Source of the DNA: Alphaproteobacteria bacterium
GTDB lineage: Bacteria > Pseudomonadota > Alphaproteobacteria > Thalassobaculales > Thalassobaculaceae
DNA length: 57,556 nt
Assembly (NCBI GenBank): GCA_024742605.1
Contig: JANSYC010000023.1
Location: 1 to 57,556, forward strand
Reading direction: 5' to 3'
Below, one piece after another: positions 1 to 57,556 of this stretch. The notes beneath the pieces are model-generated. The model did not search any database. It saw only the letters and a list, made by a program, of their open reading frames with translations, and was not told the origin of the DNA. Positions within the stretch are counted from its first letter, which is position 1; each line of letters begins with the position of its first letter. The position numbers were made by a program, and so were the translations under genes.

Positions 1-394
1 CCGCGGCCACCAGTGGCGCCAGGATCGCGATGGCTCCGGTCGAGTAGCATCCGGGATTCGAGACCCGGTCCGCAGCCATGACCGCATCCCGCTGACCCGG
101 ACGGAACTCCGGAAACCCGAAGGCCCAGCCCTCCGCCGTCCGGTGCGCGGTCGAGGCGTCGATCAGCTTGACCGGCAGCCCCTCCGCCAGAGCGGCGGTT
201 TCCCTTGCGGCATCATCGGGCAGGCACAGGATCGCCACATCCACCTCGGCCAGGGCCTCCCGCCGGGCGGCAGGGTCCTTGCGCCGGGTCTCGTCCAGCG
301 AGATCAGCGAGATATCATCGCGCGCCAACAGGCGCTCGCGGATCTGAAGACCCGTGGTACCTGCCTCGCCATCGATGAAAACCCGTGCGGTCAT
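1..394 (-). CDS. argC: N-acetyl-gamma-glutamyl-phosphate reductase, 3' end outside window
   Basis: Third step of arginine biosynthesis: NADPH-dependent reduction of N-acetylglutamyl phosphate to the semialdehyde. The N-terminal 131 residues are visible from an ATG at 394. They begin [20 protein letters not shown], the nucleotide-binding start typical of the short type-2 ArgC family. The active-site cysteine lies in SNPGCYSTG near residue 117. The gene runs off the left edge of the window. It is first of a minus-strand row with the SDR gene and mazG, 32 bp downstream of the SDR stop. Confidence 0.9.
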
Positions 395-426
395 GACGAC
401 CTCCTGTGCGAACCGTTCGGCGCAGC

Positions 427-1182
427 TTACTTCAAACCGCGCACCACATTGAAGGGGGAGAACGCCTGCGCCCCCGCCATCATCTCGATCCGGTTGATAT
501 TGACGTTGCGGGGACGGGAGGCGGCCCAGAACACCGCGTCCGCGATATCTGTCGGCTGCAGCGGATCGACGTCGTCATAGACCTGCGCGGCCTTGTCGGC
601 ATCGCCCTTGAACCGCACCTGGGAGAACTCGGTCTCGGCCAGACCCGGTTCGATATCGGTGGCGTGGATGTTCTTGCCGACCAAATCCGCCCTCAGATTT
701 AAGGTGAACTGACGGACAAAAGCCTTTGTTGCGCCGTACACATTTCCACCAGGGTAGGGCCAGTAGCCGGCGATCGATCCGATGTTCACCACATGGCCGT
801 AGCCGTTCGCCACCATCTGCGGAAGGATCGCGCGGGTGCAGTACAGAAGGCCCTTGATGTTGGTGTCGATCATGGTCTCCCAATCGTCCATCGACACCTC
901 ATCGGCCCCTTCGAGCCCCAGGGCCAGCCCGGCATTGTTCACCAGCACATCGATCGGCGTGAACGCGGCGGGCAGGGACTCGACCAGCGCGTTGACCTCG
1001 TCCTTCTTGGTGACGTCGAGAACGGCGCTGTGGCAGGGATTGGTCAGCTCGGCCTTCAGGCTCTCCAGACGTTCGCCCCGGCGACCTGTGATGATGGTCT
1101 GCCAGCCCTCGGCATCGAAGCGCTTGGCGGTCGCCCGTCCGAAACCCGAAGTGGCGCCGGTGATGAAAACGGTCTTTGCCAT
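427..1182 (-). CDS. SDR-family NADP-dependent dehydrogenase, YdfG-like
   Basis: Short-chain dehydrogenase of 251 residues, probably acting on 3-hydroxy acids or serine-like substrates as YdfG does; the substrate is inferred. Visible motifs are the Rossmann TGATSGFG (residues 9-16), NNAG (82-85), Ser136 and the catalytic YGATK (Tyr149, Lys153). The open frame continues far upstream through mazG. I chose the ATG at 1182 because it sits directly before the Rossmann strand and follows a GGGAG. An ATG 15 bp upstream is an alternative. It lies 29 bp after the mazG stop and may be cotranscribed. Confidence 0.9.
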
Positions 1183-1211
1183 GAGATGATCTCCCATAAA
1201 GTGATGGTCGT

Positions 1212-2096
1212 TCAGGGGTCTGCGTGGTGCTCCGCCGTCGCGGCCGCTTCTGCGTGTTCCTTCAGCTTGGTGGCGATCCAGATCCGCTCCATCTCGTCGA
1301 GCGATGCGTCCAGCGGCGTGCGGTCCTCGGCGGCGAGGGCGGCTTCCACCGCGCGAAACCGCCGCTCGAACTTGCCGTTGGTGCGGCGCAGGGCGGTTTC
1401 CGGGTCGACCCCCAGGTGCCGCGCCAGGTTCACGACGGTGAACAGCAGATCGCCCATTTCGTCCTCGACCCGATCCGGAATCGCGCCAGAGGCAAGTTCG
1501 TGCTTCAGTTCGCCCAATTCCTCCTCGATCTTGTCGATCACCTGGGCGCTGTCGGGCCAGTCGAAGCCGACCCGCACCGCGCGTTTCTGCAACTTCACTG
1601 CGCGCATCAGGGCCGGGTAAGCGACAGACACGCCGTCCAGCACGCTCGGCACGCGCCCATCGGCCTCGGCCTTGGCGGCACGCTCTTTGGCCTTGCTGTC
1701 CTCCCAGACGCGGGTCTGGGCATCCGCATCGGACACCGACGCGCTGCCGAACACGTGCGGATGACGCCGAAGCATTTTCTCGGTGATGGCGCCGGCCACG
1801 TCCCGGACGTCGAAATCCCCGTCCTCCTGGGCCATGCGGGCGTGGTAGACCACCTGGAACAGAAGATCGCCAAGCTCGTCCTTCAGCTCCGCCTTGTCGC
1901 CATTGGTGATGGCCTCGGCGACCTCGTAGGCCTCCTCGATCGTGTACGGCGCGATGGTCTCGAAACTCTGGGCGATATCCCACGGACAGCCACGATCCGG
2001 ATGGCGCAGGGCGGCCATGACCGCGATCAGCCGGTCAAACGGCTCCTGCGGCAGTTCCTCAACGGGGAAGGGCGCGGATTTCTGTGTCTCTGTCAT
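1212..2096 (-). CDS. mazG: Nucleoside triphosphate pyrophosphohydrolase MazG
   Basis: Hydrolyses (d)NTPs to monophosphate and pyrophosphate, a housekeeping nucleotide-pool enzyme. The 294-residue product has the classical duplicated MazG fold. The first repeat has IEEAYEVAEAI and DELGDLLFQVVYHARMA. The second has EEELGELKHE and DEMGDLLFTVVNLARHLG. The acidic EExxE and ExxD residues that bind magnesium are present in both repeats. N-terminal FDRLIAVMAALRHPDRGCPWD is the family signature. First gene of the mazG-SDR-argC row. Confidence 0.95.
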   Translation of the reverse strand: MTETQKSAPFPVEELPQEPFDRLIAVMAALRHPDRGCPWDIAQSFETIAPYTIEEAYEVAEAITNGDKAELKDELGDLLFQVVYHARMAQEDGDFDVRDVAGAITEKMLRRHPHVFGSASVSDADAQTRVWEDSKAKERAAKAEADGRVPSVLDGVSVAYPALMRAVKLQKRAVRVGFDWPDSAQVIDKIEEELGELKHELASGAIPDRVEDEMGDLLFTVVNLARHLGVDPETALRRTNGKFERRFRAVEAALAAEDRTPLDASLDEMERIWIATKLKEHAEAAATAEHHADP

Positions 2097-2237
2097 GGGG
2101 CCGGACGATACCGGGTGAACCGACGGGCTTCAAACCCGAAACCGGAGATTTCCGGGAAAACGCGTCAGGCTGGGAGCGGTAGGCAAGCCGCTCATACTCG
2201 CGTCCCCAGGCTCTTCCGGGTCACGGAGGAGTTCACC

Positions 2238-2363
2238 ATGCCGTTCTTCTGGACCATCTGAACGCCTCGGCCGCCGAGCCTGGCTTCGACCACACCCGGC
2301 CTCAACACGGGTGATGCCAAGCTGGAGAAGGTGCGGACGAGCCCAATGAAGGTGTTCGCCTGA
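2238..2363 (+). other. Short reading frame with internal TGA (possible leader peptide or decayed small gene)
   Basis: A GGAGGAG ribosome-binding site ends 6 bp before an ATG that opens MPFFWTI, then TGA at 2259-2261. The same frame stays open for another 33 codons and ends TSPMKVFA with TGA at 2361-2363. It could be a 7-residue leader peptide, a small gene with one nonsense mutation, or chance. I do not recognise the sequence. Confidence is low because length and composition alone cannot separate these. Confidence 0.25.
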
Positions 2364-2417
2364 GATTTCCCCGACCGACGGGCGTTAACGAGTCGTTAAG
2401 GAAACCCCTTAAACGCG

Positions 2418-2433
2418 CATAATGTATATTATG
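2418..2433. promoter_or_regulatory. AT-rich inverted repeat upstream of the GNAT-like gene
   Basis: CATAAT-GTAT-ATTATG is a perfect 6+6 bp dyad about 127 bp before the ATG at 2560. It is the kind of site a dimeric regulator would bind. No regulator is identifiable. Confidence 0.3.
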
Positions 2434-2559
2434 GGAAATTATATTTAATTCCATGCAGTGTGTAGATCTATGATTTTCACCCTTATCACGACCAAACTCT
2501 GAATACCGCTCCCCTTAAGGTAATTTTCCAAATGCCTTTTTACCTGGGGAGTAATCATC

Positions 2560-3399
2560 ATGCGTAGCGCTACCAGAAACCCGTCTCTAGCAAACCAGAC
2601 CACTCTAGCCCAACAGAACAGCGTTGGCACGCCGTTGCCGGACTTCCTCAATGGGTTCGACGACCTGTCGATCGCCCGGCGCTATGCGGCGGAATCCATC
2701 GCCCTGCTCCGCCGGTCAGGCTTCACGGTCGCGATGGAGTTTGATCTGTCGGACTGGGCTCAGATCATGGAGACAGCGGAGAACAGCATCCTGACGAACC
2801 CTGCGTTCGACCCAGCCCACAGCCGCTTGGACGCCTCGAACTCTTTCTGGCTTCGCATTTCTGACAAGCATGGCACTTGCGCGGTGATCGCCGACAAGCT
2901 GGTTGTCTGCGACGACTATCTTGAGGAACTCCGCAGTTGCCGGATGTACTATGCCGACCCGACGGAGACGCAGCGGATTGAGTTGGCTCAAGACTTGCCG
3001 TTTGGCCGCTTCTCGGGACGGATCGGTTGTGCAGGCGGATTATGGGTCCATCCCAGAGCACGCAAACAGGGGCTGTCCTGGCTCCTGCCGCGACTTGTGA
3101 GGTCGTATTCTGTTCAGTTCTGGGGTGTCGACCGGCACTGCGCGGTGGTCGTGGAGAGCACCCGAAGCAGCGGACTGGTTGAGCAGGCCTATGGGTTCCA
3201 GGACGTTCATTTGTTGACGACCGGGTATTTCCCGCCGGCCGAGAAACCTGTGAACGTCTATGTAATCCACATATCCCGCGACGAGATTCTGGAGCAGTTC
3301 TCAGTGGACCTCGAAGCTATTGCGCAAGATCGCGACCAGAAGGTGCGAGACGTCGCTACCATTGTCGGAAAGCGGAAGGATCAGGCGGCGATAGGATGA
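2560..3399 (+). CDS. Probable GNAT-fold acyltransferase, function unknown
   Basis: The 279-residue product starts at an ATG preceded by GGGGAG. Residues about 165-210 (CAGGLWVHPRARKQGLSWLL, then HCAVVVES and VEQAYGFQDVHLL) follow the order of GNAT motifs: a beta-strand, an R/Q-x-x-G-like acetyl-CoA loop written as RKQGLS, and a 'YGF' segment. The loop is not a textbook RxxGxG, so GNAT membership is an inference. The N-terminal 130 residues match nothing I recognise. The last 33 codons overlap the convergent PAS-like gene. Confidence 0.6.
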   Translation: MRSATRNPSLANQTTLAQQNSVGTPLPDFLNGFDDLSIARRYAAESIALLRRSGFTVAMEFDLSDWAQIMETAENSILTNPAFDPAHSRLDASNSFWLRISDKHGTCAVIADKLVVCDDYLEELRSCRMYYADPTETQRIELAQDLPFGRFSGRIGCAGGLWVHPRARKQGLSWLLPRLVRSYSVQFWGVDRHCAVVVESTRSSGLVEQAYGFQDVHLLTTGYFPPAEKPVNVYVIHISRDEILEQFSVDLEAIAQDRDQKVRDVATIVGKRKDQAAIG

Positions 3400-3870
3400 C
3401 GTGAAATTCCTGTCAACCGTTGACACCTCGGAGACGAATGGGACGCCCTGCTGTTTGGCGGATAGGAAACTGTCCAGAGCCATTTCACGAATGGATTGAG
3501 TGGGCAGATCGACAACGAGCCGGGCGGAATAGTCGTCTCCGCCTCCGCAGGCCGCACGTGCCGCGAAGGTTTCAAACACGTAACGTCTTGGATCCTCGGA
3601 TCTGACATCAATCAGATGCACCAGACCCGCAAGGCGGCGTATCGCGCCAGACACCATGAAGTCGTCCAGAAAGACGTCATCCGGATGCGGGTATCTTTTC
3701 TTGGATCGGCTGCTGATCAGGGACATCAGCCGGATCAGTTCGTTGTCAGAACCGACAACAAGGCCGTCCAATCCATAGGACCTTATGGTCGTATGACCCC
3801 GATCCCCGTCAAAGACACGGGAGGTCGCTGCCGCACCAGAGCCGACAAGCCGCATCTCGAAGTCCCCCAA
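3301..3870 (-). CDS. PAS_5-like domain protein
   Basis: The 189-residue protein resembles the alphaproteobacterial PAS_5 (formerly DUF1457) family. Residues about 70-185 contain FLDDFMVSGAIRRLAGLVHL, then an IDV strand, RRYVFETFAA, and a closing SSYRRLILPLSDNGSDVSH-type pair of strands. These are presumably sensory or scaffold PAS folds with no catalytic partner; ligand and partner are unknown. It is convergent with, and overlaps, the end of the GNAT-like gene by 99 bp. Confidence 0.65.
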   Translation of the reverse strand: MGDFEMRLVGSGAAATSRVFDGDRGHTTIRSYGLDGLVVGSDNELIRLMSLISSRSKKRYPHPDDVFLDDFMVSGAIRRLAGLVHLIDVRSEDPRRYVFETFAARAACGGGDDYSARLVVDLPTQSIREMALDSFLSAKQQGVPFVSEVSTVDRNFTSSYRRLILPLSDNGSDVSHLLVAILRNSFEVH

Positions 3871-4039
3871 CCCAAACCTCTACGATCACTGACGTAAACG
3901 TATCAAACCGCCTCATACTGAAGCGATTTAGTTGACATATGGTTACGGATATCGGGGATTTTAACAAGACAAATTGTCAAGATCTTATCGCAGTCATCAG
4001 CAAGGACACTGCAGCAAGGACATTGCGGTTCGCCGGGTT

Positions 4040-4537
4040 TCAGCTTCTCGGAGAGCCGACATCCCATTCGGCGATCACCAGCGTGATGCATTCCTTGTCC
4101 GGCGTGCTGGAGATGAAGGGCAGTACGATCACATGCGCCTCGCGTTGTCCCTCTGCCCTGAACCGTGATCCTTCGGTCGACATAAAGGCATATGCCGCCG
4201 GCCATGTATCGTCACCATTGCGGCGGGCGGCGTCCAAACAGACGCCCTGAAGGGTTGCGTCAATTTTGGCACCGCTGAACTTGACTTCATAAGCGCCATG
4301 TTCCTCGGAGGCCCGCAGAACGCAGCAGGTATCGCAAACCAAATTCGGCGACGCCAGCAAGTCCGCGACGGTCATCTGAGCGCCGGATCTGTCATGCAGG
4401 TCCAGCCACTCCGCCAACGCGATTTGAAACTGATAACGCGCGCTCCGGAAATTCAGTTTTCGAGCGACCCAGCTTTCAGACGCCCGTTCAAATGGTAGGA
4501 CCGTTGCCATAATCTGAAACTCTATGTTGAAATTCAA
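4040..4537 (-). CDS. PAS-like hypothetical protein
   Basis: The 165-residue product has its second half (YEVKFSGAKIDATLQGVCLD, then EGQREAHVIVLPFISS and a final strand pair) arranged like a divergent PAS_5 domain. It may be a diverged relative of the gene at 3301-3870 on the same strand. A later start at 4510 (MATVLPFERA) is possible, because the first nine residues are atypical. No catalytic residues are visible, and function cannot be assigned from sequence alone. Confidence 0.55.
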   Translation of the reverse strand: MNFNIEFQIMATVLPFERASESWVARKLNFRSARYQFQIALAEWLDLHDRSGAQMTVADLLASPNLVCDTCCVLRASEEHGAYEVKFSGAKIDATLQGVCLDAARRNGDDTWPAAYAFMSTEGSRFRAEGQREAHVIVLPFISSTPDKECITLVIAEWDVGSPRS

Positions 4538-4653
4538 TCCGAGGCTGAAGGGTGCTCTGCCCTGCCGCTGTCGTCAAGCTTGTAATGACCATAAGTGGAA
4601 TTGAGTGAAGATTTGCCTAAGGAAAAAACAATTATCGGAATGAATTCAACAGT

Positions 4654-4902
4654 TCATTTGATATCAAGTTGAGCGGTTGAACAGCGTCCGTCCCGGTCCA
4701 TCACGCCACGGAAGACCGTACGTTGATCGCTATCGGCAAAAGCCTTGGAGAAACGGATCATCTGATCGGACGTGCGAAGAAACACCCGATGTTTCTGGCA
4801 GACCTCCATCATGTCCTTCAGGAACGCCTTGGCCTCGTCTCGGGTCAGGAGATTCTTCTGGTGGTCCTTTGCGATATCGCCGAGCAGTTTCGGGTCGATC
4901 AT
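4654..4902 (-). CDS. Small hypothetical protein
   Basis: 82 residues from the ATG at 4902 (MIDPKLLGDIAKDHQKN), preceded by AGGA at a suitable distance. A GTG at 4932 would add ten residues. It is lysine-rich and predicted mainly helical (DEAKAFLKDMMEVCQKHRVF), with no membrane segment. It is divergent from the hypothetical gene at 4969, with 66 bp between. Not recognised. Confidence 0.45.
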   Translation of the reverse strand: MIDPKLLGDIAKDHQKNLLTRDEAKAFLKDMMEVCQKHRVFLRTSDQMIRFSKAFADSDQRTVFRGVMDRDGRCSTAQLDIK

Positions 4903-4968
4903 TGGGAACTGTCCTGCTGTCTGCCGTTTCACTGGTGTTGCCGAGGCAAGTCACGATACGCTTGCAGA

Positions 4969-5625
4969 ATGGCGAGGATAACACCTGAACATTACCTGAA
5001 GAAACCGGGCCGGATCCTAACCTGGCATGCTGGTGCGCACTGCCGATCCCACAAGACATCTCAGCGTGAAGACTATTTCACGGTCCTCCCAAAGGAGTTG
5101 GCGCCCTTTCTGCACATGATCGGCTCTGACACTACCGAAGGTGAGGTGCTGGAGTTCTTCATGAGCGAGATGCTGTACGAGCTTGCCCGGCTTGAAGCCG
5201 AGGCTGAGGAGATGTACCGGGGCGATCCGCTGATCCCGAAGATGCCGCCGGGTGCCGTTCTGTTCGAAATTCGCGGCTTCTTCCATCGCCACCTTGAGTT
5301 CTCCGTCACCCAGCACGTGATGCCGGTGACCGATCCGTTCCGGAAGGCGCCCGAGCCGAACTGGCTCATGCTGGCCAATCAGAATGTACGGAATCCGGAG
5401 AGATGCGGGACGGCGTTTGACGAGCTGTTGGATCGGTGCGACCGGGTTGCGCGGGCACACGATCTGGTGCTGGACCTGACGATGGCGCGCCACGGGTTTC
5501 GCACCATGCTTCGGCGGAAACTGGCGGACGGTGCCGTCTCCCCTACTCCGCTTTCCCTGCTGCCCGCAGATAGATTTGGCGATCCGTTTTATGCAGCGCG
5601 AAGCCCGGCCGTTCCGGCTCGATAA
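4969..5625 (+). CDS. Hypothetical protein
   Basis: 218 residues from an internal ATG at 4969. The longer open frame upstream is antisense to the small gene at 4654 and is not coding-like. The protein has an acidic helical middle (EVLEFFMSEMLYELARLEAE), a PPGAVLFEIRGFFHRHLEF segment, and an arginine-rich tail. No family recognised. Its last 83 bp overlap the convergent GNAT gene, so the final residues may be incidental read-through of that gene's antisense. Confidence 0.45.
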   Translation: MARITPEHYLKKPGRILTWHAGAHCRSHKTSQREDYFTVLPKELAPFLHMIGSDTTEGEVLEFFMSEMLYELARLEAEAEEMYRGDPLIPKMPPGAVLFEIRGFFHRHLEFSVTQHVMPVTDPFRKAPEPNWLMLANQNVRNPERCGTAFDELLDRCDRVARAHDLVLDLTMARHGFRTMLRRKLADGAVSPTPLSLLPADRFGDPFYAARSPAVPAR

Positions 5626-6037
5626 AGCCTCGGCGTTTGTACCAGTTCAGGGGCCGGGGGCCGCACATCAGCAGCCAGCGGCGCAGATTCTGAAGATCCG
5701 GGTGTCCCTCGACACAGTCCATCAGCCAGCCGCCGCGCGCCGCACCGCGATTGCCATCCAGCAGAAACACGTCGCCGATATAGGCGAAGGCGGCGAAATC
5801 GGTCACGACACGGGCGTACCCGACCATGCCCGTCACATCCGGCTCCCCAGGAAACACGCCGAAATTGACCGACCCCGCGATCATCCGGCGCACGGTCTCA
5901 AGCGGAATGCCCGGCGACTGGTCGCCGGCCGCCAGATACGCGCAGACCACCTCGGCCTCGATGTGCTCCCGGTCGGTGGTGATCACCCAGCCGTCCCGCT
6001 CCCATCGGCGCGGCGGGATATCATCCAGCCTGCTCAT
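5543..6037 (-). CDS. GNAT family N-acetyltransferase
   Basis: 164-residue acetyltransferase with FAYIGDVFLLDGNRGAARGG (strand 4 and acetyl-CoA loop, residues about 85-105), WLMDCVEGHPDLQNLRRWLL and a late NWYKRRGF motif typical of motif B in this family. It probably modifies a small molecule or protein amine; the substrate is unknown. Its ATG overlaps the TGA of the upstream MBL gene (ATGA), so translation is likely coupled. Last gene of the mltB-to-GNAT minus-strand run. Confidence 0.85.
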   Translation of the reverse strand: MSRLDDIPPRRWERDGWVITTDREHIEAEVVCAYLAAGDQSPGIPLETVRRMIAGSVNFGVFPGEPDVTGMVGYARVVTDFAAFAYIGDVFLLDGNRGAARGGWLMDCVEGHPDLQNLRRWLLMCGPRPLNWYKRRGFIEPERPGFALHKTDRQIYLRAAGKAE

Positions 6038-6816
6038 AGCGCCACCACCAGTCCGTCGTAGCCCGGCTCGACCCCATCGGGACAGCGCTCGAGGATGGTG
6101 CGGTAATCCATCTGGGTGTTCATATGGGTCATCACCGCCCGTCTTGGCTTCACCCGATCGATCCAGGCGAGCGTGGTATCCAAATCGGCATGCGCCGAGC
6201 TGGGATCGGGGCGCAGGCAGTCGACGACCCAGAGATCGAGACCGTAGCTTGCCAGCTGCTCGAGCTGGGCATCGTCGAAGCTGTGCACATCGGTCGAATA
6301 GGCGAACCGCTCGCCGAACACGAAGCCAAGACTTTCACCGGAACTGCCATGGCTTTGGAGCATGACGTCAACCGCCATGTCCGCGACCTCGATCCGTCCG
6401 TTGCGCGGAATTTCACGGGCCTCCAGCGGCGGCCTGAAATGCGGTGGGCTGTTCGCCGATTTTTCGAACATATAGGTGAACCGGCGGCGGAGATCCGCGA
6501 AGGTCGTCGCATCGGTCATCGTCGGTATCGGCGCGCCCATACGCCATTGAATAGGACGCAGGTCGTCGAGACCATGGGTGTGATCGGCGTGAAGATGGGT
6601 GATCAGCAACGCATCGATCCGCTCGACCTCGGCATCGACGAGTTGCTCCCGCAAGTCCGGGGACGCGTCGACCAGGATCACACGATCATTCTCTTCCACG
6701 AGGACCGAGCAGCGGCGGCGGCGGTTCCGGGGCTCGTTTGCGTCGCACGCGCCCCAGCCGGAATACAGGCTCGGCACTCCGATCGAGGACCCGCAACCGA
6801 GCATTGTGACCTTCAT
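6034..6816 (-). CDS. MBL-fold metallo-hydrolase, PhnP/cyclic phosphodiesterase-like
   Basis: The 260-residue product starts MKVTMLGCGSSIGVPS and carries the metallo-beta-lactamase metal motif HLHADHTHGLDD at about 77-88, later histidine and aspartate ligands in STDVHSFDDA, and MTHMN near the end. This subgroup is related to PhnP phosphodiesterases and is commonly found next to tatD in alphaproteobacteria; the natural substrate is not established. It overlaps tatD by ATGA at its start and the GNAT gene at its end, indicating one operon. Confidence 0.88.
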   Translation of the reverse strand: MKVTMLGCGSSIGVPSLYSGWGACDANEPRNRRRRCSVLVEENDRVILVDASPDLREQLVDAEVERIDALLITHLHADHTHGLDDLRPIQWRMGAPIPTMTDATTFADLRRRFTYMFEKSANSPPHFRPPLEAREIPRNGRIEVADMAVDVMLQSHGSSGESLGFVFGERFAYSTDVHSFDDAQLEQLASYGLDLWVVDCLRPDPSSAHADLDTTLAWIDRVKPRRAVMTHMNTQMDYRTILERCPDGVEPGYDGLVVAL

Positions 6817-7661
6817 GCGGTCTTCCGATCCACGTCCAGCGGGCCAAATCCTTCCGGCATCGGCACTTTGGAGAACAGATTGTGGAAGTTCCGGGTGGTT
6901 CGCTCCGCCGACTCCCGTTCGTCCCACCCCCTGGTCTCCGCCACGACACGGTGGGTATGCACGACATAGGACGGCTCGTTCCGCTTCCCGCGATGGGGTG
7001 GCGGCGCCAGGTAAGGAGCGTCGGTCTCGACCAGGATACGATCTTCGGGAACAGCGGCCGCGATCTCCCGCAGTTCGTCCGACTTCTTGAAGGTCACGAT
7101 CCCCGAGAACGAGACATAGTGCCCCAGCGCAATCGCCCGCATCGCCAGATCCCGGCCGGAGCTGAAACAATGAAGTACCGCCCGAAACGGTCCGTTCCGC
7201 CCGGTCTCGTCTTCCAGAATGCGGGCCATGTCCTCGTCCGCGTCCCGGGAATGAATGATGACCGGGAGATCCAGCCGTCGGGCCGCCTCGATATGGATGC
7301 GGAAACCGGCGGCCTGCGCCTCCGGAGAGCCGTGCGAGTAGAAATAGTCGAGGCCGCACTCCCCGATCCCGACGACCTTCGGGTGCGCGGCATAGGCGAC
7401 AAGCTGATCCGCCGTCACATCGGGCTCCTCATCGGCTTGATGCGGATGGGTGCCGACGGTGCAGAACACGTCGTCATAGGCCTCGGCGATCGGCAGGATG
7501 CGCGTCTCGAACTGGCGGACCCGGGTGCAGATCGTGACCATGCGTACCAGACCGGCCCGGCGGGCACGGGCCACGACTTCGTCCCGCTCCGGGCCGAAAT
7601 CGTCGAAATCCAGATGGCAGTGGCTGTCGACCAGCGGCGGCAGGCTCGTATCCGAAGTCAC
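6813..7661 (-). CDS. tatD: TatD family metal-dependent DNase
   Basis: 282-residue TIM-barrel hydrolase. Metal ligands are visible in DSHCHLDF (residues 12-19), GECGLDYFY, VIIHSRDADED, VLHCFSSG and VETDAPYLAPPP, all TatD signatures. TatD proteins are 3'-5' DNases used in DNA repair and quality control. I chose the GTG at 7661 because it overlaps the metG stop as GTGA, giving the expected N-terminus just before the first strand. Cotranscribed with metG upstream. Confidence 0.92.
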   Translation of the reverse strand: MTSDTSLPPLVDSHCHLDFDDFGPERDEVVARARRAGLVRMVTICTRVRQFETRILPIAEAYDDVFCTVGTHPHQADEEPDVTADQLVAYAAHPKVVGIGECGLDYFYSHGSPEAQAAGFRIHIEAARRLDLPVIIHSRDADEDMARILEDETGRNGPFRAVLHCFSSGRDLAMRAIALGHYVSFSGIVTFKKSDELREIAAAVPEDRILVETDAPYLAPPPHRGKRNEPSYVVHTHRVVAETRGWDERESAERTTRNFHNLFSKVPMPEGFGPLDVDRKTA

Positions 7662-9217
7662 TGGGACGCCCCCTCCTCCGCGACCCATCGCGGAAACGCC
7701 CCTTCCGGCTTCGGCAACGGCGTTCCGGGAGTCAGACGACACGCCGGGTTCAGCCGATCGAAGCCGCGCTCGTCCGGACCGAGGACCAACTGATCCAGCA
7801 GCTTCGCGGTCGTGTCCGGCATCACCGGCTGCAGCAGGATCACCGCATGGCGGATGGCCTCGGCCAGGGTGTAGAGCACGGTCTCCATCCGGGCCGGATC
7901 GGTCTTGCGCAACGCCCAGGGCGCCATCTCGTCCACATAGCGATTGGCGTCGCCGACGACCTCGAACACCGTCTCCAGCATCTTGTGAAAAGCCTGCACG
8001 TCGAGATGCGCACGGACCGCCGGAAGCATGGCGTGCGCCTTGTCCAGCAGGGCCTGGTCGGACGGCTCGAAGGCGCCCGGTGTGGGCACGGCGCCATCGC
8101 AGTTTTTCACCACCATCGACAACACGCGCTGGCACAAGTTGCCCAGATCGTTCGCCAGTTCGGAATTCATCCGGTTGATCATCGCCTGGTGGGAAAAATC
8201 ACCATCATTTCCGAACGGCACCTCGCGCAGCAGGAAATACCGGGTCTGATCCAATCCGTAGGTTTCGACCAGCGACACGGGATCGATCACATTGCCGAGC
8301 GATTTCGAAATCTTCTCGCCCTCGTTTGTCCACCAGCCGTGCGCGAATACCCGCTTCGGCGGTTCCAGATCAGCGGCCATCAGAAAGGCCGGCCAATAGA
8401 CAGCGTGAAACCGCAGGATGTCTTTTCCGACCATATGAAGATCGGCCGGCCAGAAGTCGGCGTAGTCGCCGTCCTGATTCGGATAGCCTGCGGCCGTGAT
8501 GTAATTGGTGAGTGCATCCAGCCAGACGTACATGATGTGGGCGTCGTCCCCCGGCACCGGAACGCCCCATTTGAAGCTTGTTCTGCTGATCGAGAGATCG
8601 CGCAGCCCGCCCTTCACGAAGCTGATCACCTCGTTGCGGCGGCTGTCCGGAAGGATGAAATTCGGGTTTTCCTCGTAGAACCTCAGCAGCGGTTCCTGCC
8701 ATTTCGACAGATCGAAGAAATAGCTCGGTTCCTTGACCCATTCGACCGGCGCGCCGGTCGGAGCGATCTTCTGGCCGTCCTTTTCGACCAGTTCCCCTTC
8801 ACCGTAGAACGCCTCGTCCCGCACGGAATACCAGCCGTCATAGGACTCGAGGTAGATATGGCCGCGCTCCTGCAGGCGAACCCAAAGGTCCTGAACCGCC
8901 CGCTTGTGCCGCTCCTCGGTGGTGCGGATGAAATCGTCATTGCTGAAATTCATGGTGGCGGCCAGGGTCCGGAACCGCTGGCTGACCTCGTCGGTGAAGC
9001 TTTGCGGATCGACACCGGCCGCTTCCGCCGCCTTCTCGACCTTCTGGCCATGCTCGTCCGTACCGGTCAGAAACTTTACCCGATAGCCGTCCAGCCGCTT
9101 GAACCGTGCCAGCACATCACACGCCAGGGTCGTGTAGGCGTGCCCGATATGCGGACTGTCGTTCACGTAGTAGATCGGCGTGGTGACGTAATAAGTTTTC
9201 TGATCTGGCGAGGACAT
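7658..9217 (-). CDS. metG: Methionyl-tRNA synthetase
   Basis: Charges tRNA-Met with methionine. The 519-residue class I synthetase has HIGH at residues 23-26 and the KMSKS loop in the form KISKSLGN near residue 305. It is the short form that lacks the C-terminal EMAP/Trbp-type tRNA-binding domain, as is usual in alphaproteobacteria. Starts at an ATG; 65 bp separate it from holB upstream. Ends in a GTGA overlap with tatD. Confidence 0.96.
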   Translation of the reverse strand: MSSPDQKTYYVTTPIYYVNDSPHIGHAYTTLACDVLARFKRLDGYRVKFLTGTDEHGQKVEKAAEAAGVDPQSFTDEVSQRFRTLAATMNFSNDDFIRTTEERHKRAVQDLWVRLQERGHIYLESYDGWYSVRDEAFYGEGELVEKDGQKIAPTGAPVEWVKEPSYFFDLSKWQEPLLRFYEENPNFILPDSRRNEVISFVKGGLRDLSISRTSFKWGVPVPGDDAHIMYVWLDALTNYITAAGYPNQDGDYADFWPADLHMVGKDILRFHAVYWPAFLMAADLEPPKRVFAHGWWTNEGEKISKSLGNVIDPVSLVETYGLDQTRYFLLREVPFGNDGDFSHQAMINRMNSELANDLGNLCQRVLSMVVKNCDGAVPTPGAFEPSDQALLDKAHAMLPAVRAHLDVQAFHKMLETVFEVVGDANRYVDEMAPWALRKTDPARMETVLYTLAEAIRHAVILLQPVMPDTTAKLLDQLVLGPDERGFDRLNPACRLTPGTPLPKPEGAFPRWVAEEGASQ

Positions 9218-9282
9218 TGGAACTCCGCTCGTCGGGGCCGTCCAAATTGTCCATCGACATGGACATCCGAGGCGTCACTGAC

Positions 9283-10428
9283 CTACTCCGCCGCCACACT
9301 CGGATCAAGTCCGATACCGGTTGCCAAGCCGTTCAAACCGTCGAGCAGCACTTGCTTGCGGTCCAGATTGAGGGCGCTTTCAAGCCGGATCATACGCTCG
9401 AACCCGGCGCGACGCCGGAACGCCTCTTCTATACCGATCCTCCGGGCCCACTCGGCGCTTCCAGCACCTTCCTCCACATCCTCGATCCCCGAAGCGCCCC
9501 GGATCGAGCGATCGATCCACCGCAGGATCAAGGATGTCGCGGTGACAAAACCATCCGCCTCACCCTCCTTGGGACGCCGGGCAAGCTTTCCGGACAGGGC
9601 GTGCAGTTCCTCGACATCAAGCTGCGGCATCCGCGACAGCAGGGATCCGACGTCTCTGTACAAACCCGCCCCGCCGGCAGCCGCCAGGTCCAGGGCCCGG
9701 CCGATGCTCCCTTCCGCAAGACGGACGAGGATCTCAATATCGCCCTGGTCGCTCACCCGCTCCGAGCGGGTCAGCAGATCTCGCACCACCCCGTCTTTCA
9801 ACGGCGACAGCGCAACGCGCCGGCAGCGGGATCGGGTGGTTGGCAGCATGGCGTTCAACGAATTAGAAACTATTAAAATCAAGGTATTGGACGGTGGTTC
9901 CTCAAGCACTTTCAGAAGCGCGTTCTCGGAACTCCGGTTCATCATTTCGGCTTCATCGACGATCGCGACCCGCCAGCCTTCGAGCGAGGGTTTCAAGCGG
10001 ACACGATCGATGAAGGCGCGCACATCCTCGATCCGGATCACCGAACTCAACACGCCCCGGTCGTTCGGCGTTCGGCGCAGAATACGGAGGTCCGGATGGC
10101 CATTGCTGGCGACCAGACGGGCGGCCCGGCTCTCAGGGTCGACGGCAAGACCGCTCGCTGCCGCAGGTTCTGCCGCGCCGAACAGACCGGCATCGTCCGT
10201 CGGCCCTCCACCGGACAGAACAAACTTGGCAATCCGGTAGGCGAAGGTTGCCTTTCCAATACCGCTCGGTCCGGTGATCAGCCAGGCATGGGGCATACGG
10301 CCGGAAGTCCAGGCTTCGACAACCACCCGCTCCGCGTCCTCGTGTCCGAACAAGTCCGGGGTCTCGCTCGGCCACGGCAGGCCGGTCTCGTTTTCCTGGT
10401 TCTCCTCGAGCTTCGGTGCCCTAGCCAC
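9283..10428 (-). CDS. holB: DNA polymerase III delta' subunit
   Basis: Clamp-loader subunit, 381 residues. Walker A is GPSGIGKA at 53-60; the sensor/partner segment IVDEAEMMNRSSENALLKVL contains the Walker B-like DEAE and the SRC-like SRCRR motif follows at about 195. The start is a GTG at 10428 that overlaps the last bases of the dac gene (GTGGCTAG), so translation is coupled. In many relatives tmk (thymidylate kinase) lies between dac and holB; it is absent here. Confidence 0.92.
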   Translation of the reverse strand: MARAPKLEENQENETGLPWPSETPDLFGHEDAERVVVEAWTSGRMPHAWLITGPSGIGKATFAYRIAKFVLSGGGPTDDAGLFGAAEPAAASGLAVDPESRAARLVASNGHPDLRILRRTPNDRGVLSSVIRIEDVRAFIDRVRLKPSLEGWRVAIVDEAEMMNRSSENALLKVLEEPPSNTLILIVSNSLNAMLPTTRSRCRRVALSPLKDGVVRDLLTRSERVSDQGDIEILVRLAEGSIGRALDLAAAGGAGLYRDVGSLLSRMPQLDVEELHALSGKLARRPKEGEADGFVTATSLILRWIDRSIRGASGIEDVEEGAGSAEWARRIGIEEAFRRRAGFERMIRLESALNLDRKQVLLDGLNGLATGIGLDPSVAAE

Positions 10429-11587
10429 CCGGGCTCGGCCCCCAAACCAGATATCCGATTGCCGAGGTGATCCGGCCCAGCGGTCCTAACTTGCCGACAC
10501 TTTCCCCGGCGTAGAGCGGAAAGGTTCGATCTTCCATATCCGGGGCGGACACCCTCAGGATCGCGAGCTGCTGTCCAGCCTCGATGGGGGCGGGTATCGG
10601 ACCTTCGTATTCGACCGTTACCGTCATATCCCGACGGGCGACGCGGGGAAGCGTGAGCGTAATATCCCGCTTTGAAATCAGCGGCACGGCCTGTTTGTCA
10701 CCGATCCAAACATCGGCATCGCTCACGATCTCGCCCGTCTCGAAGAGCGGGTAGTTGTCGAACTCCCTGAACCCCCAATCCAGGAAGCGCTCCGACTCTG
10801 TTGATCGTGCGTTCACACTGTCCAACCCGTTGATGACCAGCACCAACCGGCGTCCATCACGGACCGCACTTGCGGTCAGCCCGTAGCCGGCATTCTCCGT
10901 GTGTCCGGTCTTGACCCCGTCGGCACCCATATTCTTGTAAAGCAGCGGGTTTCGGTTGCCCTGTCGGATCTCATTGAAGGTGAACTCGGTCTCAGAATAG
11001 ATGCTGTAGTATTCGGGGAAGTTCCGGATCATGGCGGTCGCCAAGATAGCCAGCTCGCGCGCCGTCATCCGATGCTCCGGATCCGGCCAGCCTGTCGCAT
11101 TGCGGAAGGTCGAGCGCTCCATACCCAGTTCCCGGGCCTTCCGGGTCATCATTTCGGCAAACGCCTCCTCGGATCCGCCAATCGCCTCGGCCATGGCAAT
11201 CGCCGCATCGTTGCCGGATTGAACGATGATGCCGCGCAGCAGATCGGATATTGTGACCCGGGTGCCAACCTGAATGAACATCTTCGAGCCGCCCTTTTTC
11301 CAGGCTTTCTCGGAAACCGGGACCGTATCATCCATCTTGAGCCGGCCATCTTTCAGCCGTTCGAATGCCAGATACACCGTCATAATCTTCGACATCGAGG
11401 CTGGCGGCATCAGCTCATCGGCGCTCTTTTCGTACAGAATCTGGCCAGTATCGAAATCCAGGAGGATCGCTTCCCGCGCGTCGGTATCGAGGGTGATGGC
11501 GGAAGCTGGGGCTGCGGAGCTCCAGATTGCCAACCCGAGGAGTACGGGAGCCAGAAACGTCGTTACCCGGGAAATTCTTGACCGCAT
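10421..11587 (-). CDS. D-alanyl-D-alanine carboxypeptidase (penicillin-binding protein 5/6 family)
   Basis: Trims the terminal D-alanine of peptidoglycan peptides in the periplasm. The 388-residue product has a signal peptide (about 1-30, ending APASA), the catalytic SMSK (64-67), SGN (124-126) and KTG (226-228), and the C-terminal beta-domain (PBP5_C) from about 290. I chose the ATG at 11587 over the longer frame because it opens the signal peptide. Follows rlpA in the cell-wall cluster and overlaps holB by 8 bp. Confidence 0.94.
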   Translation of the reverse strand: MRSRISRVTTFLAPVLLGLAIWSSAAPASAITLDTDAREAILLDFDTGQILYEKSADELMPPASMSKIMTVYLAFERLKDGRLKMDDTVPVSEKAWKKGGSKMFIQVGTRVTISDLLRGIIVQSGNDAAIAMAEAIGGSEEAFAEMMTRKARELGMERSTFRNATGWPDPEHRMTARELAILATAMIRNFPEYYSIYSETEFTFNEIRQGNRNPLLYKNMGADGVKTGHTENAGYGLTASAVRDGRRLVLVINGLDSVNARSTESERFLDWGFREFDNYPLFETGEIVSDADVWIGDKQAVPLISKRDITLTLPRVARRDMTVTVEYEGPIPAPIEAGQQLAILRVSAPDMEDRTFPLYAGESVGKLGPLGRITSAIGYLVWGPSPGG

Positions 11588-11695
11588 CGAGAGGCCCCTT
11601 TGCTTGTGTCTGACCCAGACCCGATATCGCGAGAATGGGGGCGAAATACGGCGGCGTCTCCGCAACCTGCTCCGATCCAGGCGAAGCGGCGCAAC

Positions 11696-12733
11696 CTATT
11701 CGACGATGATGGTCGAGCCCGGATAGCCGGCGTCAATCACCCGCTCCAGCATCGCATCCGCGATCTCCACGGACTGAAGGGGGCCGAGACGCACCCGATA
11801 GAAGGTCTTGCCCGCGACCTCCGCCACTTGGATCGCCGGTGTTCCGAAAGACCGCAGACGGGACGAGAGACGGTTCGCGTTCTCCCGGCTCTGGAACGCG
11901 CCAGCCTGAATAAAAAGCTCGGTGTCCTGAGCGACGGGCATGACGATCACATCATCCTGTGAGCGATTGATATTCACGTTCGAGACTGATGGCGGTGCCT
12001 GAGGGGCCGAAATCGCGGCGTCGCTCGAAACGCGCACGCCGCTCGGAATCGAGATCGATGCCACGGAGACCCGTCCGGACGGGGCCGCCGCCGGGGCCAC
12101 GTGCTGGGCGACTTGGGTCACCTGTGCCCCATCCCCTCGGATCGCCGCCCGTGCCTGCTCGGATTCCGACGGCAGAAGCTCCACACGGACCCGCGCCGTG
12201 CCGTTCCGCTCAAACCCCAAGAGCTGCGCCGCACGCCGTGAGAGGTCGATGATCCGTCCGTGGGCGAAAGGCCCCCTATCATTCACACGCACAACAATCG
12301 ACCGGCCGTTTCCGAGATTGGTGACCCGCACCACGCTGGGCATCGGCAAGGTACGATGGGCGGCCGTGACCTCATTCTCGTCGAAGACTTCGCCATTGGC
12401 GGTCTCTTTGCCGTGGAAGCCCGGCCCGTACCAGGACGCGATTCCGGTCTCTCTATAATCCGGTTCATCCTGCGGGTAGTACCAGACGCTCTTAATCTGA
12501 TAGGGCGAGCCGACCTTGTAGTAGCCCGACGATTTGACGGCGCTTTCCGGCTTAACCTGCTTTGCGCCGTGGATCAGCAATTGAGCCTCGGAACACCCGG
12601 CCAGCCCGGTGGCGAGTCCCATCACCAATACTGCAGCGCGAAGGGTCGCGTTGCGCAAGTTCGGTAAGATCGATTTCCGGCTCTTCTTCGGTTCAATCAC
12701 GATGGAAAACCTCAAGATCTCGTAGAGCCGCAT
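11696..12733 (-). CDS. rlpA: RlpA septal-ring lipoprotein with SPOR domain
   Basis: Peptidoglycan-remodelling lipoprotein, 345 residues. Lipobox LAGC follows a hydrophobic segment. The double-psi beta-barrel domain (GIASWYGPGFHGKETANGE through VRVNDRGPFAHGRIIDLS) has the typical RlpA residues, and the C-terminus (ELFIQAGAFQSRENANRL onward) is a SPOR domain that binds denuded glycan at the septum. The N-terminus is long for a lipoprotein signal, so a downstream start such as the GTG of VIEPKK is possible. Lies between the mltB-like and dac genes, fitting a cell-wall operon. Confidence 0.92.
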   Translation of the reverse strand: MRLYEILRFSIVIEPKKSRKSILPNLRNATLRAAVLVMGLATGLAGCSEAQLLIHGAKQVKPESAVKSSGYYKVGSPYQIKSVWYYPQDEPDYRETGIASWYGPGFHGKETANGEVFDENEVTAAHRTLPMPSVVRVTNLGNGRSIVVRVNDRGPFAHGRIIDLSRRAAQLLGFERNGTARVRVELLPSESEQARAAIRGDGAQVTQVAQHVAPAAAPSGRVSVASISIPSGVRVSSDAAISAPQAPPSVSNVNINRSQDDVIVMPVAQDTELFIQAGAFQSRENANRLSSRLRSFGTPAIQVAEVAGKTFYRVRLGPLQSVEIADAMLERVIDAGYPGSTIIVE

Positions 12734-12757
12734 ATCGACAATACCACATGGCGCAAA

Positions 12758-13759
12758 TTACCCGCCTCGGAGCGCATCTGCAAGCGTTCCGACCGCGATC
12801 ACGAAATAGGTCGACCGGTTCCATTTCATCAGGACGTCGAAATCCTTGTAGGCGATGAAATACCGGGCGTTCCCGGAGCGTTCGGTCACCATGACGATCC
12901 GCGCCGGGATATCGCGGGTCGGCAGGTCGCTTCCGTCCGGTTTGCGAACGCCGAGCGCCTGCCAGTCCGGAAGCGACTTCTCGACGTCTCCGACCAACGC
13001 GCCGTCAAACCCTCTGGGCAACGCGACTTCCCGCCCCCAGGTCTGATCGTCCCGCCACCCGGACTGGGCGAGATAATTGGCGATCGAGCCGAACACATCG
13101 GGCAGGCTGCTCCAGATATCCTTATCGCCATCCCCGTCGTGATCGATCGCATAGGCGTGGAAGCTCGACGGCATGAACTGATTCTGACCCATGGCCCCGG
13201 CCCAGGACCCGATCATGTCGCCAGGCGCTATGTGGCCCTGTTGCAGGATATCGAGCGCCAGCAGGAGTTCCCGCCGGAAGAATTCGGCCCGTCGTCCCTC
13301 ATGAGCAAGAGTTGCCAGCGACGCGATCACGGAAAACCCTCCCGTGTTGCGCCCAAAATCGGTCTCAATCCCCCAGAGCGCCACTATGAACCGCGGCTGA
13401 ACGCCGTATTTTTCCGCGACCGACCGCAGAAGCGCCTCGTGCTCCACCATCATCCGGCGTCCGGTATCGATCCGCCGCTGGTTGATGACGTTGCGCAGAT
13501 ACTCGTCGAACTTCATGCGGAATTCCGGCTGGTTCCGGTCCAGGCGAATAACCTTCTCGATCGGCGCGATGTCGCTCAAGGCGGCGTCGAGCACCTGCTG
13601 GGACACGCCGCGACCCGCGGCTTCCTCGCGCACACCCTCAAGCCAGCGGTCGAACGGCTCCGAGGCATTCGCCGGACCGACCAAAACCCCCAGAAGGACA
13701 AGGCCAGCCAGCAGCGTTCGAACACCAGTGCGGAATAGGCCGGACATCCCCGTCTCCAT
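12758..13759 (-). CDS. MltB-type lytic murein transglycosylase
   Basis: Cleaves the glycan backbone of peptidoglycan, forming 1,6-anhydroMurNAc. The 333-residue product has a signal peptide (ending ANASEP), the SLT_2 domain with catalytic Glu in ALWGIETDFGRNTGG, the family motifs GSWAGAMGQNQFMPSSF and DHDGDGDKDIWSS, and a C-terminal YKDFDVLMKWNRS segment. The ATG at 13759 is preferred over the TTG one codon earlier. First gene of the cell-wall run; about 150 bp upstream separates it from metA. Confidence 0.92.
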   Translation of the reverse strand: METGMSGLFRTGVRTLLAGLVLLGVLVGPANASEPFDRWLEGVREEAAGRGVSQQVLDAALSDIAPIEKVIRLDRNQPEFRMKFDEYLRNVINQRRIDTGRRMMVEHEALLRSVAEKYGVQPRFIVALWGIETDFGRNTGGFSVIASLATLAHEGRRAEFFRRELLLALDILQQGHIAPGDMIGSWAGAMGQNQFMPSSFHAYAIDHDGDGDKDIWSSLPDVFGSIANYLAQSGWRDDQTWGREVALPRGFDGALVGDVEKSLPDWQALGVRKPDGSDLPTRDIPARIVMVTERSGNARYFIAYKDFDVLMKWNRSTYFVIAVGTLADALRGG

Positions 13760-13907
13760 CAAAGCGCCACCTCGGTGACGTGCGTTTTCACACGCTCTCC
13801 TGACCCCGGCAAGGATCTAGATAGTAGACCTATTATCAATGTGTTATGGATCGCAGTGCCGACAAGGCCTGAACAAAAACGTGCGACTCGTCCTTTTTGC
13901 CCGCCCC

Positions 13908-14828
13908 TCAGATCCGGCCGATCCTCTCGCGATCGAACGGCGTGGTCTGATACAGCTGGTTGATCCAGTTTCCGAACAGCAGATGCGCATGGCTGCGCCA
14001 GCGGTTCTCCGGCGTCCGGTCGGGATTGTCCTCCGGGAAATAGTTCCGCGGAATGGCGATCGGCTTGCCGCTGTCGCGATCCCTGAAGAACTCCTCGGCG
14101 AGCGAATTCGAGTCGTATTCAACATGGTTGAACATGTGAAGCGAGTGATGTGCCGGATCGTCCAGGAGGCACAGGCCCGCCTCGTCGGACTCCATCAGGA
14201 TCTTCATGCCGCTATCAGGAGGAATGTCCTCACTGCGCACCTCCGTCCAGCGGGAAACCGGGATCTCGAAGTCGTCCGAGAAGCCCCGCAGAAAAGGCGA
14301 TGCCGGCGCCAGATTGTTATGGCGGTACACGCCGAACCGCTTCTCCGGCAGCAGGTATTTCGGGATTCCGTAGAAGTGATGGATCGCCGCCTGCGCGCCC
14401 CAGCATATGTTGAGGCACCCATGCACGTTGGTCTGAGTCCAGTCAAAGATCCGCCGGAGTTCGTCCCAATAGGTCACCTCCTCGAATTCCAGGGTCTCGA
14501 TCGGAGCGCCGGTGACGATGAATCCGTCGAACCGATCGGTCCGGATGTCCTCAAAATCCTGGTAGAAGGACAGGATGTGATCGCTGGAGGTGTTGCGTCC
14601 GACATGATTGGTGATCTTCACCAGTGTCAGTTCCACCTGAAGCGGCGTCGCCCCCAGAAGCCGGGCGATCTGTGTTTCGGTCACGATCTTCTTCGGCATC
14701 AGGTTCAGCAGTCCGATCCGCATCGGCCGAATGTCCTGCCGCACCGCGTCGGTTTCGCTCATCACCATGACGCCCTCGGCGTCTAGGGTCGCACGGGCGG
14801 GAAGATCGTCGGGAATTCGTATCGGCAT
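13908..14828 (-). CDS. metA: Homoserine O-acyltransferase MetA, probably acetyl-specific
   Basis: Acylates homoserine in methionine biosynthesis. The 306-residue product has the catalytic cysteine at position 142 ([10 protein letters not shown]) and the His-Glu segment FNHVEYD. Position 111 is Glu (GAPIETLEF). By published work on this family, Glu111 goes with acetyl-CoA use and Gly111, as in E. coli (GAPLGLVEF), with succinyl-CoA; so I infer an acetyltransferase. The ATG at 14828 ([10 protein letters not shown]) is the standard family start. I see no SAM riboswitch upstream. Confidence 0.93.
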
Positions 14829-15192
14829 TTTCGCGTTCGCTCGCAGGGTGAGAGGCGCCAAGTCCACTAGTCATAGCGACTGATCATCTTGATCGCCATG
14901 GCCGACAAAGCAGATCGCCTCTGCCGCCATCCAATTCAAGGTCGCGGGCCCCGACCGGCGGCGCGACCCGGCCGTTGCGTCTCATCCGCCGATGCTTTAG
15001 CCGATGATCAGGCTGATCGCTGTGCTCCTTCGCCGCCGGGGTACCGCACTATTCCGGACTTGCAAGCGGAGGCCGTCGCCGGTATCGATGCGGCGCTGAG
15101 GGCCGAGGTCCAAGGCCGCGGGGTCGATAGCGGTGAGAGTTCAGTAGGAGCGTGTGCCCGAACGCTCAAGACGTCGTTGACGGGTTTACGTT
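14829..15192. other. Intergenic region between metA and the split tRNA-Ser
   Basis: 364 bp without a convincing gene. It should hold the metA promoter (leftward) and the tRNA-Ser promoter (rightward). A TTGACG at 15175-15180 is too close to the tRNA 5' end to act as its -35 element, and I see no clear alternative. Confidence 0.4.
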
Positions 15193-15495
15193 GGATGGGT
15201 GGCCGAGCGGTTGAAGGCACCGGTCTTGAAAGTGCGCCATGTAAGGCGCGGCTGTATACGGAAAGGAATGAACTTTCTATCCCTGGGTAATAGGGATTAA
15301 AGCACCACGGTTAGGTCCAATCGAAAGAAAGGATTGAACATAGCATCCGTGGAGAAGCATCCTTGCGATGAATGAGATAGTCAAGAGAAGGGTGCAGCTA
15401 AGATACATATGGGTAAGCCTGATTGGCTGAACTTCAGTCTCGGTGGAAACACTTCGATCCTCTAGGGAAATCTCATGTAACCCTAGACCATTGTT

Positions 15496-15524
15496 AAGAA
15501 CTAGAGGTTTTCAAGCTAGTTCTT
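15496..15524 (+). other. Intron EBS1 hairpin
   Basis: A 9-bp stem (AAGAACTAG/CTAGTTCTT) presents an 11-nt loop. TTTCAAG at 15509-15515 is the exact complement of CTTGAAA, the last seven bases of exon 1 (15225-15231). This is the EBS1-IBS1 contact that defines the 5' splice site and the retrohoming target. A possible EBS2 is CGGTG at 15441-15445, complementary to CACCG at 15218-15222. Confidence 0.8.
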
Positions 15525-15708
15525 ATACCCAACGATGGACCAGCCTATAAGAAATAGGAAAAGACGTACAAAGGCCCTAAGTGTATCGTGGATACAGTCG
15601 CGAAAAACATGGGATCGCCTAAGGGAAGTAATTCCTATGGTGACGGAGTTGTCGTAGTAGTTGTTTGGACTATCTAACTTCACAGATAATCCATATGTGG
15701 TTGAGGTA

Positions 15709-17613
15709 ATGCTCAAAGAAAACGAAGGACAACAGGTATTCGGTCTGAAGACAGAAGAGGTCCACTCGGATGAGAACCAGGGCCTTCTACGACTTCAGAA
15801 ATTACGAGAACTGAACGCCGACTCGTCTTGGGAAAATAAGGACCTCTATCGCTTGATGTTTAGGGTCGACTTATACATCACGGCATACGAACGTCTGAAA
15901 TCTTCCCCTGGAAACATGACCAAAGGTTCTGACGGTGAAACTCTTGATGGCTTCTCCTTGGAGAAAATAGAAAAGATCATCGAAAGTATGAGGGATCAGA
16001 GTTTTCAATTTGTCCCGGCCAAAAGGATCTACATCCCAAAAGCCAACGGCAAAAAGAGACCCCTGGGAATACCCTCACCTAAGGACAAAATCGTCCAAGA
16101 AGTCATTCGTATGATACTAGAAAGTATCTATGACGGAAGCTCCAATGCCTCCAGCTTTTCGGACGCATCACATGGATTCAGAGCGGGACGAGGCACACAC
16201 AGTTGCCTAAATGAAGTACGGAAATGGCATTCGGTGAATTGGTACGTCGAAGGAGACATCCGTGGATGCTTCGACAACGTCAATCACCAAATGCTGATTG
16301 ATATCCTTTCAAAAAGGATCAAGGACAATCGTTTCCTAGATCTAATATGGAAGGCTCTCCGAGCAGGCTACATGGAAAAACGTACCTTCAAGAACTCTCT
16401 TATTGGTACACCTCAGGGAAGTGTAATCAGCCCGATTCTTACGAACATCTATCTGAACGAGTTCGACTCATGGGTTCAGGCGTTCAAGGAAATTTATGAA
16501 AGAGGTCAACGAAAACGGGTTAACCCCCAGTACACCAAAATCATAAAAGAGAGAAAACGTATCAAAACGGGCAAGAAGGAAGCATCGCTCGAAACCAGAC
16601 GCGATCTGGAAAAAGCTATGTTTAACACCCCTTCCCTTCTCCATAATGATCCCGACTATATTAGGATCCATTATATTCGCTATGCTGACGATTGGCTTGT
16701 CGCCATCGATGGACCCAAAGAGCTTGCTCAAAAGTTCAAAGATGAGGCCACCCTCTTCTTCAGCAACAATCTCCTAATGGAGCTCAGCGAAGAGAAGACC
16801 CACATCCGAAACGCCCGTACTGACAAAGCACTATTCCTTGGTACTGAAATTACCATTGGAAACGGAGCAGAACCAGTATACCGTAAGATGAAAATGCCTG
16901 GAACGAACACGGTGGCTCGCCGCCGAGTTCCAACAGACAATATCACTTACATGTACGCACCTGAGTCTATCATAAACAGGCTGCGCAGCGGCGACTTCAT
17001 CGACGGTAACAAAAATCCAATAGCAAAGAATGCTTGGATTGATAAAGCAGATTGGGAAATCGTAGGACGATATAACGATATCCTTCGTGGTTATCGGAAC
17101 TATTACTCCTTTATTGATAACCCACTTCGCCTAAAATTCTTGCAATATCTTCTACAATACTCATGTGGAAAGACCCTTTGCCGCAAACACCAAACCTCTT
17201 TGAGAAAACTGTTTGCGAAATATGGGCCTAACCTTAAAGTTCCGTGCAAATGGGACACCGAAGGCAAGCCGGTTAAATATATCTCCCTGGATCTTCAAAA
17301 ATCCTGGAATAAAAACCGGTTTGGGTTCAAATCCGGTCACGGTCCAACAGACCGTATGAAAGAGGGTATGAACCTTAGGACCAGAACAAAATTGGATGAA
17401 CCGTGCGTCATTTGTGGAAAACCTGACGGGGTGGAAATGCACCACGTCAAACACCTCCGCAAAGACAAAGCGAAAGGTTTTACCCACGTCCTTCAGCAAA
17501 TTAACCGCAAACAGATACCCGTTTGTAAATCATGTCATCTTGATATACACAACGGAAAACATGATGGTAAATCGCTCAGCGATCTATATCATCCTGGTAT
17601 TGCGGCGCGTTGA
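15709..17613 (+). CDS. ltrA: Group II intron reverse transcriptase/maturase with HNH endonuclease domain
   Basis: Promotes splicing and retrohoming of its host intron. 634 residues from the ATG at 15709 (GAGG just upstream); a TTG at 15661 in the same frame would add 16. RT domains run from about 60 to 400, with KRPLGIPSPKDKIVQE, HGFRAGRGTHSCL, YVEGDIRGCFDNVNH, TPQGSVISP and the catalytic YADD at about 325-328. A maturase (domain X) region follows. The C-terminus has a zinc-HNH endonuclease: CVICGK near 566, MHHVKH near 578, CKSCH near 606. The stop codon is immediately followed by the nested tRNA. Confidence 0.95.
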   Translation: MLKENEGQQVFGLKTEEVHSDENQGLLRLQKLRELNADSSWENKDLYRLMFRVDLYITAYERLKSSPGNMTKGSDGETLDGFSLEKIEKIIESMRDQSFQFVPAKRIYIPKANGKKRPLGIPSPKDKIVQEVIRMILESIYDGSSNASSFSDASHGFRAGRGTHSCLNEVRKWHSVNWYVEGDIRGCFDNVNHQMLIDILSKRIKDNRFLDLIWKALRAGYMEKRTFKNSLIGTPQGSVISPILTNIYLNEFDSWVQAFKEIYERGQRKRVNPQYTKIIKERKRIKTGKKEASLETRRDLEKAMFNTPSLLHNDPDYIRIHYIRYADDWLVAIDGPKELAQKFKDEATLFFSNNLLMELSEEKTHIRNARTDKALFLGTEITIGNGAEPVYRKMKMPGTNTVARRRVPTDNITYMYAPESIINRLRSGDFIDGNKNPIAKNAWIDKADWEIVGRYNDILRGYRNYYSFIDNPLRLKFLQYLLQYSCGKTLCRKHQTSLRKLFAKYGPNLKVPCKWDTEGKPVKYISLDLQKSWNKNRFGFKSGHGPTDRMKEGMNLRTRTKLDEPCVICGKPDGVEMHHVKHLRKDKAKGFTHVLQQINRKQIPVCKSCHLDIHNGKHDGKSLSDLYHPGIAAR

Positions 17614-17703
17614 GGAGCGGTGACCGAGAGGCTGAAGGTGGCGGTCTTGAAAACCGCTGAGCATGAAAATGTTCCGTGGGTTCGAATCCCACCCGCTCCG
17701 CCA
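17614..17703 (+). tRNA. tRNA-Ser(UGA), intact, nested inside the group II intron
   Basis: A 90-nt class II tRNA beginning on the base after the maturase stop codon. Acceptor GGAGCGG/CCGCTCC, anticodon stem GCGGT/ACCGC, loop CTTGAAA (anticodon TGA), variable-arm stem GAGCAT-GAAA-ATGTTC, T-loop GTTCGAA, discriminator G and encoded CCA. By hand alignment it shares 68 of 90 positions with the interrupted host tRNA, and stem changes are compensated (acceptor TG/CA to GC/GC), so it looks functional and not a recent copy. Confidence 0.93.
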
Positions 17704-17732
17704 CTCGTTGCAAGGGGTAATTGAATACTGGA

Positions 17733-17766
17733 GAGCCGTATGCAATGAAAGTTGCACGTACGGTTC
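17733..17766 (+). ncRNA. Group II intron domain V
   Basis: A 34-nt hairpin with lower stem GAGCCGTA/TACGGTTC, catalytic AGC triad at 17734-17736, two-base CG bulge, upper stem TGCAAT/GTTGCA and a GAAA tetraloop at 17747-17750. This matches bacterial domain V at every diagnostic feature. Confidence 0.93.
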
Positions 17767-17819
17767 GGAGGGGGGCGATTGGTTATCCATCTAACGATGG
17801 ACCCGGTCGCCTACCCTAC
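17767..17819 (+). ncRNA. Group II intron domain VI and 3' splice site
   Basis: A GC-rich stem (GGG..GGCGA paired with TCGCC..CCC) leaves A17813 unpaired, seven bases from the intron end counting both ends. That is the usual place of the branch-point adenosine. The intron ends CTAC at 17819 and exon 2 begins with A17820. Confidence 0.8.
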
Positions 17820-17856
17820 ACCGGCAGGGGTGAGAGCCTCTCGTGGGTTCGAATCC

Positions 17857-17870
17857 CACCCCATCCGCCA
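17857..17870. repeat. attL, 3' end of tRNA-Ser
   Basis: CACCCCATCCGCCA, the last 14 bases of the tRNA-Ser gene, repeated exactly at 22767-22780. Integration here leaves the tRNA intact. Confidence 0.85.
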
Positions 17871-17969
17871 TTCATAGAATTTAAGTTATTGAAATATTTA
17901 GAAAGTTTTTAAACTCCACGTCTTGCGTACCACGCTGCATCCCACAGTTCGCATTTGCCGGATGATTGG

Positions 17970-18665
17970 TCAGCAGAAATGCGGATCTGTGGTGCACGGG
18001 ACGGAGGTACGTGTATTTCGACTTTCAGGTTTATTAACGCTCTTAATGAGCCCGTCATTCTTCAGTTTTGTAATTGTCGATGCGGCAGTGCTGTGCGCGA
18101 AACCGTCAGCATCTGCAAATGCATTCCCTCGTGCATCTGCGCTTGCTGTCCATAAAATCGCTCCCGACCGGGCATCATGAAGATTGATGTCATATGAAAA
18201 CCTCGGCTTTTTAATAGTATACCCACCGGTGGTGTATCCAGGTGTAGTGTTTGTTGTGATGTACCCTGTATTTCCGTAGACATTGACCGTGCTGTACGAC
18301 GTTCCAGGAGTGTAGGTTTGCGGTACGTACTGCGAATCTAAAGATTTTTGATATCCAGAAAAGACTATCGTCTGGTCAATTTCTGAATCCATGAGGGTTT
18401 GCGCAATTTGTTCTTTGCTCATTTTTTGGGTGGGTGGGATTATGTCCACCCCCCTCACCGCTTCGATACCTTCTGCGTCCAAAAGCTCAACGAATTTGCT
18501 TTCAACTGGGATCCGCTCAGCTAGAGGCATAGACCCAGCGAACACCATGGTTTTTCCAAGCTGAAAAGTCGGTGGTATTTGTGGATCCGTGTAGCTTGTG
18601 AGATTGGTTCGAACGCACGCTGTGACGAGTAAAACCAGCGCAAAACTAGAAAGTATCTTGACCAT
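17970..18665 (-). CDS. Island-borne lipoprotein, DUF4136-like
   Basis: 231 residues with a lipoprotein signal (ALVLLVTAC, Cys at about 17). The body follows the DUF4136-like pattern: TSYTDPQIPP near the mature N-terminus, a FVELLDAEGIEA segment, DIIPPTQKMSKEQ, a Thr/Tyr/Gly-rich middle, and a closing KPRFSYDINLHDARSGAILW with an IxxLKNDGLI helix. Probably outer-membrane anchored; function unknown. More AT-rich than chromosomal neighbours. The ATG at 18665 has GGAGAT upstream. It is the leftmost gene of the island, where cargo genes usually sit. Confidence 0.75.
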   Translation of the reverse strand: MVKILSSFALVLLVTACVRTNLTSYTDPQIPPTFQLGKTMVFAGSMPLAERIPVESKFVELLDAEGIEAVRGVDIIPPTQKMSKEQIAQTLMDSEIDQTIVFSGYQKSLDSQYVPQTYTPGTSYSTVNVYGNTGYITTNTTPGYTTGGYTIKKPRFSYDINLHDARSGAILWTASADARGNAFADADGFAHSTAASTITKLKNDGLIKSVNKPESRNTRTSVPCTTDPHFC

Positions 18666-18751
18666 TTTTATCTCCACACAATCGCGTCTGTATGATGCTT
18701 GCAGCAAATTGTCGCTACCATACGGGGTTTAGCTTGAGAGGATATAGTTAC

Positions 18752-19021
18752 TTAAGATATTGACGGTTTATTCGAGTCTCGTCGAATTCTCCGAAGCAAG
18801 CGCTTTATGGCCGGTCCGTTGCTATATGCTCCGTGCCGGTAGTTACCGTTTGATGGGCCATTTAGTGCGCCAGAGCCGTATGCGCCTCCGTGCATTCGGC
18901 ATCGAGTCTTTCCTCGAACCGCTGGTCCCTGACACCTCGTGTTATGTCGGGTGCGCGCTCCACAGCGCGGCGCTGCGTTCATTTGCTCCAGGCGCATGGG
19001 GTTGATGCTCGATTTTTCCAT
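18752..19021 (-). CDS. Small phage/island protein with Cys-His-Gly motif
   Basis: 89 residues: a CGARTRHNTRCQGPAVRGK stretch followed by CRMHGGAYGSG and an Asn/Gly-rich repeat (NGPSNGNYRHGAYSNG). This C-x-A-x-T-x(5)-C...C-x-x-HGG pattern recurs in small proteins next to terminase-like genes in phages and islands; it may bind zinc or nucleic acid. Its ATG overlaps the stop of the upstream gene by one base (TGATG), so the two are coupled. Confidence 0.75.
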   Translation of the reverse strand: MEKSSINPMRLEQMNAAPRCGARTRHNTRCQGPAVRGKTRCRMHGGAYGSGALNGPSNGNYRHGAYSNGPAIKRLLRRIRRDSNKPSIS

Positions 19022-19521
19022 CACCCCCCTCCCTTCGTCACGTTGCCAACAATCGCCTGCCCGCCGTCGCCGACATAGACGCGCTCGACCCGGACCGTTT
19101 GATCCGCCTTCTGCCGGTGGCGTTTAAGTGCCTCCATTTGCTGCGCGTAGGTTTTGGAGAGCTTGTCCGCGAAGCGCAGATTGGACTCGCGCCCGATGTG
19201 GGGTTGGTCCGGTATCATGGCGCGCCGGTAACACTCCATCGCAGCACTGTGGCAGGCGACCATCTGAGCGGCCAACATGCCCTCGACCTCATCACGCGGC
19301 TTAATGCCCTGTAACGTCGCCAGGGCCGCCTGACGTTTCGACAACTTGGTGTCATCATCGAACACGTCGGGTATCCAGAGAGACTTCAGTGTTTGGTCAG
19401 CGATGTTCTGATTGAAGTTGTCTGAGCGCGAACCGCCGAATGCTGCGTACTCGGGCACCTGAGATTCCAGAGGGTGCATTTTTACCACCCCCGTTCTGGC
19501 GACTGCTTTGCTCTTGCTCAT
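19021..19521 (-). CDS. Conserved genomic-island protein, function unknown
   Basis: 166 residues from the ATG at 19521 (MSKSKAVART). The conserved core EGMLAAQMVACHSAAMECYRR, then RESNLRFADKLSKTYAQQME and the end GGQAIVGNVTKGG, is a pattern I know from small proteins of alphaproteobacterial islands and prophages, often next to replication or packaging genes; it has no demonstrated role. Coupled by TGATG to the HGG-motif protein downstream. A longer frame starting at 19563 is less likely. Confidence 0.75.
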   Translation of the reverse strand: MSKSKAVARTGVVKMHPLESQVPEYAAFGGSRSDNFNQNIADQTLKSLWIPDVFDDDTKLSKRQAALATLQGIKPRDEVEGMLAAQMVACHSAAMECYRRAMIPDQPHIGRESNLRFADKLSKTYAQQMEALKRHRQKADQTVRVERVYVGDGGQAIVGNVTKGGG

Positions 19522-19595
19522 TCCGAGGCCTCCATACTGGTAGATTATAAGTGCGCCCCACATGACACCGTTCAGAGTTCTGAAAGCGTCGTTAT

Positions 19596-19687
19596 GGTGT
19601 CACCACGGGTGCCGTTAAGCCCTTTTCCGCGCTCTCAAAGTCGGGAACGGTGTCACCACGGGTGCCATTGGTGTCACCTCGGGTGCC
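19596..19687. repeat. Three 18-bp direct repeats at the end of the Rep-like gene
   Basis: GGTGTCACCACGGGTGCC occurs at 19596-19613 and 19649-19666, and with one change (T for A at position 10) at 19670-19687. Each unit contains the dyad GGTG-T-CACC. The right two are inside the 3' end of the gene at 19615-20079 (encoding APxVTP), the left one is just past its stop. Possible iterons or operators. Confidence 0.6.
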
Positions 19688-20079
19688 GTCGATTGAATTT
19701 TGAAGTCCCGATAGGTCGCTTTTGCTGGCCGTCTGTCGCAGGGTTCCGCTGTCAGTTCCCATTCGGTCGCTCGTGCGGATCTGCCTCCGCCCTTCCAATC
19801 GAATGAGGCTTTGGCCCTGGCAACGATGAAGCCCCGGTCTATCAATTCGTCAAACGCTCGCCGGACCCTGCTGCTGCCTATTCGAAGCTGCTCTCGGGCC
19901 TCACGGTGGCTAAACGGTATCGCGCCGTTGTTCATGCCGTTGTGACGCGTCCATATCTCGATCAGGAGCGCCCGGCCCTCGCAGGATAGGGAGCGCCATG
20001 CGGCGCTCCCCGTAATCCCGCGATGCAATTTGACGAAGGGTGTCGTTTTCGACCGTCCGTCTGCTCGCATCTTGCCCAT
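19615..20079 (-). CDS. Winged-helix, replication-initiator-like protein
   Basis: 154 residues. After FVKLHRGITGSAAWRSLSCEGR comes a clear helix-turn-helix segment, FSHREAREQLRIGSSRVRRAFDELIDRGFI, resembling the winged-helix parts of plasmid and island Rep-like proteins. The short C-terminal tail holds the repeated APEVTPMAPVVTP written by the 18-bp DNA repeats. Its ATG overlaps the previous gene's TGA (TGATG). Whether it starts island replication is inference. Confidence 0.65.
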   Translation of the reverse strand: MGKMRADGRSKTTPFVKLHRGITGSAAWRSLSCEGRALLIEIWTRHNGMNNGAIPFSHREAREQLRIGSSRVRRAFDELIDRGFIVARAKASFDWKGGGRSARATEWELTAEPCDRRPAKATYRDFKIQSTAPEVTPMAPVVTPFPTLRARKRA

Positions 20080-20378
20080 CAGGCCGCCTCCGCGTCCGGT
20101 AGCAACCGAACCTTGGAACGCAGCACATAACGAGCGTGAGTGCCCGCGTATGGGCCTCCGTGCGCCTCGTGGAGGGTTTCGATGCTCAGACCATGTTCAT
20201 GTCGCAGAGCATGGACATACGCGCTCCAACGCGGCCCTGGCGTGTCTATCGGCGTGCAACCATCAGCACCAGCACTGACGAGGTTCTGAAGCGCCCATGC
20301 GTCTCGTCCGGTGGTGATGCCGGTGCGTGTCACATCACCTTCAGTAACGAGGAAATGCTGAACGAGCTTATCGGCCAT
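20079..20378 (-). CDS. HTH_39-like winged-helix protein
   Basis: 99 residues from the ATG at 20378 (MADKLVQHFL), with GGGGAGG upstream. The core TGRDAWALQNLVSAGADGCT, PIDTPGPRWSAYVHALRHEH and EAHGGPYAGTHARYVLRSKV matches the small HTH_39-type winged-helix family that is frequent in alphaproteobacterial prophages and islands. Probably a regulator of the island. Starts within the last 11 bases of the 58-residue gene and is coupled to the Rep-like gene. Confidence 0.75.
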   Translation of the reverse strand: MADKLVQHFLVTEGDVTRTGITTGRDAWALQNLVSAGADGCTPIDTPGPRWSAYVHALRHEHGLSIETLHEAHGGPYAGTHARYVLRSKVRLLPDAEAA

Positions 20379-20544
20379 GACGCACCTCCCCGCCCTGTCC
20401 CATGATTTGCTCGACGTAGATCCGGGCAACGGTTGGGCGAAGGCCATGCTTCTGGTTCAGGTGACGCTCCTGCCAGCATGAAGGTAAGGGCGCTGGCCGG
20501 GAACGTGGTGAGTAGAAGTCGAACTCGAATTGATGTAGTTTCAT
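20368..20544 (-). CDS. Small island protein, 58 residues
   Basis: The ATG at 20544 is preceded by a perfect AGGAG at 8 bp. The product starts MKLHQFEFDFYSPRSRPAPL and contains CWQERHLNQKHGLRPTVARI, a helix that could lie in a small DNA-binding fold. It is similar in layout to short proteins between AlpA and winged-helix genes in other islands. Overlaps the next gene by 11 bp. Function unknown. Confidence 0.6.
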   Translation of the reverse strand: MKLHQFEFDFYSPRSRPAPLPSCWQERHLNQKHGLRPTVARIYVEQIMGQGGEVRHGR

Positions 20545-20618
20545 GAGAGAACTCCTGATGAACGGGGTTTGTCGAAAGCCGTCCCGGTGTCCAAACCGAT
20601 GGGGCGGCTTTCGCGTTT

Positions 20619-20813
20619 TCAGGCCGCAAGGCCTCGTTCCTGGCAAGCAAGGCTTTCCAGGTATTCGGATGGTTGGGTTGTGATGATACGTCGCCGCCCT
20701 GCGGTAACTGACTTGAGCGTTCCGTCAGCGATGAGGGCGAAAGTCTTGGTCCGTCCGAGCGAGGTGGCGCTGCACCAATCCTCGACCGACCAACCGCATT
20801 TCTGAGCATTCAT
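20619..20813 (-). CDS. AlpA/excisionase-like DNA-binding protein
   Basis: 64 residues from the ATG at 20813, with GGAGA upstream. The pattern WSVEDWCSATSLGRTKTFAL, IADGTLKSVTAGRRRIITT and PSEYLESL is that of short MerR/Xis-type winged helices (AlpA family), which regulate integrase expression or serve as excisionase. It heads the leftward regulatory operon (58-residue protein, wHTH, Rep-like). The gap at 20814-20904 probably holds its promoter. Confidence 0.75.
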   Translation of the reverse strand: MNAQKCGWSVEDWCSATSLGRTKTFALIADGTLKSVTAGRRRIITTQPSEYLESLACQERGLAA

Positions 20814-20904
20814 GCTCGTCTCCTGAGTTACGGCGCACCCCAACGGCGCGTCATGAACCCAAAAGTACTTGGCTCGCATACTGTGCTAGAATACCGACGC
20901 TAAT

Positions 20905-21396
20905 TCATTGTATTTGTTTAAAATCATTGTCCAAGTGAATGATTCTTTCCGTCTCGGTCGCTATCGTTACCCAACCATCGCCCGACGTTTTCCGAACAAG
21001 CAGAAATATCTCTCCGTTGTCGTCTTGGAATACTTGGAGCGCTCCCTCCCAAGCTCGATGAAACCGACTCCTCAATGCTGATGGAGAAGTTCCAATATCC
21101 GAAAAGGGCGGTACGTGGACAAGTTCGCGACAAGCGTAACTTACTGAATAACCTTTATTTTTAAACTCATTAACCCTCTTTATTAAAATCCAGGTGAGTT
21201 CAAAAGTCCATTTTGGCTTCGCACCCGATTGTCCCTTCAAACGAGGCGCTCCAGAAGCCAGTCGCATATTGGGTTTAATAATGTCTCGAATCTGACCAGC
21301 CGTACTGAACCCAGCTGCTTCCAGGAGACGGATCAGTGTTTCTTGGCTCTTAGAGGCAAGCTTCCATTCCTCAATGGACTTGGGACGACTTGGCAT
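20905..21396 (-). CDS. Hypothetical island protein
   Basis: 163 residues, starting 7 bp after the integrase stop and on the same strand, so probably cotranscribed with it. The N-terminal part (ETLIRLLEAAGFSTAGQIRD) may be a helix-turn-helix; the middle has KPKWTFELTWILIKRVNEF, and the C-terminus a three-strand VTIATETERIIHLDN segment. More AT-rich than the flanking chromosome. I do not recognise the family. Confidence 0.6.
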   Translation of the reverse strand: MPSRPKSIEEWKLASKSQETLIRLLEAAGFSTAGQIRDIIKPNMRLASGAPRLKGQSGAKPKWTFELTWILIKRVNEFKNKGYSVSYACRELVHVPPFSDIGTSPSALRSRFHRAWEGALQVFQDDNGEIFLLVRKTSGDGWVTIATETERIIHLDNDFKQIQ

Positions 21397-21403
21397 ATTG
21401 ACC

Positions 21404-22603
21404 CTATTGGCTCGCTGAAGCCTTCAACAGGACAACTTTTTTTCCAGGGTCGTTCCTGCAAAAATTGTCCCAAGCGTTCATCAAATCTACGCGCTTTGCC
21501 AGCAGGTCCGAGCGCGCATAAGCCTGCTCGACCTTGGTGCCGACACGGTGCGCGAGGGCCATTTCAGCGACCTCACGCGGTACGCTCGTGGCCTCCGACG
21601 CCCAATCCCGGAAGCTCGACCTGAACCCGTGCGCCGTCACCGCAAAGCCCATACGCCGCAGCAACATGGTCAAGGTCATATCGGACATGGGCTTTCCGGC
21701 CCGTGCGCCCTCAAATACTAGGTCCTGCCCGTCTCGACGCGCCGCTGCCATCTCGTTCAGAATCTCAAGTGCGCGGTCGGACAATGGCACAACGTGGGGC
21801 TTAGCTGCTTTCATGCGTTCGGCAGGAATGGTCCAAAGGCGCTTTTCCAGATCTATCTCCTGCCATCGCGCGCCGCGCATCTCGCCTGATCGAACCGCTG
21901 TCAGAACAAGAAACTCAAACGCGAGCTTCACCACGTCCGATGCCTTGGGTGTACTCCGCAACTTCTCAACAAAGGCCGGGACCTCAGGCCAAGGCATCGC
22001 TGCCAAGTGCTCCTTAACTTTGGGCTGCTTTGGCAGACCGCGCGATATGCTCCGGGTTGGCGTTTCGGTGGCACGAAAGCCCTTTGCATGCGCCCAATCC
22101 AGAACGGTGCCGATCCGCTGGCGAACCCTTCGCGCCGTCTCGGGAATAGTCAGCCATATCTCTGCCAACACGTCGCGCACCATCGGCCCGTCAATCTCAC
22201 TGACCCGAACCGCCCCAAGTTTCGGAAATGCGTGATGCTCCAACGTGGAAAGCCATTGCGCCCCGTGTTTGGCGTTTTTCCATGTCGGCAGATGTTCCTT
22301 GTAGACCAGAAGGCTGGCCTCTTTGAATGTCGGGACTTGAGTGCGGGCTTTTTTGCGTTCGGCCACCGGATCTACGCCGCTACGAATCTGCTTCCGCATC
22401 TCGTCAGCCGCTTCTCTGGCGTCCGCCAATGACACGTCTGCCACCGGACCTAGCCCAATGTCTCGACGGCGCCCGTCGCGCTGCACACGCAGGACCCACT
22501 TCCGGGACCCGTCCTTGCCGATGACGAGCATGAGGCCCCGTCCATCCGTGTACCGTCCCGGCTGCGCTAAATTCTTAACCTTGAGTGCCGTCAAGCTGCT
22601 CAT
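21404..22603 (-). CDS. int: P4-type tyrosine integrase
   Basis: Site-specific recombinase of 399 residues. An N-terminal arm-binding DUF4102-like part (LTALKVKNLAQPGRYTDGRG) is followed by a SAM-like core-binding region and the catalytic domain. Catalytic residues are Arg in TAVRSGEMRG, His and Arg in AHGFRSSFRDWASE, His in ALAHRVG and Tyr in VEQAYARSD. It lies beside the right att repeat, as expected for an integrase that uses a tRNA 3' end. I chose the ATG at 22603 over a GTG 33 bp upstream. Confidence 0.95.
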   Translation of the reverse strand: MSSLTALKVKNLAQPGRYTDGRGLMLVIGKDGSRKWVLRVQRDGRRRDIGLGPVADVSLADAREAADEMRKQIRSGVDPVAERKKARTQVPTFKEASLLVYKEHLPTWKNAKHGAQWLSTLEHHAFPKLGAVRVSEIDGPMVRDVLAEIWLTIPETARRVRQRIGTVLDWAHAKGFRATETPTRSISRGLPKQPKVKEHLAAMPWPEVPAFVEKLRSTPKASDVVKLAFEFLVLTAVRSGEMRGARWQEIDLEKRLWTIPAERMKAAKPHVVPLSDRALEILNEMAAARRDGQDLVFEGARAGKPMSDMTLTMLLRRMGFAVTAHGFRSSFRDWASEATSVPREVAEMALAHRVGTKVEQAYARSDLLAKRVDLMNAWDNFCRNDPGKKVVLLKASASQ

Positions 22604-22766
22604 ATCGCCACCATCGTCCCACAGTGCGTCCCACACTGTTTGGAGATTGGTAGCGAACGCCAGCGGTTCAAGGTGAATATGATGTCAGAGGAAATTTATT
22701 TAGATCAGTAATTTATGTGGACGTTGACGGATTACAGCGGACAATCTAAAAGCATTCTTATACGGA

Positions 22767-22780
22767 CACCCCATCCGCCA
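22767..22780. repeat. attR
   Basis: Exact 14-bp copy of the tRNA-Ser 3' end. The bases before it do not continue the tRNA T-arm, so the shared core is 14 bp. It lies 163 bp before the start of the integrase gene and defines the right border of the island. Confidence 0.85.
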
Positions 22781-22849
22781 ATATCACGTGCCGCAGGCTG
22801 GCGAACCGTGTCACTTGCGTCGGACTTTAAGCCCAAGGACCCTATAGCG

Positions 22850-23623
22850 ATGCAGATTGCGCACGGCCGTTACGGGCAGTTCATTGTGCCGGATCAGGAT
22901 CTGTACGTGGGCCGGTCGCTGCTGTCGCTGGGGGAGTATTCGGAAGGTGAGGTTGATCTCTTCAGAGCACTGATCAAACCGCAGCATCGGGTCATCGAGA
23001 TCGGGTCCAACCTCGGGGCCCATACCATCCCTCTGGCACGGATGGCACAGCAGGTCTACGCCTATGAACCCCAGCGTTTGATATTTCAGGCCTTGTGCGG
23101 CTCAGTGTCGTTGAACGGGTTGGCGAATGTTCACGTGCAGCATCTGGCGATCGGGGCGCGGGCCGGCGTCACGGAGGTGCCCCTGCTGAATATGGACAGG
23201 TCACAGAACTTCGGGGCATTGCCCGCATTCGGTCACGCCGCCGGCGAGGAAGTGTCCGTCGTGACGTTGGACAGTCTTCCTTCGGCCAGTTTCGTGAAAG
23301 TCGATGTCGAAGGGGCCGAATGCGACGTCATTATGGGCGGCACCCGCTATCTCCAGGAGCACCGTCCGGCTCTGTACATCGAGAATGATAGGGCCGAGCA
23401 CTCACCGCGCCTGATCGAACTGATCACCGAACTCGGGTATGATCTCTGGTGGCATACCCCGCCCTTCTTTCGAGCGGACAATCACAACCGCGCGCCCGAT
23501 CCCTGGCAGCGGCCGTTTCGCAGCTTCAACATGCTCGGACTTCCGAAGGAAGTACGATCGAACGTGGATCTCAGACCGGTGAAACCGGGAGAGACGCATC
23601 TGGACCTGACGCAGGGGTCCTGA
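22850..23623 (+). CDS. FkbM family methyltransferase
   Basis: SAM-dependent methyltransferase, 257 residues from the ATG at 22850. Motif I is VIEIGSNLGAHTIPLA (residues about 46-61), followed by YAYEPQRLIF and the FkbM hallmark SFVKVDVEGAECDVIMG. FkbM enzymes O-methylate sugars and polyketides, and many are linked to surface polysaccharides; the target here is unknown. The frame is open leftward past attR, so this is where chromosome sequence resumes. Convergent with ldtR, 7 bp between. Confidence 0.88.
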   Translation: MQIAHGRYGQFIVPDQDLYVGRSLLSLGEYSEGEVDLFRALIKPQHRVIEIGSNLGAHTIPLARMAQQVYAYEPQRLIFQALCGSVSLNGLANVHVQHLAIGARAGVTEVPLLNMDRSQNFGALPAFGHAAGEEVSVVTLDSLPSASFVKVDVEGAECDVIMGGTRYLQEHRPALYIENDRAEHSPRLIELITELGYDLWWHTPPFFRADNHNRAPDPWQRPFRSFNMLGLPKEVRSNVDLRPVKPGETHLDLTQGS

Positions 23624-23630
23624 TCCCGCC

Positions 23631-24218
23631 TCACCCGAAATTGATGAACTCGGCCCATACCCGGTCAAGTTTCCGGAGCGTGCGGGTGGACTGGTCGAGC
23701 TGGTCGAGAAGTTCGGGTTCCGTCGCGGCCATGTCGACAAGGCGGATGTCGAGTTCCTTCAAACGTTCGACCACCTTCCGCCCGTCCGGACCGAGGCGGA
23801 GCCGCACCGATCGTCGATCATGCTGGTTACGGGCCTGTTCCAGATAGCTGTAGTCGACCAACTTCTTGATATTGTAGGAGGCGGAGCTGGCTAGGTAGTA
23901 CCCCCGCTGGACCAGGTCCCGGATCGGGACCTCGCCGTCGCCGACATTCAGCAGAATCAGCGCCTGACTGGCGTTGATGTCATTGACGCCGATGCTCTCA
24001 AGACCCAGACGCACCACATCGAGGTAGCGCCTGTGGAGCCGTTCCAGCATCGCGGTCAATTCGCCATAGTACTTCGTGTGGTTCAGAGCGTCGTCTGCAT
24101 CCGAGCTCCCCGTCGGAAGAGCGGACTCAGTGGAAGCCTCGCCCAGATCATCGTCCGGTGCGTCGGTCACCGGCACGCTCAACCGCAAGGTCTGTCGCAT
24201 GGTTTCGTTCGCCACCAT
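23631..24218 (-). CDS. ldtR: MarR-type winged-helix regulator, LdtR-like
   Basis: 195 residues. The MarR fold starts near residue 50: LHRRYLDVVRLGLESIGVND, then the recognition region EVPIRDLVQRGYYLASSASYN and the wing ARNQHDRRSVRLRLGPDG. This fits the alphaproteobacterial LdtR group, reported to control L,D-transpeptidase and stress genes. The 45-residue acidic N-terminal tail is not part of the domain. The gene symbol rests on pattern recognition. Divergent from the TPR lipoprotein gene. Confidence 0.75.
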   Translation of the reverse strand: MVANETMRQTLRLSVPVTDAPDDDLGEASTESALPTGSSDADDALNHTKYYGELTAMLERLHRRYLDVVRLGLESIGVNDINASQALILLNVGDGEVPIRDLVQRGYYLASSASYNIKKLVDYSYLEQARNQHDRRSVRLRLGPDGRKVVERLKELDIRLVDMAATEPELLDQLDQSTRTLRKLDRVWAEFINFG

Positions 24219-24394
24219 TTCAACCGCCGAATCGGATTATATCTTATCGAATGGAAATCATAATGCTATAGTTAGTTTACGAAATGTCATTCAAAAGTGA
24301 ATTGACATACTGTTCAGAGGTTTTCTCCGACCAAAAGGGTCGACTCGGAGGCTCGGTCCTTTCCGATCATCCGAGGCAGTAAGGAGTACGGATC

Positions 24395-25231
24395 ATGCGG
24401 TTCAGATCCCTGGCTTTTTCGGCGTTTGCGGCGCTGGCGCTCTCTGCCTGTTCTTTCAACGACACCGGTCTGTTCATAGGGGACGCGAAGAATCCGCCGA
24501 ATTCCGGCGCGCTCATGCGGATGGCCAAGCAGGCAGAGGCGTCCGGACGCGATGAAAATGCGGCCGCACTCTATCGCCAAGCCCATGAGTTACACCCCTT
24601 CGACAGCGGCCCGCTGACCGGGTGGGGCTTTCTCGCCAACCGGGTCGGGGCCCATGATCAGGCGGTCGACATTTTCACCAAGGCGGTCTCGGTGGACGAA
24701 ACCGACGCCGACGCGCGACGGGGGTTGGCCAACGCGCTGGTCAACTTGGACCGTCCGCAGGAAGCCCTCGCCCACTACGAGGCCCTGCTGGATCTGGACC
24801 CGGAGGACTTCCGGGCGTGGAACGGGAAAGGCGTGGTTCTGGATCTCCTGGGTGAACATCTCGCGGCGCAGGAAGCCTATCGGGAAGGTTTGGCTGCGGC
24901 TCCGGACAGTCCCTCCCTGGCCAACAATCTCGGCCTGTCTCTTGCCCTGGACGGTCAGTTCGACGAGGCGATCGAGACCCTGAACAGGATAGCATCAGGC
25001 GATGTGGATTCCATCACTGCCCGGCAGAATCTGGCCTTGGCCTACGGGCTTGCGGGCCGGGACGACGATGCGGCCCGGGTAGCATCGCGGGATCTCGCGC
25101 CACGTCATGTCTCGGGCAACCTTGAGTACTATCGGGCGGCCCGTGCAAGCCGACGATCGTCGCCCGGCGCCGAGCATTTGGAGATGGAAACCATGGGGCC
25201 GGCCACCGTGCCGCGGGTGACGATCGAGTAG
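24395..25231 (+). CDS. TPR-repeat lipoprotein, TadD-like
   Basis: 278 residues. Signal peptide with lipobox LSAC (Cys at 19), then at least four TPR helices from about 45 to 220 (for example NAAALYRQAHELHPFDSG, ALAHYEALLDLDPEDFRAW and AQEAYREGLAAAPDSPS). TadD lipoproteins are pilotins or assembly factors of the tad secretion system. The tad operon starts just beyond the convergent marC, supporting this assignment, although the gene is outside the operon. Confidence 0.8.
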   Translation: MRFRSLAFSAFAALALSACSFNDTGLFIGDAKNPPNSGALMRMAKQAEASGRDENAAALYRQAHELHPFDSGPLTGWGFLANRVGAHDQAVDIFTKAVSVDETDADARRGLANALVNLDRPQEALAHYEALLDLDPEDFRAWNGKGVVLDLLGEHLAAQEAYREGLAAAPDSPSLANNLGLSLALDGQFDEAIETLNRIASGDVDSITARQNLALAYGLAGRDDDAARVASRDLAPRHVSGNLEYYRAARASRRSSPGAEHLEMETMGPATVPRVTIE

Positions 25232-25261
25232 AGGTTTCCCTGGGAGGGGCCGACAGGCGTG

Positions 25262-25918
25262 TCAGCGTCCGCCGCCCATATCCGTGAACAGGCCGCTGAT
25301 CCGCAAGCCGGTCAGCATGAACTGGACCGCCAGACCGGCCAGCAGGACCCCCATCACGCGGGCGATCACGTCCGAGCCGGTGCGGCCCAGGACTTTCTGC
25401 ACCTGCCCTGCCATCAGCAGCAGCACCAGTTGGATCGCGAGAACCGAGAGCAAGGCGGCGATGACAATTGCCCCGAGCGTCAGGCTGCCGCCGGTATCCC
25501 CCATCAGCACGATGATGGCCCCGATCGCCCCGGGTCCCGCGATCAGCGGCATGGCGACGGGAAAGATCGACGGGTCCTCAGAGTTCCACGCCTCTTCGTT
25601 TTCTTCCCGGGTGGTCGATGTGCCGCCAGAATGGCGGGCGAACACCATGTCGATCGCAATTAGCAGCAGCAGGATGCCGCCCGCGATCTTAAGGGCCGGC
25701 AAGGTAATGCCGAGCGCATCCAGAATGTTACGGCCGAATACGGCGAAGAACCCGATGATGATCCCTCCGATGAGCACGCCTTTGACCGCGAACCGGTTCT
25801 TCTCCGCAACCGTGTTCTTGGTGGTCAGCCCGGCATAGATAACCGCCACGTCGACCGGACCGATGACCGCGAACAGGGCTGCAAATGCGACGAGGAAACC
25901 GTCGAGTTCGGGCTGCAT
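25262..25918 (-). CDS. MarC family integral membrane protein
   Basis: 218 residues with six predicted membrane segments, e.g. FLVAFAALFAVIGPVDVAV, GGIIIGFFAVFG, GGILLLLIAIDMVFA and LSVLAIQLVLLLMAG. The family motif MPLIAGPGAIGAIIVLMG is present. MarC proteins are inner-membrane proteins of unsettled function, not the multidrug efflux pumps they were once named for. GGAGG lies 9 bp before the ATG at 25918. Follows tadC after 46 bp on the same strand. Confidence 0.88.
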   Translation of the reverse strand: MQPELDGFLVAFAALFAVIGPVDVAVIYAGLTTKNTVAEKNRFAVKGVLIGGIIIGFFAVFGRNILDALGITLPALKIAGGILLLLIAIDMVFARHSGGTSTTREENEEAWNSEDPSIFPVAMPLIAGPGAIGAIIVLMGDTGGSLTLGAIVIAALLSVLAIQLVLLLMAGQVQKVLGRTGSDVIARVMGVLLAGLAVQFMLTGLRISGLFTDMGGGR

Positions 25919-25964
25919 GGGACCTCCGGAGATGTGACCGGAGCTCACGGTAGCCGACTGGCGC

Positions 25965-26918
25965 TCAGACCGCAGAGAAATTCCGGATCATCGACAGGAT
26001 CGCTGGCCCCATCAGAACCACGAACAGGGCCGGCAGGATGAACATCACCAGTGGGATGGTCATCAGAGCCGGGAGGCGACCCGCCTTCTCTTCCGCCCGC
26101 ATCATGCGCTGGGACCGAAGCTCCGACGCCAGGACCCGGAGCGCCTGCGCCAGGGGTGTGCCGAACCGTTCGGTCTGCGCGAGCGTGGTCGACAGTGCTT
26201 GGATGGCCGGCAATTCAACCCTCAGCGCCAGATTGTCGAGGGCCTGGCGCCGCTCCGACAGGTACCGCAGCTCAAGTGCCGTGGTGCGCATCTCATCGGA
26301 AAGTTCCGGCGCGCTCGCCTGCATCTCATCGGAAATCCGGTCGACCGCCGCATCGAGGCTGGACCCGGCCTCCACGCAGATCACCATCAGATCGAAGCAG
26401 TCGGGTAACGAGAGTTCGATCGCCTTGCGTCGCTTCGAGGCCGCGTTCCGGACCACGATATCCGGGAGAAAGCTGACAAACAGAACGGCCCCGATCACGA
26501 TCAAGAGCTTGACCATGGTCGGCATGGTTCCGATTTCCGCCACGAAGAACAGGACCGCCAGAAGCAACCCGATCCCGGCCGGCAGTGTCAGTTTCGCGAA
26601 CAGATAGACCGCGATCGCGTCCCGGGTGCGCCAGCCGGCTTGAGACATGGCCTGGACCACCTGCCCCATCTGCTTGGTCTTGATCAGATCGAACGAGCCG
26701 AGCACGCGACGGAGGGTTGCGGCGAAGCGTCGGCCCAAAGACTGGTTGATCTGAGCGGGTCCCAGATTGCGTCGACCTCCCAGAGCGGCGGCCCGCAGCC
26801 GGGCCTTCGGTGTTTCCGGAGGGGTCAGGAGGAGGTCGATCGCCAGAACCCCCGCGAATGCCAGAAGCGACGCTGCGATCAGGAACAGGCTGCCGGGATC
26901 GGCCAGAAACGGACTCAT
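25965..26918 (-). CDS. tadC: Type II/IVc secretion F-family protein TadC
   Basis: 317 residues. Inner-membrane platform protein of the tad pilus: hydrophobic helices near the N-terminus and around 105-150, a T2SSF domain from about 155 (PDCFDLMVICVEAGSSLDAA, then QALSTTLAQTERFGTPLAQAL), and a C-terminal pair of membrane segments (IPLVMFILPALFVVLMGPAI). Partner of TadB, 9 bp upstream in the same operon. Confidence 0.93.
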   Translation of the reverse strand: MSPFLADPGSLFLIAASLLAFAGVLAIDLLLTPPETPKARLRAAALGGRRNLGPAQINQSLGRRFAATLRRVLGSFDLIKTKQMGQVVQAMSQAGWRTRDAIAVYLFAKLTLPAGIGLLLAVLFFVAEIGTMPTMVKLLIVIGAVLFVSFLPDIVVRNAASKRRKAIELSLPDCFDLMVICVEAGSSLDAAVDRISDEMQASAPELSDEMRTTALELRYLSERRQALDNLALRVELPAIQALSTTLAQTERFGTPLAQALRVLASELRSQRMMRAEEKAGRLPALMTIPLVMFILPALFVVLMGPAILSMIRNFSAV

Positions 26919-26927
26919 GACACCCTC

Positions 26928-27923
26928 CTAGATCTTGAACCGGGTCATTTTGGTCATGACGAGGACGCCGAGCATCTGGCTTGCGATTCCGCAGAACAGC
27001 AGCATCCGGCCGGTCGGGTCGTACAGCAGCCCTCCCAGATAATCGGGGTTCATGAAGAACATGATCACCATGACGATGAAGGGCAGCGAGCCGAGGATCC
27101 AGGCGCTTGCTCGCGCCTCGCTCGACATGGCACGGACCTTCAGTTTCATGTGCTGGCGTTGACGCAGAAGGTCCGCCAGGTTCTGCAGGGTTTCGGCGAT
27201 ATTGCCGCCGGTCTCGTGCTGCACCGACAGGCTCACCGCAAAGAACCGCATGTCGGGCAAACCGATCCGTTCGGCCGCGTCCCCGAGGGCCTCTTCCAGA
27301 CTCTGTCCCAGTCGCAGACGCTCCACCACCACCCGGAACTCTCCGCCGATCGGATCAGGCAGTTCGTCGGCGATCAGGCCGATGGCTTCCGCCACCGGAT
27401 AGCCGGAGCGCACCCCGCGAATGATCAGATCGATGGCCTGTGGAAACTGCCGCATGAAGCGCGTCTCCCGGCGACCAGTCAGAATCCCAAGCGCCAAGCG
27501 CGGAACAAACACGGCGGCGGCCAGACCGGCGCCCACCGCTACCGGCAGCATCAGAAGAATGCTGTAGGTGAGCAGTCCGGCCAGGCTTCCGATGGCAAGG
27601 CTCATCAAAACATACGCAAGCGGCGCAACTGCGGAGAGGCCGGCGCGATTCAGACGTTTCTGAACATCGCCGGTCAGCCGACCGCCCTTTTGCTTGCGGC
27701 GCTTGCGGGTGCGGAAGATCTCCTCTTGCGGATGCCGCCCGGCCCCCGCACTACCGCGCAGCCGCCGCAACCGACGACGGAACGCCTCCCTGTGGTCCGC
27801 CCCGATGCCGGTCACCAGTGCGGCCAAAGCACAAAAGAACAGCGCCGCCCCCAGAAACACCAGGATCGTCAGCGTCAGATGCGGGGTGCCGCTTGCCAGG
27901 GTTTCGGGTGTCATCCATTGCAT
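26928..27923 (-). CDS. tadB: Type II/IVc secretion F-family protein TadB
   Basis: 331 residues, paralogous to TadC. N-terminal membrane segment (LTLTILVFLGAALFFCALAA), Arg-rich cytoplasmic linker, two central membrane helices, T2SSF domain (FPQAIDLIIRGVRSGYPVAE, SVQHETGGNIAETLQNLADL) and C-terminal helices. It forms the inner-membrane platform on which the ATPase CpaF works. Its start overlaps the cpaF stop by 13 bp; an ATG at residue 4 is equally possible. Confidence 0.93.
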   Translation of the reverse strand: MQWMTPETLASGTPHLTLTILVFLGAALFFCALAALVTGIGADHREAFRRRLRRLRGSAGAGRHPQEEIFRTRKRRKQKGGRLTGDVQKRLNRAGLSAVAPLAYVLMSLAIGSLAGLLTYSILLMLPVAVGAGLAAAVFVPRLALGILTGRRETRFMRQFPQAIDLIIRGVRSGYPVAEAIGLIADELPDPIGGEFRVVVERLRLGQSLEEALGDAAERIGLPDMRFFAVSLSVQHETGGNIAETLQNLADLLRQRQHMKLKVRAMSSEARASAWILGSLPFIVMVIMFFMNPDYLGGLLYDPTGRMLLFCGIASQMLGVLVMTKMTRFKI

Positions 27924-29704
27924 CCCATGGCATCAATCAGCCGCTTGTCCAAACCGAAATACGCCGCCTTCGCCAGGAAATGCGGCCGCATGCGGCTCGA
28001 CACGAAACGCCCCATCAGGTTGCCGTCATTGTCCTCGCCGTCGAACTCGTACTTGAACAGATCCTGGGTGGTGATCACGTCGCCTTCCCGGCCGACCAGC
28101 TCGACCACCTGGGTGATCCGGCGCTTGCCGTCACGCATCCGGCTGATCTGCACGATCATATCGACCGCGTCGGAGATCTGCGTTCGGATCGCGGACGCCG
28201 GCAAATTGAAACCGGCCATGGTGGTCATGTTCTCGAGCCGTGTCAGGGTCTCGCGCGGATTGTTGGCGTGCAGCGTACAGAGCGAACCATCATGGCCGGT
28301 GTTCATCGCCTGCAGCACGTCCATCGCCTCGGCGCCGCGCACCTCACCCAGGATTATGCGATCCGGCCGCATGCGCAGCGCATTCTTCAGTAGATCCCGC
28401 ATGGTGATCTCGCCCAAACCCTCCAGATTTGCCGGACGGGTTTCCAGCCGCACCACATGGGGCTGCTGCAGTTTCAACTCCGCCGCATCCTCGATTGTGA
28501 CGATCCGCTCTCCGGGGTCGATCATCTGGCTCAGGGCATTCAGCAGCGTCGTCTTGCCGGAACCGGTTCCACCGGAGATCAGGATGTTCAACCGGGAGCG
28601 CGCCGCGATCTTCAGAACCGTCCCCATCTCCGGCGACATGTTCAGCTGCCTGACCATCTGGTCGATGTTCAGCTTGTACTTGGCGAATTTCCGGATCGAG
28701 ATCGATACCCCGTCTATGGCCAATGGCGGCATGATGACATTCACCCGGCTGCCATCCTCGAGCCGGGCATCCACAAGTGGACTCGACTCGTCGACCCGGC
28801 GCCCGACCCGCGTCACGATCCGGGTCGCCACGTTCATCGCATGCTGCTGGTCGCGGAAGGCCACATCGGTCATCTGCAGCTTGCCGTGCTTTTCCACGTA
28901 GATCTGGTGAGGGCCGTTGACCATGATGTCCGTCACCTGATCATCAGCCAGCAGAGCTTCAAGCGGGCCCAGCCCTGTCATGTCGTCCACCAGGGTCCGA
29001 ACCAGTTCCCGTTGTTCGACGGCGTTCAATTGGACCTTCTGTTCCACAACGATCTCGCCGACCAGAACGGTTATCCGTTTGGCGAGTTCGTCGCGCGGGG
29101 TTTCGCGGACGCTTCCGATATCGATCCGGTCCATCAGGACGGGCGCCACCACCTTGCGCGCCTGCTCGACCCGATCGCGGGCGGCCTTGCGGGTCCCAAC
29201 GTCTCCGCCGGTTGCGGATTCGGATCCCGTCTCGGCAAAAGGATCCGGCTCACCCTCGTTGACCAATGCCGATGGTGCGGGGGCGGGCACTGAAGGCCGT
29301 CGCACAGGGTCTGGTTCGGACGCCTGTTCGGGGAGTGCGGACGGGCTTTCCGGGACTTCCAGGGACGCCACCATGCGCAGCATAACGTCACGCTGCACCG
29401 CGAGCGGCATGGTGACGTTTTCGATCTCCATGGCGCGCGTAAACAGGCGGTCCACCCATTCAACCAGCTCGCGTCGGTCCATGTCGGCACGATCCTGAGG
29501 CCGAACCTCTGCGGCAAAGCCGTCCAACACCAGACGGTGCAACCGGGCGGCTTCGACATCCGTGGGCGGGGCGAGCAGGCGCGGTCCCTGGGTGGCCGAC
29601 GCGGGAGTGCGCTCCGCCATGCCAAACCCATCGGTCTGTGCCGCCAACACACGGCGGCCCCGATGAATCAGGTCGGACTGGTGAGCGCTGCGGCGGCGGA
29701 GCAT
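27911..29704 (-). CDS. cpaF: Tad pilus assembly ATPase CpaF/TadA
   Basis: 597 residues. Hexameric motor ATPase that drives Flp pilus assembly and retraction. Walker A GGTGSGKTTLLN lies near residue 375, the Asp box VTIEDAAELKLQQPHVVRLE follows, then Walker B RMRPDRIILGEVRG and the His box TGHDGSLCTLHANN. The N-terminal 180 residues are a long low-complexity extension. An internal ATG at residue 29 (MAERTPASAT) could be the real start. Three bases after cpaE. Confidence 0.95.
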   Translation of the reverse strand: MLRRRSAHQSDLIHRGRRVLAAQTDGFGMAERTPASATQGPRLLAPPTDVEAARLHRLVLDGFAAEVRPQDRADMDRRELVEWVDRLFTRAMEIENVTMPLAVQRDVMLRMVASLEVPESPSALPEQASEPDPVRRPSVPAPAPSALVNEGEPDPFAETGSESATGGDVGTRKAARDRVEQARKVVAPVLMDRIDIGSVRETPRDELAKRITVLVGEIVVEQKVQLNAVEQRELVRTLVDDMTGLGPLEALLADDQVTDIMVNGPHQIYVEKHGKLQMTDVAFRDQQHAMNVATRIVTRVGRRVDESSPLVDARLEDGSRVNVIMPPLAIDGVSISIRKFAKYKLNIDQMVRQLNMSPEMGTVLKIAARSRLNILISGGTGSGKTTLLNALSQMIDPGERIVTIEDAAELKLQQPHVVRLETRPANLEGLGEITMRDLLKNALRMRPDRIILGEVRGAEAMDVLQAMNTGHDGSLCTLHANNPRETLTRLENMTTMAGFNLPASAIRTQISDAVDMIVQISRMRDGKRRITQVVELVGREGDVITTQDLFKYEFDGEDNDGNLMGRFVSSRMRPHFLAKAAYFGLDKRLIDAMGCNG

Positions 29705-29707
29705 GAC

Positions 29708-30976
29708 CTACGCTCGGCCTGTGAGCCGGGCCATCAGGCCGGCCGGTCGCGGTTTCGCATCCAGAAGTTTTCCCGCCAACTGATCAATGGCCCGGCTGAG
29801 CCTCGCCTTCGGCGCCACTGCGGCCAGCGGCGATCCACCGTTGGCTGCAAGGACCACAGATTTCTCGTCCGCCGGCAGCAGCACGTCGATGGGGCGGCGC
29901 AGTTCCTGCTCGAATTCACGACGCGCCACGTCCGGCGCCCCTTTCGGAACCCGGTTGGCAAGCACCAGGGCACGGGTACCGGGCGCCCCGTCCTCGATCA
30001 GGCTCAACAGGCGCGCGGTATCGCGCAGCCCCGGAAGCGTCAGCTCCGTCACCACCAGCAGGTCGTGGCAGGCGTCTGCGACGGTCACAAGGGCCTCGGG
30101 ATCACGCCGGGGGGCGTCGACGATCAGCGCCTCGGTGCGTTCCTTAAGCGCCGTCATCAGTGCCGTGATACCCCGGGGTTCCGGACTCATCGTACGGTCC
30201 AACCCCTCCTCCGCCGCCATCACGGACAGAGTTTCCGTCATGTGGACCAGGGCCCGGTCCAGAAACAGCTCGTCGATGCGTTCCGGCTCCTCAAGCGCTT
30301 CCCGTAGACCGGGCCCCACCTGAAGATCCAGCAGCAGCGCCGAGCTCCCAAACTGCAGATCGAGATCCAAGAGCACGCTGCGTCGGCGAAAGGTCGATGA
30401 CACCGCCCAGGCGATATTGGCCGCCACAGTGGTCGCCCCGACGCCGCCCCGTGCACCGACGACGCCGATGACACGTCCCTCGGTCAGGGTCCGGTCCAGC
30501 GGCGCGCGCGCGGTCAGGCGCAGGGCGCGATCGAGATCCTCGAGCCCGACGGGTTTCACCAGGTAGTCGGACGCCCCCGCCTCGATCAGACGTCGATAGA
30601 GCGTAACGTCATTGTCGGTGCCTAAGGCGATCACCCGGGTCTCCCGGCGAAAGGCTTGCTCCAGGGTTCGGAGTTCTTCAACCGGGTCCGAGGATTCCGA
30701 CAGATCGACCACCAGGATCTCCGGCGGCGGGGCCACCCAAAGCGTGCGTGCGGCCGAGGTGATGCCGCCTTTGTGGACGCTGCGCGCCGGCCAGCCGCGC
30801 GCTTCGGCGAAGGTCGCAAGGACCGTGCGGGTCTCCGGATCGGTGATATAGGCGGCGAACGGCTCACGCCCCGACAGGCTCGCATGTCCCTGTCCGGCGC
30901 GCGGTCCGCTCTCGGCGCGGCGGTGCGCCCCCGAGGCGATCTTGATGGTCTCTGCAGTCATGGTTTGGACGGTCAT
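29708..30976 (-). CDS. cpaE: Tad pilus localisation ATPase CpaE/TadZ
   Basis: 422 residues. A receiver-like domain (about 40-155, with LVVDLSESSDP and ASDYLVKPVGLEDLD) precedes a MinD/ParA-type ATPase with deviant Walker A GARGGVGATTVAANIA near 172. TadZ proteins position the pilus apparatus at the pole. A phospho-acceptor Asp analogous to response regulators may be lost or atypical. Overlaps cpaD by four bases (ATGA). Confidence 0.92.
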   Translation of the reverse strand: MTVQTMTAETIKIASGAHRRAESGPRAGQGHASLSGREPFAAYITDPETRTVLATFAEARGWPARSVHKGGITSAARTLWVAPPPEILVVDLSESSDPVEELRTLEQAFRRETRVIALGTDNDVTLYRRLIEAGASDYLVKPVGLEDLDRALRLTARAPLDRTLTEGRVIGVVGARGGVGATTVAANIAWAVSSTFRRRSVLLDLDLQFGSSALLLDLQVGPGLREALEEPERIDELFLDRALVHMTETLSVMAAEEGLDRTMSPEPRGITALMTALKERTEALIVDAPRRDPEALVTVADACHDLLVVTELTLPGLRDTARLLSLIEDGAPGTRALVLANRVPKGAPDVARREFEQELRRPIDVLLPADEKSVVLAANGGSPLAAVAPKARLSRAIDQLAGKLLDAKPRPAGLMARLTGRA

Positions 30977-31728
30977 GGCAGCGTCCCCGAACCCGAGGCG
31001 GAGGGAACATTTCCTGCAGCGGTACCGGACGGCTCAGCCGCACCAGCGGCCGGCGCCACCACCGCACCGACGGCCCCGGACCCGCTATAGGTTTTTATCG
31101 CGGCAACATCCTTTTGAGCGGATATCACGCCCGCTTCACCCGAGAGACGGGAACCACCTCCCCGACCCGTCACGAGATCATACGGATCGTCGATCATGAC
31201 CGCGAGATTGGCCTTGTCGCTACAGCCATGGTTCGAGGATGCAAGGTTTTTTGAGCCCGCAGCAGACGGATGCGTCCAATCCGGACAGTTCGGTCCCTGG
31301 GCGATGAAGCGGCCGACCGTGACCCGCACGCTATCGACCCCAAGGGGATTCACAACCGCCCGGCGGATCGGCGGAATGACCTTCGGATTGTAACCGAGCG
31401 ACCTCAGATGATCGGCCACCGCCCGCACCCGTTCCGCCTCGAAACCGAGCGGGTCCTGGGCGCCGGAGCCCGCCACCTGCAGCCGGTCCGTCTCCTTCAC
31501 GTCGCGTTCGACCAGAAAGCGCGTCAAGCGACTGAGATCTCCCTCGATCGGCTCGATTGCACGGTCGAGAAACCGCACATAAGCACGATCGACCTGCCAT
31601 TCGGTCTTGATGTCCCGCTTCTGCTCGACAATCCGCCAATCGTCGGTCGGCAGCGTGCAGGCGCCGAGAAAGCCAAATCCGAGGCCAGCGGCCAGGAAAA
31701 CGCAAACGGGGTTCAGGATCGTCGTCAT
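30973..31728 (-). CDS. cpaD: Tad pilus lipoprotein CpaD
   Basis: 251 residues from the ATG at 31728, which has AAGGA 8 bp upstream; a GTG at 31743 overlapping the cpaC stop is an alternative. Lipobox LGAC (FGFLGACTLP). The CpaD family core includes ETDRLQVAGSG, RAVADHLRSLGYNPKV, VRVTVGRFIAQGPNCPDWT and NHGCSDKANLAVMIDDPYDL. Outer-membrane lipoprotein that helps the CpaC secretin. The Ala/Gly-rich tail after residue 205 is low complexity. Confidence 0.9.
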   Translation of the reverse strand: MTTILNPVCVFLAAGLGFGFLGACTLPTDDWRIVEQKRDIKTEWQVDRAYVRFLDRAIEPIEGDLSRLTRFLVERDVKETDRLQVAGSGAQDPLGFEAERVRAVADHLRSLGYNPKVIPPIRRAVVNPLGVDSVRVTVGRFIAQGPNCPDWTHPSAAGSKNLASSNHGCSDKANLAVMIDDPYDLVTGRGGGSRLSGEAGVISAQKDVAAIKTYSGSGAVGAVVAPAAGAAEPSGTAAGNVPSASGSGTLP

Positions 31729-31739
31729 TGCTGTTTCCT

Positions 31740-33227
31740 TCACTCGAGGACAAAGCCCGCGGGACCTTCGAGCCTCTGGACAGAGGCCGGGACGACCCCG
31801 GAAACGCCTCGTGTACGGCCTTCGATCCCGGTAATGCGGCCTGCGTAGTTGCGGCCGAACAGAATCCGGTCCAGATCGCTCGGCGGGGCGAACCCGTCGA
31901 TCGGCGTCGACAGCTTTCCCGGTTCGTCGGTCGGCCGGACCAAGTATGGCGTGATGATGATCACAAGCTCCGTCTCGCCCTTCTGAAAGGTGTCCGAACG
32001 GAACAGGGTTCCGAGGATCGGGATATCGCCCAGACCTGGAAGCTTGTTGATGTTGTGATCGGTCGAACTCTGAATCAGGCCGGCAATCGCAAAGGACTGC
32101 CCGGAGCCGAGTTCGACCAGGGTCTCGGCACTGCGCTTGGAGAACAGCGGCACCACGAAATTGTTGAGCGTTACCGCATCTGAATCGACCAGCTGACTGA
32201 CCTCGGGGGCCACGTCGATCGCGATCCGACCGCTGTCGAGAATGGTCGGTGTGAATTCGAGCTTCACCCCGAACTCCTTGTACTCAACGGTCACCGTGTC
32301 GTCGGATTGCGGCACCAGGATCGGGAACTCGCCGCCCGCCAGGAACTCCGCCTTCTCACCGGAACGGGCCGTCAGGTTCGGCTCCGCGAGAACCGAGACC
32401 AGCCCCTCGTCCTCGAGCGCGTCGATCATGAAGTTGAGATCGAGATTGCCCCTGGTCCAAGACCCGAAGATTGAGTTCTGGTTCGCGGTTCCGCTGGTCG
32501 GTCGCACGAGAAAGTTTCCCGCCGCGTTGAAGATCGGTCGACCGGTTGCAAGCCCCAGCAGAAAATCCCCGCTGCTCAGCAGAGCCTCCCAGTTGAAGCC
32601 GAACTGCTTGAGGGTATCGCGGCTGACCTCCGCCACCCGTACCCGCAGGTTGACCTGATTGGAGCCGGTAATCTTCAGACGGTTGACGGGGTCATCCTGG
32701 CCCATCTGACCGGCCACCACGCTCATGATCTGCTGGGCCTTGGCGGGGGAATTCACGTCCCCTGACACGATCAACTGGTCACCGCTGGACCGCAGGGTGA
32801 TCCCTTCTTCCAGACCGGCATTCTCCAGTGTGGAGGCGATCTGCTTGAGGTTGTGAGTGACACGGATGCCGACCGCGGCTACCACCCGATCTCCGGCGCC
32901 GACTGCATACAGCGTGGTCTCCCCCGCCTTGGCGCCGTAGACATACAGCATGGTCGGCGATTTCACCTGCACATCGGCGATGCCGGGTTGCGCCAGAAAC
33001 ACCGCCGTTGCCGGTGCCGGCAGGCGCATCAGGCGCCCCTTGTCGACCACCAGATCGAGATCCCGCGCCGCCTCCGGCAGAAAATCCACCGCATGCGCCG
33101 GGATCGGCCGGACGGCGAGCCAAAGTGCCAAGGTCGACAACAAGGCGATCACGATCAGACCATATCGCCCTTCCCGTTCCATGGAGGTCGGGAGTCCGAA
33201 CCCTCTCAGTCGCGCCATCCCCTGCAT
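31740..33227 (-). CDS. cpaC: Tad pilus secretin CpaC/RcpA
   Basis: 495 residues from the ATG at 33227 (GGGAG upstream). Signal peptide ends PAHA. The N-terminal pilus-secretin domain and a BON-like part (about 110-190) lead into the secretin domain (about 230-450) with VPLFSKRSAETLVELGSGQS, FAIAGLIQSSTDHNINKLPG and GDIPILGTLFRSDTFQKGET motifs. Forms the outer-membrane channel for the Flp pilus. 31 bp after cpaB. Confidence 0.94.
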   Translation of the reverse strand: MQGMARLRGFGLPTSMEREGRYGLIVIALLSTLALWLAVRPIPAHAVDFLPEAARDLDLVVDKGRLMRLPAPATAVFLAQPGIADVQVKSPTMLYVYGAKAGETTLYAVGAGDRVVAAVGIRVTHNLKQIASTLENAGLEEGITLRSSGDQLIVSGDVNSPAKAQQIMSVVAGQMGQDDPVNRLKITGSNQVNLRVRVAEVSRDTLKQFGFNWEALLSSGDFLLGLATGRPIFNAAGNFLVRPTSGTANQNSIFGSWTRGNLDLNFMIDALEDEGLVSVLAEPNLTARSGEKAEFLAGGEFPILVPQSDDTVTVEYKEFGVKLEFTPTILDSGRIAIDVAPEVSQLVDSDAVTLNNFVVPLFSKRSAETLVELGSGQSFAIAGLIQSSTDHNINKLPGLGDIPILGTLFRSDTFQKGETELVIIITPYLVRPTDEPGKLSTPIDGFAPPSDLDRILFGRNYAGRITGIEGRTRGVSGVVPASVQRLEGPAGFVLE

Positions 33228-33258
33228 TGTCCATCTCCCTGTCCCAGGCGACCGCGGA

Positions 33259-34161
33259 TCACTCCGTGGCGCCGACGATTTCGCTCTTGTTGGCACGCAC
33301 GATGACGATCCCGGCGGCTTCCGGCTTGGCACCGCCGACGCGGCGGATCGGCGACAGCATGGAGCTGACCTCGGAGTCGGTGGTGAAGCTCGGCGTCACC
33401 TTCGGTCCCTGCTCGGACTCGTCGTCGCCCGGCAAGGCCCGCAGCGACAGAGAGATCTTTCCCATCTCGGTCACCGTCGCGATCACCTCGGTGTGCTTGG
33501 GTTCCACCTCAAGCGTGGCTGTCTTGGCAAGACCAGCCTCTTTCGCCACGTCGTCGAGCCTTTGGTCGAGCGCCAGAATCCGGACGTTGTTCAGGACCGT
33601 CTCGCTGACCCGCCGGGTGACCTGGTTCTCATCGCGTCCGTATTCATGGGTGACGATCACATCGACCCGGTCGCCCGGCATGACCAATCCGGCAATCCCC
33701 GACGAGGCGTCGACCGGAACCGTGACCGCCCGCATCCCAGGCTTGAGGATGGCCGCAAGGAACCCGCTGTCGCCTAGGCGCACCAGCCGGCTCTCCAGGA
33801 TCGGTTCGCCCGAGGTGATGGCGTTACGGGCAACGGCTCCGAATAGGCTCTCGAGCTCGACTTTGCCGTCGATCCGATAGCGCTCGTCCAGAGCTTCTTC
33901 CGGCCAAGAGCGCCAATCCAGATGTTCACGCCGGAGGATCGTCCCGGTCGGAAGGTCCGTGGTCGCGACCAGAACGCGCGGCATCGGGGCCTCAGGCTCC
34001 GGAACTGCCATGGCACCCATGCCGAATTCCGGACCGGTGACCGTCGCCCGCTTGGCGAGCGCGCTACGCTCCGTCGCTTCAACCCACCCCCGCGCCATGT
34101 GTGCGGTGCCGGCTGCAGCGGCAATGGCCAGTCCGAACAGTCCGATGGTGCGTAAACGCAT
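33259..34161 (-). CDS. cpaB: Tad pilus assembly protein CpaB/RcpC
   Basis: 300 residues from the ATG at 34161, directly after GGAGG. One N-terminal membrane segment (LRTIGLFGLAIAAAAGTAHM), then the SAF domain (VLVATTDLPTGTILRREHLD) and the RcpC/CpaB domain (VPVDASSGIAGLVMPGDRVD, SETVLNNVRILALDQRLDD). Periplasmic component thought to act with the secretin. A longer open frame upstream is an artefact of cpaA in another frame. Confidence 0.93.
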   Translation of the reverse strand: MRLRTIGLFGLAIAAAAGTAHMARGWVEATERSALAKRATVTGPEFGMGAMAVPEPEAPMPRVLVATTDLPTGTILRREHLDWRSWPEEALDERYRIDGKVELESLFGAVARNAITSGEPILESRLVRLGDSGFLAAILKPGMRAVTVPVDASSGIAGLVMPGDRVDVIVTHEYGRDENQVTRRVSETVLNNVRILALDQRLDDVAKEAGLAKTATLEVEPKHTEVIATVTEMGKISLSLRALPGDDESEQGPKVTPSFTTDSEVSSMLSPIRRVGGAKPEAAGIVIVRANKSEIVGATE

Positions 34162-34175
34162 GTTGGCCTCCAACC

Positions 34176-34694
34176 CTAAAGAAAGCTCGCGACGTCGATG
34201 ACGGCCTTGACCGCGACCCAGAGCCCACCGGTGGCGATTGCGATTCCGTACGGCAGTCCGGGCGCGTCCGTTTCGGTCGATCCCTTCGGCGCGTAGAGAA
34301 GGGCCTGCCCCGTGAGGCCCCGCAGGAGGGCCGGCCCGCGATATCGGGCTAGCATTAGGAGCGCTAAAACTCCGCCCGCGAGTGCGGTGACGATCAGGAA
34401 GGTTCCCGCATGCGCGCTGCCTGCCCATGGTAGGACCGCGGCGACCAGCTTGGCGTCACCACCGCCGATCAGACCCCGATCAAAGGCCAGAAACCCGACG
34501 GAGAGGCCAACAAGGCCAATGAGAACCCCAAAGGCCCACTCCGTCGGTCCGACGACCGGCAAGCGCGCCAGATACAGAAGTGCGACGGCCAGACACAGGC
34601 GGTTGGGGATGGTTAGCGTCCGGCCGTCGCTCAGGGCGGCCCAAACGAGCAACCCCGAAAAAATCATCCATGAGAGCGTTTCGACGAATGGCAT
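34176..34694 (-). CDS. cpaA: Prepilin peptidase CpaA/TadV
   Basis: 172 residues from the ATG at 34694. Small A24-type aspartic peptidase with several membrane helices. The catalytic aspartates are in the loop after the first helix (AALSDGRTLTIPNRL) and in GLIGGGDAKLVAAVLPW. It processes the Flp prepilin. Extension to an ATG at 34757 would lack a sensible N-terminus. Next to flp and directly before cpaB, 14 bp away. Confidence 0.92.
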   Translation of the reverse strand: MPFVETLSWMIFSGLLVWAALSDGRTLTIPNRLCLAVALLYLARLPVVGPTEWAFGVLIGLVGLSVGFLAFDRGLIGGGDAKLVAAVLPWAGSAHAGTFLIVTALAGGVLALLMLARYRGPALLRGLTGQALLYAPKGSTETDAPGLPYGIAIATGGLWVAVKAVIDVASFL

Positions 34695-34840
34695 CGGGAC
34701 ATCCCCTTCCCGTTGTTCGTCGCCGGTGCTGACTTTAGGCCGGAGAGCGATCGACATCGCGGCGAACCGGACCGGTCAGAGCGGCGTGAAATCATGAAGA
34801 TGCGGGGCACCATAAGCGCCCGTCACCGCTCCCACCCGGT

Positions 34841-34886
34841 CCCGCCGGTTCGGTCCTGTTGGAAGCCCAGGACCAAACGCGGCGGG
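34841..34886 (-). terminator. Long hairpin between flp and cpaA
   Basis: CCCGCC (34841-34846) pairs with GGCGGG (34881-34886), and inside it GGTCCTG (34852-34858) with CAGGACC (34868-34874). It lies 26 bp downstream of the flp stop. There is no T-run in the direction of transcription, so it may be an attenuating or mRNA-stabilising hairpin that lets flp be made in excess over the rest of the operon. Confidence 0.5.
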
Positions 34887-34912
34887 TGAGAGAGTGGGGT
34901 TGGGGTCGATCG

Positions 34913-35071
34913 TTAGAGTGAGTTGGTGATGGTATCGAAAGTGTCGCCCAACCAGGTGCCCAGTTCATTCAAGCCGGCGATCATGGCAACCGCGACCAGC
35001 GCTGCGATCAGGCCATATTCGATCGCCGATACGCCGGACTCGTCATTGATGAAACGTTTGATATTGGTCAT
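34913..35071 (-). CDS. flp: Flp/Fap pilin
   Basis: The 52-residue prepilin that forms the tad pilus. The Flp motif is complete: basic leader MTNIKRFINDESG, cleavage site G-V, then the SAIEYGLIAALVAVAMIAGL helix with the conserved Glu-Tyr pair. It was found by translating the minus strand and is too short for the usual ORF cutoffs. Perfect AAGGAG ribosome-binding site 9 bp before the ATG, fitting a highly expressed structural gene. First gene of the tad operon. Confidence 0.95.
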   Translation of the reverse strand: MTNIKRFINDESGVSAIEYGLIAALVAVAMIAGLNELGTWLGDTFDTITNSL

Positions 35072-35387
35072 GAGTTTGTCTCCTTGACTACAACAACGAA
35101 GTCGGCGTCAGTGCCAGTAAGACTTCGATAAGTGAAGGTTAGGAGCGTGAGAATTCCATTACAATAAAATTATTCTTATGTGTTTAATGAATACTTTAGT
35201 CACGTTTTATCTGCAGTTTTTGATAAAATGTCATAGACATGGTGTGATTGATTTCAATTGTTTAAAGAATTTTCCTAGATTCGATTTCTAGCTGACAGGA
35301 CATGCGTCCAGCAGAAAGGACCGCTCCCGAAGCAGCGGCCCTTCTGTTTTGAAAATCGTCCAATTTCCGGTAACCCCCGAATTCCAC
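35072..35387. other. Intergenic region upstream of flp
   Basis: 316 bp. The part at 35130-35290 is very AT-rich (repeated runs of A and T) and is the likely promoter of the tad operon. The right end holds a bidirectional hairpin terminator (35315-35350). No gene seen. Confidence 0.6.
35315..35350. terminator. Rho-independent terminator between flp promoter region and the pentapeptide gene
   Basis: AAAGGACCGCT/AGCGGCCCTT stem with a short loop, T-rich on the plus side (CTTCTGTTTT). It lies about 37 bp past the end of the pentapeptide-repeat gene (minus strand) and probably ends its transcript. Confidence 0.65.
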
Positions 35388-36683
35388 CTACTCCGGCGGC
35401 AATCCTTTGGTATCGCGGTCGATGCGAGCCTTGGTGTGAGCGGCTCGATCCAGACGCGCATCGGTCAGATCGGCTCCCCGCAGGTCGGCACCGTCCAGGG
35501 TCGCGTGAGTGAGATCGGTGCCGCGCAGGTCGGCTCCTCTGAAATTCGCATCCTGCAGGTCGGCATAGCGCAGATCCGCCCCGGCCATCCTGGTTGGCAG
35601 GCTTTGCCCCCCGTCAAGTGGCAGAGACCGGAAGTTCGCACCCGCGAGGCGCGCATTCAGAAGACGTGCCCCTTCGAGATTGGCTCCTCGAAGATCACTG
35701 TTCGCAAGATCGCAGAAGCGCAGATCGGCGGATTTGAAATCCGCTGCCGCCATCTGGGCACCGGACAGATCCATTCCGCACAGCACGACTCCCTCTGCCA
35801 GAATGGCGGTCAGCACGGAGCCGGCCAGCTCCGGCACACCGCGCAGGTCCACGCCCTTTACCTCAAGCTGCCGACCCTTCGCGCTTGAGGTGGCGACCCA
35901 GGTGGCGTGAAGCGCCAACAGATCCTCGACCGGTGCCGGCAGCGCACTGGGCAACCGCCCGGCCGGCTTGTCCGTGAGCGCGCCGCCAAGGTCCGCACCC
36001 GCGAACTCGGTCATGTTGGTCGTGATGCGGGTGAAGATGGCGTTCTTCAGGTCCGCCTTCTCCAGGTTGGCCCAGGACAGGTCCGCGCCATCCAGATTGG
36101 CGCCCTGGAAATTGGCACCCCGAAGATTGCATCGGACCATCTTGGCATCGCGCAGAATGGCATTCGAGAAATTGGTGTTGACCGCTACCGCGCCCGAGAT
36201 CTTGGCGCGCGACAGGTCGGCGCCGGAGAAGTCGGCCTGCTGCAGCTCCGCTGCTGCCGGTTCGATCTCCACCCAATGCAGATCGCGATCCGCCTCGCCA
36301 TGCTCGGCGAGCGCACTTTCACGAATATCGGCATCGATCAGCCGCGCTCCGATCAACCGTGCACCGCGCAAGCAGGCGCCACGCAGATCGGTCTTCACCA
36401 TGCTCGCCCCTTCGAGATCCGCACCGCGAAGATCCGCCGCGAACAGCGACGCGTAGTCGAGCACCGAATTCCGCAGGATCGCACGCGCCAAATTGGCACC
36501 CGTGAAGTCCGCGTCTGTGAGATCCGCGCCTTTGAAGTCGAGCCAGTTGAGATCGAAGAACGACAGCACCGCACGGGCACCGCCGATCTGTCCGCGTCGG
36601 AACCGTGCATGTCTTCTGATCAGGGTGTCCAATTCCGTCTGAGACAGACGTTCCAAGGATCGGGCATCCGCCACAACGGCCAT
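35388..36683 (-). CDS. Pentapeptide-repeat protein
   Basis: 431 residues, with the A(D/N)Lxx pentapeptide motif repeated through two blocks (about 45-225 and 285-425), for example DFKGADLTDADFTGANLARA and ANLEGARLLNARLAGANF, giving a right-handed quadrilateral beta-helix. Some such proteins mimic DNA and protect gyrase, others are structural; none of that can be concluded here. A central region (about 235-285) lacks repeats. Cytoplasmic, with no signal peptide. Confidence 0.92.
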   Translation of the reverse strand: MAVVADARSLERLSQTELDTLIRRHARFRRGQIGGARAVLSFFDLNWLDFKGADLTDADFTGANLARAILRNSVLDYASLFAADLRGADLEGASMVKTDLRGACLRGARLIGARLIDADIRESALAEHGEADRDLHWVEIEPAAAELQQADFSGADLSRAKISGAVAVNTNFSNAILRDAKMVRCNLRGANFQGANLDGADLSWANLEKADLKNAIFTRITTNMTEFAGADLGGALTDKPAGRLPSALPAPVEDLLALHATWVATSSAKGRQLEVKGVDLRGVPELAGSVLTAILAEGVVLCGMDLSGAQMAAADFKSADLRFCDLANSDLRGANLEGARLLNARLAGANFRSLPLDGGQSLPTRMAGADLRYADLQDANFRGADLRGTDLTHATLDGADLRGADLTDARLDRAAHTKARIDRDTKGLPPE

Positions 36684-36914
36684 GATAACCTCCTAAATAC
36701 CCGCCCCTACATTCTGATTGAGCGGAAAAATCACTAGAAACTTTAGTATTGAAAGGCATATCGATCAATAGCCTTGCAAAAAGAAGGCAACTTCAGCACC
36801 ATGGTCGAGATGGCGCCGTGCAGAATTGAGACGGCTCATGCATGTGACGTCTGCGCCCCGGGGCGGGTCCTGCGACCGCGCCGTGAAAAACCGGGCATGA
36901 CTTGAGGAATCGAG

Positions 36915-39068
36915 ATGGCGGAATTGTCCCTCGCCTCGCTTTATGACGCGATGCATTCCCTAGAGCGGGTCATTGGCCCGTTTCCGGTGCTGACCTTTGC
37001 CGTCGACCGTCGCAATCGTCTGGTCATGAGCAACAGGACGGCGCGGGATGCCTTCGGCCTGTCAGAAGTCGCGATGCTGGACAAGCGCCTCACGGATCTG
37101 GTCCCCAATCTGGAAATCGTTCTCAAGCGAGACCCTGGCGGTGTCGAGCAGGCAGAGATTGTCGGAGGGCCGAAGGGAAAAGGCCAGACCCGATCGATCG
37201 CCCGCGCCTGGAAAGCCAACAGGTTTGATGAGACCGGCCGAAAGGTTTCCGTATTCCCTGTCGAAGCGCATGCGAGCGCACTGACTGTCGGCGATGACCT
37301 CGTGGTCTTCATCGCCCTTCATGATCTGTCCGAGAAACTGAAGACCGATCGTGCCCTGCGCCAGTCCGACGAACTGCTCCAGGCCGTGCTGTCCGGAGTT
37401 CCGGCGTTGATCAGCGCTAAGGGGCCGGATGGTCGGTACGCTTTTCTGAACGCCTATGCGGCGGAGGTCTTCGGCGTCGACACGCAGGCTGCAGTTGGGC
37501 GCACCAGTGCGCAGGTGTTCGGCGCCAGTTCGGGGCGGCCCGTCGACGCGTTGGACCGCGATTTCCTGTCCGGTCGCGCCACCAGCCGCACTTTCGAGGA
37601 AAGTATCCCGGACGCGGAGGGTCGGGAGCGACGGTTCATGACCACCAAGGGCGCCTTGCGGGAGGCAAACGGCAGAGTGCGCTCCCTGCTCTCGGTGTCG
37701 ATCGATATCAGCCATCGGGACGCCGCCGAACACCGGCTGGAACGGTTGGCGCAACATGATGAGCTTACCGGGTTGCCTCGACGCCCGGTCCTCCTGCGCG
37801 CATTGGTCAATCAGATCGCCCGCGCGAAATCCGACAAGGGTCGGGTGGGAATGATGATATTGTCGATCGACAATCTGTCAGAGATTGGGGCCGCGCACGG
37901 TCAAGCCGCACGGGATACCGTGACCCGACGGGTCGCGATCCGCTTGTCCGGATTGGTCGACGAAGACGCCGTTCTGGCGATGATCGAGAGCGACAGCTTT
38001 GCGGTCGGGATCCCGAACATCAAAACCGCGTCCGAGATGCAGGCCCGCAAAGCCATGATCCTGCAACGCGTATCCGACCCGGTTCCTGTCGGGCAGGCAA
38101 CCGTCGCGCCGGTGATCTCAGGTGGGGTCTCGCTTTGGCCGGAGAGCGGACTCGAGGCCGAAGATCTGATCCGATCTGCTGATATGGAACGTCGGCATGC
38201 AGAGACCGTTGCGCGTTCCGCAGCTGCCACCTTCAGCTCCGGCCTGATCAGTGTCCAGGACCGGGCGAAAGCCCGCCGCGCCCTGGAGCAATCCTTGCGC
38301 CGCGATCTGGAACATGAGCGGCTTAATGTGCTCTACGTCCCGATCCAGGCGCTCGTCAGCAACCGTCTGGTCGGTTTTCGGGCACAGATCCGGAATGCTG
38401 ACGGGCAGCCATTGGATCACGCCGACACCGGCGGTGTCGTCCCGCTGACCGTCGCCGAAGAGGAAGGGCTCGTGGTTCCGATCGGCGAGTGGGTGCTGCG
38501 GAGAGTCTGTACGGCACGGCGCGCCTGGGATGCGCTCGGAGGGTCCTCCGATCAGCTCTCCGTGACCCTTCCCATGCATGCGCAGCAATTGTACCAGCCG
38601 GATCTGATCGAGATGGTCTCGGATATCTTGGCCGAGACCGACACGCCTGCGGAATGTCTGACCCTCTCGCTCACGGAAGCCTCCGCGACGGACGACCCCG
38701 AGGTGACGATGGGCAGCCTCAACGGCCTCGCGGAACTCGGTGTCGGCCTGTCGATCGAGGCCTTCGGTGCGGGATCTTCCTCCCTGATGCATCTGCGCCG
38801 TCTGCCCGTCGAAACCGTCGTTCTGGATCCGGGGCTTGTGGCCGGCGTGCCTTCTGATCCGGATGCGGTTGCGATCATTTCAGCGTCCATTCAGTTGCTC
38901 GGCAGCTTGGACAAGGTTCCGGCCGCGGCTGGGATTGAGACTGAAGAGCAACTGACCTATCTGCGTGGCATCGGTTGCGTGGAGGGCAGCGGCCCCGCCA
39001 TCGGGGAAGCCAAGGACGCCGCCGGCGCCGAAGCACTGGTCGCGCGGGGCTTGCTCGTCGCGGTCTGA
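36915..39068 (+). CDS. PAS-PAS-GGDEF-EAL protein with both output domains degenerate
   Basis: 717 residues. Two PAS domains (about 20-140 and 150-275) precede a GGDEF-like domain (about 285-430) and an EAL-like domain (about 455-710). In the GGDEF part, DELTGLPRRPVLL is kept but the active motif reads ESDSF. In the EAL part, EAL is replaced by FRAQIR, the NLS by TLP, ELTE by SLTE, the DD pair by EA and the KID lysine by V. I expect neither synthesis nor hydrolysis of c-di-GMP; it may be a sensor or effector without catalysis. Confidence 0.88.
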   Translation: MAELSLASLYDAMHSLERVIGPFPVLTFAVDRRNRLVMSNRTARDAFGLSEVAMLDKRLTDLVPNLEIVLKRDPGGVEQAEIVGGPKGKGQTRSIARAWKANRFDETGRKVSVFPVEAHASALTVGDDLVVFIALHDLSEKLKTDRALRQSDELLQAVLSGVPALISAKGPDGRYAFLNAYAAEVFGVDTQAAVGRTSAQVFGASSGRPVDALDRDFLSGRATSRTFEESIPDAEGRERRFMTTKGALREANGRVRSLLSVSIDISHRDAAEHRLERLAQHDELTGLPRRPVLLRALVNQIARAKSDKGRVGMMILSIDNLSEIGAAHGQAARDTVTRRVAIRLSGLVDEDAVLAMIESDSFAVGIPNIKTASEMQARKAMILQRVSDPVPVGQATVAPVISGGVSLWPESGLEAEDLIRSADMERRHAETVARSAAATFSSGLISVQDRAKARRALEQSLRRDLEHERLNVLYVPIQALVSNRLVGFRAQIRNADGQPLDHADTGGVVPLTVAEEEGLVVPIGEWVLRRVCTARRAWDALGGSSDQLSVTLPMHAQQLYQPDLIEMVSDILAETDTPAECLTLSLTEASATDDPEVTMGSLNGLAELGVGLSIEAFGAGSSSLMHLRRLPVETVVLDPGLVAGVPSDPDAVAIISASIQLLGSLDKVPAAAGIETEEQLTYLRGIGCVEGSGPAIGEAKDAAGAEALVARGLLVAV

Positions 39069-39111
39069 TCGGGATTCACTTCGAACCACCGCTCTTGACC
39101 GGAGTTCTCCG

Positions 39112-40419
39112 ATGCCCGCCGCCTCGACCGAATACGTCGACAGCTACTACACACGCTCCCTCGCAGACGACCACAAACGCCCCGCCCTCGAGGGCGACGT
39201 GGACGCGGAGGTCTGTGTGATCGGGGGAGGTATGGCTGGACTGGCGACAGCGCTTGGCCTGGCTGAACGCGGCCGCAAGGTAGTCTTACTTGAGTCACGC
39301 CGGGTCGGATGGGGCGCGTCCGGCCGAAACGGTGGGTTCGTCAGCCATGGCTTCGCCTGCGGCCTGGCGGCGCTGCTCCGTCGTGTCGGCCCGGAACGGT
39401 CGCGCGAATTATATCGTATGTCCGATGCCTCGGTCGATCTGATCCGCAAGCGGATCGCCCAATACGACATCGCGTGCGGGCCGGTCACAAATGGTCTCGC
39501 CAATTGTTCCTGGTTCGACGATGCCGATGCCGTCAAGCGACGGATCGAGACCGCCAACACGACAGTGGATGTGGGTCTCGAGTTCTGGCCGCGCAAGAAG
39601 GTGCGGGAGTTCTGGCACAGCCCGCGCTATTTCGATGCGGCCTTCAAGACCAAGGGGTTTTCCTTCCACTCGCTCAATTTTACCCGTGGGATCGCGCGGG
39701 CCGCCGAGTGTCTGGGTGCGCGGATCTACGAGGAAACCGCTGTTCTGAGAACCGACCTCAGCCAAGACCGCAAGCGCGTTAAGACGCGGTCTGGCAGCGT
39801 GACCGCCGATCAGGTGGTGTTCTGCTGCTCCGGCTACATTGATGGATTGGTCGGTCCCCTCGCCCGGGCGACCTTGCCGATCGGCACCTATGTGCTGCTG
39901 ACCGAACCCTTGAGCGAGAACAGATTGAAATCGGCAGTGAACGCACCGTACGGCGTGTCCGATGACCGGTTCGCAACCGACTATTACCGCCCGCTTCCCG
40001 ATGGCCGCATCCTATGGGGCGGCCGGATCAGCCGGTGGACCGATCCCGCCAATCTCGAGGATCTGATGCTCGGCGATCTGGCCTCGGTCTACCCGCAGCT
40101 CGCAGACGTGAAGGCGGAGGTCGCATGGCCAGGAACCATGGGCTACGCGACCCACAAGATGCCGCAGATAGGCTGCCTGCAGCCTGGCGTCTGGTACAAT
40201 CAGGGCCATGGTGGGCACGGTATGGCAACCACCACGCTGGGCGGAGAACTCGTGGCGTCGGCCATCGCGGAGGGGGATGAACGCTATCGCCTGTTCGAGC
40301 CGTTCGGCCTGGATTGGGCGGGCGGGCCACTCGGCACCTGGGTTGCGCAGGCGGTGTATTGGAAATACGAAATGACCGATGCCTGGAATCTCTGGCGCCA
40401 GGGCCTCAGGCAAGCCTAA
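39112..40419 (+). CDS. FAD-dependent oxidoreductase (DAO family), gamma-glutamylputrescine-oxidase-like
   Basis: 435 residues from the ATG at 39112, with GGAG upstream. FAD-binding CVIGGGMAGLATALGLAERG near residues 33-52, GWGASGRNGGF after it, and the C-terminal PTMGYATHKMPQIG / GHGGHGMATTTLGGE strand region of the DAO fold. The WGGR and TDYYRPLPDGR segments match PuuB/OrdL-type amine oxidases. Likely oxidises a secondary amine or N-methyl amino acid; substrate not known. Followed by a cNMP-binding protein and RidA. Confidence 0.85.
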   Translation: MPAASTEYVDSYYTRSLADDHKRPALEGDVDAEVCVIGGGMAGLATALGLAERGRKVVLLESRRVGWGASGRNGGFVSHGFACGLAALLRRVGPERSRELYRMSDASVDLIRKRIAQYDIACGPVTNGLANCSWFDDADAVKRRIETANTTVDVGLEFWPRKKVREFWHSPRYFDAAFKTKGFSFHSLNFTRGIARAAECLGARIYEETAVLRTDLSQDRKRVKTRSGSVTADQVVFCCSGYIDGLVGPLARATLPIGTYVLLTEPLSENRLKSAVNAPYGVSDDRFATDYYRPLPDGRILWGGRISRWTDPANLEDLMLGDLASVYPQLADVKAEVAWPGTMGYATHKMPQIGCLQPGVWYNQGHGGHGMATTTLGGELVASAIAEGDERYRLFEPFGLDWAGGPLGTWVAQAVYWKYEMTDAWNLWRQGLRQA

Positions 40420-40435
40420 CCGGCGGGGATTGCAG

Positions 40436-40834
40436 ATGACCGCGAACCGACGCACCACAGACCAGTTGCAGGTCCGATCGGTCTCATTCGAGGATCACGA
40501 AGTCCTGTTCGATGTGGGAGACCCTCCGAAAGGCATTTTCATCATCGAGTCCGGTACCGTTGAAGTTTACCGGGCATCCGGCGACCGAGAGATCCCGATG
40601 GCTCGGCTTCAGAAGGGCGATATCGTCGGCGAGCTGGCGATGGTCGAGGACAAGCCCCACATACGCGGCGCCCGTGCGATCGGCCATACGGACTGTCTCA
40701 TGATCGATCCCGACCAGTTCGCCGGCCTTATTGAGAACAGCCCGCCCGGCGTGCGCATGATCGTTCGCAGCCTTGTCCGCAAACTGCATCGCACGAACAC
40801 TCTGGCGTTCGGCAAATCCCTCCCCCGCTCCTGA
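40436..40834 (+). CDS. Cyclic-nucleotide-binding-domain protein
   Basis: 132 residues consisting of a single CAP-type cNMP-binding fold: FIIESGTVEVYRASGDREIP, the phosphate-binding cassette GDIVGELAMVEDKPHIRGARA and the end helix GVRMIVRSLVRKL. The Gly-Glu-Leu of the cassette and the Arg in RGARA are in place, so ligand binding is plausible. No output domain, so it would act through another protein. GGGG lies before the ATG at 40436. Sits between the FAD oxidoreductase and RidA. Confidence 0.82.
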   Translation: MTANRRTTDQLQVRSVSFEDHEVLFDVGDPPKGIFIIESGTVEVYRASGDREIPMARLQKGDIVGELAMVEDKPHIRGARAIGHTDCLMIDPDQFAGLIENSPPGVRMIVRSLVRKLHRTNTLAFGKSLPRS

Positions 40835-40857
40835 GCGGAGCCAGCCGGCAGGTCCCC

Positions 40858-41277
40858 ATGACAACGAAACGCCTTACCCCGTCCGATCCGTTCGATAGCC
40901 GTCCATTCGCGTTTTCGCAGATCGTGGCCGCCGCCGCGGGACACCAAGTGGTGCACATGTCCGGCCAGGTGGCCTGGAGAGCGGAGCGTGAGATCCTAAG
41001 TCCCGATGATCTGCATGCCCAGGTCGTTCAAAGCCTAAGGAACATCGAACGGGCGTTTGTGCATGTCGGCGCCAGCCTGGACGACGTTCATGCATTAAGG
41101 ATCTACACCAAGCTCAGCCATATCGAGTTGTCACAGGACGTCTCACGCGGCTTGAACGAGGTGTTCGGCGACGCACCGCCCTGTGCCACCTGGATCGGAA
41201 TGCCGCGTCCGGCGAACGAGGCGTTCCTTGTGGAGATCGAGCCGTCCGCCGTCACCATCCCGGCGCAGGTGACTTAG
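40858..41277 (+). CDS. RidA family protein (YjgF/YER057c/UK114)
   Basis: 139 residues. RidA enzymes hydrolyse reactive enamine/imine intermediates. Features are HMSGQVAWR near the start (Gly-Gln-Val strand), the helix HAQVVQSLRNIERAFVHVGA, and LRIYTKLSHIELSQ. The canonical catalytic Arg in the family is replaced by the Trp-Ile-Gly-Met-Pro-Arg-Pro segment, in which Arg may serve. The imine source could be the amine oxidase upstream. Its stop overlaps the nnrD stop by four bases, tail to tail. Confidence 0.85.
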   Translation: MTTKRLTPSDPFDSRPFAFSQIVAAAAGHQVVHMSGQVAWRAEREILSPDDLHAQVVQSLRNIERAFVHVGASLDDVHALRIYTKLSHIELSQDVSRGLNEVFGDAPPCATWIGMPRPANEAFLVEIEPSAVTIPAQVT

Positions 41278-42767
41278 GCTTTCCAGATCCCGCCAATCAC
41301 CTCCGGCAGCGCGGTGCACAGGTCTTCGGCCAGGATCGGTCTGGTGCCGCCGTGGGAGGCGATGCAGGCTGCCTGCGCATGCGTCCAGGCCCCGCAGGCA
41401 GCCGCGCTCTCCGGCCTCATCCCCAGACCCAGCAGCGTGCCGATGATACCGGCCAGTACATCGCCGGTCCCGCCGGTTGACAGAACCGCCGGGGCCCCGT
41501 CGAGAACCAAGGCCGGGCCGTCCGCCCCCTGAATCATCGTGTCGGGGCCCTTGAGGAGCATCACAGCCCCCAACAGACGAGCCGCCGCGCGGACCGTCTC
41601 CATTCGTCCCTTCCCGATGGCCTTCTGATCCGGGAACAGACGTGCGAACTCCCCGGCATGCGGTGTCAGAACGACCGGCCCCTTGATCAAGGCCGCCAAT
41701 GCGTCCGGTTCACCGGCAAAGGTGCTGATTCCGTCGGCATCGACCACAGTGGGGACTCCCGTCGCCAGGGCCGCATGGACATAGGGGCGACCTCCCGGGC
41801 CTAGCCCGGGCCCGATCACGATCGCAGCCACCTTGCGCCGTGTCACGAAGGCGGCGAGCGCCTCCGGTTCCGGCAGCGGAGCGACGATCATGCCCGGCGC
41901 GTCGGCCGCAAGCAGATCCTCGCTTCCCTTCGGTCCGAGCGTTGTCACCAGCCCGGCGCCCACCTTCCGCGCCGCCAGGGCCGACAAGCGCGCGGCACCG
42001 GCCATTTCACCGGCGATCATCAGGACATGGCCGCGCGTATATTTGTGATCCTCAGGCCCTGGTGGTGTGATTTGACCCGCCCAGAGAGCCGGTCCGATGA
42101 CCCGTGCCACCGGTTCCAGCGCATCCAGGAGATCGGCATCGATCCCGATATCGATCACCCTCACCGTCCCGCACAGGTCCCGGCCGGGCCGAAGCAGGTG
42201 GCCGGGCTTTCGGCGAAAGAAGGTCGCGGTCATCTCCGCCGGACAGGCTGTCCCTTGCACCAGTCCGGTATCCCCGTCGACGCCGCTGGGCATATCGATT
42301 GCGACCACGTGGAGTTGTCCCTCCGAAACCCGCCGGCTGGCTTGCTCCAGAAATGCCGCCGCAGTGCCCTCGATCGCTCGGATCAGTCCGGCTCCGAAAA
42401 GGGCATCGACCAGAAGACCAGCGTTCTCGAGCAGATCGGACGCCAGCTGCACCGTCGGTCCATCCCAAAGCCGCAGCGCCTCCGCCGCGTCCCCGCGGAG
42501 CCTCTCCGGATCGCCGAGGACCGCCACGGTTACCGGCCAGCCATGCCGCCGCAAATCTTCGGCGATCACGAGACCGTCGCCGCCATTGTTGCCGGGCCCG
42601 CAGGCCACCAAAACCGGCATCGGCCGAAATCGCCTGCGGATCAAAGTCGCCACGCCACGGCCGGCCCGCAACATCAGCGTGAAACCAGGGGTTCCGGCCG
42701 CGATGGTGGTGCGGTCCGCCTCGCCCATCTGGGCGCAGGACAAGAGCGAGTCCATATGGATCGTCAT
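41274..42767 (-). CDS. nnrDE: Bifunctional NAD(P)HX epimerase/dehydratase
   Basis: 497 residues, repairing hydrated NAD(P)H. N-terminal NnrE epimerase (about 1-205) shows VACGPGNNGGDGLVIAEDL and VAIDMPSGVDGDTG. C-terminal NnrD dehydratase (about 225-490) shows YTRGHVLMIAGEMAG, VVLTPHAGEFARL and the ATP-binding TGGTGDVLAGIIGTLLG. The fused architecture is common in bacteria. 39 bp upstream of it is the tRNA-His 3' end. Confidence 0.95.
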   Translation of the reverse strand: MTIHMDSLLSCAQMGEADRTTIAAGTPGFTLMLRAGRGVATLIRRRFRPMPVLVACGPGNNGGDGLVIAEDLRRHGWPVTVAVLGDPERLRGDAAEALRLWDGPTVQLASDLLENAGLLVDALFGAGLIRAIEGTAAAFLEQASRRVSEGQLHVVAIDMPSGVDGDTGLVQGTACPAEMTATFFRRKPGHLLRPGRDLCGTVRVIDIGIDADLLDALEPVARVIGPALWAGQITPPGPEDHKYTRGHVLMIAGEMAGAARLSALAARKVGAGLVTTLGPKGSEDLLAADAPGMIVAPLPEPEALAAFVTRRKVAAIVIGPGLGPGGRPYVHAALATGVPTVVDADGISTFAGEPDALAALIKGPVVLTPHAGEFARLFPDQKAIGKGRMETVRAAARLLGAVMLLKGPDTMIQGADGPALVLDGAPAVLSTGGTGDVLAGIIGTLLGLGMRPESAAACGAWTHAQAACIASHGGTRPILAEDLCTALPEVIGGIWKA

Positions 42768-42806
42768 GGAAGGAGTGTAGCGCGTGGTTGCACGCTAACA
42801 AAGAAA

Positions 42807-42884
<78 letters not shown>

Positions 42885-42969
42885 GCCGTGCGCCGGTCTT
42901 GAACAACCGGCGGAGGGCGTTGCTATCGCAGCCACCGCGCCCCGTCAACTGGCATCGACCGGAATTCGG

Positions 42970-44145
42970 TCAAGCCGCCGATTTCAGATAGCTTTCCAGC
43001 CGTTCGACCGCCCCGTCCAAGACCGCGTCCCGTTTGGCGAAGCAGAAACGGATGAAGCTCTTCGGTGCGGTCCCCTTGTCGCCGTAGAAGGCCGAGACAG
43101 GAACCGCCGCCACCCCGGCTTCCAAAACCAGCCGACGGCAGAACAGTTCATCGTCCTCTCCGGGTCTCAGAAACCGGCTCGCATCCACGAACAGGAAATA
43201 GGTGCCCTGACAGACCGCCGGGTCGAACCCGATGGTTGTCAGGCCCGCGGAAAGTCGATCACGTCGCGCCTTCATATCGTCCCGCAGGCTGTTGAAATAG
43301 CTGTCGTCTTGAGTCAATCCGAATGCCACCGCCCGCTGGAGATTCGGGGCGGTGGTGAACACCAGAAACTGGTGCGCTTTCGATATCGGAGCCAGCAGAT
43401 GGTCCGGGGCGGTCAGGTACCCGACCTTCCATCCCGTCAGCGAGAACGTCTTGCCGGCCGATCCGATCCGCACGCACCGCTCCCGCATGCCCGGAAAGGT
43501 CATCAACGGGATATGGGTCCGGTCATCAAACACCAGATGTTCGTACACCTCATCGCAGACGGCATAGGCATCGTATTTGATCACCAGATCGGCGATCGCC
43601 TGCAACTCGTCTCGCGTGAATACCTTGGAAGCCGGATTCTGCGGATTGTTGAGGACAACGAGCTTGGTGCGTTCGCTGAACGCGGATGCCAGCTGATCCA
43701 GATCCAGTTCCCAATGGGGCGGTGTCACCCGGACCGGGCGCGGAATCCCGCCGGCCCGACGGATGATCGGCAGGTAGCAATCGTATAACGGCTCGATCAG
43801 AACCACCTCGTCGCCCGGCTCGATCAGCCCGAAGAAGCACGCGGCCAACCCCTCGGTGGCGCCGGTCGAGACCATCGTCTCGGCCTGCCAGGTGACATCC
43901 AGGTCGTAGAACCGCTTGTTGTGCGCGGCCACCGCCTGCCGCAGTTCCGGCACGCCCATCATCGGCGGGTACTGGTTCGGCGGGTCGTAAAGCGCCTTGG
44001 ACGCGGCATCCAGCACAGAATCCGCGCCCCGGTCGTCGGGGAACCCCTGCCCCAGATTGATCGCCTGATGCTCGATCGCCAGCCGAGACATCACCTCGAA
44101 CACCGTGGTGCCATAGCTCGACAGGAGTGTGTTGGCCGGTTTCAT
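42970..44145 (-). CDS. PLP-dependent class I/II aminotransferase
   Basis: 391 residues. Fold-type I: N-terminal INLGQGFPDDRGAD, STGATEGLAACFFGL, the NPQNPASKV asparagine segment, and the catalytic lysine in GSAGKTFSLTGWKVGYL. The FSLTGWK motif with GLGQGFP-type start resembles methionine/kynurenine aminotransferases (YbdL) and DapC; no narrower call. Preceded by the LysR gene. Confidence 0.88.
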   Translation of the reverse strand: MKPANTLLSSYGTTVFEVMSRLAIEHQAINLGQGFPDDRGADSVLDAASKALYDPPNQYPPMMGVPELRQAVAAHNKRFYDLDVTWQAETMVSTGATEGLAACFFGLIEPGDEVVLIEPLYDCYLPIIRRAGGIPRPVRVTPPHWELDLDQLASAFSERTKLVVLNNPQNPASKVFTRDELQAIADLVIKYDAYAVCDEVYEHLVFDDRTHIPLMTFPGMRERCVRIGSAGKTFSLTGWKVGYLTAPDHLLAPISKAHQFLVFTTAPNLQRAVAFGLTQDDSYFNSLRDDMKARRDRLSAGLTTIGFDPAVCQGTYFLFVDASRFLRPGEDDELFCRRLVLEAGVAAVPVSAFYGDKGTAPKSFIRFCFAKRDAVLDGAVERLESYLKSAA

Positions 44146-44228
44146 CGCATCAAGTCCTCCCGCAAGCCCCGTCTCACGCGGGGTGGCGCGGGATAGCGCG
44201 GGTTGGGAACGGATGCAAGGAGGTTACT

Positions 44229-45122
44229 CTACGCCGCCGCCTCTTCCAGCGCTTCGACCAGCCGCTGCTCCGCCTCGCTGAGCCGGTGGTCCTTCCGCCA
44301 GATCAGCCCGATGTCCATGCTGGGCGGCGGATCCGTGAGGGTGCGCCACTCGACCCGACCGCCATCGAGCGACCAGGGGCGGTACAGCAGACGCGAGAGA
44401 ACGGTCACCCCGAAGCCGATCGCGACCAGGCTCCGAACCGCCTCCACACTGTCGGTGTCGAACACGATGTCGACGCTCAGGCCCCGCCGTTCGATATAGG
44501 TGCGCGTCACCCGGTCGGCCTCGTCGACGGTGTAGAGCAGGAATGGGTGTTCCATCACATCGGAGAGCGCCACAGTCTCCTGCCGTGCGAGCGGATGGGT
44601 GGGTGCCACCCACAGGCCTCTTGGCGAGCTGAGCAGAGTGCGGCTCTCCAGTTCAGGGATCTCCGCGATGTTGGACGTCAGGATCAGCCCCAGATCCACC
44701 CGTCCCTCGATCACCGCTGCCTCCAACCCGGGACGGTCGCTTTCCACCAGTTCCACCGTCACCAGTGGATTGGCGCGCCGGAATCGGGCGATCGGCGGCA
44801 CCATGAAATAGCCCGCAGAAGCGTTGGTCATGCCGAGCCGGACAGTTCCGGACACATCCGCCCTGTCCGGATGCATGTCCGCCATCGCGTCCTCTACCGA
44901 CGCCTCAATCGTGCGGGCATGGGCCAGGAAATGCTGGCCGTCCCGGGTGAGCGAGACGCCACCCGGCCGCCGCTCAAACAGGGTGACCCCGAGCTGCGCC
45001 TCCAGCTCCTTGATCGCCAGTGTGACGGCCGACTGCGAGATGCCGAGTTGGGCGGCCGCCCCAGACACCTTCCCGGACTCCGCGGTGGCTCGGAAATAAC
45101 GGACCTGTTTGAACGACAGCAT
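44229..45122 (-). CDS. LysR family transcriptional regulator
   Basis: 297 residues. The N-terminal winged helix-turn-helix (about 3-62) contains RYFRATAESGKVSGAAAQLGI, SQSAVTLAIKELEAQLG and LFERRPGGVSLT. The effector domain (about 90-290) is of type PBP2 (LGMTNASAGYFMVPPIARF). Divergent from a small gene and an aminotransferase; by family habit it would control them in response to an unknown ligand. The site at 45148-45169 is a candidate operator. Confidence 0.9.
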   Translation of the reverse strand: MLSFKQVRYFRATAESGKVSGAAAQLGISQSAVTLAIKELEAQLGVTLFERRPGGVSLTRDGQHFLAHARTIEASVEDAMADMHPDRADVSGTVRLGMTNASAGYFMVPPIARFRRANPLVTVELVESDRPGLEAAVIEGRVDLGLILTSNIAEIPELESRTLLSSPRGLWVAPTHPLARQETVALSDVMEHPFLLYTVDEADRVTRTYIERRGLSVDIVFDTDSVEAVRSLVAIGFGVTVLSRLLYRPWSLDGGRVEWRTLTDPPPSMDIGLIWRKDHRLSEAEQRLVEALEEAAA

Positions 45123-45147
45123 GATGAGTTTTCCTCATATTGCATCT

Positions 45148-45169
45148 TTATTTATTGAATTTGTAATAA
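45148..45169. promoter_or_regulatory. Candidate LysR operator
   Basis: TTATT (45148-45152) and AATAA (45165-45169) form an inverted repeat with 12 bases between, in the gap between the divergent LysR gene and the gene at 45256. This fits a T-N11-A type LysR site, but the AT-rich sequence makes a chance match likely. Confidence 0.35.
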
Positions 45170-45255
45170 GGCGTGGATGAGATCAAGTTTGGCGTATCGA
45201 GATCGGACGTCGGGTTCGATCTCCCGGTTTGATCCCTTGTGACAGGAGACAAGTC

Positions 45256-45459
45256 ATGGCCACGATGAACTTACACATGCCCGCTGGCGCGACAGGCATC
45301 GTCGCCCCGGTTACAAGCGCCCTGCCGTCGCTCGACACCGTTCTTTCGAGGCTGCGGACCGCATTCGTCGTCAGGGTCGATGCGGTCCCGGCGCAGCTCG
45401 ACCTCGCAATCGAGCAGTCGAGGATGGCCGGTCAGGCCAAGGCCCGATTCTGGATCTGA
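45256..45459 (+). CDS. Small hypothetical protein
   Basis: 67 residues, starting MATMNLHMPAGATGIVAPVT with a strong AGGAG 9 bp before the ATG. It has no membrane segment, and its second half (DTVLSRLRTAFVVRVDAVPA) could be one long helix. It sits between the divergent LysR gene and the aminotransferase gene, which starts 88 bp further on, so it is likely part of the LysR-regulated unit. Family unknown. Confidence 0.55.
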   Translation: MATMNLHMPAGATGIVAPVTSALPSLDTVLSRLRTAFVVRVDAVPAQLDLAIEQSRMAGQAKARFWI

Positions 45460-45546
45460 TGGTAAGTTCCACTCCACGATCTCGACTCCCCGGCGTTTCC
45501 TTATACAGTGCGGCCAAACAGAACAGCCGCATGGAAGGAAACGCCG

Positions 45547-46731
45547 ATGTCGACCACCGCACTCCCGGAGCAGCTCACCGCACGGATGGGCAATCTCGGC
45601 ACCGAGACCGCATTCGAGGTGCTGGCGCGGGCCAACGCCTTGGCGGCGACCGGTAAGTCGATCATCAACCTCGGCATCGGCCAGCCCGATTTCAAAACCC
45701 CCGAACACATCGTCGAGGCCGGCATCCGCGCCCTGCGGGACGGCCACCACGGTTACACGCCGGCGGCCGGCATTCCGGAGCTTCGGACGGCGGTCGCGCG
45801 CGACCTCAATGCGCGGCATCGGGTCGAGATAGATCCTGGCCAGGTCATGATCATGCCAGGCGGCAAGCCGACCATGTTCTTCGCCTGTCTGATGTACGGC
45901 GAAGCGGGCACCGAGATTCTGTACCCGAATCCGGGTTTCCCGATCTACGAGAGTGCGATCAAGTTTTCAGGCGCGACAGCCGTTCCCTACCCGCTCCAGG
46001 AAGAGACTGGGTTCGCGTTTTCCGCCACCGAGGTGCTGTCGAAGATCACCGACAAGACCCGCCTGCTGATCCTGAACACCCCGGCCAATCCGACCGGCGG
46101 CACGGTGCCGAAGTCGGAGATCGATGCGCTGGTCGCGGGTCTCGTCGACAAACCCCATGTCACCGTGCTGTCTGACGAGATCTACAGCCGCATGCTCTAT
46201 GACGGACGCGAGCACGTGACCCTGCTGTCCTATCCGGAAATCGCCGACCGGGTGATCTTGCTGGACGGCTGGTCCAAGACCTATGCCATGACCGGCTGGC
46301 GACTCGGATACTCGGTCTGGCCGAACGATGTGTTTCCGCACGTGGAGAAGCTGGCGGTCAACAACCATTCCTGCGTCAATGCGCCAACCCAGTTCGCCGG
46401 TCTCGCGGCACTCGAAGGTCCACAGGACGCGGTTGACGAGATGGTCGAGGCTTTCGACGGCCGTCGCCGGGTGATCGTCTCCGAGCTGAACCAGATCCCC
46501 GGTTTTCGCTGTGTGCAGCCGGGAGGCGCATTTTATGCGTTCCCGAATATCGAGGGCACCGGGCTTGACGCCAAGACTCTTCAAACCCGTTTGCTGGAGG
46601 ACGCGGGCGTCGCCGTGATCGCGGGCACCAGCTTTGGCGCGTACGGAGAAGGTTATCTTCGCTTCTCCTATGCCAACTCGACCGAAAACATCCAGATGGC
46701 GATCGCTCGGATCAAAGAGATGCTCGCCTGA
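45547..46731 (+). CDS. PLP-dependent aminotransferase, aspartate aminotransferase-like (class I)
   Basis: 394 residues from the ATG at 45547, with GGAAGGA upstream. Fold-type I aminotransferase: SIINLGIGQPDFKTPEHIVE, GYTPAAGIPELRTAVARD, ILNTPANPTGGT, DEIYSRMLYDG and the PLP lysine in LDGWSKTYAMTGWRLGYS. The IGQPDF and SKTYAMTGWR patterns fit the aspartate/alanine-type subfamily used for amino acid or keto acid exchange. Confidence 0.9.
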   Translation: MSTTALPEQLTARMGNLGTETAFEVLARANALAATGKSIINLGIGQPDFKTPEHIVEAGIRALRDGHHGYTPAAGIPELRTAVARDLNARHRVEIDPGQVMIMPGGKPTMFFACLMYGEAGTEILYPNPGFPIYESAIKFSGATAVPYPLQEETGFAFSATEVLSKITDKTRLLILNTPANPTGGTVPKSEIDALVAGLVDKPHVTVLSDEIYSRMLYDGREHVTLLSYPEIADRVILLDGWSKTYAMTGWRLGYSVWPNDVFPHVEKLAVNNHSCVNAPTQFAGLAALEGPQDAVDEMVEAFDGRRRVIVSELNQIPGFRCVQPGGAFYAFPNIEGTGLDAKTLQTRLLEDAGVAVIAGTSFGAYGEGYLRFSYANSTENIQMAIARIKEMLA

Positions 46732-46771
46732 CGGCACTGAGCTGCGCGAAAAAGCGGCACGTGGTTGTTTT

Positions 46772-47283
<512 letters not shown>

Positions 47284-47400
47284 GGACCGGTCCGATCGGA
47301 TCGGTCTCTGAAGGGAAATCCGCGGGCCGGGACATTCCGTCCCGCGACGCGTACAACACGAACTTCAGCCCAGCCTGGGCGAAACACTAGGAAGGAAGCC

Positions 47401-48810
47401 ATGTCCGACGCGAAGACTATCATGAAGATGATCGAAGAGAACGACGTCAAGTACGTCGATCTCCGATTCACCGACCCGCGCGGTGCCGTCCAGCACGTCA
47501 CGCAGCACGTGCGCACGATCGACGAGGACAGCCTGGAAGAAGGCTTCATGTTCGACGGCTCGTCCATCGCGGGCTGGAAGGCGATCAACGAGAGCGACAT
47601 GGGCCTGAAGCCGGATCTCAGCACCGCGGTCATGGACCCGTTCTTCGCGCAGCCGACGCTCGCAATCACCTGCGACATTGTCGAGCCGTCGACCGGTCAG
47701 CCCTATGAGCGTGATCCCCGTTCGACAGCGCGTGCCGCCGTCAAGCACATGGCCAGCCTCGGCATCGGCGACACCGCGTTCTTCGGGCCGGAAGCCGAGT
47801 TCTTCGTGTTCGACGACGTCAAGATCGAAGTCGGTATGAACAAGGGCTACTACGAGCTGGACAGCATCGAAGGCCCCTACAACAGCGGTAAAGCCTTCGA
47901 GGAAGGCAACCTCGCACACCGTCCAGGCGTCAAGGGTGGCTATTTCCCGGTTCCGCCGGTCGACAGCGAGCAGGACCTGCGGTCCGAGATGCTGACGGTC
48001 ATGGAAGAGATGGGCGTCAAGGTCGAGAAGCATCACCACGAGGTGGCCCCGTCCCAGCACGAGCTGGGCATGGAATTCGGCACCCTGTTGCAGACTGCCG
48101 ATCACCTGCAGATCTACAAATACGTGGTGAAGCAGGTTGCGGCCGCCTATGGCAAGACCGCCACCTTCATGCCGAAGCCGATTTCCGGCGACAATGGCTC
48201 GGGCATGCACGTGCACCAGTCGATCTGGAAGGACGGCAAGCCGCTGTTCGCGGGTTCGGGCTATGCTGATCTGTCGGAAATGGCGCTGTACTACATCGGT
48301 GGCATCATCAAGCACGCCAAGGCCCTGAACGCCTTCTCGAACCCGACGACCAACAGCTACAAGCGGTTGATCCCGGGCTTCGAGGCACCGGTCCTGCTGG
48401 CCTACTCCTCACGGAACAGGTCCGCGTCGTGCCGGATTCCGCATGTCAACAGCCCGAAGGGCAAGCGCGTCGAGGTCCGGTTCCCGGATCCGGCCGGCAA
48501 CCCCTACCTGACGTTCTCCGCCATGCTGATGGCCGGCCTGGACGGCATCCAGAACAAGATCCATCCGGGTGATCCGATGGACAAGAACCTCTACGATCTG
48601 CCGCCGGAAGAGCTGAAGGACATCCCGACCGTCTGCGGCTCGCTGCGTGAAGCCCTGGAAAGCCTGGATAAGGACCGAGCGTTCCTGACCCAGGGCGGCG
48701 TTTTCACAGACGACCAGATCGACGGCTACATCGAACTCAAGATGGAGGAAGTGCACACGTTCGAGCACACGCCCCATCCGGTCGAGTTCGACATGTACTA
48801 CTCGGTCTAA
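47401..48810 (+). CDS. glnA: Glutamine synthetase type I
   Basis: 469 residues, the dodecameric GSI that assimilates ammonium. Motifs: [17 protein letters not shown], the metal ligands in [52 protein letters not shown] and the adenylylation tyrosine in [10 protein letters not shown]. Length and motifs are normal. Regulated with glnB by nitrogen; hairpin terminator follows. Confidence 0.97.
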
Positions 48811-48851
48811 GACGGACAAATCCGACCGCTCTCCCGAGCAGTCACGTCAGA

Positions 48852-48887
48852 CGAGCCGCTTCCTTCGGGGGGCGGCTCGTTTCGTTT
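48852..48887 (+). terminator. Rho-independent terminator after glnA
   Basis: CGAGCCGC (48852-48859) pairs with GCGGCTCG (48872-48879); 12-base loop; followed by TTTCGTTT. It ends the glnBA transcript 42 bp past the glnA stop. Confidence 0.85.
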
Positions 48888-49023
48888 GGGTGGCAGATGG
48901 CGCGATCGCGCGGATAAGGCGGCGCAGCGATCTGTTCTACGATTATTTGGGATTTCCACGACCGTCACGATTTCCGAGAGGCCGCGGAGAAAAGGCTGGT
49001 GGCTTGGAGATCGGCGAACCGGG

Positions 49024-49386
49024 CTATTTCGGCAGCGTGATCGTGATCTCCTGCCCGCCATAGCCGTGAACGTTGTCCTTTGCTCGCAATGTGACTTCGG
49101 TGACGCTCTCCGGGACCCGAACCCCTCCCAGGCTGCGGGTGAACGGCTGCTCGGTCTCGTGCGGATGATAGAGGGTGCGGGTTCCGAGCACCGTGCCGTC
49201 CGGGGCCAGCACCTGCCATTCATCCGCGTAGTGGTCCCAGCCCTCATCCGCATGCGCAACCGTGACGTTGAAGGACCAGGTGCCGTTGAGCCGGAATGCC
49301 TCGACTTTGAGGACATCAGCGACTCCCGCCAGTGCGGGGGCAGCAAGCCAGCACCCTGCGACACAAGTTAATGCGAGTGTTCTCAT
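49024..49386 (-). CDS. Secreted hypothetical protein
   Basis: 120 residues with a signal peptide (MRTLALTCVAGCWLAAPALA, cleavage after about residue 20). The mature part has three or four beta-strands (AFRLNGTWSFNVTVAHAD, WQVLAPDGTVLGTRTL, QEITITLPK) and the conserved-looking HPHETEQPFTRSLGGV segment. A periplasmic all-beta domain. I recognise it as a small conserved proteobacterial family without assigned function. Confidence 0.7.
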   Translation of the reverse strand: MRTLALTCVAGCWLAAPALAGVADVLKVEAFRLNGTWSFNVTVAHADEGWDHYADEWQVLAPDGTVLGTRTLYHPHETEQPFTRSLGGVRVPESVTEVTLRAKDNVHGYGGQEITITLPK

Positions 49387-49447
49387 CTCAACGCCTCCGT
49401 CTGAAGATCTTCGGCGGTCTCAGACCCGGTAAAAACGGTGGCATGCA

Positions 49448-49849
49448 TCACCCCTCCAAAGTCCGCTTCTTGCCGTGATCGTCGATCGCCACATAGGTAA
49501 ACTGTCCTTCGGTCACCAGCACCCGCTCCTGCCGTTGCTGGTACCAGCGGATCTTCCAAGCTTCGATGCTGACGGTGATCGAGGTCCGTCCAACCTTCTC
49601 GATGTCGCAATAGCAGCACAGGATATCTCCCATGCCGACCGGTTTGATGAAGGTCATCGCCTCGATGCCGACCGTCGCAACCCGTCCGTTCGCCCGGCTG
49701 GCCGCCGCGATCCCGCCCGCGATGTCCATCTGGCTGAGCACCCAGCCGCCGAAGATGTCGCCGTTCGGATTGGTGTCCGACGGCATCGCCACCGTGCGGA
49801 TCTGCATCTCGCCTTTCGGCGCCCGGGCTTCTTGCTCGACAGAACCCAT
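49448..49849 (-). CDS. Acyl-CoA thioesterase, YciA-like hotdog fold
   Basis: 133 residues from the ATG at 49849. Single hotdog domain: MPSDTNPNGDIFGGWVLSQM with the catalytic Asn/Asp loop, DIAGGIAAASRANGRVATVG and VGRTSITVSIEAWKI. YciA-type enzymes hydrolyse many acyl-CoAs. A longer frame reaching a TTG at 49915 lacks family similarity. Divergent from parE, with 87 bp between starts. Confidence 0.88.
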   Translation of the reverse strand: MGSVEQEARAPKGEMQIRTVAMPSDTNPNGDIFGGWVLSQMDIAGGIAAASRANGRVATVGIEAMTFIKPVGMGDILCCYCDIEKVGRTSITVSIEAWKIRWYQQRQERVLVTEGQFTYVAIDDHGKKRTLEG

Positions 49850-49936
49850 AAAACCACCATATCTGCCACTCGCGCTTTTGCGCACCACAGGATAGACTAA
49901 CTCTTCTTTCAGCAATCCGTCCCGGACGACCGAGCC

Positions 49937-51958
49937 ATGGCCGATCTTTTCGCTTCAAACGCCACCGCTGCCGCCGCAGATGACGGCGCGTACTCCGCCA
50001 AGGATATCGAGGTTCTCGAAGGACTGGAACCGGTCCGGCGTCGCCCGGGCATGTATATCGGCGGCACGGACGAGCGTGCGCTGCATCATCTGGTGGCCGA
50101 GGTGCTCGATAACGCGATGGACGAGGCGGTGGCGGGCCATGCCAGCCGAATCGAGATCGAACTGCACGAGGACGGGTGCTGCACCGTCAAAGACAATGGC
50201 CGCGGCATCCCGGTCGACCCGCATCCAAAGTTCCCGGACAAGTCCGCGCTGGAGGTGATTCTGACGACGCTGCACTCGGGCGGCAAGTTCAACAACAAGG
50301 TCTACGCGACGGCCGGCGGTCTGCACGGGGTCGGCGTGTCGGTGGTGAACGCGCTGTCGGACGAGCTGGTGGTCGAAGTCGCCCGCGACAAGCGGCTGTA
50401 CCTGCAACGCTACAGCCGCGGTGCGCCGCTGGGTCCGATCGAGGAGGTCGGCGCGGTGCCGAACCGGCGCGGCTCGACCCTGAAGTTCCATCCCGATCCC
50501 GAGATTTTCGGCGCCAGTCTGCGCTTGCGGCCCAGCACCGTCTACCGGATGGCGCGCTCGAAGGCCTATCTGTTCAAGGGTGTTGAGATCCGCTGGCGCT
50601 GCCCGGCGAGCATGCTGAAGGACGGAGATGCGACGCCCGCAGAAGCCACCCTGCACTATCCGGGTGGCCTGTCGGACTTCCTGAACACGGCCCTGGACGG
50701 CCGCCGCACGATCTCCGTCACACCCTTCGCCGGCGATGTGGAGGTCAGTGGGAGTCAGGGCCGGGTCGAATGGGCCGTGACCTGGCCGGACGACCGGGAC
50801 GACGGCTTCCTGCACGCCTATTGCAACACCATTCCGACCCCACAGGGCGGCACCCACGAAGCCGGCCTGCGAACCGCCCTGCTCCGCGGGATCAAGGCCT
50901 ATGGCGAGCTGGTCGGCAACAAGAAGGTCGCGCAGGTCACCGCCGACGACATCATGGCCGGCGCCTGCATCATGCTGTCGGTCTTCATCCGGGAGCCCCA
51001 GTTCCAGGGTCAGACCAAGGACAAGCTGGTCAGCACCCAGGCCCAGAAACTTGTCGAGACCGCGGTCAAGGATCATTTTGACCATTGGCTCTCTGCGGCC
51101 CCCGAAACCACCAACGCCCTGCTCGACCGCCTGATCGAACGGGCTGAGGACCGGCTCAGCCGACGGGCGGCCAAGGAGGTCAGCCGGAAAACCGCGACCC
51201 GCAAGCTCCGCCTGCCCGGCAAGCTGGCCGACTGCTCCCGCTCCGACAATGAAGGGACGGAGATCTTCCTGGTCGAGGGCGACAGCGCCGGCGGCTCCGC
51301 AAAGCAGGGCCGGGACCGGAAAACCCAAGCGATCCTGCCCCTGCGCGGCAAGATCCTGAACGTCGCCAGCGCGACCGTCGAGAAGCTGAGGCAGAACCAG
51401 GAACTGGCGGATCTGGTCTTGGCGCTCGGCTGCGGAATGGGCTCAAGCTTCCGGCTTGACGCCTTGCGCTACGAGCGGGTGATCATCATGACCGACGCAG
51501 ATGTGGACGGCGCGCACATTTCCTCGCTGCTGATGACGTTCTTCTATCGGGAAATGCCGGGACTGATCGAAAGCGGGCACCTGTTCCTCGCCATGCCGCC
51601 GCTCTACCGAATCAGCCAGGGCGGAAAGACCCTCTACGCCCGCGACGACGCCCATAAGGACGAACTGATGCGGACCGAGTTCACGGCCAAGTCAAAGGTC
51701 GAGATCAGCCGTTTCAAGGGTTTGGGCGAGATGCCGCCGGCGCAGCTCAAGGTCACCACCATGGATCCGAAGACCCGCCAACTGATGCGGGTGAAGATCC
51801 CGCCCCGCGCCGGCGCCGGCCTGGTCATTGAACCGGAGCTGGCCGACGAGCTTCGCCGCACCGCGACCACGGTGGAAACCCTGATGGGCAAGAAACCCGA
51901 GCTCCGGTTCGCGTTCATCCAGGAAAACGCGAAATTCGTCTTGGATGTAGATGTCTGA
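49937..51958 (+). CDS. parE: DNA topoisomerase IV subunit B
   Basis: 673 residues. ATPase subunit of topoisomerase IV, which unlinks replicated chromosomes. GHKL ATPase motifs: EVLDNAMDEA, DNGRGIPVDPHPK and GGLHGVGVSVVNALSDE. Toprim: EGDSAGGSAKQGRDR, and DADVDGAHI near 528. Length fits ParE and not GyrB, which has an insert. The Thr/Ser-free C-terminus ends LDVDV. Confidence 0.96.
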   Translation: MADLFASNATAAAADDGAYSAKDIEVLEGLEPVRRRPGMYIGGTDERALHHLVAEVLDNAMDEAVAGHASRIEIELHEDGCCTVKDNGRGIPVDPHPKFPDKSALEVILTTLHSGGKFNNKVYATAGGLHGVGVSVVNALSDELVVEVARDKRLYLQRYSRGAPLGPIEEVGAVPNRRGSTLKFHPDPEIFGASLRLRPSTVYRMARSKAYLFKGVEIRWRCPASMLKDGDATPAEATLHYPGGLSDFLNTALDGRRTISVTPFAGDVEVSGSQGRVEWAVTWPDDRDDGFLHAYCNTIPTPQGGTHEAGLRTALLRGIKAYGELVGNKKVAQVTADDIMAGACIMLSVFIREPQFQGQTKDKLVSTQAQKLVETAVKDHFDHWLSAAPETTNALLDRLIERAEDRLSRRAAKEVSRKTATRKLRLPGKLADCSRSDNEGTEIFLVEGDSAGGSAKQGRDRKTQAILPLRGKILNVASATVEKLRQNQELADLVLALGCGMGSSFRLDALRYERVIIMTDADVDGAHISSLLMTFFYREMPGLIESGHLFLAMPPLYRISQGGKTLYARDDAHKDELMRTEFTAKSKVEISRFKGLGEMPPAQLKVTTMDPKTRQLMRVKIPPRAGAGLVIEPELADELRRTATTVETLMGKKPELRFAFIQENAKFVLDVDV

Positions 51959-51962
51959 GGTC

Positions 51963-51990
51963 GGAACGGTCGACCCCCCCCTACCGTTCC
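51963..51990. terminator. Possible terminator hairpin between parE and the next convergent gene
   Basis: GGAACGGT (51963-51970) pairs with ACCGTTCC (51983-51990) over a C-rich 12-base loop. There is no T-run on either side. It lies 4 bp after the parE stop and 15 bp past the end of the convergent gene. Confidence 0.4.
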
Positions 51991-52005
51991 AGACACCGGG
52001 TTCGC

Positions 52006-52380
52006 CTATTCCAATCCCTGGAACAGCGGAGCCGTCACGCCGGCATCCGCATCGGACCCACCGCCGGGAACCCGGATGCCCCAGACCCGAACCCCGAAAA
52101 GCGTGCCATCCATGCGGACGTTCTTCAGACACACCGTGCCGTCTCCAGATTTGGTAGTTTGGCCGAAGTAGGCGCTGACGGCCAAGTGACCCCAGTCCCG
52201 CGTTTGGATCGTCGAAAACGGCTGTCCGATCAGATGGGCGGGCTCGAAACCCCTCAGCGCAAGGGTTCCGCGTGAGAGATAGGTGAAACAAGCCACGCCC
52301 GCCCTGTAAATTCCGGTGACCGCGAACGTGATGTCATATCTGTCGGCAATTTTGGACCAGTCGGCGATATCCGAGGACAT
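52006..52380 (-). CDS. Hypothetical protein, PAS-like
   Basis: 124 residues from the ATG at 52380 (MSSDIADWSKIADRYDITFA), with GAGG upstream. Predicted alpha-helix then strands, with LRGFEPAHLIGQPFSTI, GDGTVCLKNVRMDGTLFGVRV laid out like a PAS domain: a 'GxxxxxLIGxPF' turn and the final strand pair. No heme or flavin residues. The longer frame to 52611 does not look coding. Convergent with parE. Confidence 0.45.
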   Translation of the reverse strand: MSSDIADWSKIADRYDITFAVTGIYRAGVACFTYLSRGTLALRGFEPAHLIGQPFSTIQTRDWGHLAVSAYFGQTTKSGDGTVCLKNVRMDGTLFGVRVWGIRVPGGGSDADAGVTAPLFQGLE

Positions 52381-52858
52381 GGATTTCGCCTCGGCCCCAG
52401 CAAGCGAGCCCGCTGAGGGATGCACGCATGCTGGGTCGCATCGATCCAATAGTGTTGAAAGAACTAAAAGTAGATTTGCGGATATGCCCCGGTGAGTTCG
52501 CCTGCAAGCGGCCGGCAAGCGCGAATGCGCACATGTGCAAAGCGGTCTTGGACGGCCCCTGCTAAATCCAGAAATGGCTCCAGACGATGTGACTTGATGG
52601 GCGTCCTTCAAGCATTAAGAAAACTGCGATACGTCATCAGCGCATCAGCCGGAGACAACTGACTGGAAACGGGCTCATGTCCTCGCGACGCCATCCGCGT
52701 CGATATGGCTCTTCTAAAGAGTATGAAATCAATCAAAAGTTACTGCGCATTGGAATTTTTGACCGGTAACGCATTGAAATATAATGTGATATATTGATCG
52801 ACATATTCGGTTTTTAGCCAAGAACAGAATCTTCTACGAACTGAAAAAAAACAGTTGG
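52381..52858. other. Intergenic region upstream of the PAS-like gene
   Basis: 478 bp. The left part (to about 52610) is GC-rich without a credible gene. The right part, about 52690-52860, is AT-rich, with the A/T-rich stretch near 52775-52800 and a run of A at 52844-52851. It probably contains a promoter for the gene at 52006-52380, but I see no clear -35/-10 pair. Confidence 0.4.
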
Positions 52859-53572
52859 CTATGCTCCAAGCCACCCCCGCAACGCTGCGGTCGCACGCTC
52901 CGGATGTTCAAGCACCGGCAGGTGTCCGCATTCCGGCACAACGATCAGGTCCGCACCCGGTATCACCCCCGCCATCTCCTCGGCCAGTTCGGGCGGGGTA
53001 AGCTGGTCGCTGTCGCCGACCATGATGAGGGTCGGAACCGTCACGCTCCGCAGCAACTCTCGGCTGTCCGCCCGACTCAGGATCGCCCGCTGCTGCCGCA
53101 CGAAACCCGCTTGCCCGATCCGGCTGGCCATGGCGAAGATGCTGTCGACCAGCGACTGGTCCTCCATGCGGCTGGGATGAATCAGCATCGGGAGCAGACG
53201 TGGGGTCACGCCCTTGAAACGCCCCTTCTCGCTCAGCTCGATCAGCCCGGTGCGACGGCGGCGCTGCTCCGGGCTGTCCGGTCGGGCGGAGGTGTCCATC
53301 AGGGCCAACCGCTCCACCCGCTCCGGCGCCTGACGGAACATCTCCTGGGCCACGTACCCGCCCATGCTGAGGCCGGCGAGCGCGAACCGGTTCGGTGCCT
53401 GTGACAGCACCTCCCGGGCCAGGTCCTCCATGGTCTCGGCACGGGTCAGATCGGGGATCAGGATGGTATCAACCAGATCCGCCAATCCCTCGCGCTGATG
53501 AAGGTAGAGTTCGGCATCGTTCAGCAAACCCGGCAGGAGCACGAGCGTATCGGACATCGGTGTGTCGGCCAT
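52859..53572 (-). CDS. Alpha/beta hydrolase
   Basis: 237 residues. Alpha/beta-hydrolase fold with LVLLPGLLNDAELY at the start (oxyanion region), nucleophile elbow in ALAGLSMGGYVAQE (Ser about 90), acid region GDSDQLTPP and catalytic His in VPECGHLPVLEHPE. Resembles the small esterase/lactonase group; substrate unknown. 6 bp after the isochorismatase-like gene on the same strand, so probably an operon. Confidence 0.88.
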   Translation of the reverse strand: MADTPMSDTLVLLPGLLNDAELYLHQREGLADLVDTILIPDLTRAETMEDLAREVLSQAPNRFALAGLSMGGYVAQEMFRQAPERVERLALMDTSARPDSPEQRRRRTGLIELSEKGRFKGVTPRLLPMLIHPSRMEDQSLVDSIFAMASRIGQAGFVRQQRAILSRADSRELLRSVTVPTLIMVGDSDQLTPPELAEEMAGVIPGADLIVVPECGHLPVLEHPERATAALRGWLGA

Positions 53573-53578
53573 TGAGTA

Positions 53579-54193
53579 TCAGGCTTCCTTGATGATCGCG
53601 AGAAGGTCGCGGAACCGGGGGTGGTCGGCGTGGCCGAGCCACTCGAACACCATGGCCTCCACCGTCATCGGCACGCAACCGGCTTGATGAAGCCGAGCCA
53701 GCCCAGCTTCTCGATCATTCTCATGGCGGCTGCCGCAGGCGTCTTCCAGAAGGAACACACAGTATCCAGCGGCCCGCAGGCCAAGGGCCGTTTGCGCGAC
53801 ACAGACATGCGCCTCCACGCCGCAGATCGCGACGGACCGTCGCCCCATGGTCCCGAGACGACCGGCGGTTCCCGGCTCCGCCATCGCATCGAAGGACCGC
53901 TTCGCCAGGAGCTCGTCGTCGGCCAATTGCGCCCGCAGAAGGGGATCGGTGCCCCCGATCGCATCGGCACAGTGCTCCGTCGCCCGAACCGGAACGCCCA
54001 GAACGCGGGCCGCCCGTATCACCCGCTCAATCCGGTCCCGGACATCCCACGAGTTCGAGATCACCGGCAGCAATCCGGTCTGCATGTCGACCACTAAAAG
54101 GCCAGTGTCCGTCGCCACGGGGCGGGGCACCCGGTCCGAACCGACCTCGAATCGCCCCTCATCCAGGGAATCCCTTGGGTTTTGCATGCTCAT
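53579..54193 (-). CDS. Isochorismatase family cysteine hydrolase
   Basis: 204 residues from the ATG at 54193 (a second ATG two codons later is as likely). Catalytic triad residues: Asp in LLVVDMQTGLL, Lys in ELLAKRSFDAM, and Cys in CGVEAHVCVAQTALGL. Family members act on nicotinamide, N-carbamoyl or similar amides; no narrower call. An open frame upstream to 54313 runs into the helicase start region and is not needed. Divergent from rhlE. Confidence 0.88.
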   Translation of the reverse strand: MSMQNPRDSLDEGRFEVGSDRVPRPVATDTGLLVVDMQTGLLPVISNSWDVRDRIERVIRAARVLGVPVRATEHCADAIGGTDPLLRAQLADDELLAKRSFDAMAEPGTAGRLGTMGRRSVAICGVEAHVCVAQTALGLRAAGYCVFLLEDACGSRHENDREAGLARLHQAGCVPMTVEAMVFEWLGHADHPRFRDLLAIIKEA

Positions 54194-54297
54194 CGTTGAC
54201 TTCCAAAGCTTCTGGCGTATGATCCGGCGGCCAATGAGACATGCGGTCCTTCCGGCCACGGCACATCTCGGTCTCAGACCGACAAAACCACAGCGAC

Positions 54298-55968
54298 ATG
54301 ACAGAAAACACAAAAATCACCTTTGCCGACCTAGGCTTGTCGGACGAGATCGTTAAGGCGGTCACGGAATCCGGCTACACCACGCCAACCCCGATCCAGG
54401 AAAAGGCCATTCCGGTCGTCCTGATGGGACGGGACGTTTTGGGCTGTGCCCAGACCGGAACGGGCAAGACCGCCTCCTTCACCTTGCCGATGATCGACAT
54501 TTTGTCGTCCGGTCGGGCCAAGGCGCGGATGCCTCGGTCCCTGATCATCGCACCGACCCGCGAACTTGCGGCTCAGGTGGCCGACAATTTCGTGAAGTAC
54601 GGTGCCAACTCACAGCTGACCATGGCGCTGCTGATCGGCGGCGTCTCCTTCGGCGACCAGGAAAGCAAATTGGATCGCGGGGTCGACGTTCTGGTCGCGA
54701 CGCCGGGTCGCCTGCTGGACCATTTCGAGCGCGGCAAGGTGCTGCTGAACGATGTGAAGGTTCTGGTGATCGACGAGGCCGATCGGATGCTCGACATGGG
54801 GTTCATCCCTGATGTGGACAGGATCGTGTCCCTCCTTCCGACCATTCGGCAGACCCTGTTCTTCTCGGCGACGATGGCACCGGAAATCAAGCGGATTGCC
54901 GACAAGTACCTGATGAACCCGAAGGAAATCAGCGTCGCGCCGCCGGCCTCCACGGCCGCCACGGTGACCCAGCATTTTGTCCGCTGTACCTCCAAGGATA
55001 AGCGCGATGTGCTGGTCAAGCTGATCGACCACGAAAAGGTCGAGAGTGCCCTGATCTTCTGCAACCGTAAGCGCGATATCGGCGTGCTGCACCGGTTCAT
55101 GAAGAAGGGCGGCTATGACGTGGTCGAACTGCATGGCGACATGTCCCAGCCGGCCCGCACCGCGACCCTGAAGCAGTTCAAGGACGGTGAGGCACGCCTG
55201 GTGATCTGCTCCGACGTCGCCGCCCGCGGATTGGACATCAAGGGCCTTAGCCACGTGTTCAATTTCGACGTGCCCTCCCATTCCGAGGATTACGTTCACC
55301 GGATCGGCCGGACCGGCCGCGCCGGGATGACCGGCCGCGCATTCATGCTGGTCACCAAGGAAGACTCGAAGTCGCTTGCGGCGATCACCAAACTGATCGG
55401 CAAGCCGATCCCCGAGATCACCGCGGATGGCGTCCTGAGCGGCAAGGAACTGCCGCCGCTTGACGGTGAAGCCTCCACGCCCAGCGCTGCTGAAACGACA
55501 GACAAAACCGAAGCTGCGGACGACACACCGCGCAGACCATCACGATCCCGTGGCGGTCGTGGACGGAAGAAACCGACCGATGCCGACGTCGTGCAGGAAA
55601 CTGCGGAAACTCCTGCTGAGGTTGCCCCATCTGTTGCCGATACCTCAGAGGCCGAGCCGGTTGAAAAGAAGCCACGACGGACGCGAACGAGGTCCAAGCC
55701 GAAACCGACCGCCGACACCCAATCCGGAGACGCGGCACCCGAGCAGACGAAATCGGAGCCAGCCAAGGCGGACAATGTAGCGCCCTTCCCGGAAGGCGGA
55801 AACCGGGGCTCACAACGGGGCCGGCGCGAAAATGGTCGAGGCCAGGACCGAAACCCGGATCGTGGGCAGGACCGGGGCAACCGCGGCAGCGGCAATGAGG
55901 ATCGCGGGCCGCGGGTTCAGGGCTTTGGTGACGACATCCCCGCTTTCATGCTGCGCGGGTCACGTTAG
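54298..55968 (+). CDS. rhlE: DEAD-box RNA helicase, RhlE-like
   Basis: 556 residues from the ATG at 54298 (MTENTKITFADLGLSDEIVK); an in-frame ATG at 54241 is possible. All helicase motifs are present: Q motif YTTPTPIQEKAIP, AQTGTGKT (Gly-Lys-Thr at 56-58), PTRELA, TPGRLLDH, DEAD in VIDEADRMLDMG, SAT, and in the second lobe ARGLDI and HRIGRTGRAG. The long C-terminal tail after residue 390 is low complexity, rich in Arg, Gly and Glu, and probably binds RNA. Confidence 0.94.
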   Translation: MTENTKITFADLGLSDEIVKAVTESGYTTPTPIQEKAIPVVLMGRDVLGCAQTGTGKTASFTLPMIDILSSGRAKARMPRSLIIAPTRELAAQVADNFVKYGANSQLTMALLIGGVSFGDQESKLDRGVDVLVATPGRLLDHFERGKVLLNDVKVLVIDEADRMLDMGFIPDVDRIVSLLPTIRQTLFFSATMAPEIKRIADKYLMNPKEISVAPPASTAATVTQHFVRCTSKDKRDVLVKLIDHEKVESALIFCNRKRDIGVLHRFMKKGGYDVVELHGDMSQPARTATLKQFKDGEARLVICSDVAARGLDIKGLSHVFNFDVPSHSEDYVHRIGRTGRAGMTGRAFMLVTKEDSKSLAAITKLIGKPIPEITADGVLSGKELPPLDGEASTPSAAETTDKTEAADDTPRRPSRSRGGRGRKKPTDADVVQETAETPAEVAPSVADTSEAEPVEKKPRRTRTRSKPKPTADTQSGDAAPEQTKSEPAKADNVAPFPEGGNRGSQRGRRENGRGQDRNPDRGQDRGNRGSGNEDRGPRVQGFGDDIPAFMLRGSR

Positions 55969-55992
55969 TTTCCCGACAGAGGGTCGAGGTTG

Positions 55993-56235
55993 ATGCAAAC
56001 CATCTTCATCCATGTCAAATGCGAACTCGGGCAGGCCTATGACGTGGCCGACAAGGCGGTGCTCGAAGTCGAGGAAGTCTCGGAGGTGCATTCGACCTCG
56101 GGCCAGTACGATTTGCTGATGAAGGCCTATCTGCCAGACGGCGCCGATATCGGCCGGTTCGTGACCCAGCGCATACAGACGCTCGAAGGCGTCAAGGATA
56201 CGTTTACGCTGATCACTTTCAAAGCTTTCGGCTGA
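55993..56235 (+). CDS. Stand-alone Lrp/AsnC ligand-binding domain protein
   Basis: 80 residues. Consists only of the RAM domain of the Lrp/AsnC family: HVKCELGQAYDVADKAVLEV, STSGQYDLLMKAYLPDGADI, and the end RIQTLEGVKDTFTLITFKAF. It lacks the helix-turn-helix, as in several small alphaproteobacterial proteins. Probably oligomerises and binds an amino acid. The TTG one codon earlier is an alternative start. 24 bp after rhlE. Confidence 0.88.
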   Translation: MQTIFIHVKCELGQAYDVADKAVLEVEEVSEVHSTSGQYDLLMKAYLPDGADIGRFVTQRIQTLEGVKDTFTLITFKAFG

Positions 56236-56238
56236 TCG

Positions 56239-56913
56239 CTAGCGACCGGTGAGAATCGGCCGCAGCGCCGACATCTCCTGCAGCGCCTTGACCGCCCCGG
56301 CCTCCACCAGTTCCGCCTCCGGCCGATCGCCAGCATATCCGAACACCGTACAGCCCGCTGCTACTCCCGCGCGTGCGCCAGTCGGGCTGTCCTCGACCAC
56401 CGCGGTTCGGACGGGGTCGCACCCGACCTTGCGGCAAGCCAGCAGATAGACGTCCGGTGCCGGTTTCGGATTGGGGACGTCCTTCGACGACGCGATCCGC
56501 CCGCGGGCACGCTCCCCGATCCCAATCAGATCGAGCACGAACGCGAGATAGTCCGGCGCACTCTGACTGGCGACACCCCATGGAATACCGGCCGAATCCA
56601 AGGCATCGATCAACTCGATCGTGCCTGGAATCGCCTTCAGTTCCTCGCGATACCGGACGTAAAGCGCCTCAAAATGCAGATCGACCCACCCTTTCGGCAG
56701 ATCCAGGTCATGGTCTGTGCGCAACAGGTCCTCGATCTGAAAGAACACCATGCCGGTGAACCTCCGATGGGATTCCTCTGCTGTGATCGCGAAGCCGACT
56801 TCCCTCGTGAGATATTCGGCAAGCACCTGATTCGCGATCGGTTCGCTGTTCACCAGTACGCCGTCGCAGTCGAAAATCACGCCTTCGAACGGGCCCATCC
56901 ACGGATCACTCAC
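56239..56913 (-). CDS. HAD-superfamily hydrolase
   Basis: 224 residues. HAD family with nucleophile Asp in FDCDGVLVNSEPIANQVL (motif I), motif II Ser in GVASQSAP, motif III Lys in PNPKPAPDVYLLA and motif IV in VVEDSPTGARAGVAAG. Cap type C1, resembling beta-phosphoglucomutase or 6-phosphogluconate phosphatase. Its start overlaps the end of the paralogous HAD gene upstream by 8 bp. Confidence 0.9.
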   Translation of the reverse strand: MSDPWMGPFEGVIFDCDGVLVNSEPIANQVLAEYLTREVGFAITAEESHRRFTGMVFFQIEDLLRTDHDLDLPKGWVDLHFEALYVRYREELKAIPGTIELIDALDSAGIPWGVASQSAPDYLAFVLDLIGIGERARGRIASSKDVPNPKPAPDVYLLACRKVGCDPVRTAVVEDSPTGARAGVAAGCTVFGYAGDRPEAELVEAGAVKALQEMSALRPILTGR

Positions 56914-57556
56914 AACCCAACAACTCCGGCAAAAGGTGCATGTTCGAGAAGGTTGTCGTGGCCCCGGCCCGCATCAGAGAGTCCTCCCCGGACTCCGCGC
57001 CGTAGCCCAGCACCCGCATGCCCGCCCGGACAGCAGCCGTAACGCCGGTCACGCTGTCTTCAACCACCACGCAGTCCTCTGGCACGAGATCAAAGTTGGC
57101 GGCGGCATGAAGGAACAGGTCGGGCGCCGGCTTCGGCTCCGGCACCATGTCGGCGGAATAGATCCGGCCCTCCAGGCGTTCGTAAAGGCCTGTCACGCCG
57201 AGCGACACCCGCATCTTGTCCGGCGGGCCATTGGAGCCGACACAATAGTTCACGCCCTGACGATCCAGCGCGTCCAGCGCCTCCACGATGCCCGGAATCA
57301 GTTGGAGCGAAGCTCGGAACTCGGCGAACTGTCTTTCATAAATGGCCGCCACCCACGGTGCGCCCAGTTCCACGCCCAGATCTCGCTCCAAACGGTCCCG
57401 CAGTTTCGTCAACTTGCCGCCGCGATAGTTCTCAAGTGCTTCTTCGCTGTTCGTGTTGATCCCAAGCTTGATCAGGGCCTCTGCGATGATCCGATTGGCG
57501 ATCGGCTCGCTGTCGACCAGCACACCGTCACAATCAAAAATCACCAGGGCGGGCCG
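56906..57556 (-). CDS. HAD-superfamily hydrolase, 5' end outside window
   Basis: At least 216 residues are visible. Motif I FDCDGVLVDSEPIANRI, motif II CVGSNGPPDK, motif III EPKPAPDLFLHAA and motif IV VVEDSVTGVTAAVRAG. A GTG at 57544 could start it, but the frame runs on to the window edge with RPALVIFDCDG, so the true start is probably just outside. Paralogue of the next gene; the two form an operon. Confidence 0.88.
   Translation of the reverse strand, partial: RPALVIFDCDGVLVDSEPIANRIIAEALIKLGINTNSEEALENYRGGKLTKLRDRLERDLGVELGAPWVAAIYERQFAEFRASLQLIPGIVEALDALDRQGVNYCVGSNGPPDKMRVSLGVTGLYERLEGRIYSADMVPEPKPAPDLFLHAAANFDLVPEDCVVVEDSVTGVTAAVRAGMRVLGYGAESGEDSLMRAGATTTFSNMHLLPELLGCE

Follow-up and report, generated by a model that had tools for sequence, protein, structure and literature searches.

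The window, that is, the whole stretch of DNA that was analyzed (57,556 nucleotides; positions 1-57,556 of contig JANSYC010000023.1, assembly GCA_024742605.1), stems from an Alphaproteobacteria bacterium of the Thalassobaculaceae. It harbors a tRNA-Ser(UGA) gene that is split by a group II intron, inside which a second, intact tRNA-Ser(UGA) is encoded (Table 1). When the two exons are joined, they yield a 90-nt tRNA-Ser(UGA) that ARAGORN folds into a perfect cloverleaf with every stem paired, so that the complete host tRNA described in the initial annotation was recovered with exactly the same coordinates. Uninterrupted orthologues of this outer tRNA are present in relatives from the same family, with identities of up to 98%. 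The canonical intron proposed in the initial annotation was likewise found: the 5' end follows the GTGYG consensus, the domain V/VI model of Rfam (RF00029) matches the 3' end with 71.4 bits (E=4e-12), EBS1 pairs with IBS1, and the ORF gives matches to RVT_1 and Intron_maturas2 as well as a weak match to HNH. The length of the encoded protein is counted from a TTG, and a downstream ATG may be the true start. The best PDB match of the intron protein family is LtrA (full length, E=3e-142), and an AI2M-like HNH is present in 8/9 family members; the LtrA-like reverse transcriptase (RT) with its C-terminal HNH places the introns in the ML/LtrA class. The inner tRNA-Ser(UGA), which was detected by ARAGORN and scores 56 bits against RF00005, starts directly 3' of the ORF stop codon and shares 68/90 positions (76%) with the joined outer tRNA, as had been noted initially.

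Table 1. Features of the split tRNA-Ser(UGA) locus, with positions counted in the window
Feature	Position	Strand	Basis
Exon 1, 5' half of the host tRNA-Ser(UGA) up to anticodon-loop position 38	15193..15231	+	ARAGORN on joined exons
IBS1 (TTGAAA), within exon 1			
Group II intron, 2588 nt, 5' GTGCG, 3' CCTAC	15232..17819	+	
EBS1 (TTTCAA), loop of a perfect hairpin, pairs with anticodon loop UUGAAA	15509..15514	+	
Intron-encoded protein, RT + maturase + HNH endonuclease, LtrA-like, 650 aa	15661..17613	+	Pfam, NCBIfam, PDB
Cargo tRNA-Ser(UGA), intact, CCA encoded, in domain IV	17614..17703	+	ARAGORN, Rfam
Domains V and VI	17731..17819	+	RF00029
Exon 2, 3' half of the host tRNA-Ser(UGA), from position 39	17820..17870	+	ARAGORN on joined exons

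The pairing of such an RT with a tRNA, which the initial annotation had suggested looking for in other genomes, is not confined to the window. A junction pattern composed of the tRNA anticodon arm and the intron 5' end, which is blind to the cargo, was run against a collection of 85,000 species genomes and returned at least five further introns at the same position of tRNA-Ser(UGA). They reside in Bradyrhizobium macuxiense, Brucella pecoris, a Rhizobium MAG, a Marivita MAG, and Roseomonas KE2513, so that six unrelated hosts share one insertion position. In all five, domains V and VI are present, the exons join to a tRNA-Ser(UGA), and the inner tRNA-Ser(UGA) is intact, with their RTs being 48-61% identical to that of the window. 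Related introns in tRNA-Ser(UGA) that lack an inner tRNA would have pointed to an incidental cargo; among the matches listed there were 0/6, and 6/6 carry a tRNA-Ser(UGA). An assembly artefact was ruled out, as the same arrangement occurs in independent genomes, complete plasmids included. Insertion into tRNA-Ser(UGA) is rare: of 397 genomes sampled from the order to which the Brucella carrier belongs, one has it, namely this carrier. When a looser tRNA-intron pattern with one mismatch allowed was run on the 397 Rhizobiales genomes, most hits were ordinary tRNA-Ser(GGA) genes and an exact match came from the known carrier alone. Peptide-pattern scans of genome contigs and viral contigs for close relatives of the RT found none.

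tRNA-Ser(UGA) is usually the sole reader of UCA, just as the genetic code usually leaves UUA to tRNA-Leu(UAA) and CUA to tRNA-Leu(UAG), and all three codons occur only rarely in host genes close to the window. A genome-wide search of the window's genome gave 43 tRNAs, the serine ones being GCU, GGA, CGA, and the inner UGA, and a dedicated tRNA-Ser(UGA) pattern search of the same genome returned the inner copy and no further uninterrupted gene. This genome is rated 100% complete, yet it is fragmented into 187 contigs and some expected tRNAs (e.g., Ala-UGC and Arg-UCU) are missing from its list; a second tRNA-Ser(UGA) may therefore possibly be hidden in an assembly gap. In each of the other five carrier genomes, the inner tRNA-Ser(UGA) is also the sole uninterrupted copy found. 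Hence, the uninterrupted gene elsewhere that would make a rescue superfluous turned up neither in the window's genome nor in the five others, and in these six genomes tRNA-Ser(UGA) appears as an essential sole-copy target, with its essentiality being taken from the genetic code.

Via the closest plasmid relatives, two introns in leucine tRNA genes were reached, each carrying an inner tRNA with the anticodon of the gene it splits: L199 on a plasmid of P. silesiensis, which interrupts tRNA-Leu(UAG), and L200 on a plasmid of Pseudomonas FeN3W, which interrupts tRNA-Leu(UAA). The L199 intron lies within a plasmid tRNA array and is surrounded by many tRNAs. In the Pseudomonadaceae, 3/388 sampled genomes contain a family member, namely those with L291 (Leu(UAA) cargo in a tRNA-Leu(UAA) gene) and L290 (CAU cargo in a CAU tRNA gene) and the FeN3W strain; L292 likewise has a Leu(UAA) cargo in a tRNA-Leu(UAA) gene. 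The CAU anticodon, which may belong to a tRNA for Met or to a lysidine-type tRNA for Ile, is also that of the cargo in L244 on a Microvirga plasmid, an intron copy that has lost its 5' part and at its other end runs into the 3' half of a tRNA. Domain V of L244 is interrupted by another group II intron. Altogether, the anticodon of the cargo equals that of the split gene in 11/11 distinct introns found, of which 10 were read directly and one (L244) was deduced from the remaining 3' half of the tRNA. The arrangement proposed in the initial annotation was supported for Ser(UGA), and its range proved wider than proposed, as Leu(UAG), Leu(UAA), and CAU tRNAs are affected too.

All carriers fall into one 14-row clade of the RT tree (support 100/99), which also holds the three non-carriers L198, L251, and L268, with L245-L250 and L252-L254 lying outside. 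In these relatives, which are located outside tRNA genes, tRNA cargo is absent. The cargo is located 3' of the ORF in seven introns and 5' of it in four, and because the two layouts do not form two clades in the tree, the cargo must have been placed more than once. In most Ser introns, the cargo tRNA starts on the RT stop codon or within a few bases of it, and in L244 it overlaps the ORF end. This proximity would suit a regulatory or structural device, in which tRNA-end processing cuts domain IV or limits RT translation and thereby controls mobility, with decoding being secondary. However, a processing signal has no need for the anticodon of the disrupted gene, which was nevertheless present in 11/11 introns found; moreover, the cargo switches from Ser to Leu to CAU along with the target, and in four introns it precedes the ORF. 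We therefore consider it improbable that regulation is what the cargo is for, although the processing of the tRNA may have a regulatory effect on the side.

How strongly the cargo is conserved can be seen from the introns of Brucella (L210) and Rhizobium (L211), whose ORFs are 73% and whose ribozyme cores are 81% identical, whereas their inner tRNAs agree at 90/90 positions. As the hosts' own tRNAs share 89% identity, the cargo travels with the intron, and its identity next to such diverged ORFs shows that it is under purifying selection and more constrained than any other part of the intron. Furthermore, a comparison of the five distinct inner Ser tRNAs showed that 26/26 pairs are kept, 14/26 of them with two-sided changes, which was equaled by 0/500 shuffles. 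Two cargo tRNAs (L212 and L213) have U73, where G73 is usual. A donor of the inner tRNA was not identified among phages and plasmids, where the best of the matches listed reached 80-84% identity and one partial phage match 90-95%. One plasmid match to the inner tRNA is an ordinary tRNA beside an integrase. The location of L199 in a tRNA array could be taken to indicate that tRNAs were captured from such arrays by chance and have no function. We give this explanation practically no credence: covariation in the cloverleaf and recurrence in independent genomes exclude chance, the anticodons match in 11/11 distinct introns from different hosts, the cargo stays 100% conserved while the remaining intron has diverged, and cargo is lacking in the relatives that reside elsewhere than in tRNA genes.

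The cargo might also help to translate the intron's own protein, as phage-borne tRNAs do, and the RT ORFs are indeed lower in GC than their hosts (45% vs about 60% around the window). The codon counts contradict this: the codon that an intron's own cargo reads is not enriched in its RT, with the Leu(UAA) introns containing 1 and 4 UUA codons, and CUA and AUA are as many in the Ser introns as in the Leu(UAG) and CAU introns. Such codon help was rejected as very improbable.

In the FeN3W strain, intron copies that are 99.96% identical reside in two different tRNA-Leu(UAA) genes, one on the plasmid and one on the chromosome, which indicates that this intron moved recently. In the chromosomal copy, the RT carries a frameshift and the 3' half of the host tRNA is missing; the cargo is intact, and no second intact tRNA-Leu(UAA) was found in the 2.4 of 5.0 Mb of the chromosome that were searched. 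This copy fits the idea that the cargo is a replacement rather than a backup, according to which the split host tRNA is a decaying pseudogene that is spliced little, the cargo has become the host's gene, and the exchange is a one-way swap. The stronger conservation of the cargo than of the ribozyme or any other part in L210 and L211 points in the same direction. On the other hand, the host exons give a perfect fold in every other full copy, and those of the window are 98% identical to uninterrupted relatives as if they were still used, although a recent insertion would explain this equally. We regard the replacement as a serious possibility but hold it to be less than probable; such a replacement, in which the outer tRNA would be dead, represents a variant of the home-and-rescue idea set out below.

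In every fully readable case, the insertion lies between tRNA positions 38 and 39. The EBS1 sequences all lie in one homologous hairpin, and for four targets each complements the anticodon loop into which its intron inserts (EBS1/IBS1): TTTCAA/TTGAAA for Ser, TTTTAA/TTAAAA for Leu(UAA), ACCTAA/TTAGGT for Leu(UAG), and TTATGA/TCATAA for CAU. Apart from one G-U change in L209, these complements are exact, and EBS1 covaries with the targeted anticodon loop. A candidate EBS2 hexamer pairs with IBS2 over 3-6 bp, which is unconvincing in some introns. IBS1 is identical in cargo and target, and in the IBS2 region 2-4/6 bases differ between the two in 8/8 cases compared; the CAU intron L290 does not fit this pattern. 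In the same region, NNNGGT occurs in 30/30 natural targets and is absent from most inner Ser tRNAs. These differences hint that the cargo tRNA might resist homing by its own intron, which we offer as a suggestion only.

Taken together, we consider it quite probable that these elements are natural home-and-rescue retroelements, that is, mobile introns that split tRNA genes and bring along a replacement with the same anticodon. The fuller version, in which introns retrohome into single-reader tRNA genes with a matched, intron-resistant cargo, make their hosts dependent, and switch guide and cargo together, we favor with less assurance, though still on balance. Splicing, cargo expression, rescue, and host dependence are here inferred from sequence. 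The self-complementing parasite envisaged in the initial annotation gains support from the sole uninterrupted copy and from the lack of cargo-less Ser introns among the matches listed.

The proposed mechanism would start with ML/LtrA-like mobile introns that have specialized in tRNA positions 38/39 and use the pairing of EBS1 with the anticodon loop as a guide. Insertion into a sole-reader tRNA would harm the host even with partial splicing. The diverged cargo tRNA with the same anticodon in domain IV could be freed from the intron or precursor RNA by ordinary tRNA-processing enzymes and would then keep the codon readable at any splicing efficiency. By supplying an essential tRNA, the cargo would make the intron tolerable, and the host could come to depend on it. 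In group II introns that are split, domain IV is the place where a break is tolerated, and excision of the cargo therefore need not abolish splicing. According to published work, Ll.LtrB attacks the spliced product of its host gene and thereby lowers that gene's expression (PMC6003770). The spliced outer tRNA could suffer in the same way, a fate that the inner copy would be spared provided that its IBS2 region is different. Against this mechanism, it can be held that a rescue is needless where the host keeps other copies, as the plasmid-borne Leu introns may coexist with chromosomal genes, that excision of the cargo could hinder mobility by cutting the intron RNA in domain IV, and that the split tRNA, whose exons are intact in all full copies except one, may splice well enough to do without help. 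U73 in the cargo of L212 and L213 is a further point against it.

Several known systems share parts of this arrangement. Introns of the Ll.LtrB type (ML, IIA-like) have in common with the present ones an RT-maturase-HNH protein in domain IV, the GTGCG 5' end, domain V, and targeting through EBS1-IBS1, but Ll.LtrB is located in a relaxase gene and has no RNA cargo, whereas the present introns are located in tRNA genes and carry tRNAs. Bacterial group II introns are mostly found outside housekeeping genes (PMC4424553, PMC6003770). In plastids, trnK is likewise an essential tRNA gene with a group II intron that contains its maturase gene (matK), but this intron is a long-term resident whose maturase lacks RT motifs, and a spare host tRNA is not mentioned (PMC4424553). 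The group I introns of bacterial tRNA genes, for example in tRNA-fMet of Synechocystis with its endonuclease, involve another ribozyme and DNA-based mobility, with no rescue tRNA reported. We know of no spare host-tRNA copy inside a plastid trnK intron. Genomic islands and prophages also take tRNA genes as integration sites and repair the tRNA with sequence that they bring, but they rely on a tyrosine integrase and reconstruct the 3' end; a whole extra tRNA housed in a self-splicing intron is not part of their scheme. A similar logic underlies the engineered HomeR and Cleave-and-Rescue gene drives, which also home into an essential gene while bringing a diverged working copy (PMC7968924). Those are man-made, CRISPR-based, and used in insects, whereas the present element is natural, RNA-based, and bacterial, with a resistance of the cargo that is only suggested. 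The initial annotation was not aware of any description of the arrangement, and the open-access papers that we searched for bacterial tRNA genes with group II introns or for tRNA cargo gave none.

The impaired expression that group II introns cause is believed to exclude them from essential bacterial genes (PMC6003770). The present family would represent a way round that exclusion, with an essential tRNA being broken and its replacement supplied. If true, it would be a natural counterpart of the engineered home-and-rescue gene drives and a direct test case for selfish elements turning indispensable, and it might represent an early step toward the kind of intron fixation that plastid tRNA genes show. 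The paired change of guide and cargo tRNA moreover raises the question of how a retroelement obtains another cargo when it takes on another target.

Directly downstream of exon 2 of the split tRNA-Ser(UGA), the window carries a tyrosine integrase together with small genes, and this region looks like a small island in the 3' end of the tRNA; a second att copy for the putative island was sought within the window and was not found. In two relatives from the window's family, one contig holds both a full tRNA-Ser(UGA) and a partial one, and these partial copies are possibly integration scars that end in the anticodon arm. Elsewhere in the window, genes for what read as TadB, TadC, CpaF, CpaE, CpaC, and CpaB resemble a cluster for tad/flp pilus assembly.

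Coordinates of the features described in the text
Sequence	Positions	Strand	Feature
Window	17871-22636		Putative island
Window	21404-22636	minus	Tyrosine integrase
Window	25965-34428		tad/flp-like gene set
G005:C106	2632-2674		Partial tRNA-Ser(UGA), positions 1-43
G026:C1	3893015-3893057		Partial tRNA-Ser(UGA), positions 1-43
L198	1972-4434		Cupriavidus plasmid sister intron
L198	4569-5996		IscB-like ORF
L268	2845-3060		Cargo-free clade member in an RT-like gene
L244	5057-7700		Microvirga twintron
L292	1858-4422		FeN3W chromosomal intron copy
L212	4841-4930		Cargo tRNA-Ser, U73
L213	2769-2858		Cargo tRNA-Ser, U73

The sister intron on a Cupriavidus plasmid is devoid of tRNA cargo and is inserted in a hairpin RNA directly upstream of an ORF that reads like IscB; the split hairpin is possibly the omegaRNA of this ORF. 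Another cargo-free clade member (L268) occupies a site that reads as the RT gene of a different intron. The Microvirga intron with a CAU-tRNA is a twintron: its domain V is split by another group II intron, which is complete and has an RT of its own.

On the Pseudomonas FeN3W chromosome, a near-identical copy of the plasmid intron sits in a different tRNA-Leu(UAA), which has lost its 3' half; the RT of this intron copy is frameshifted and its cargo tRNA intact. The cargo tRNA-Ser of the tRNA-Ser(UGA) introns L212 and L213 both carry U73 in place of G73, and they are 80% alike, being closer to each other than to their own hosts' tRNAs.
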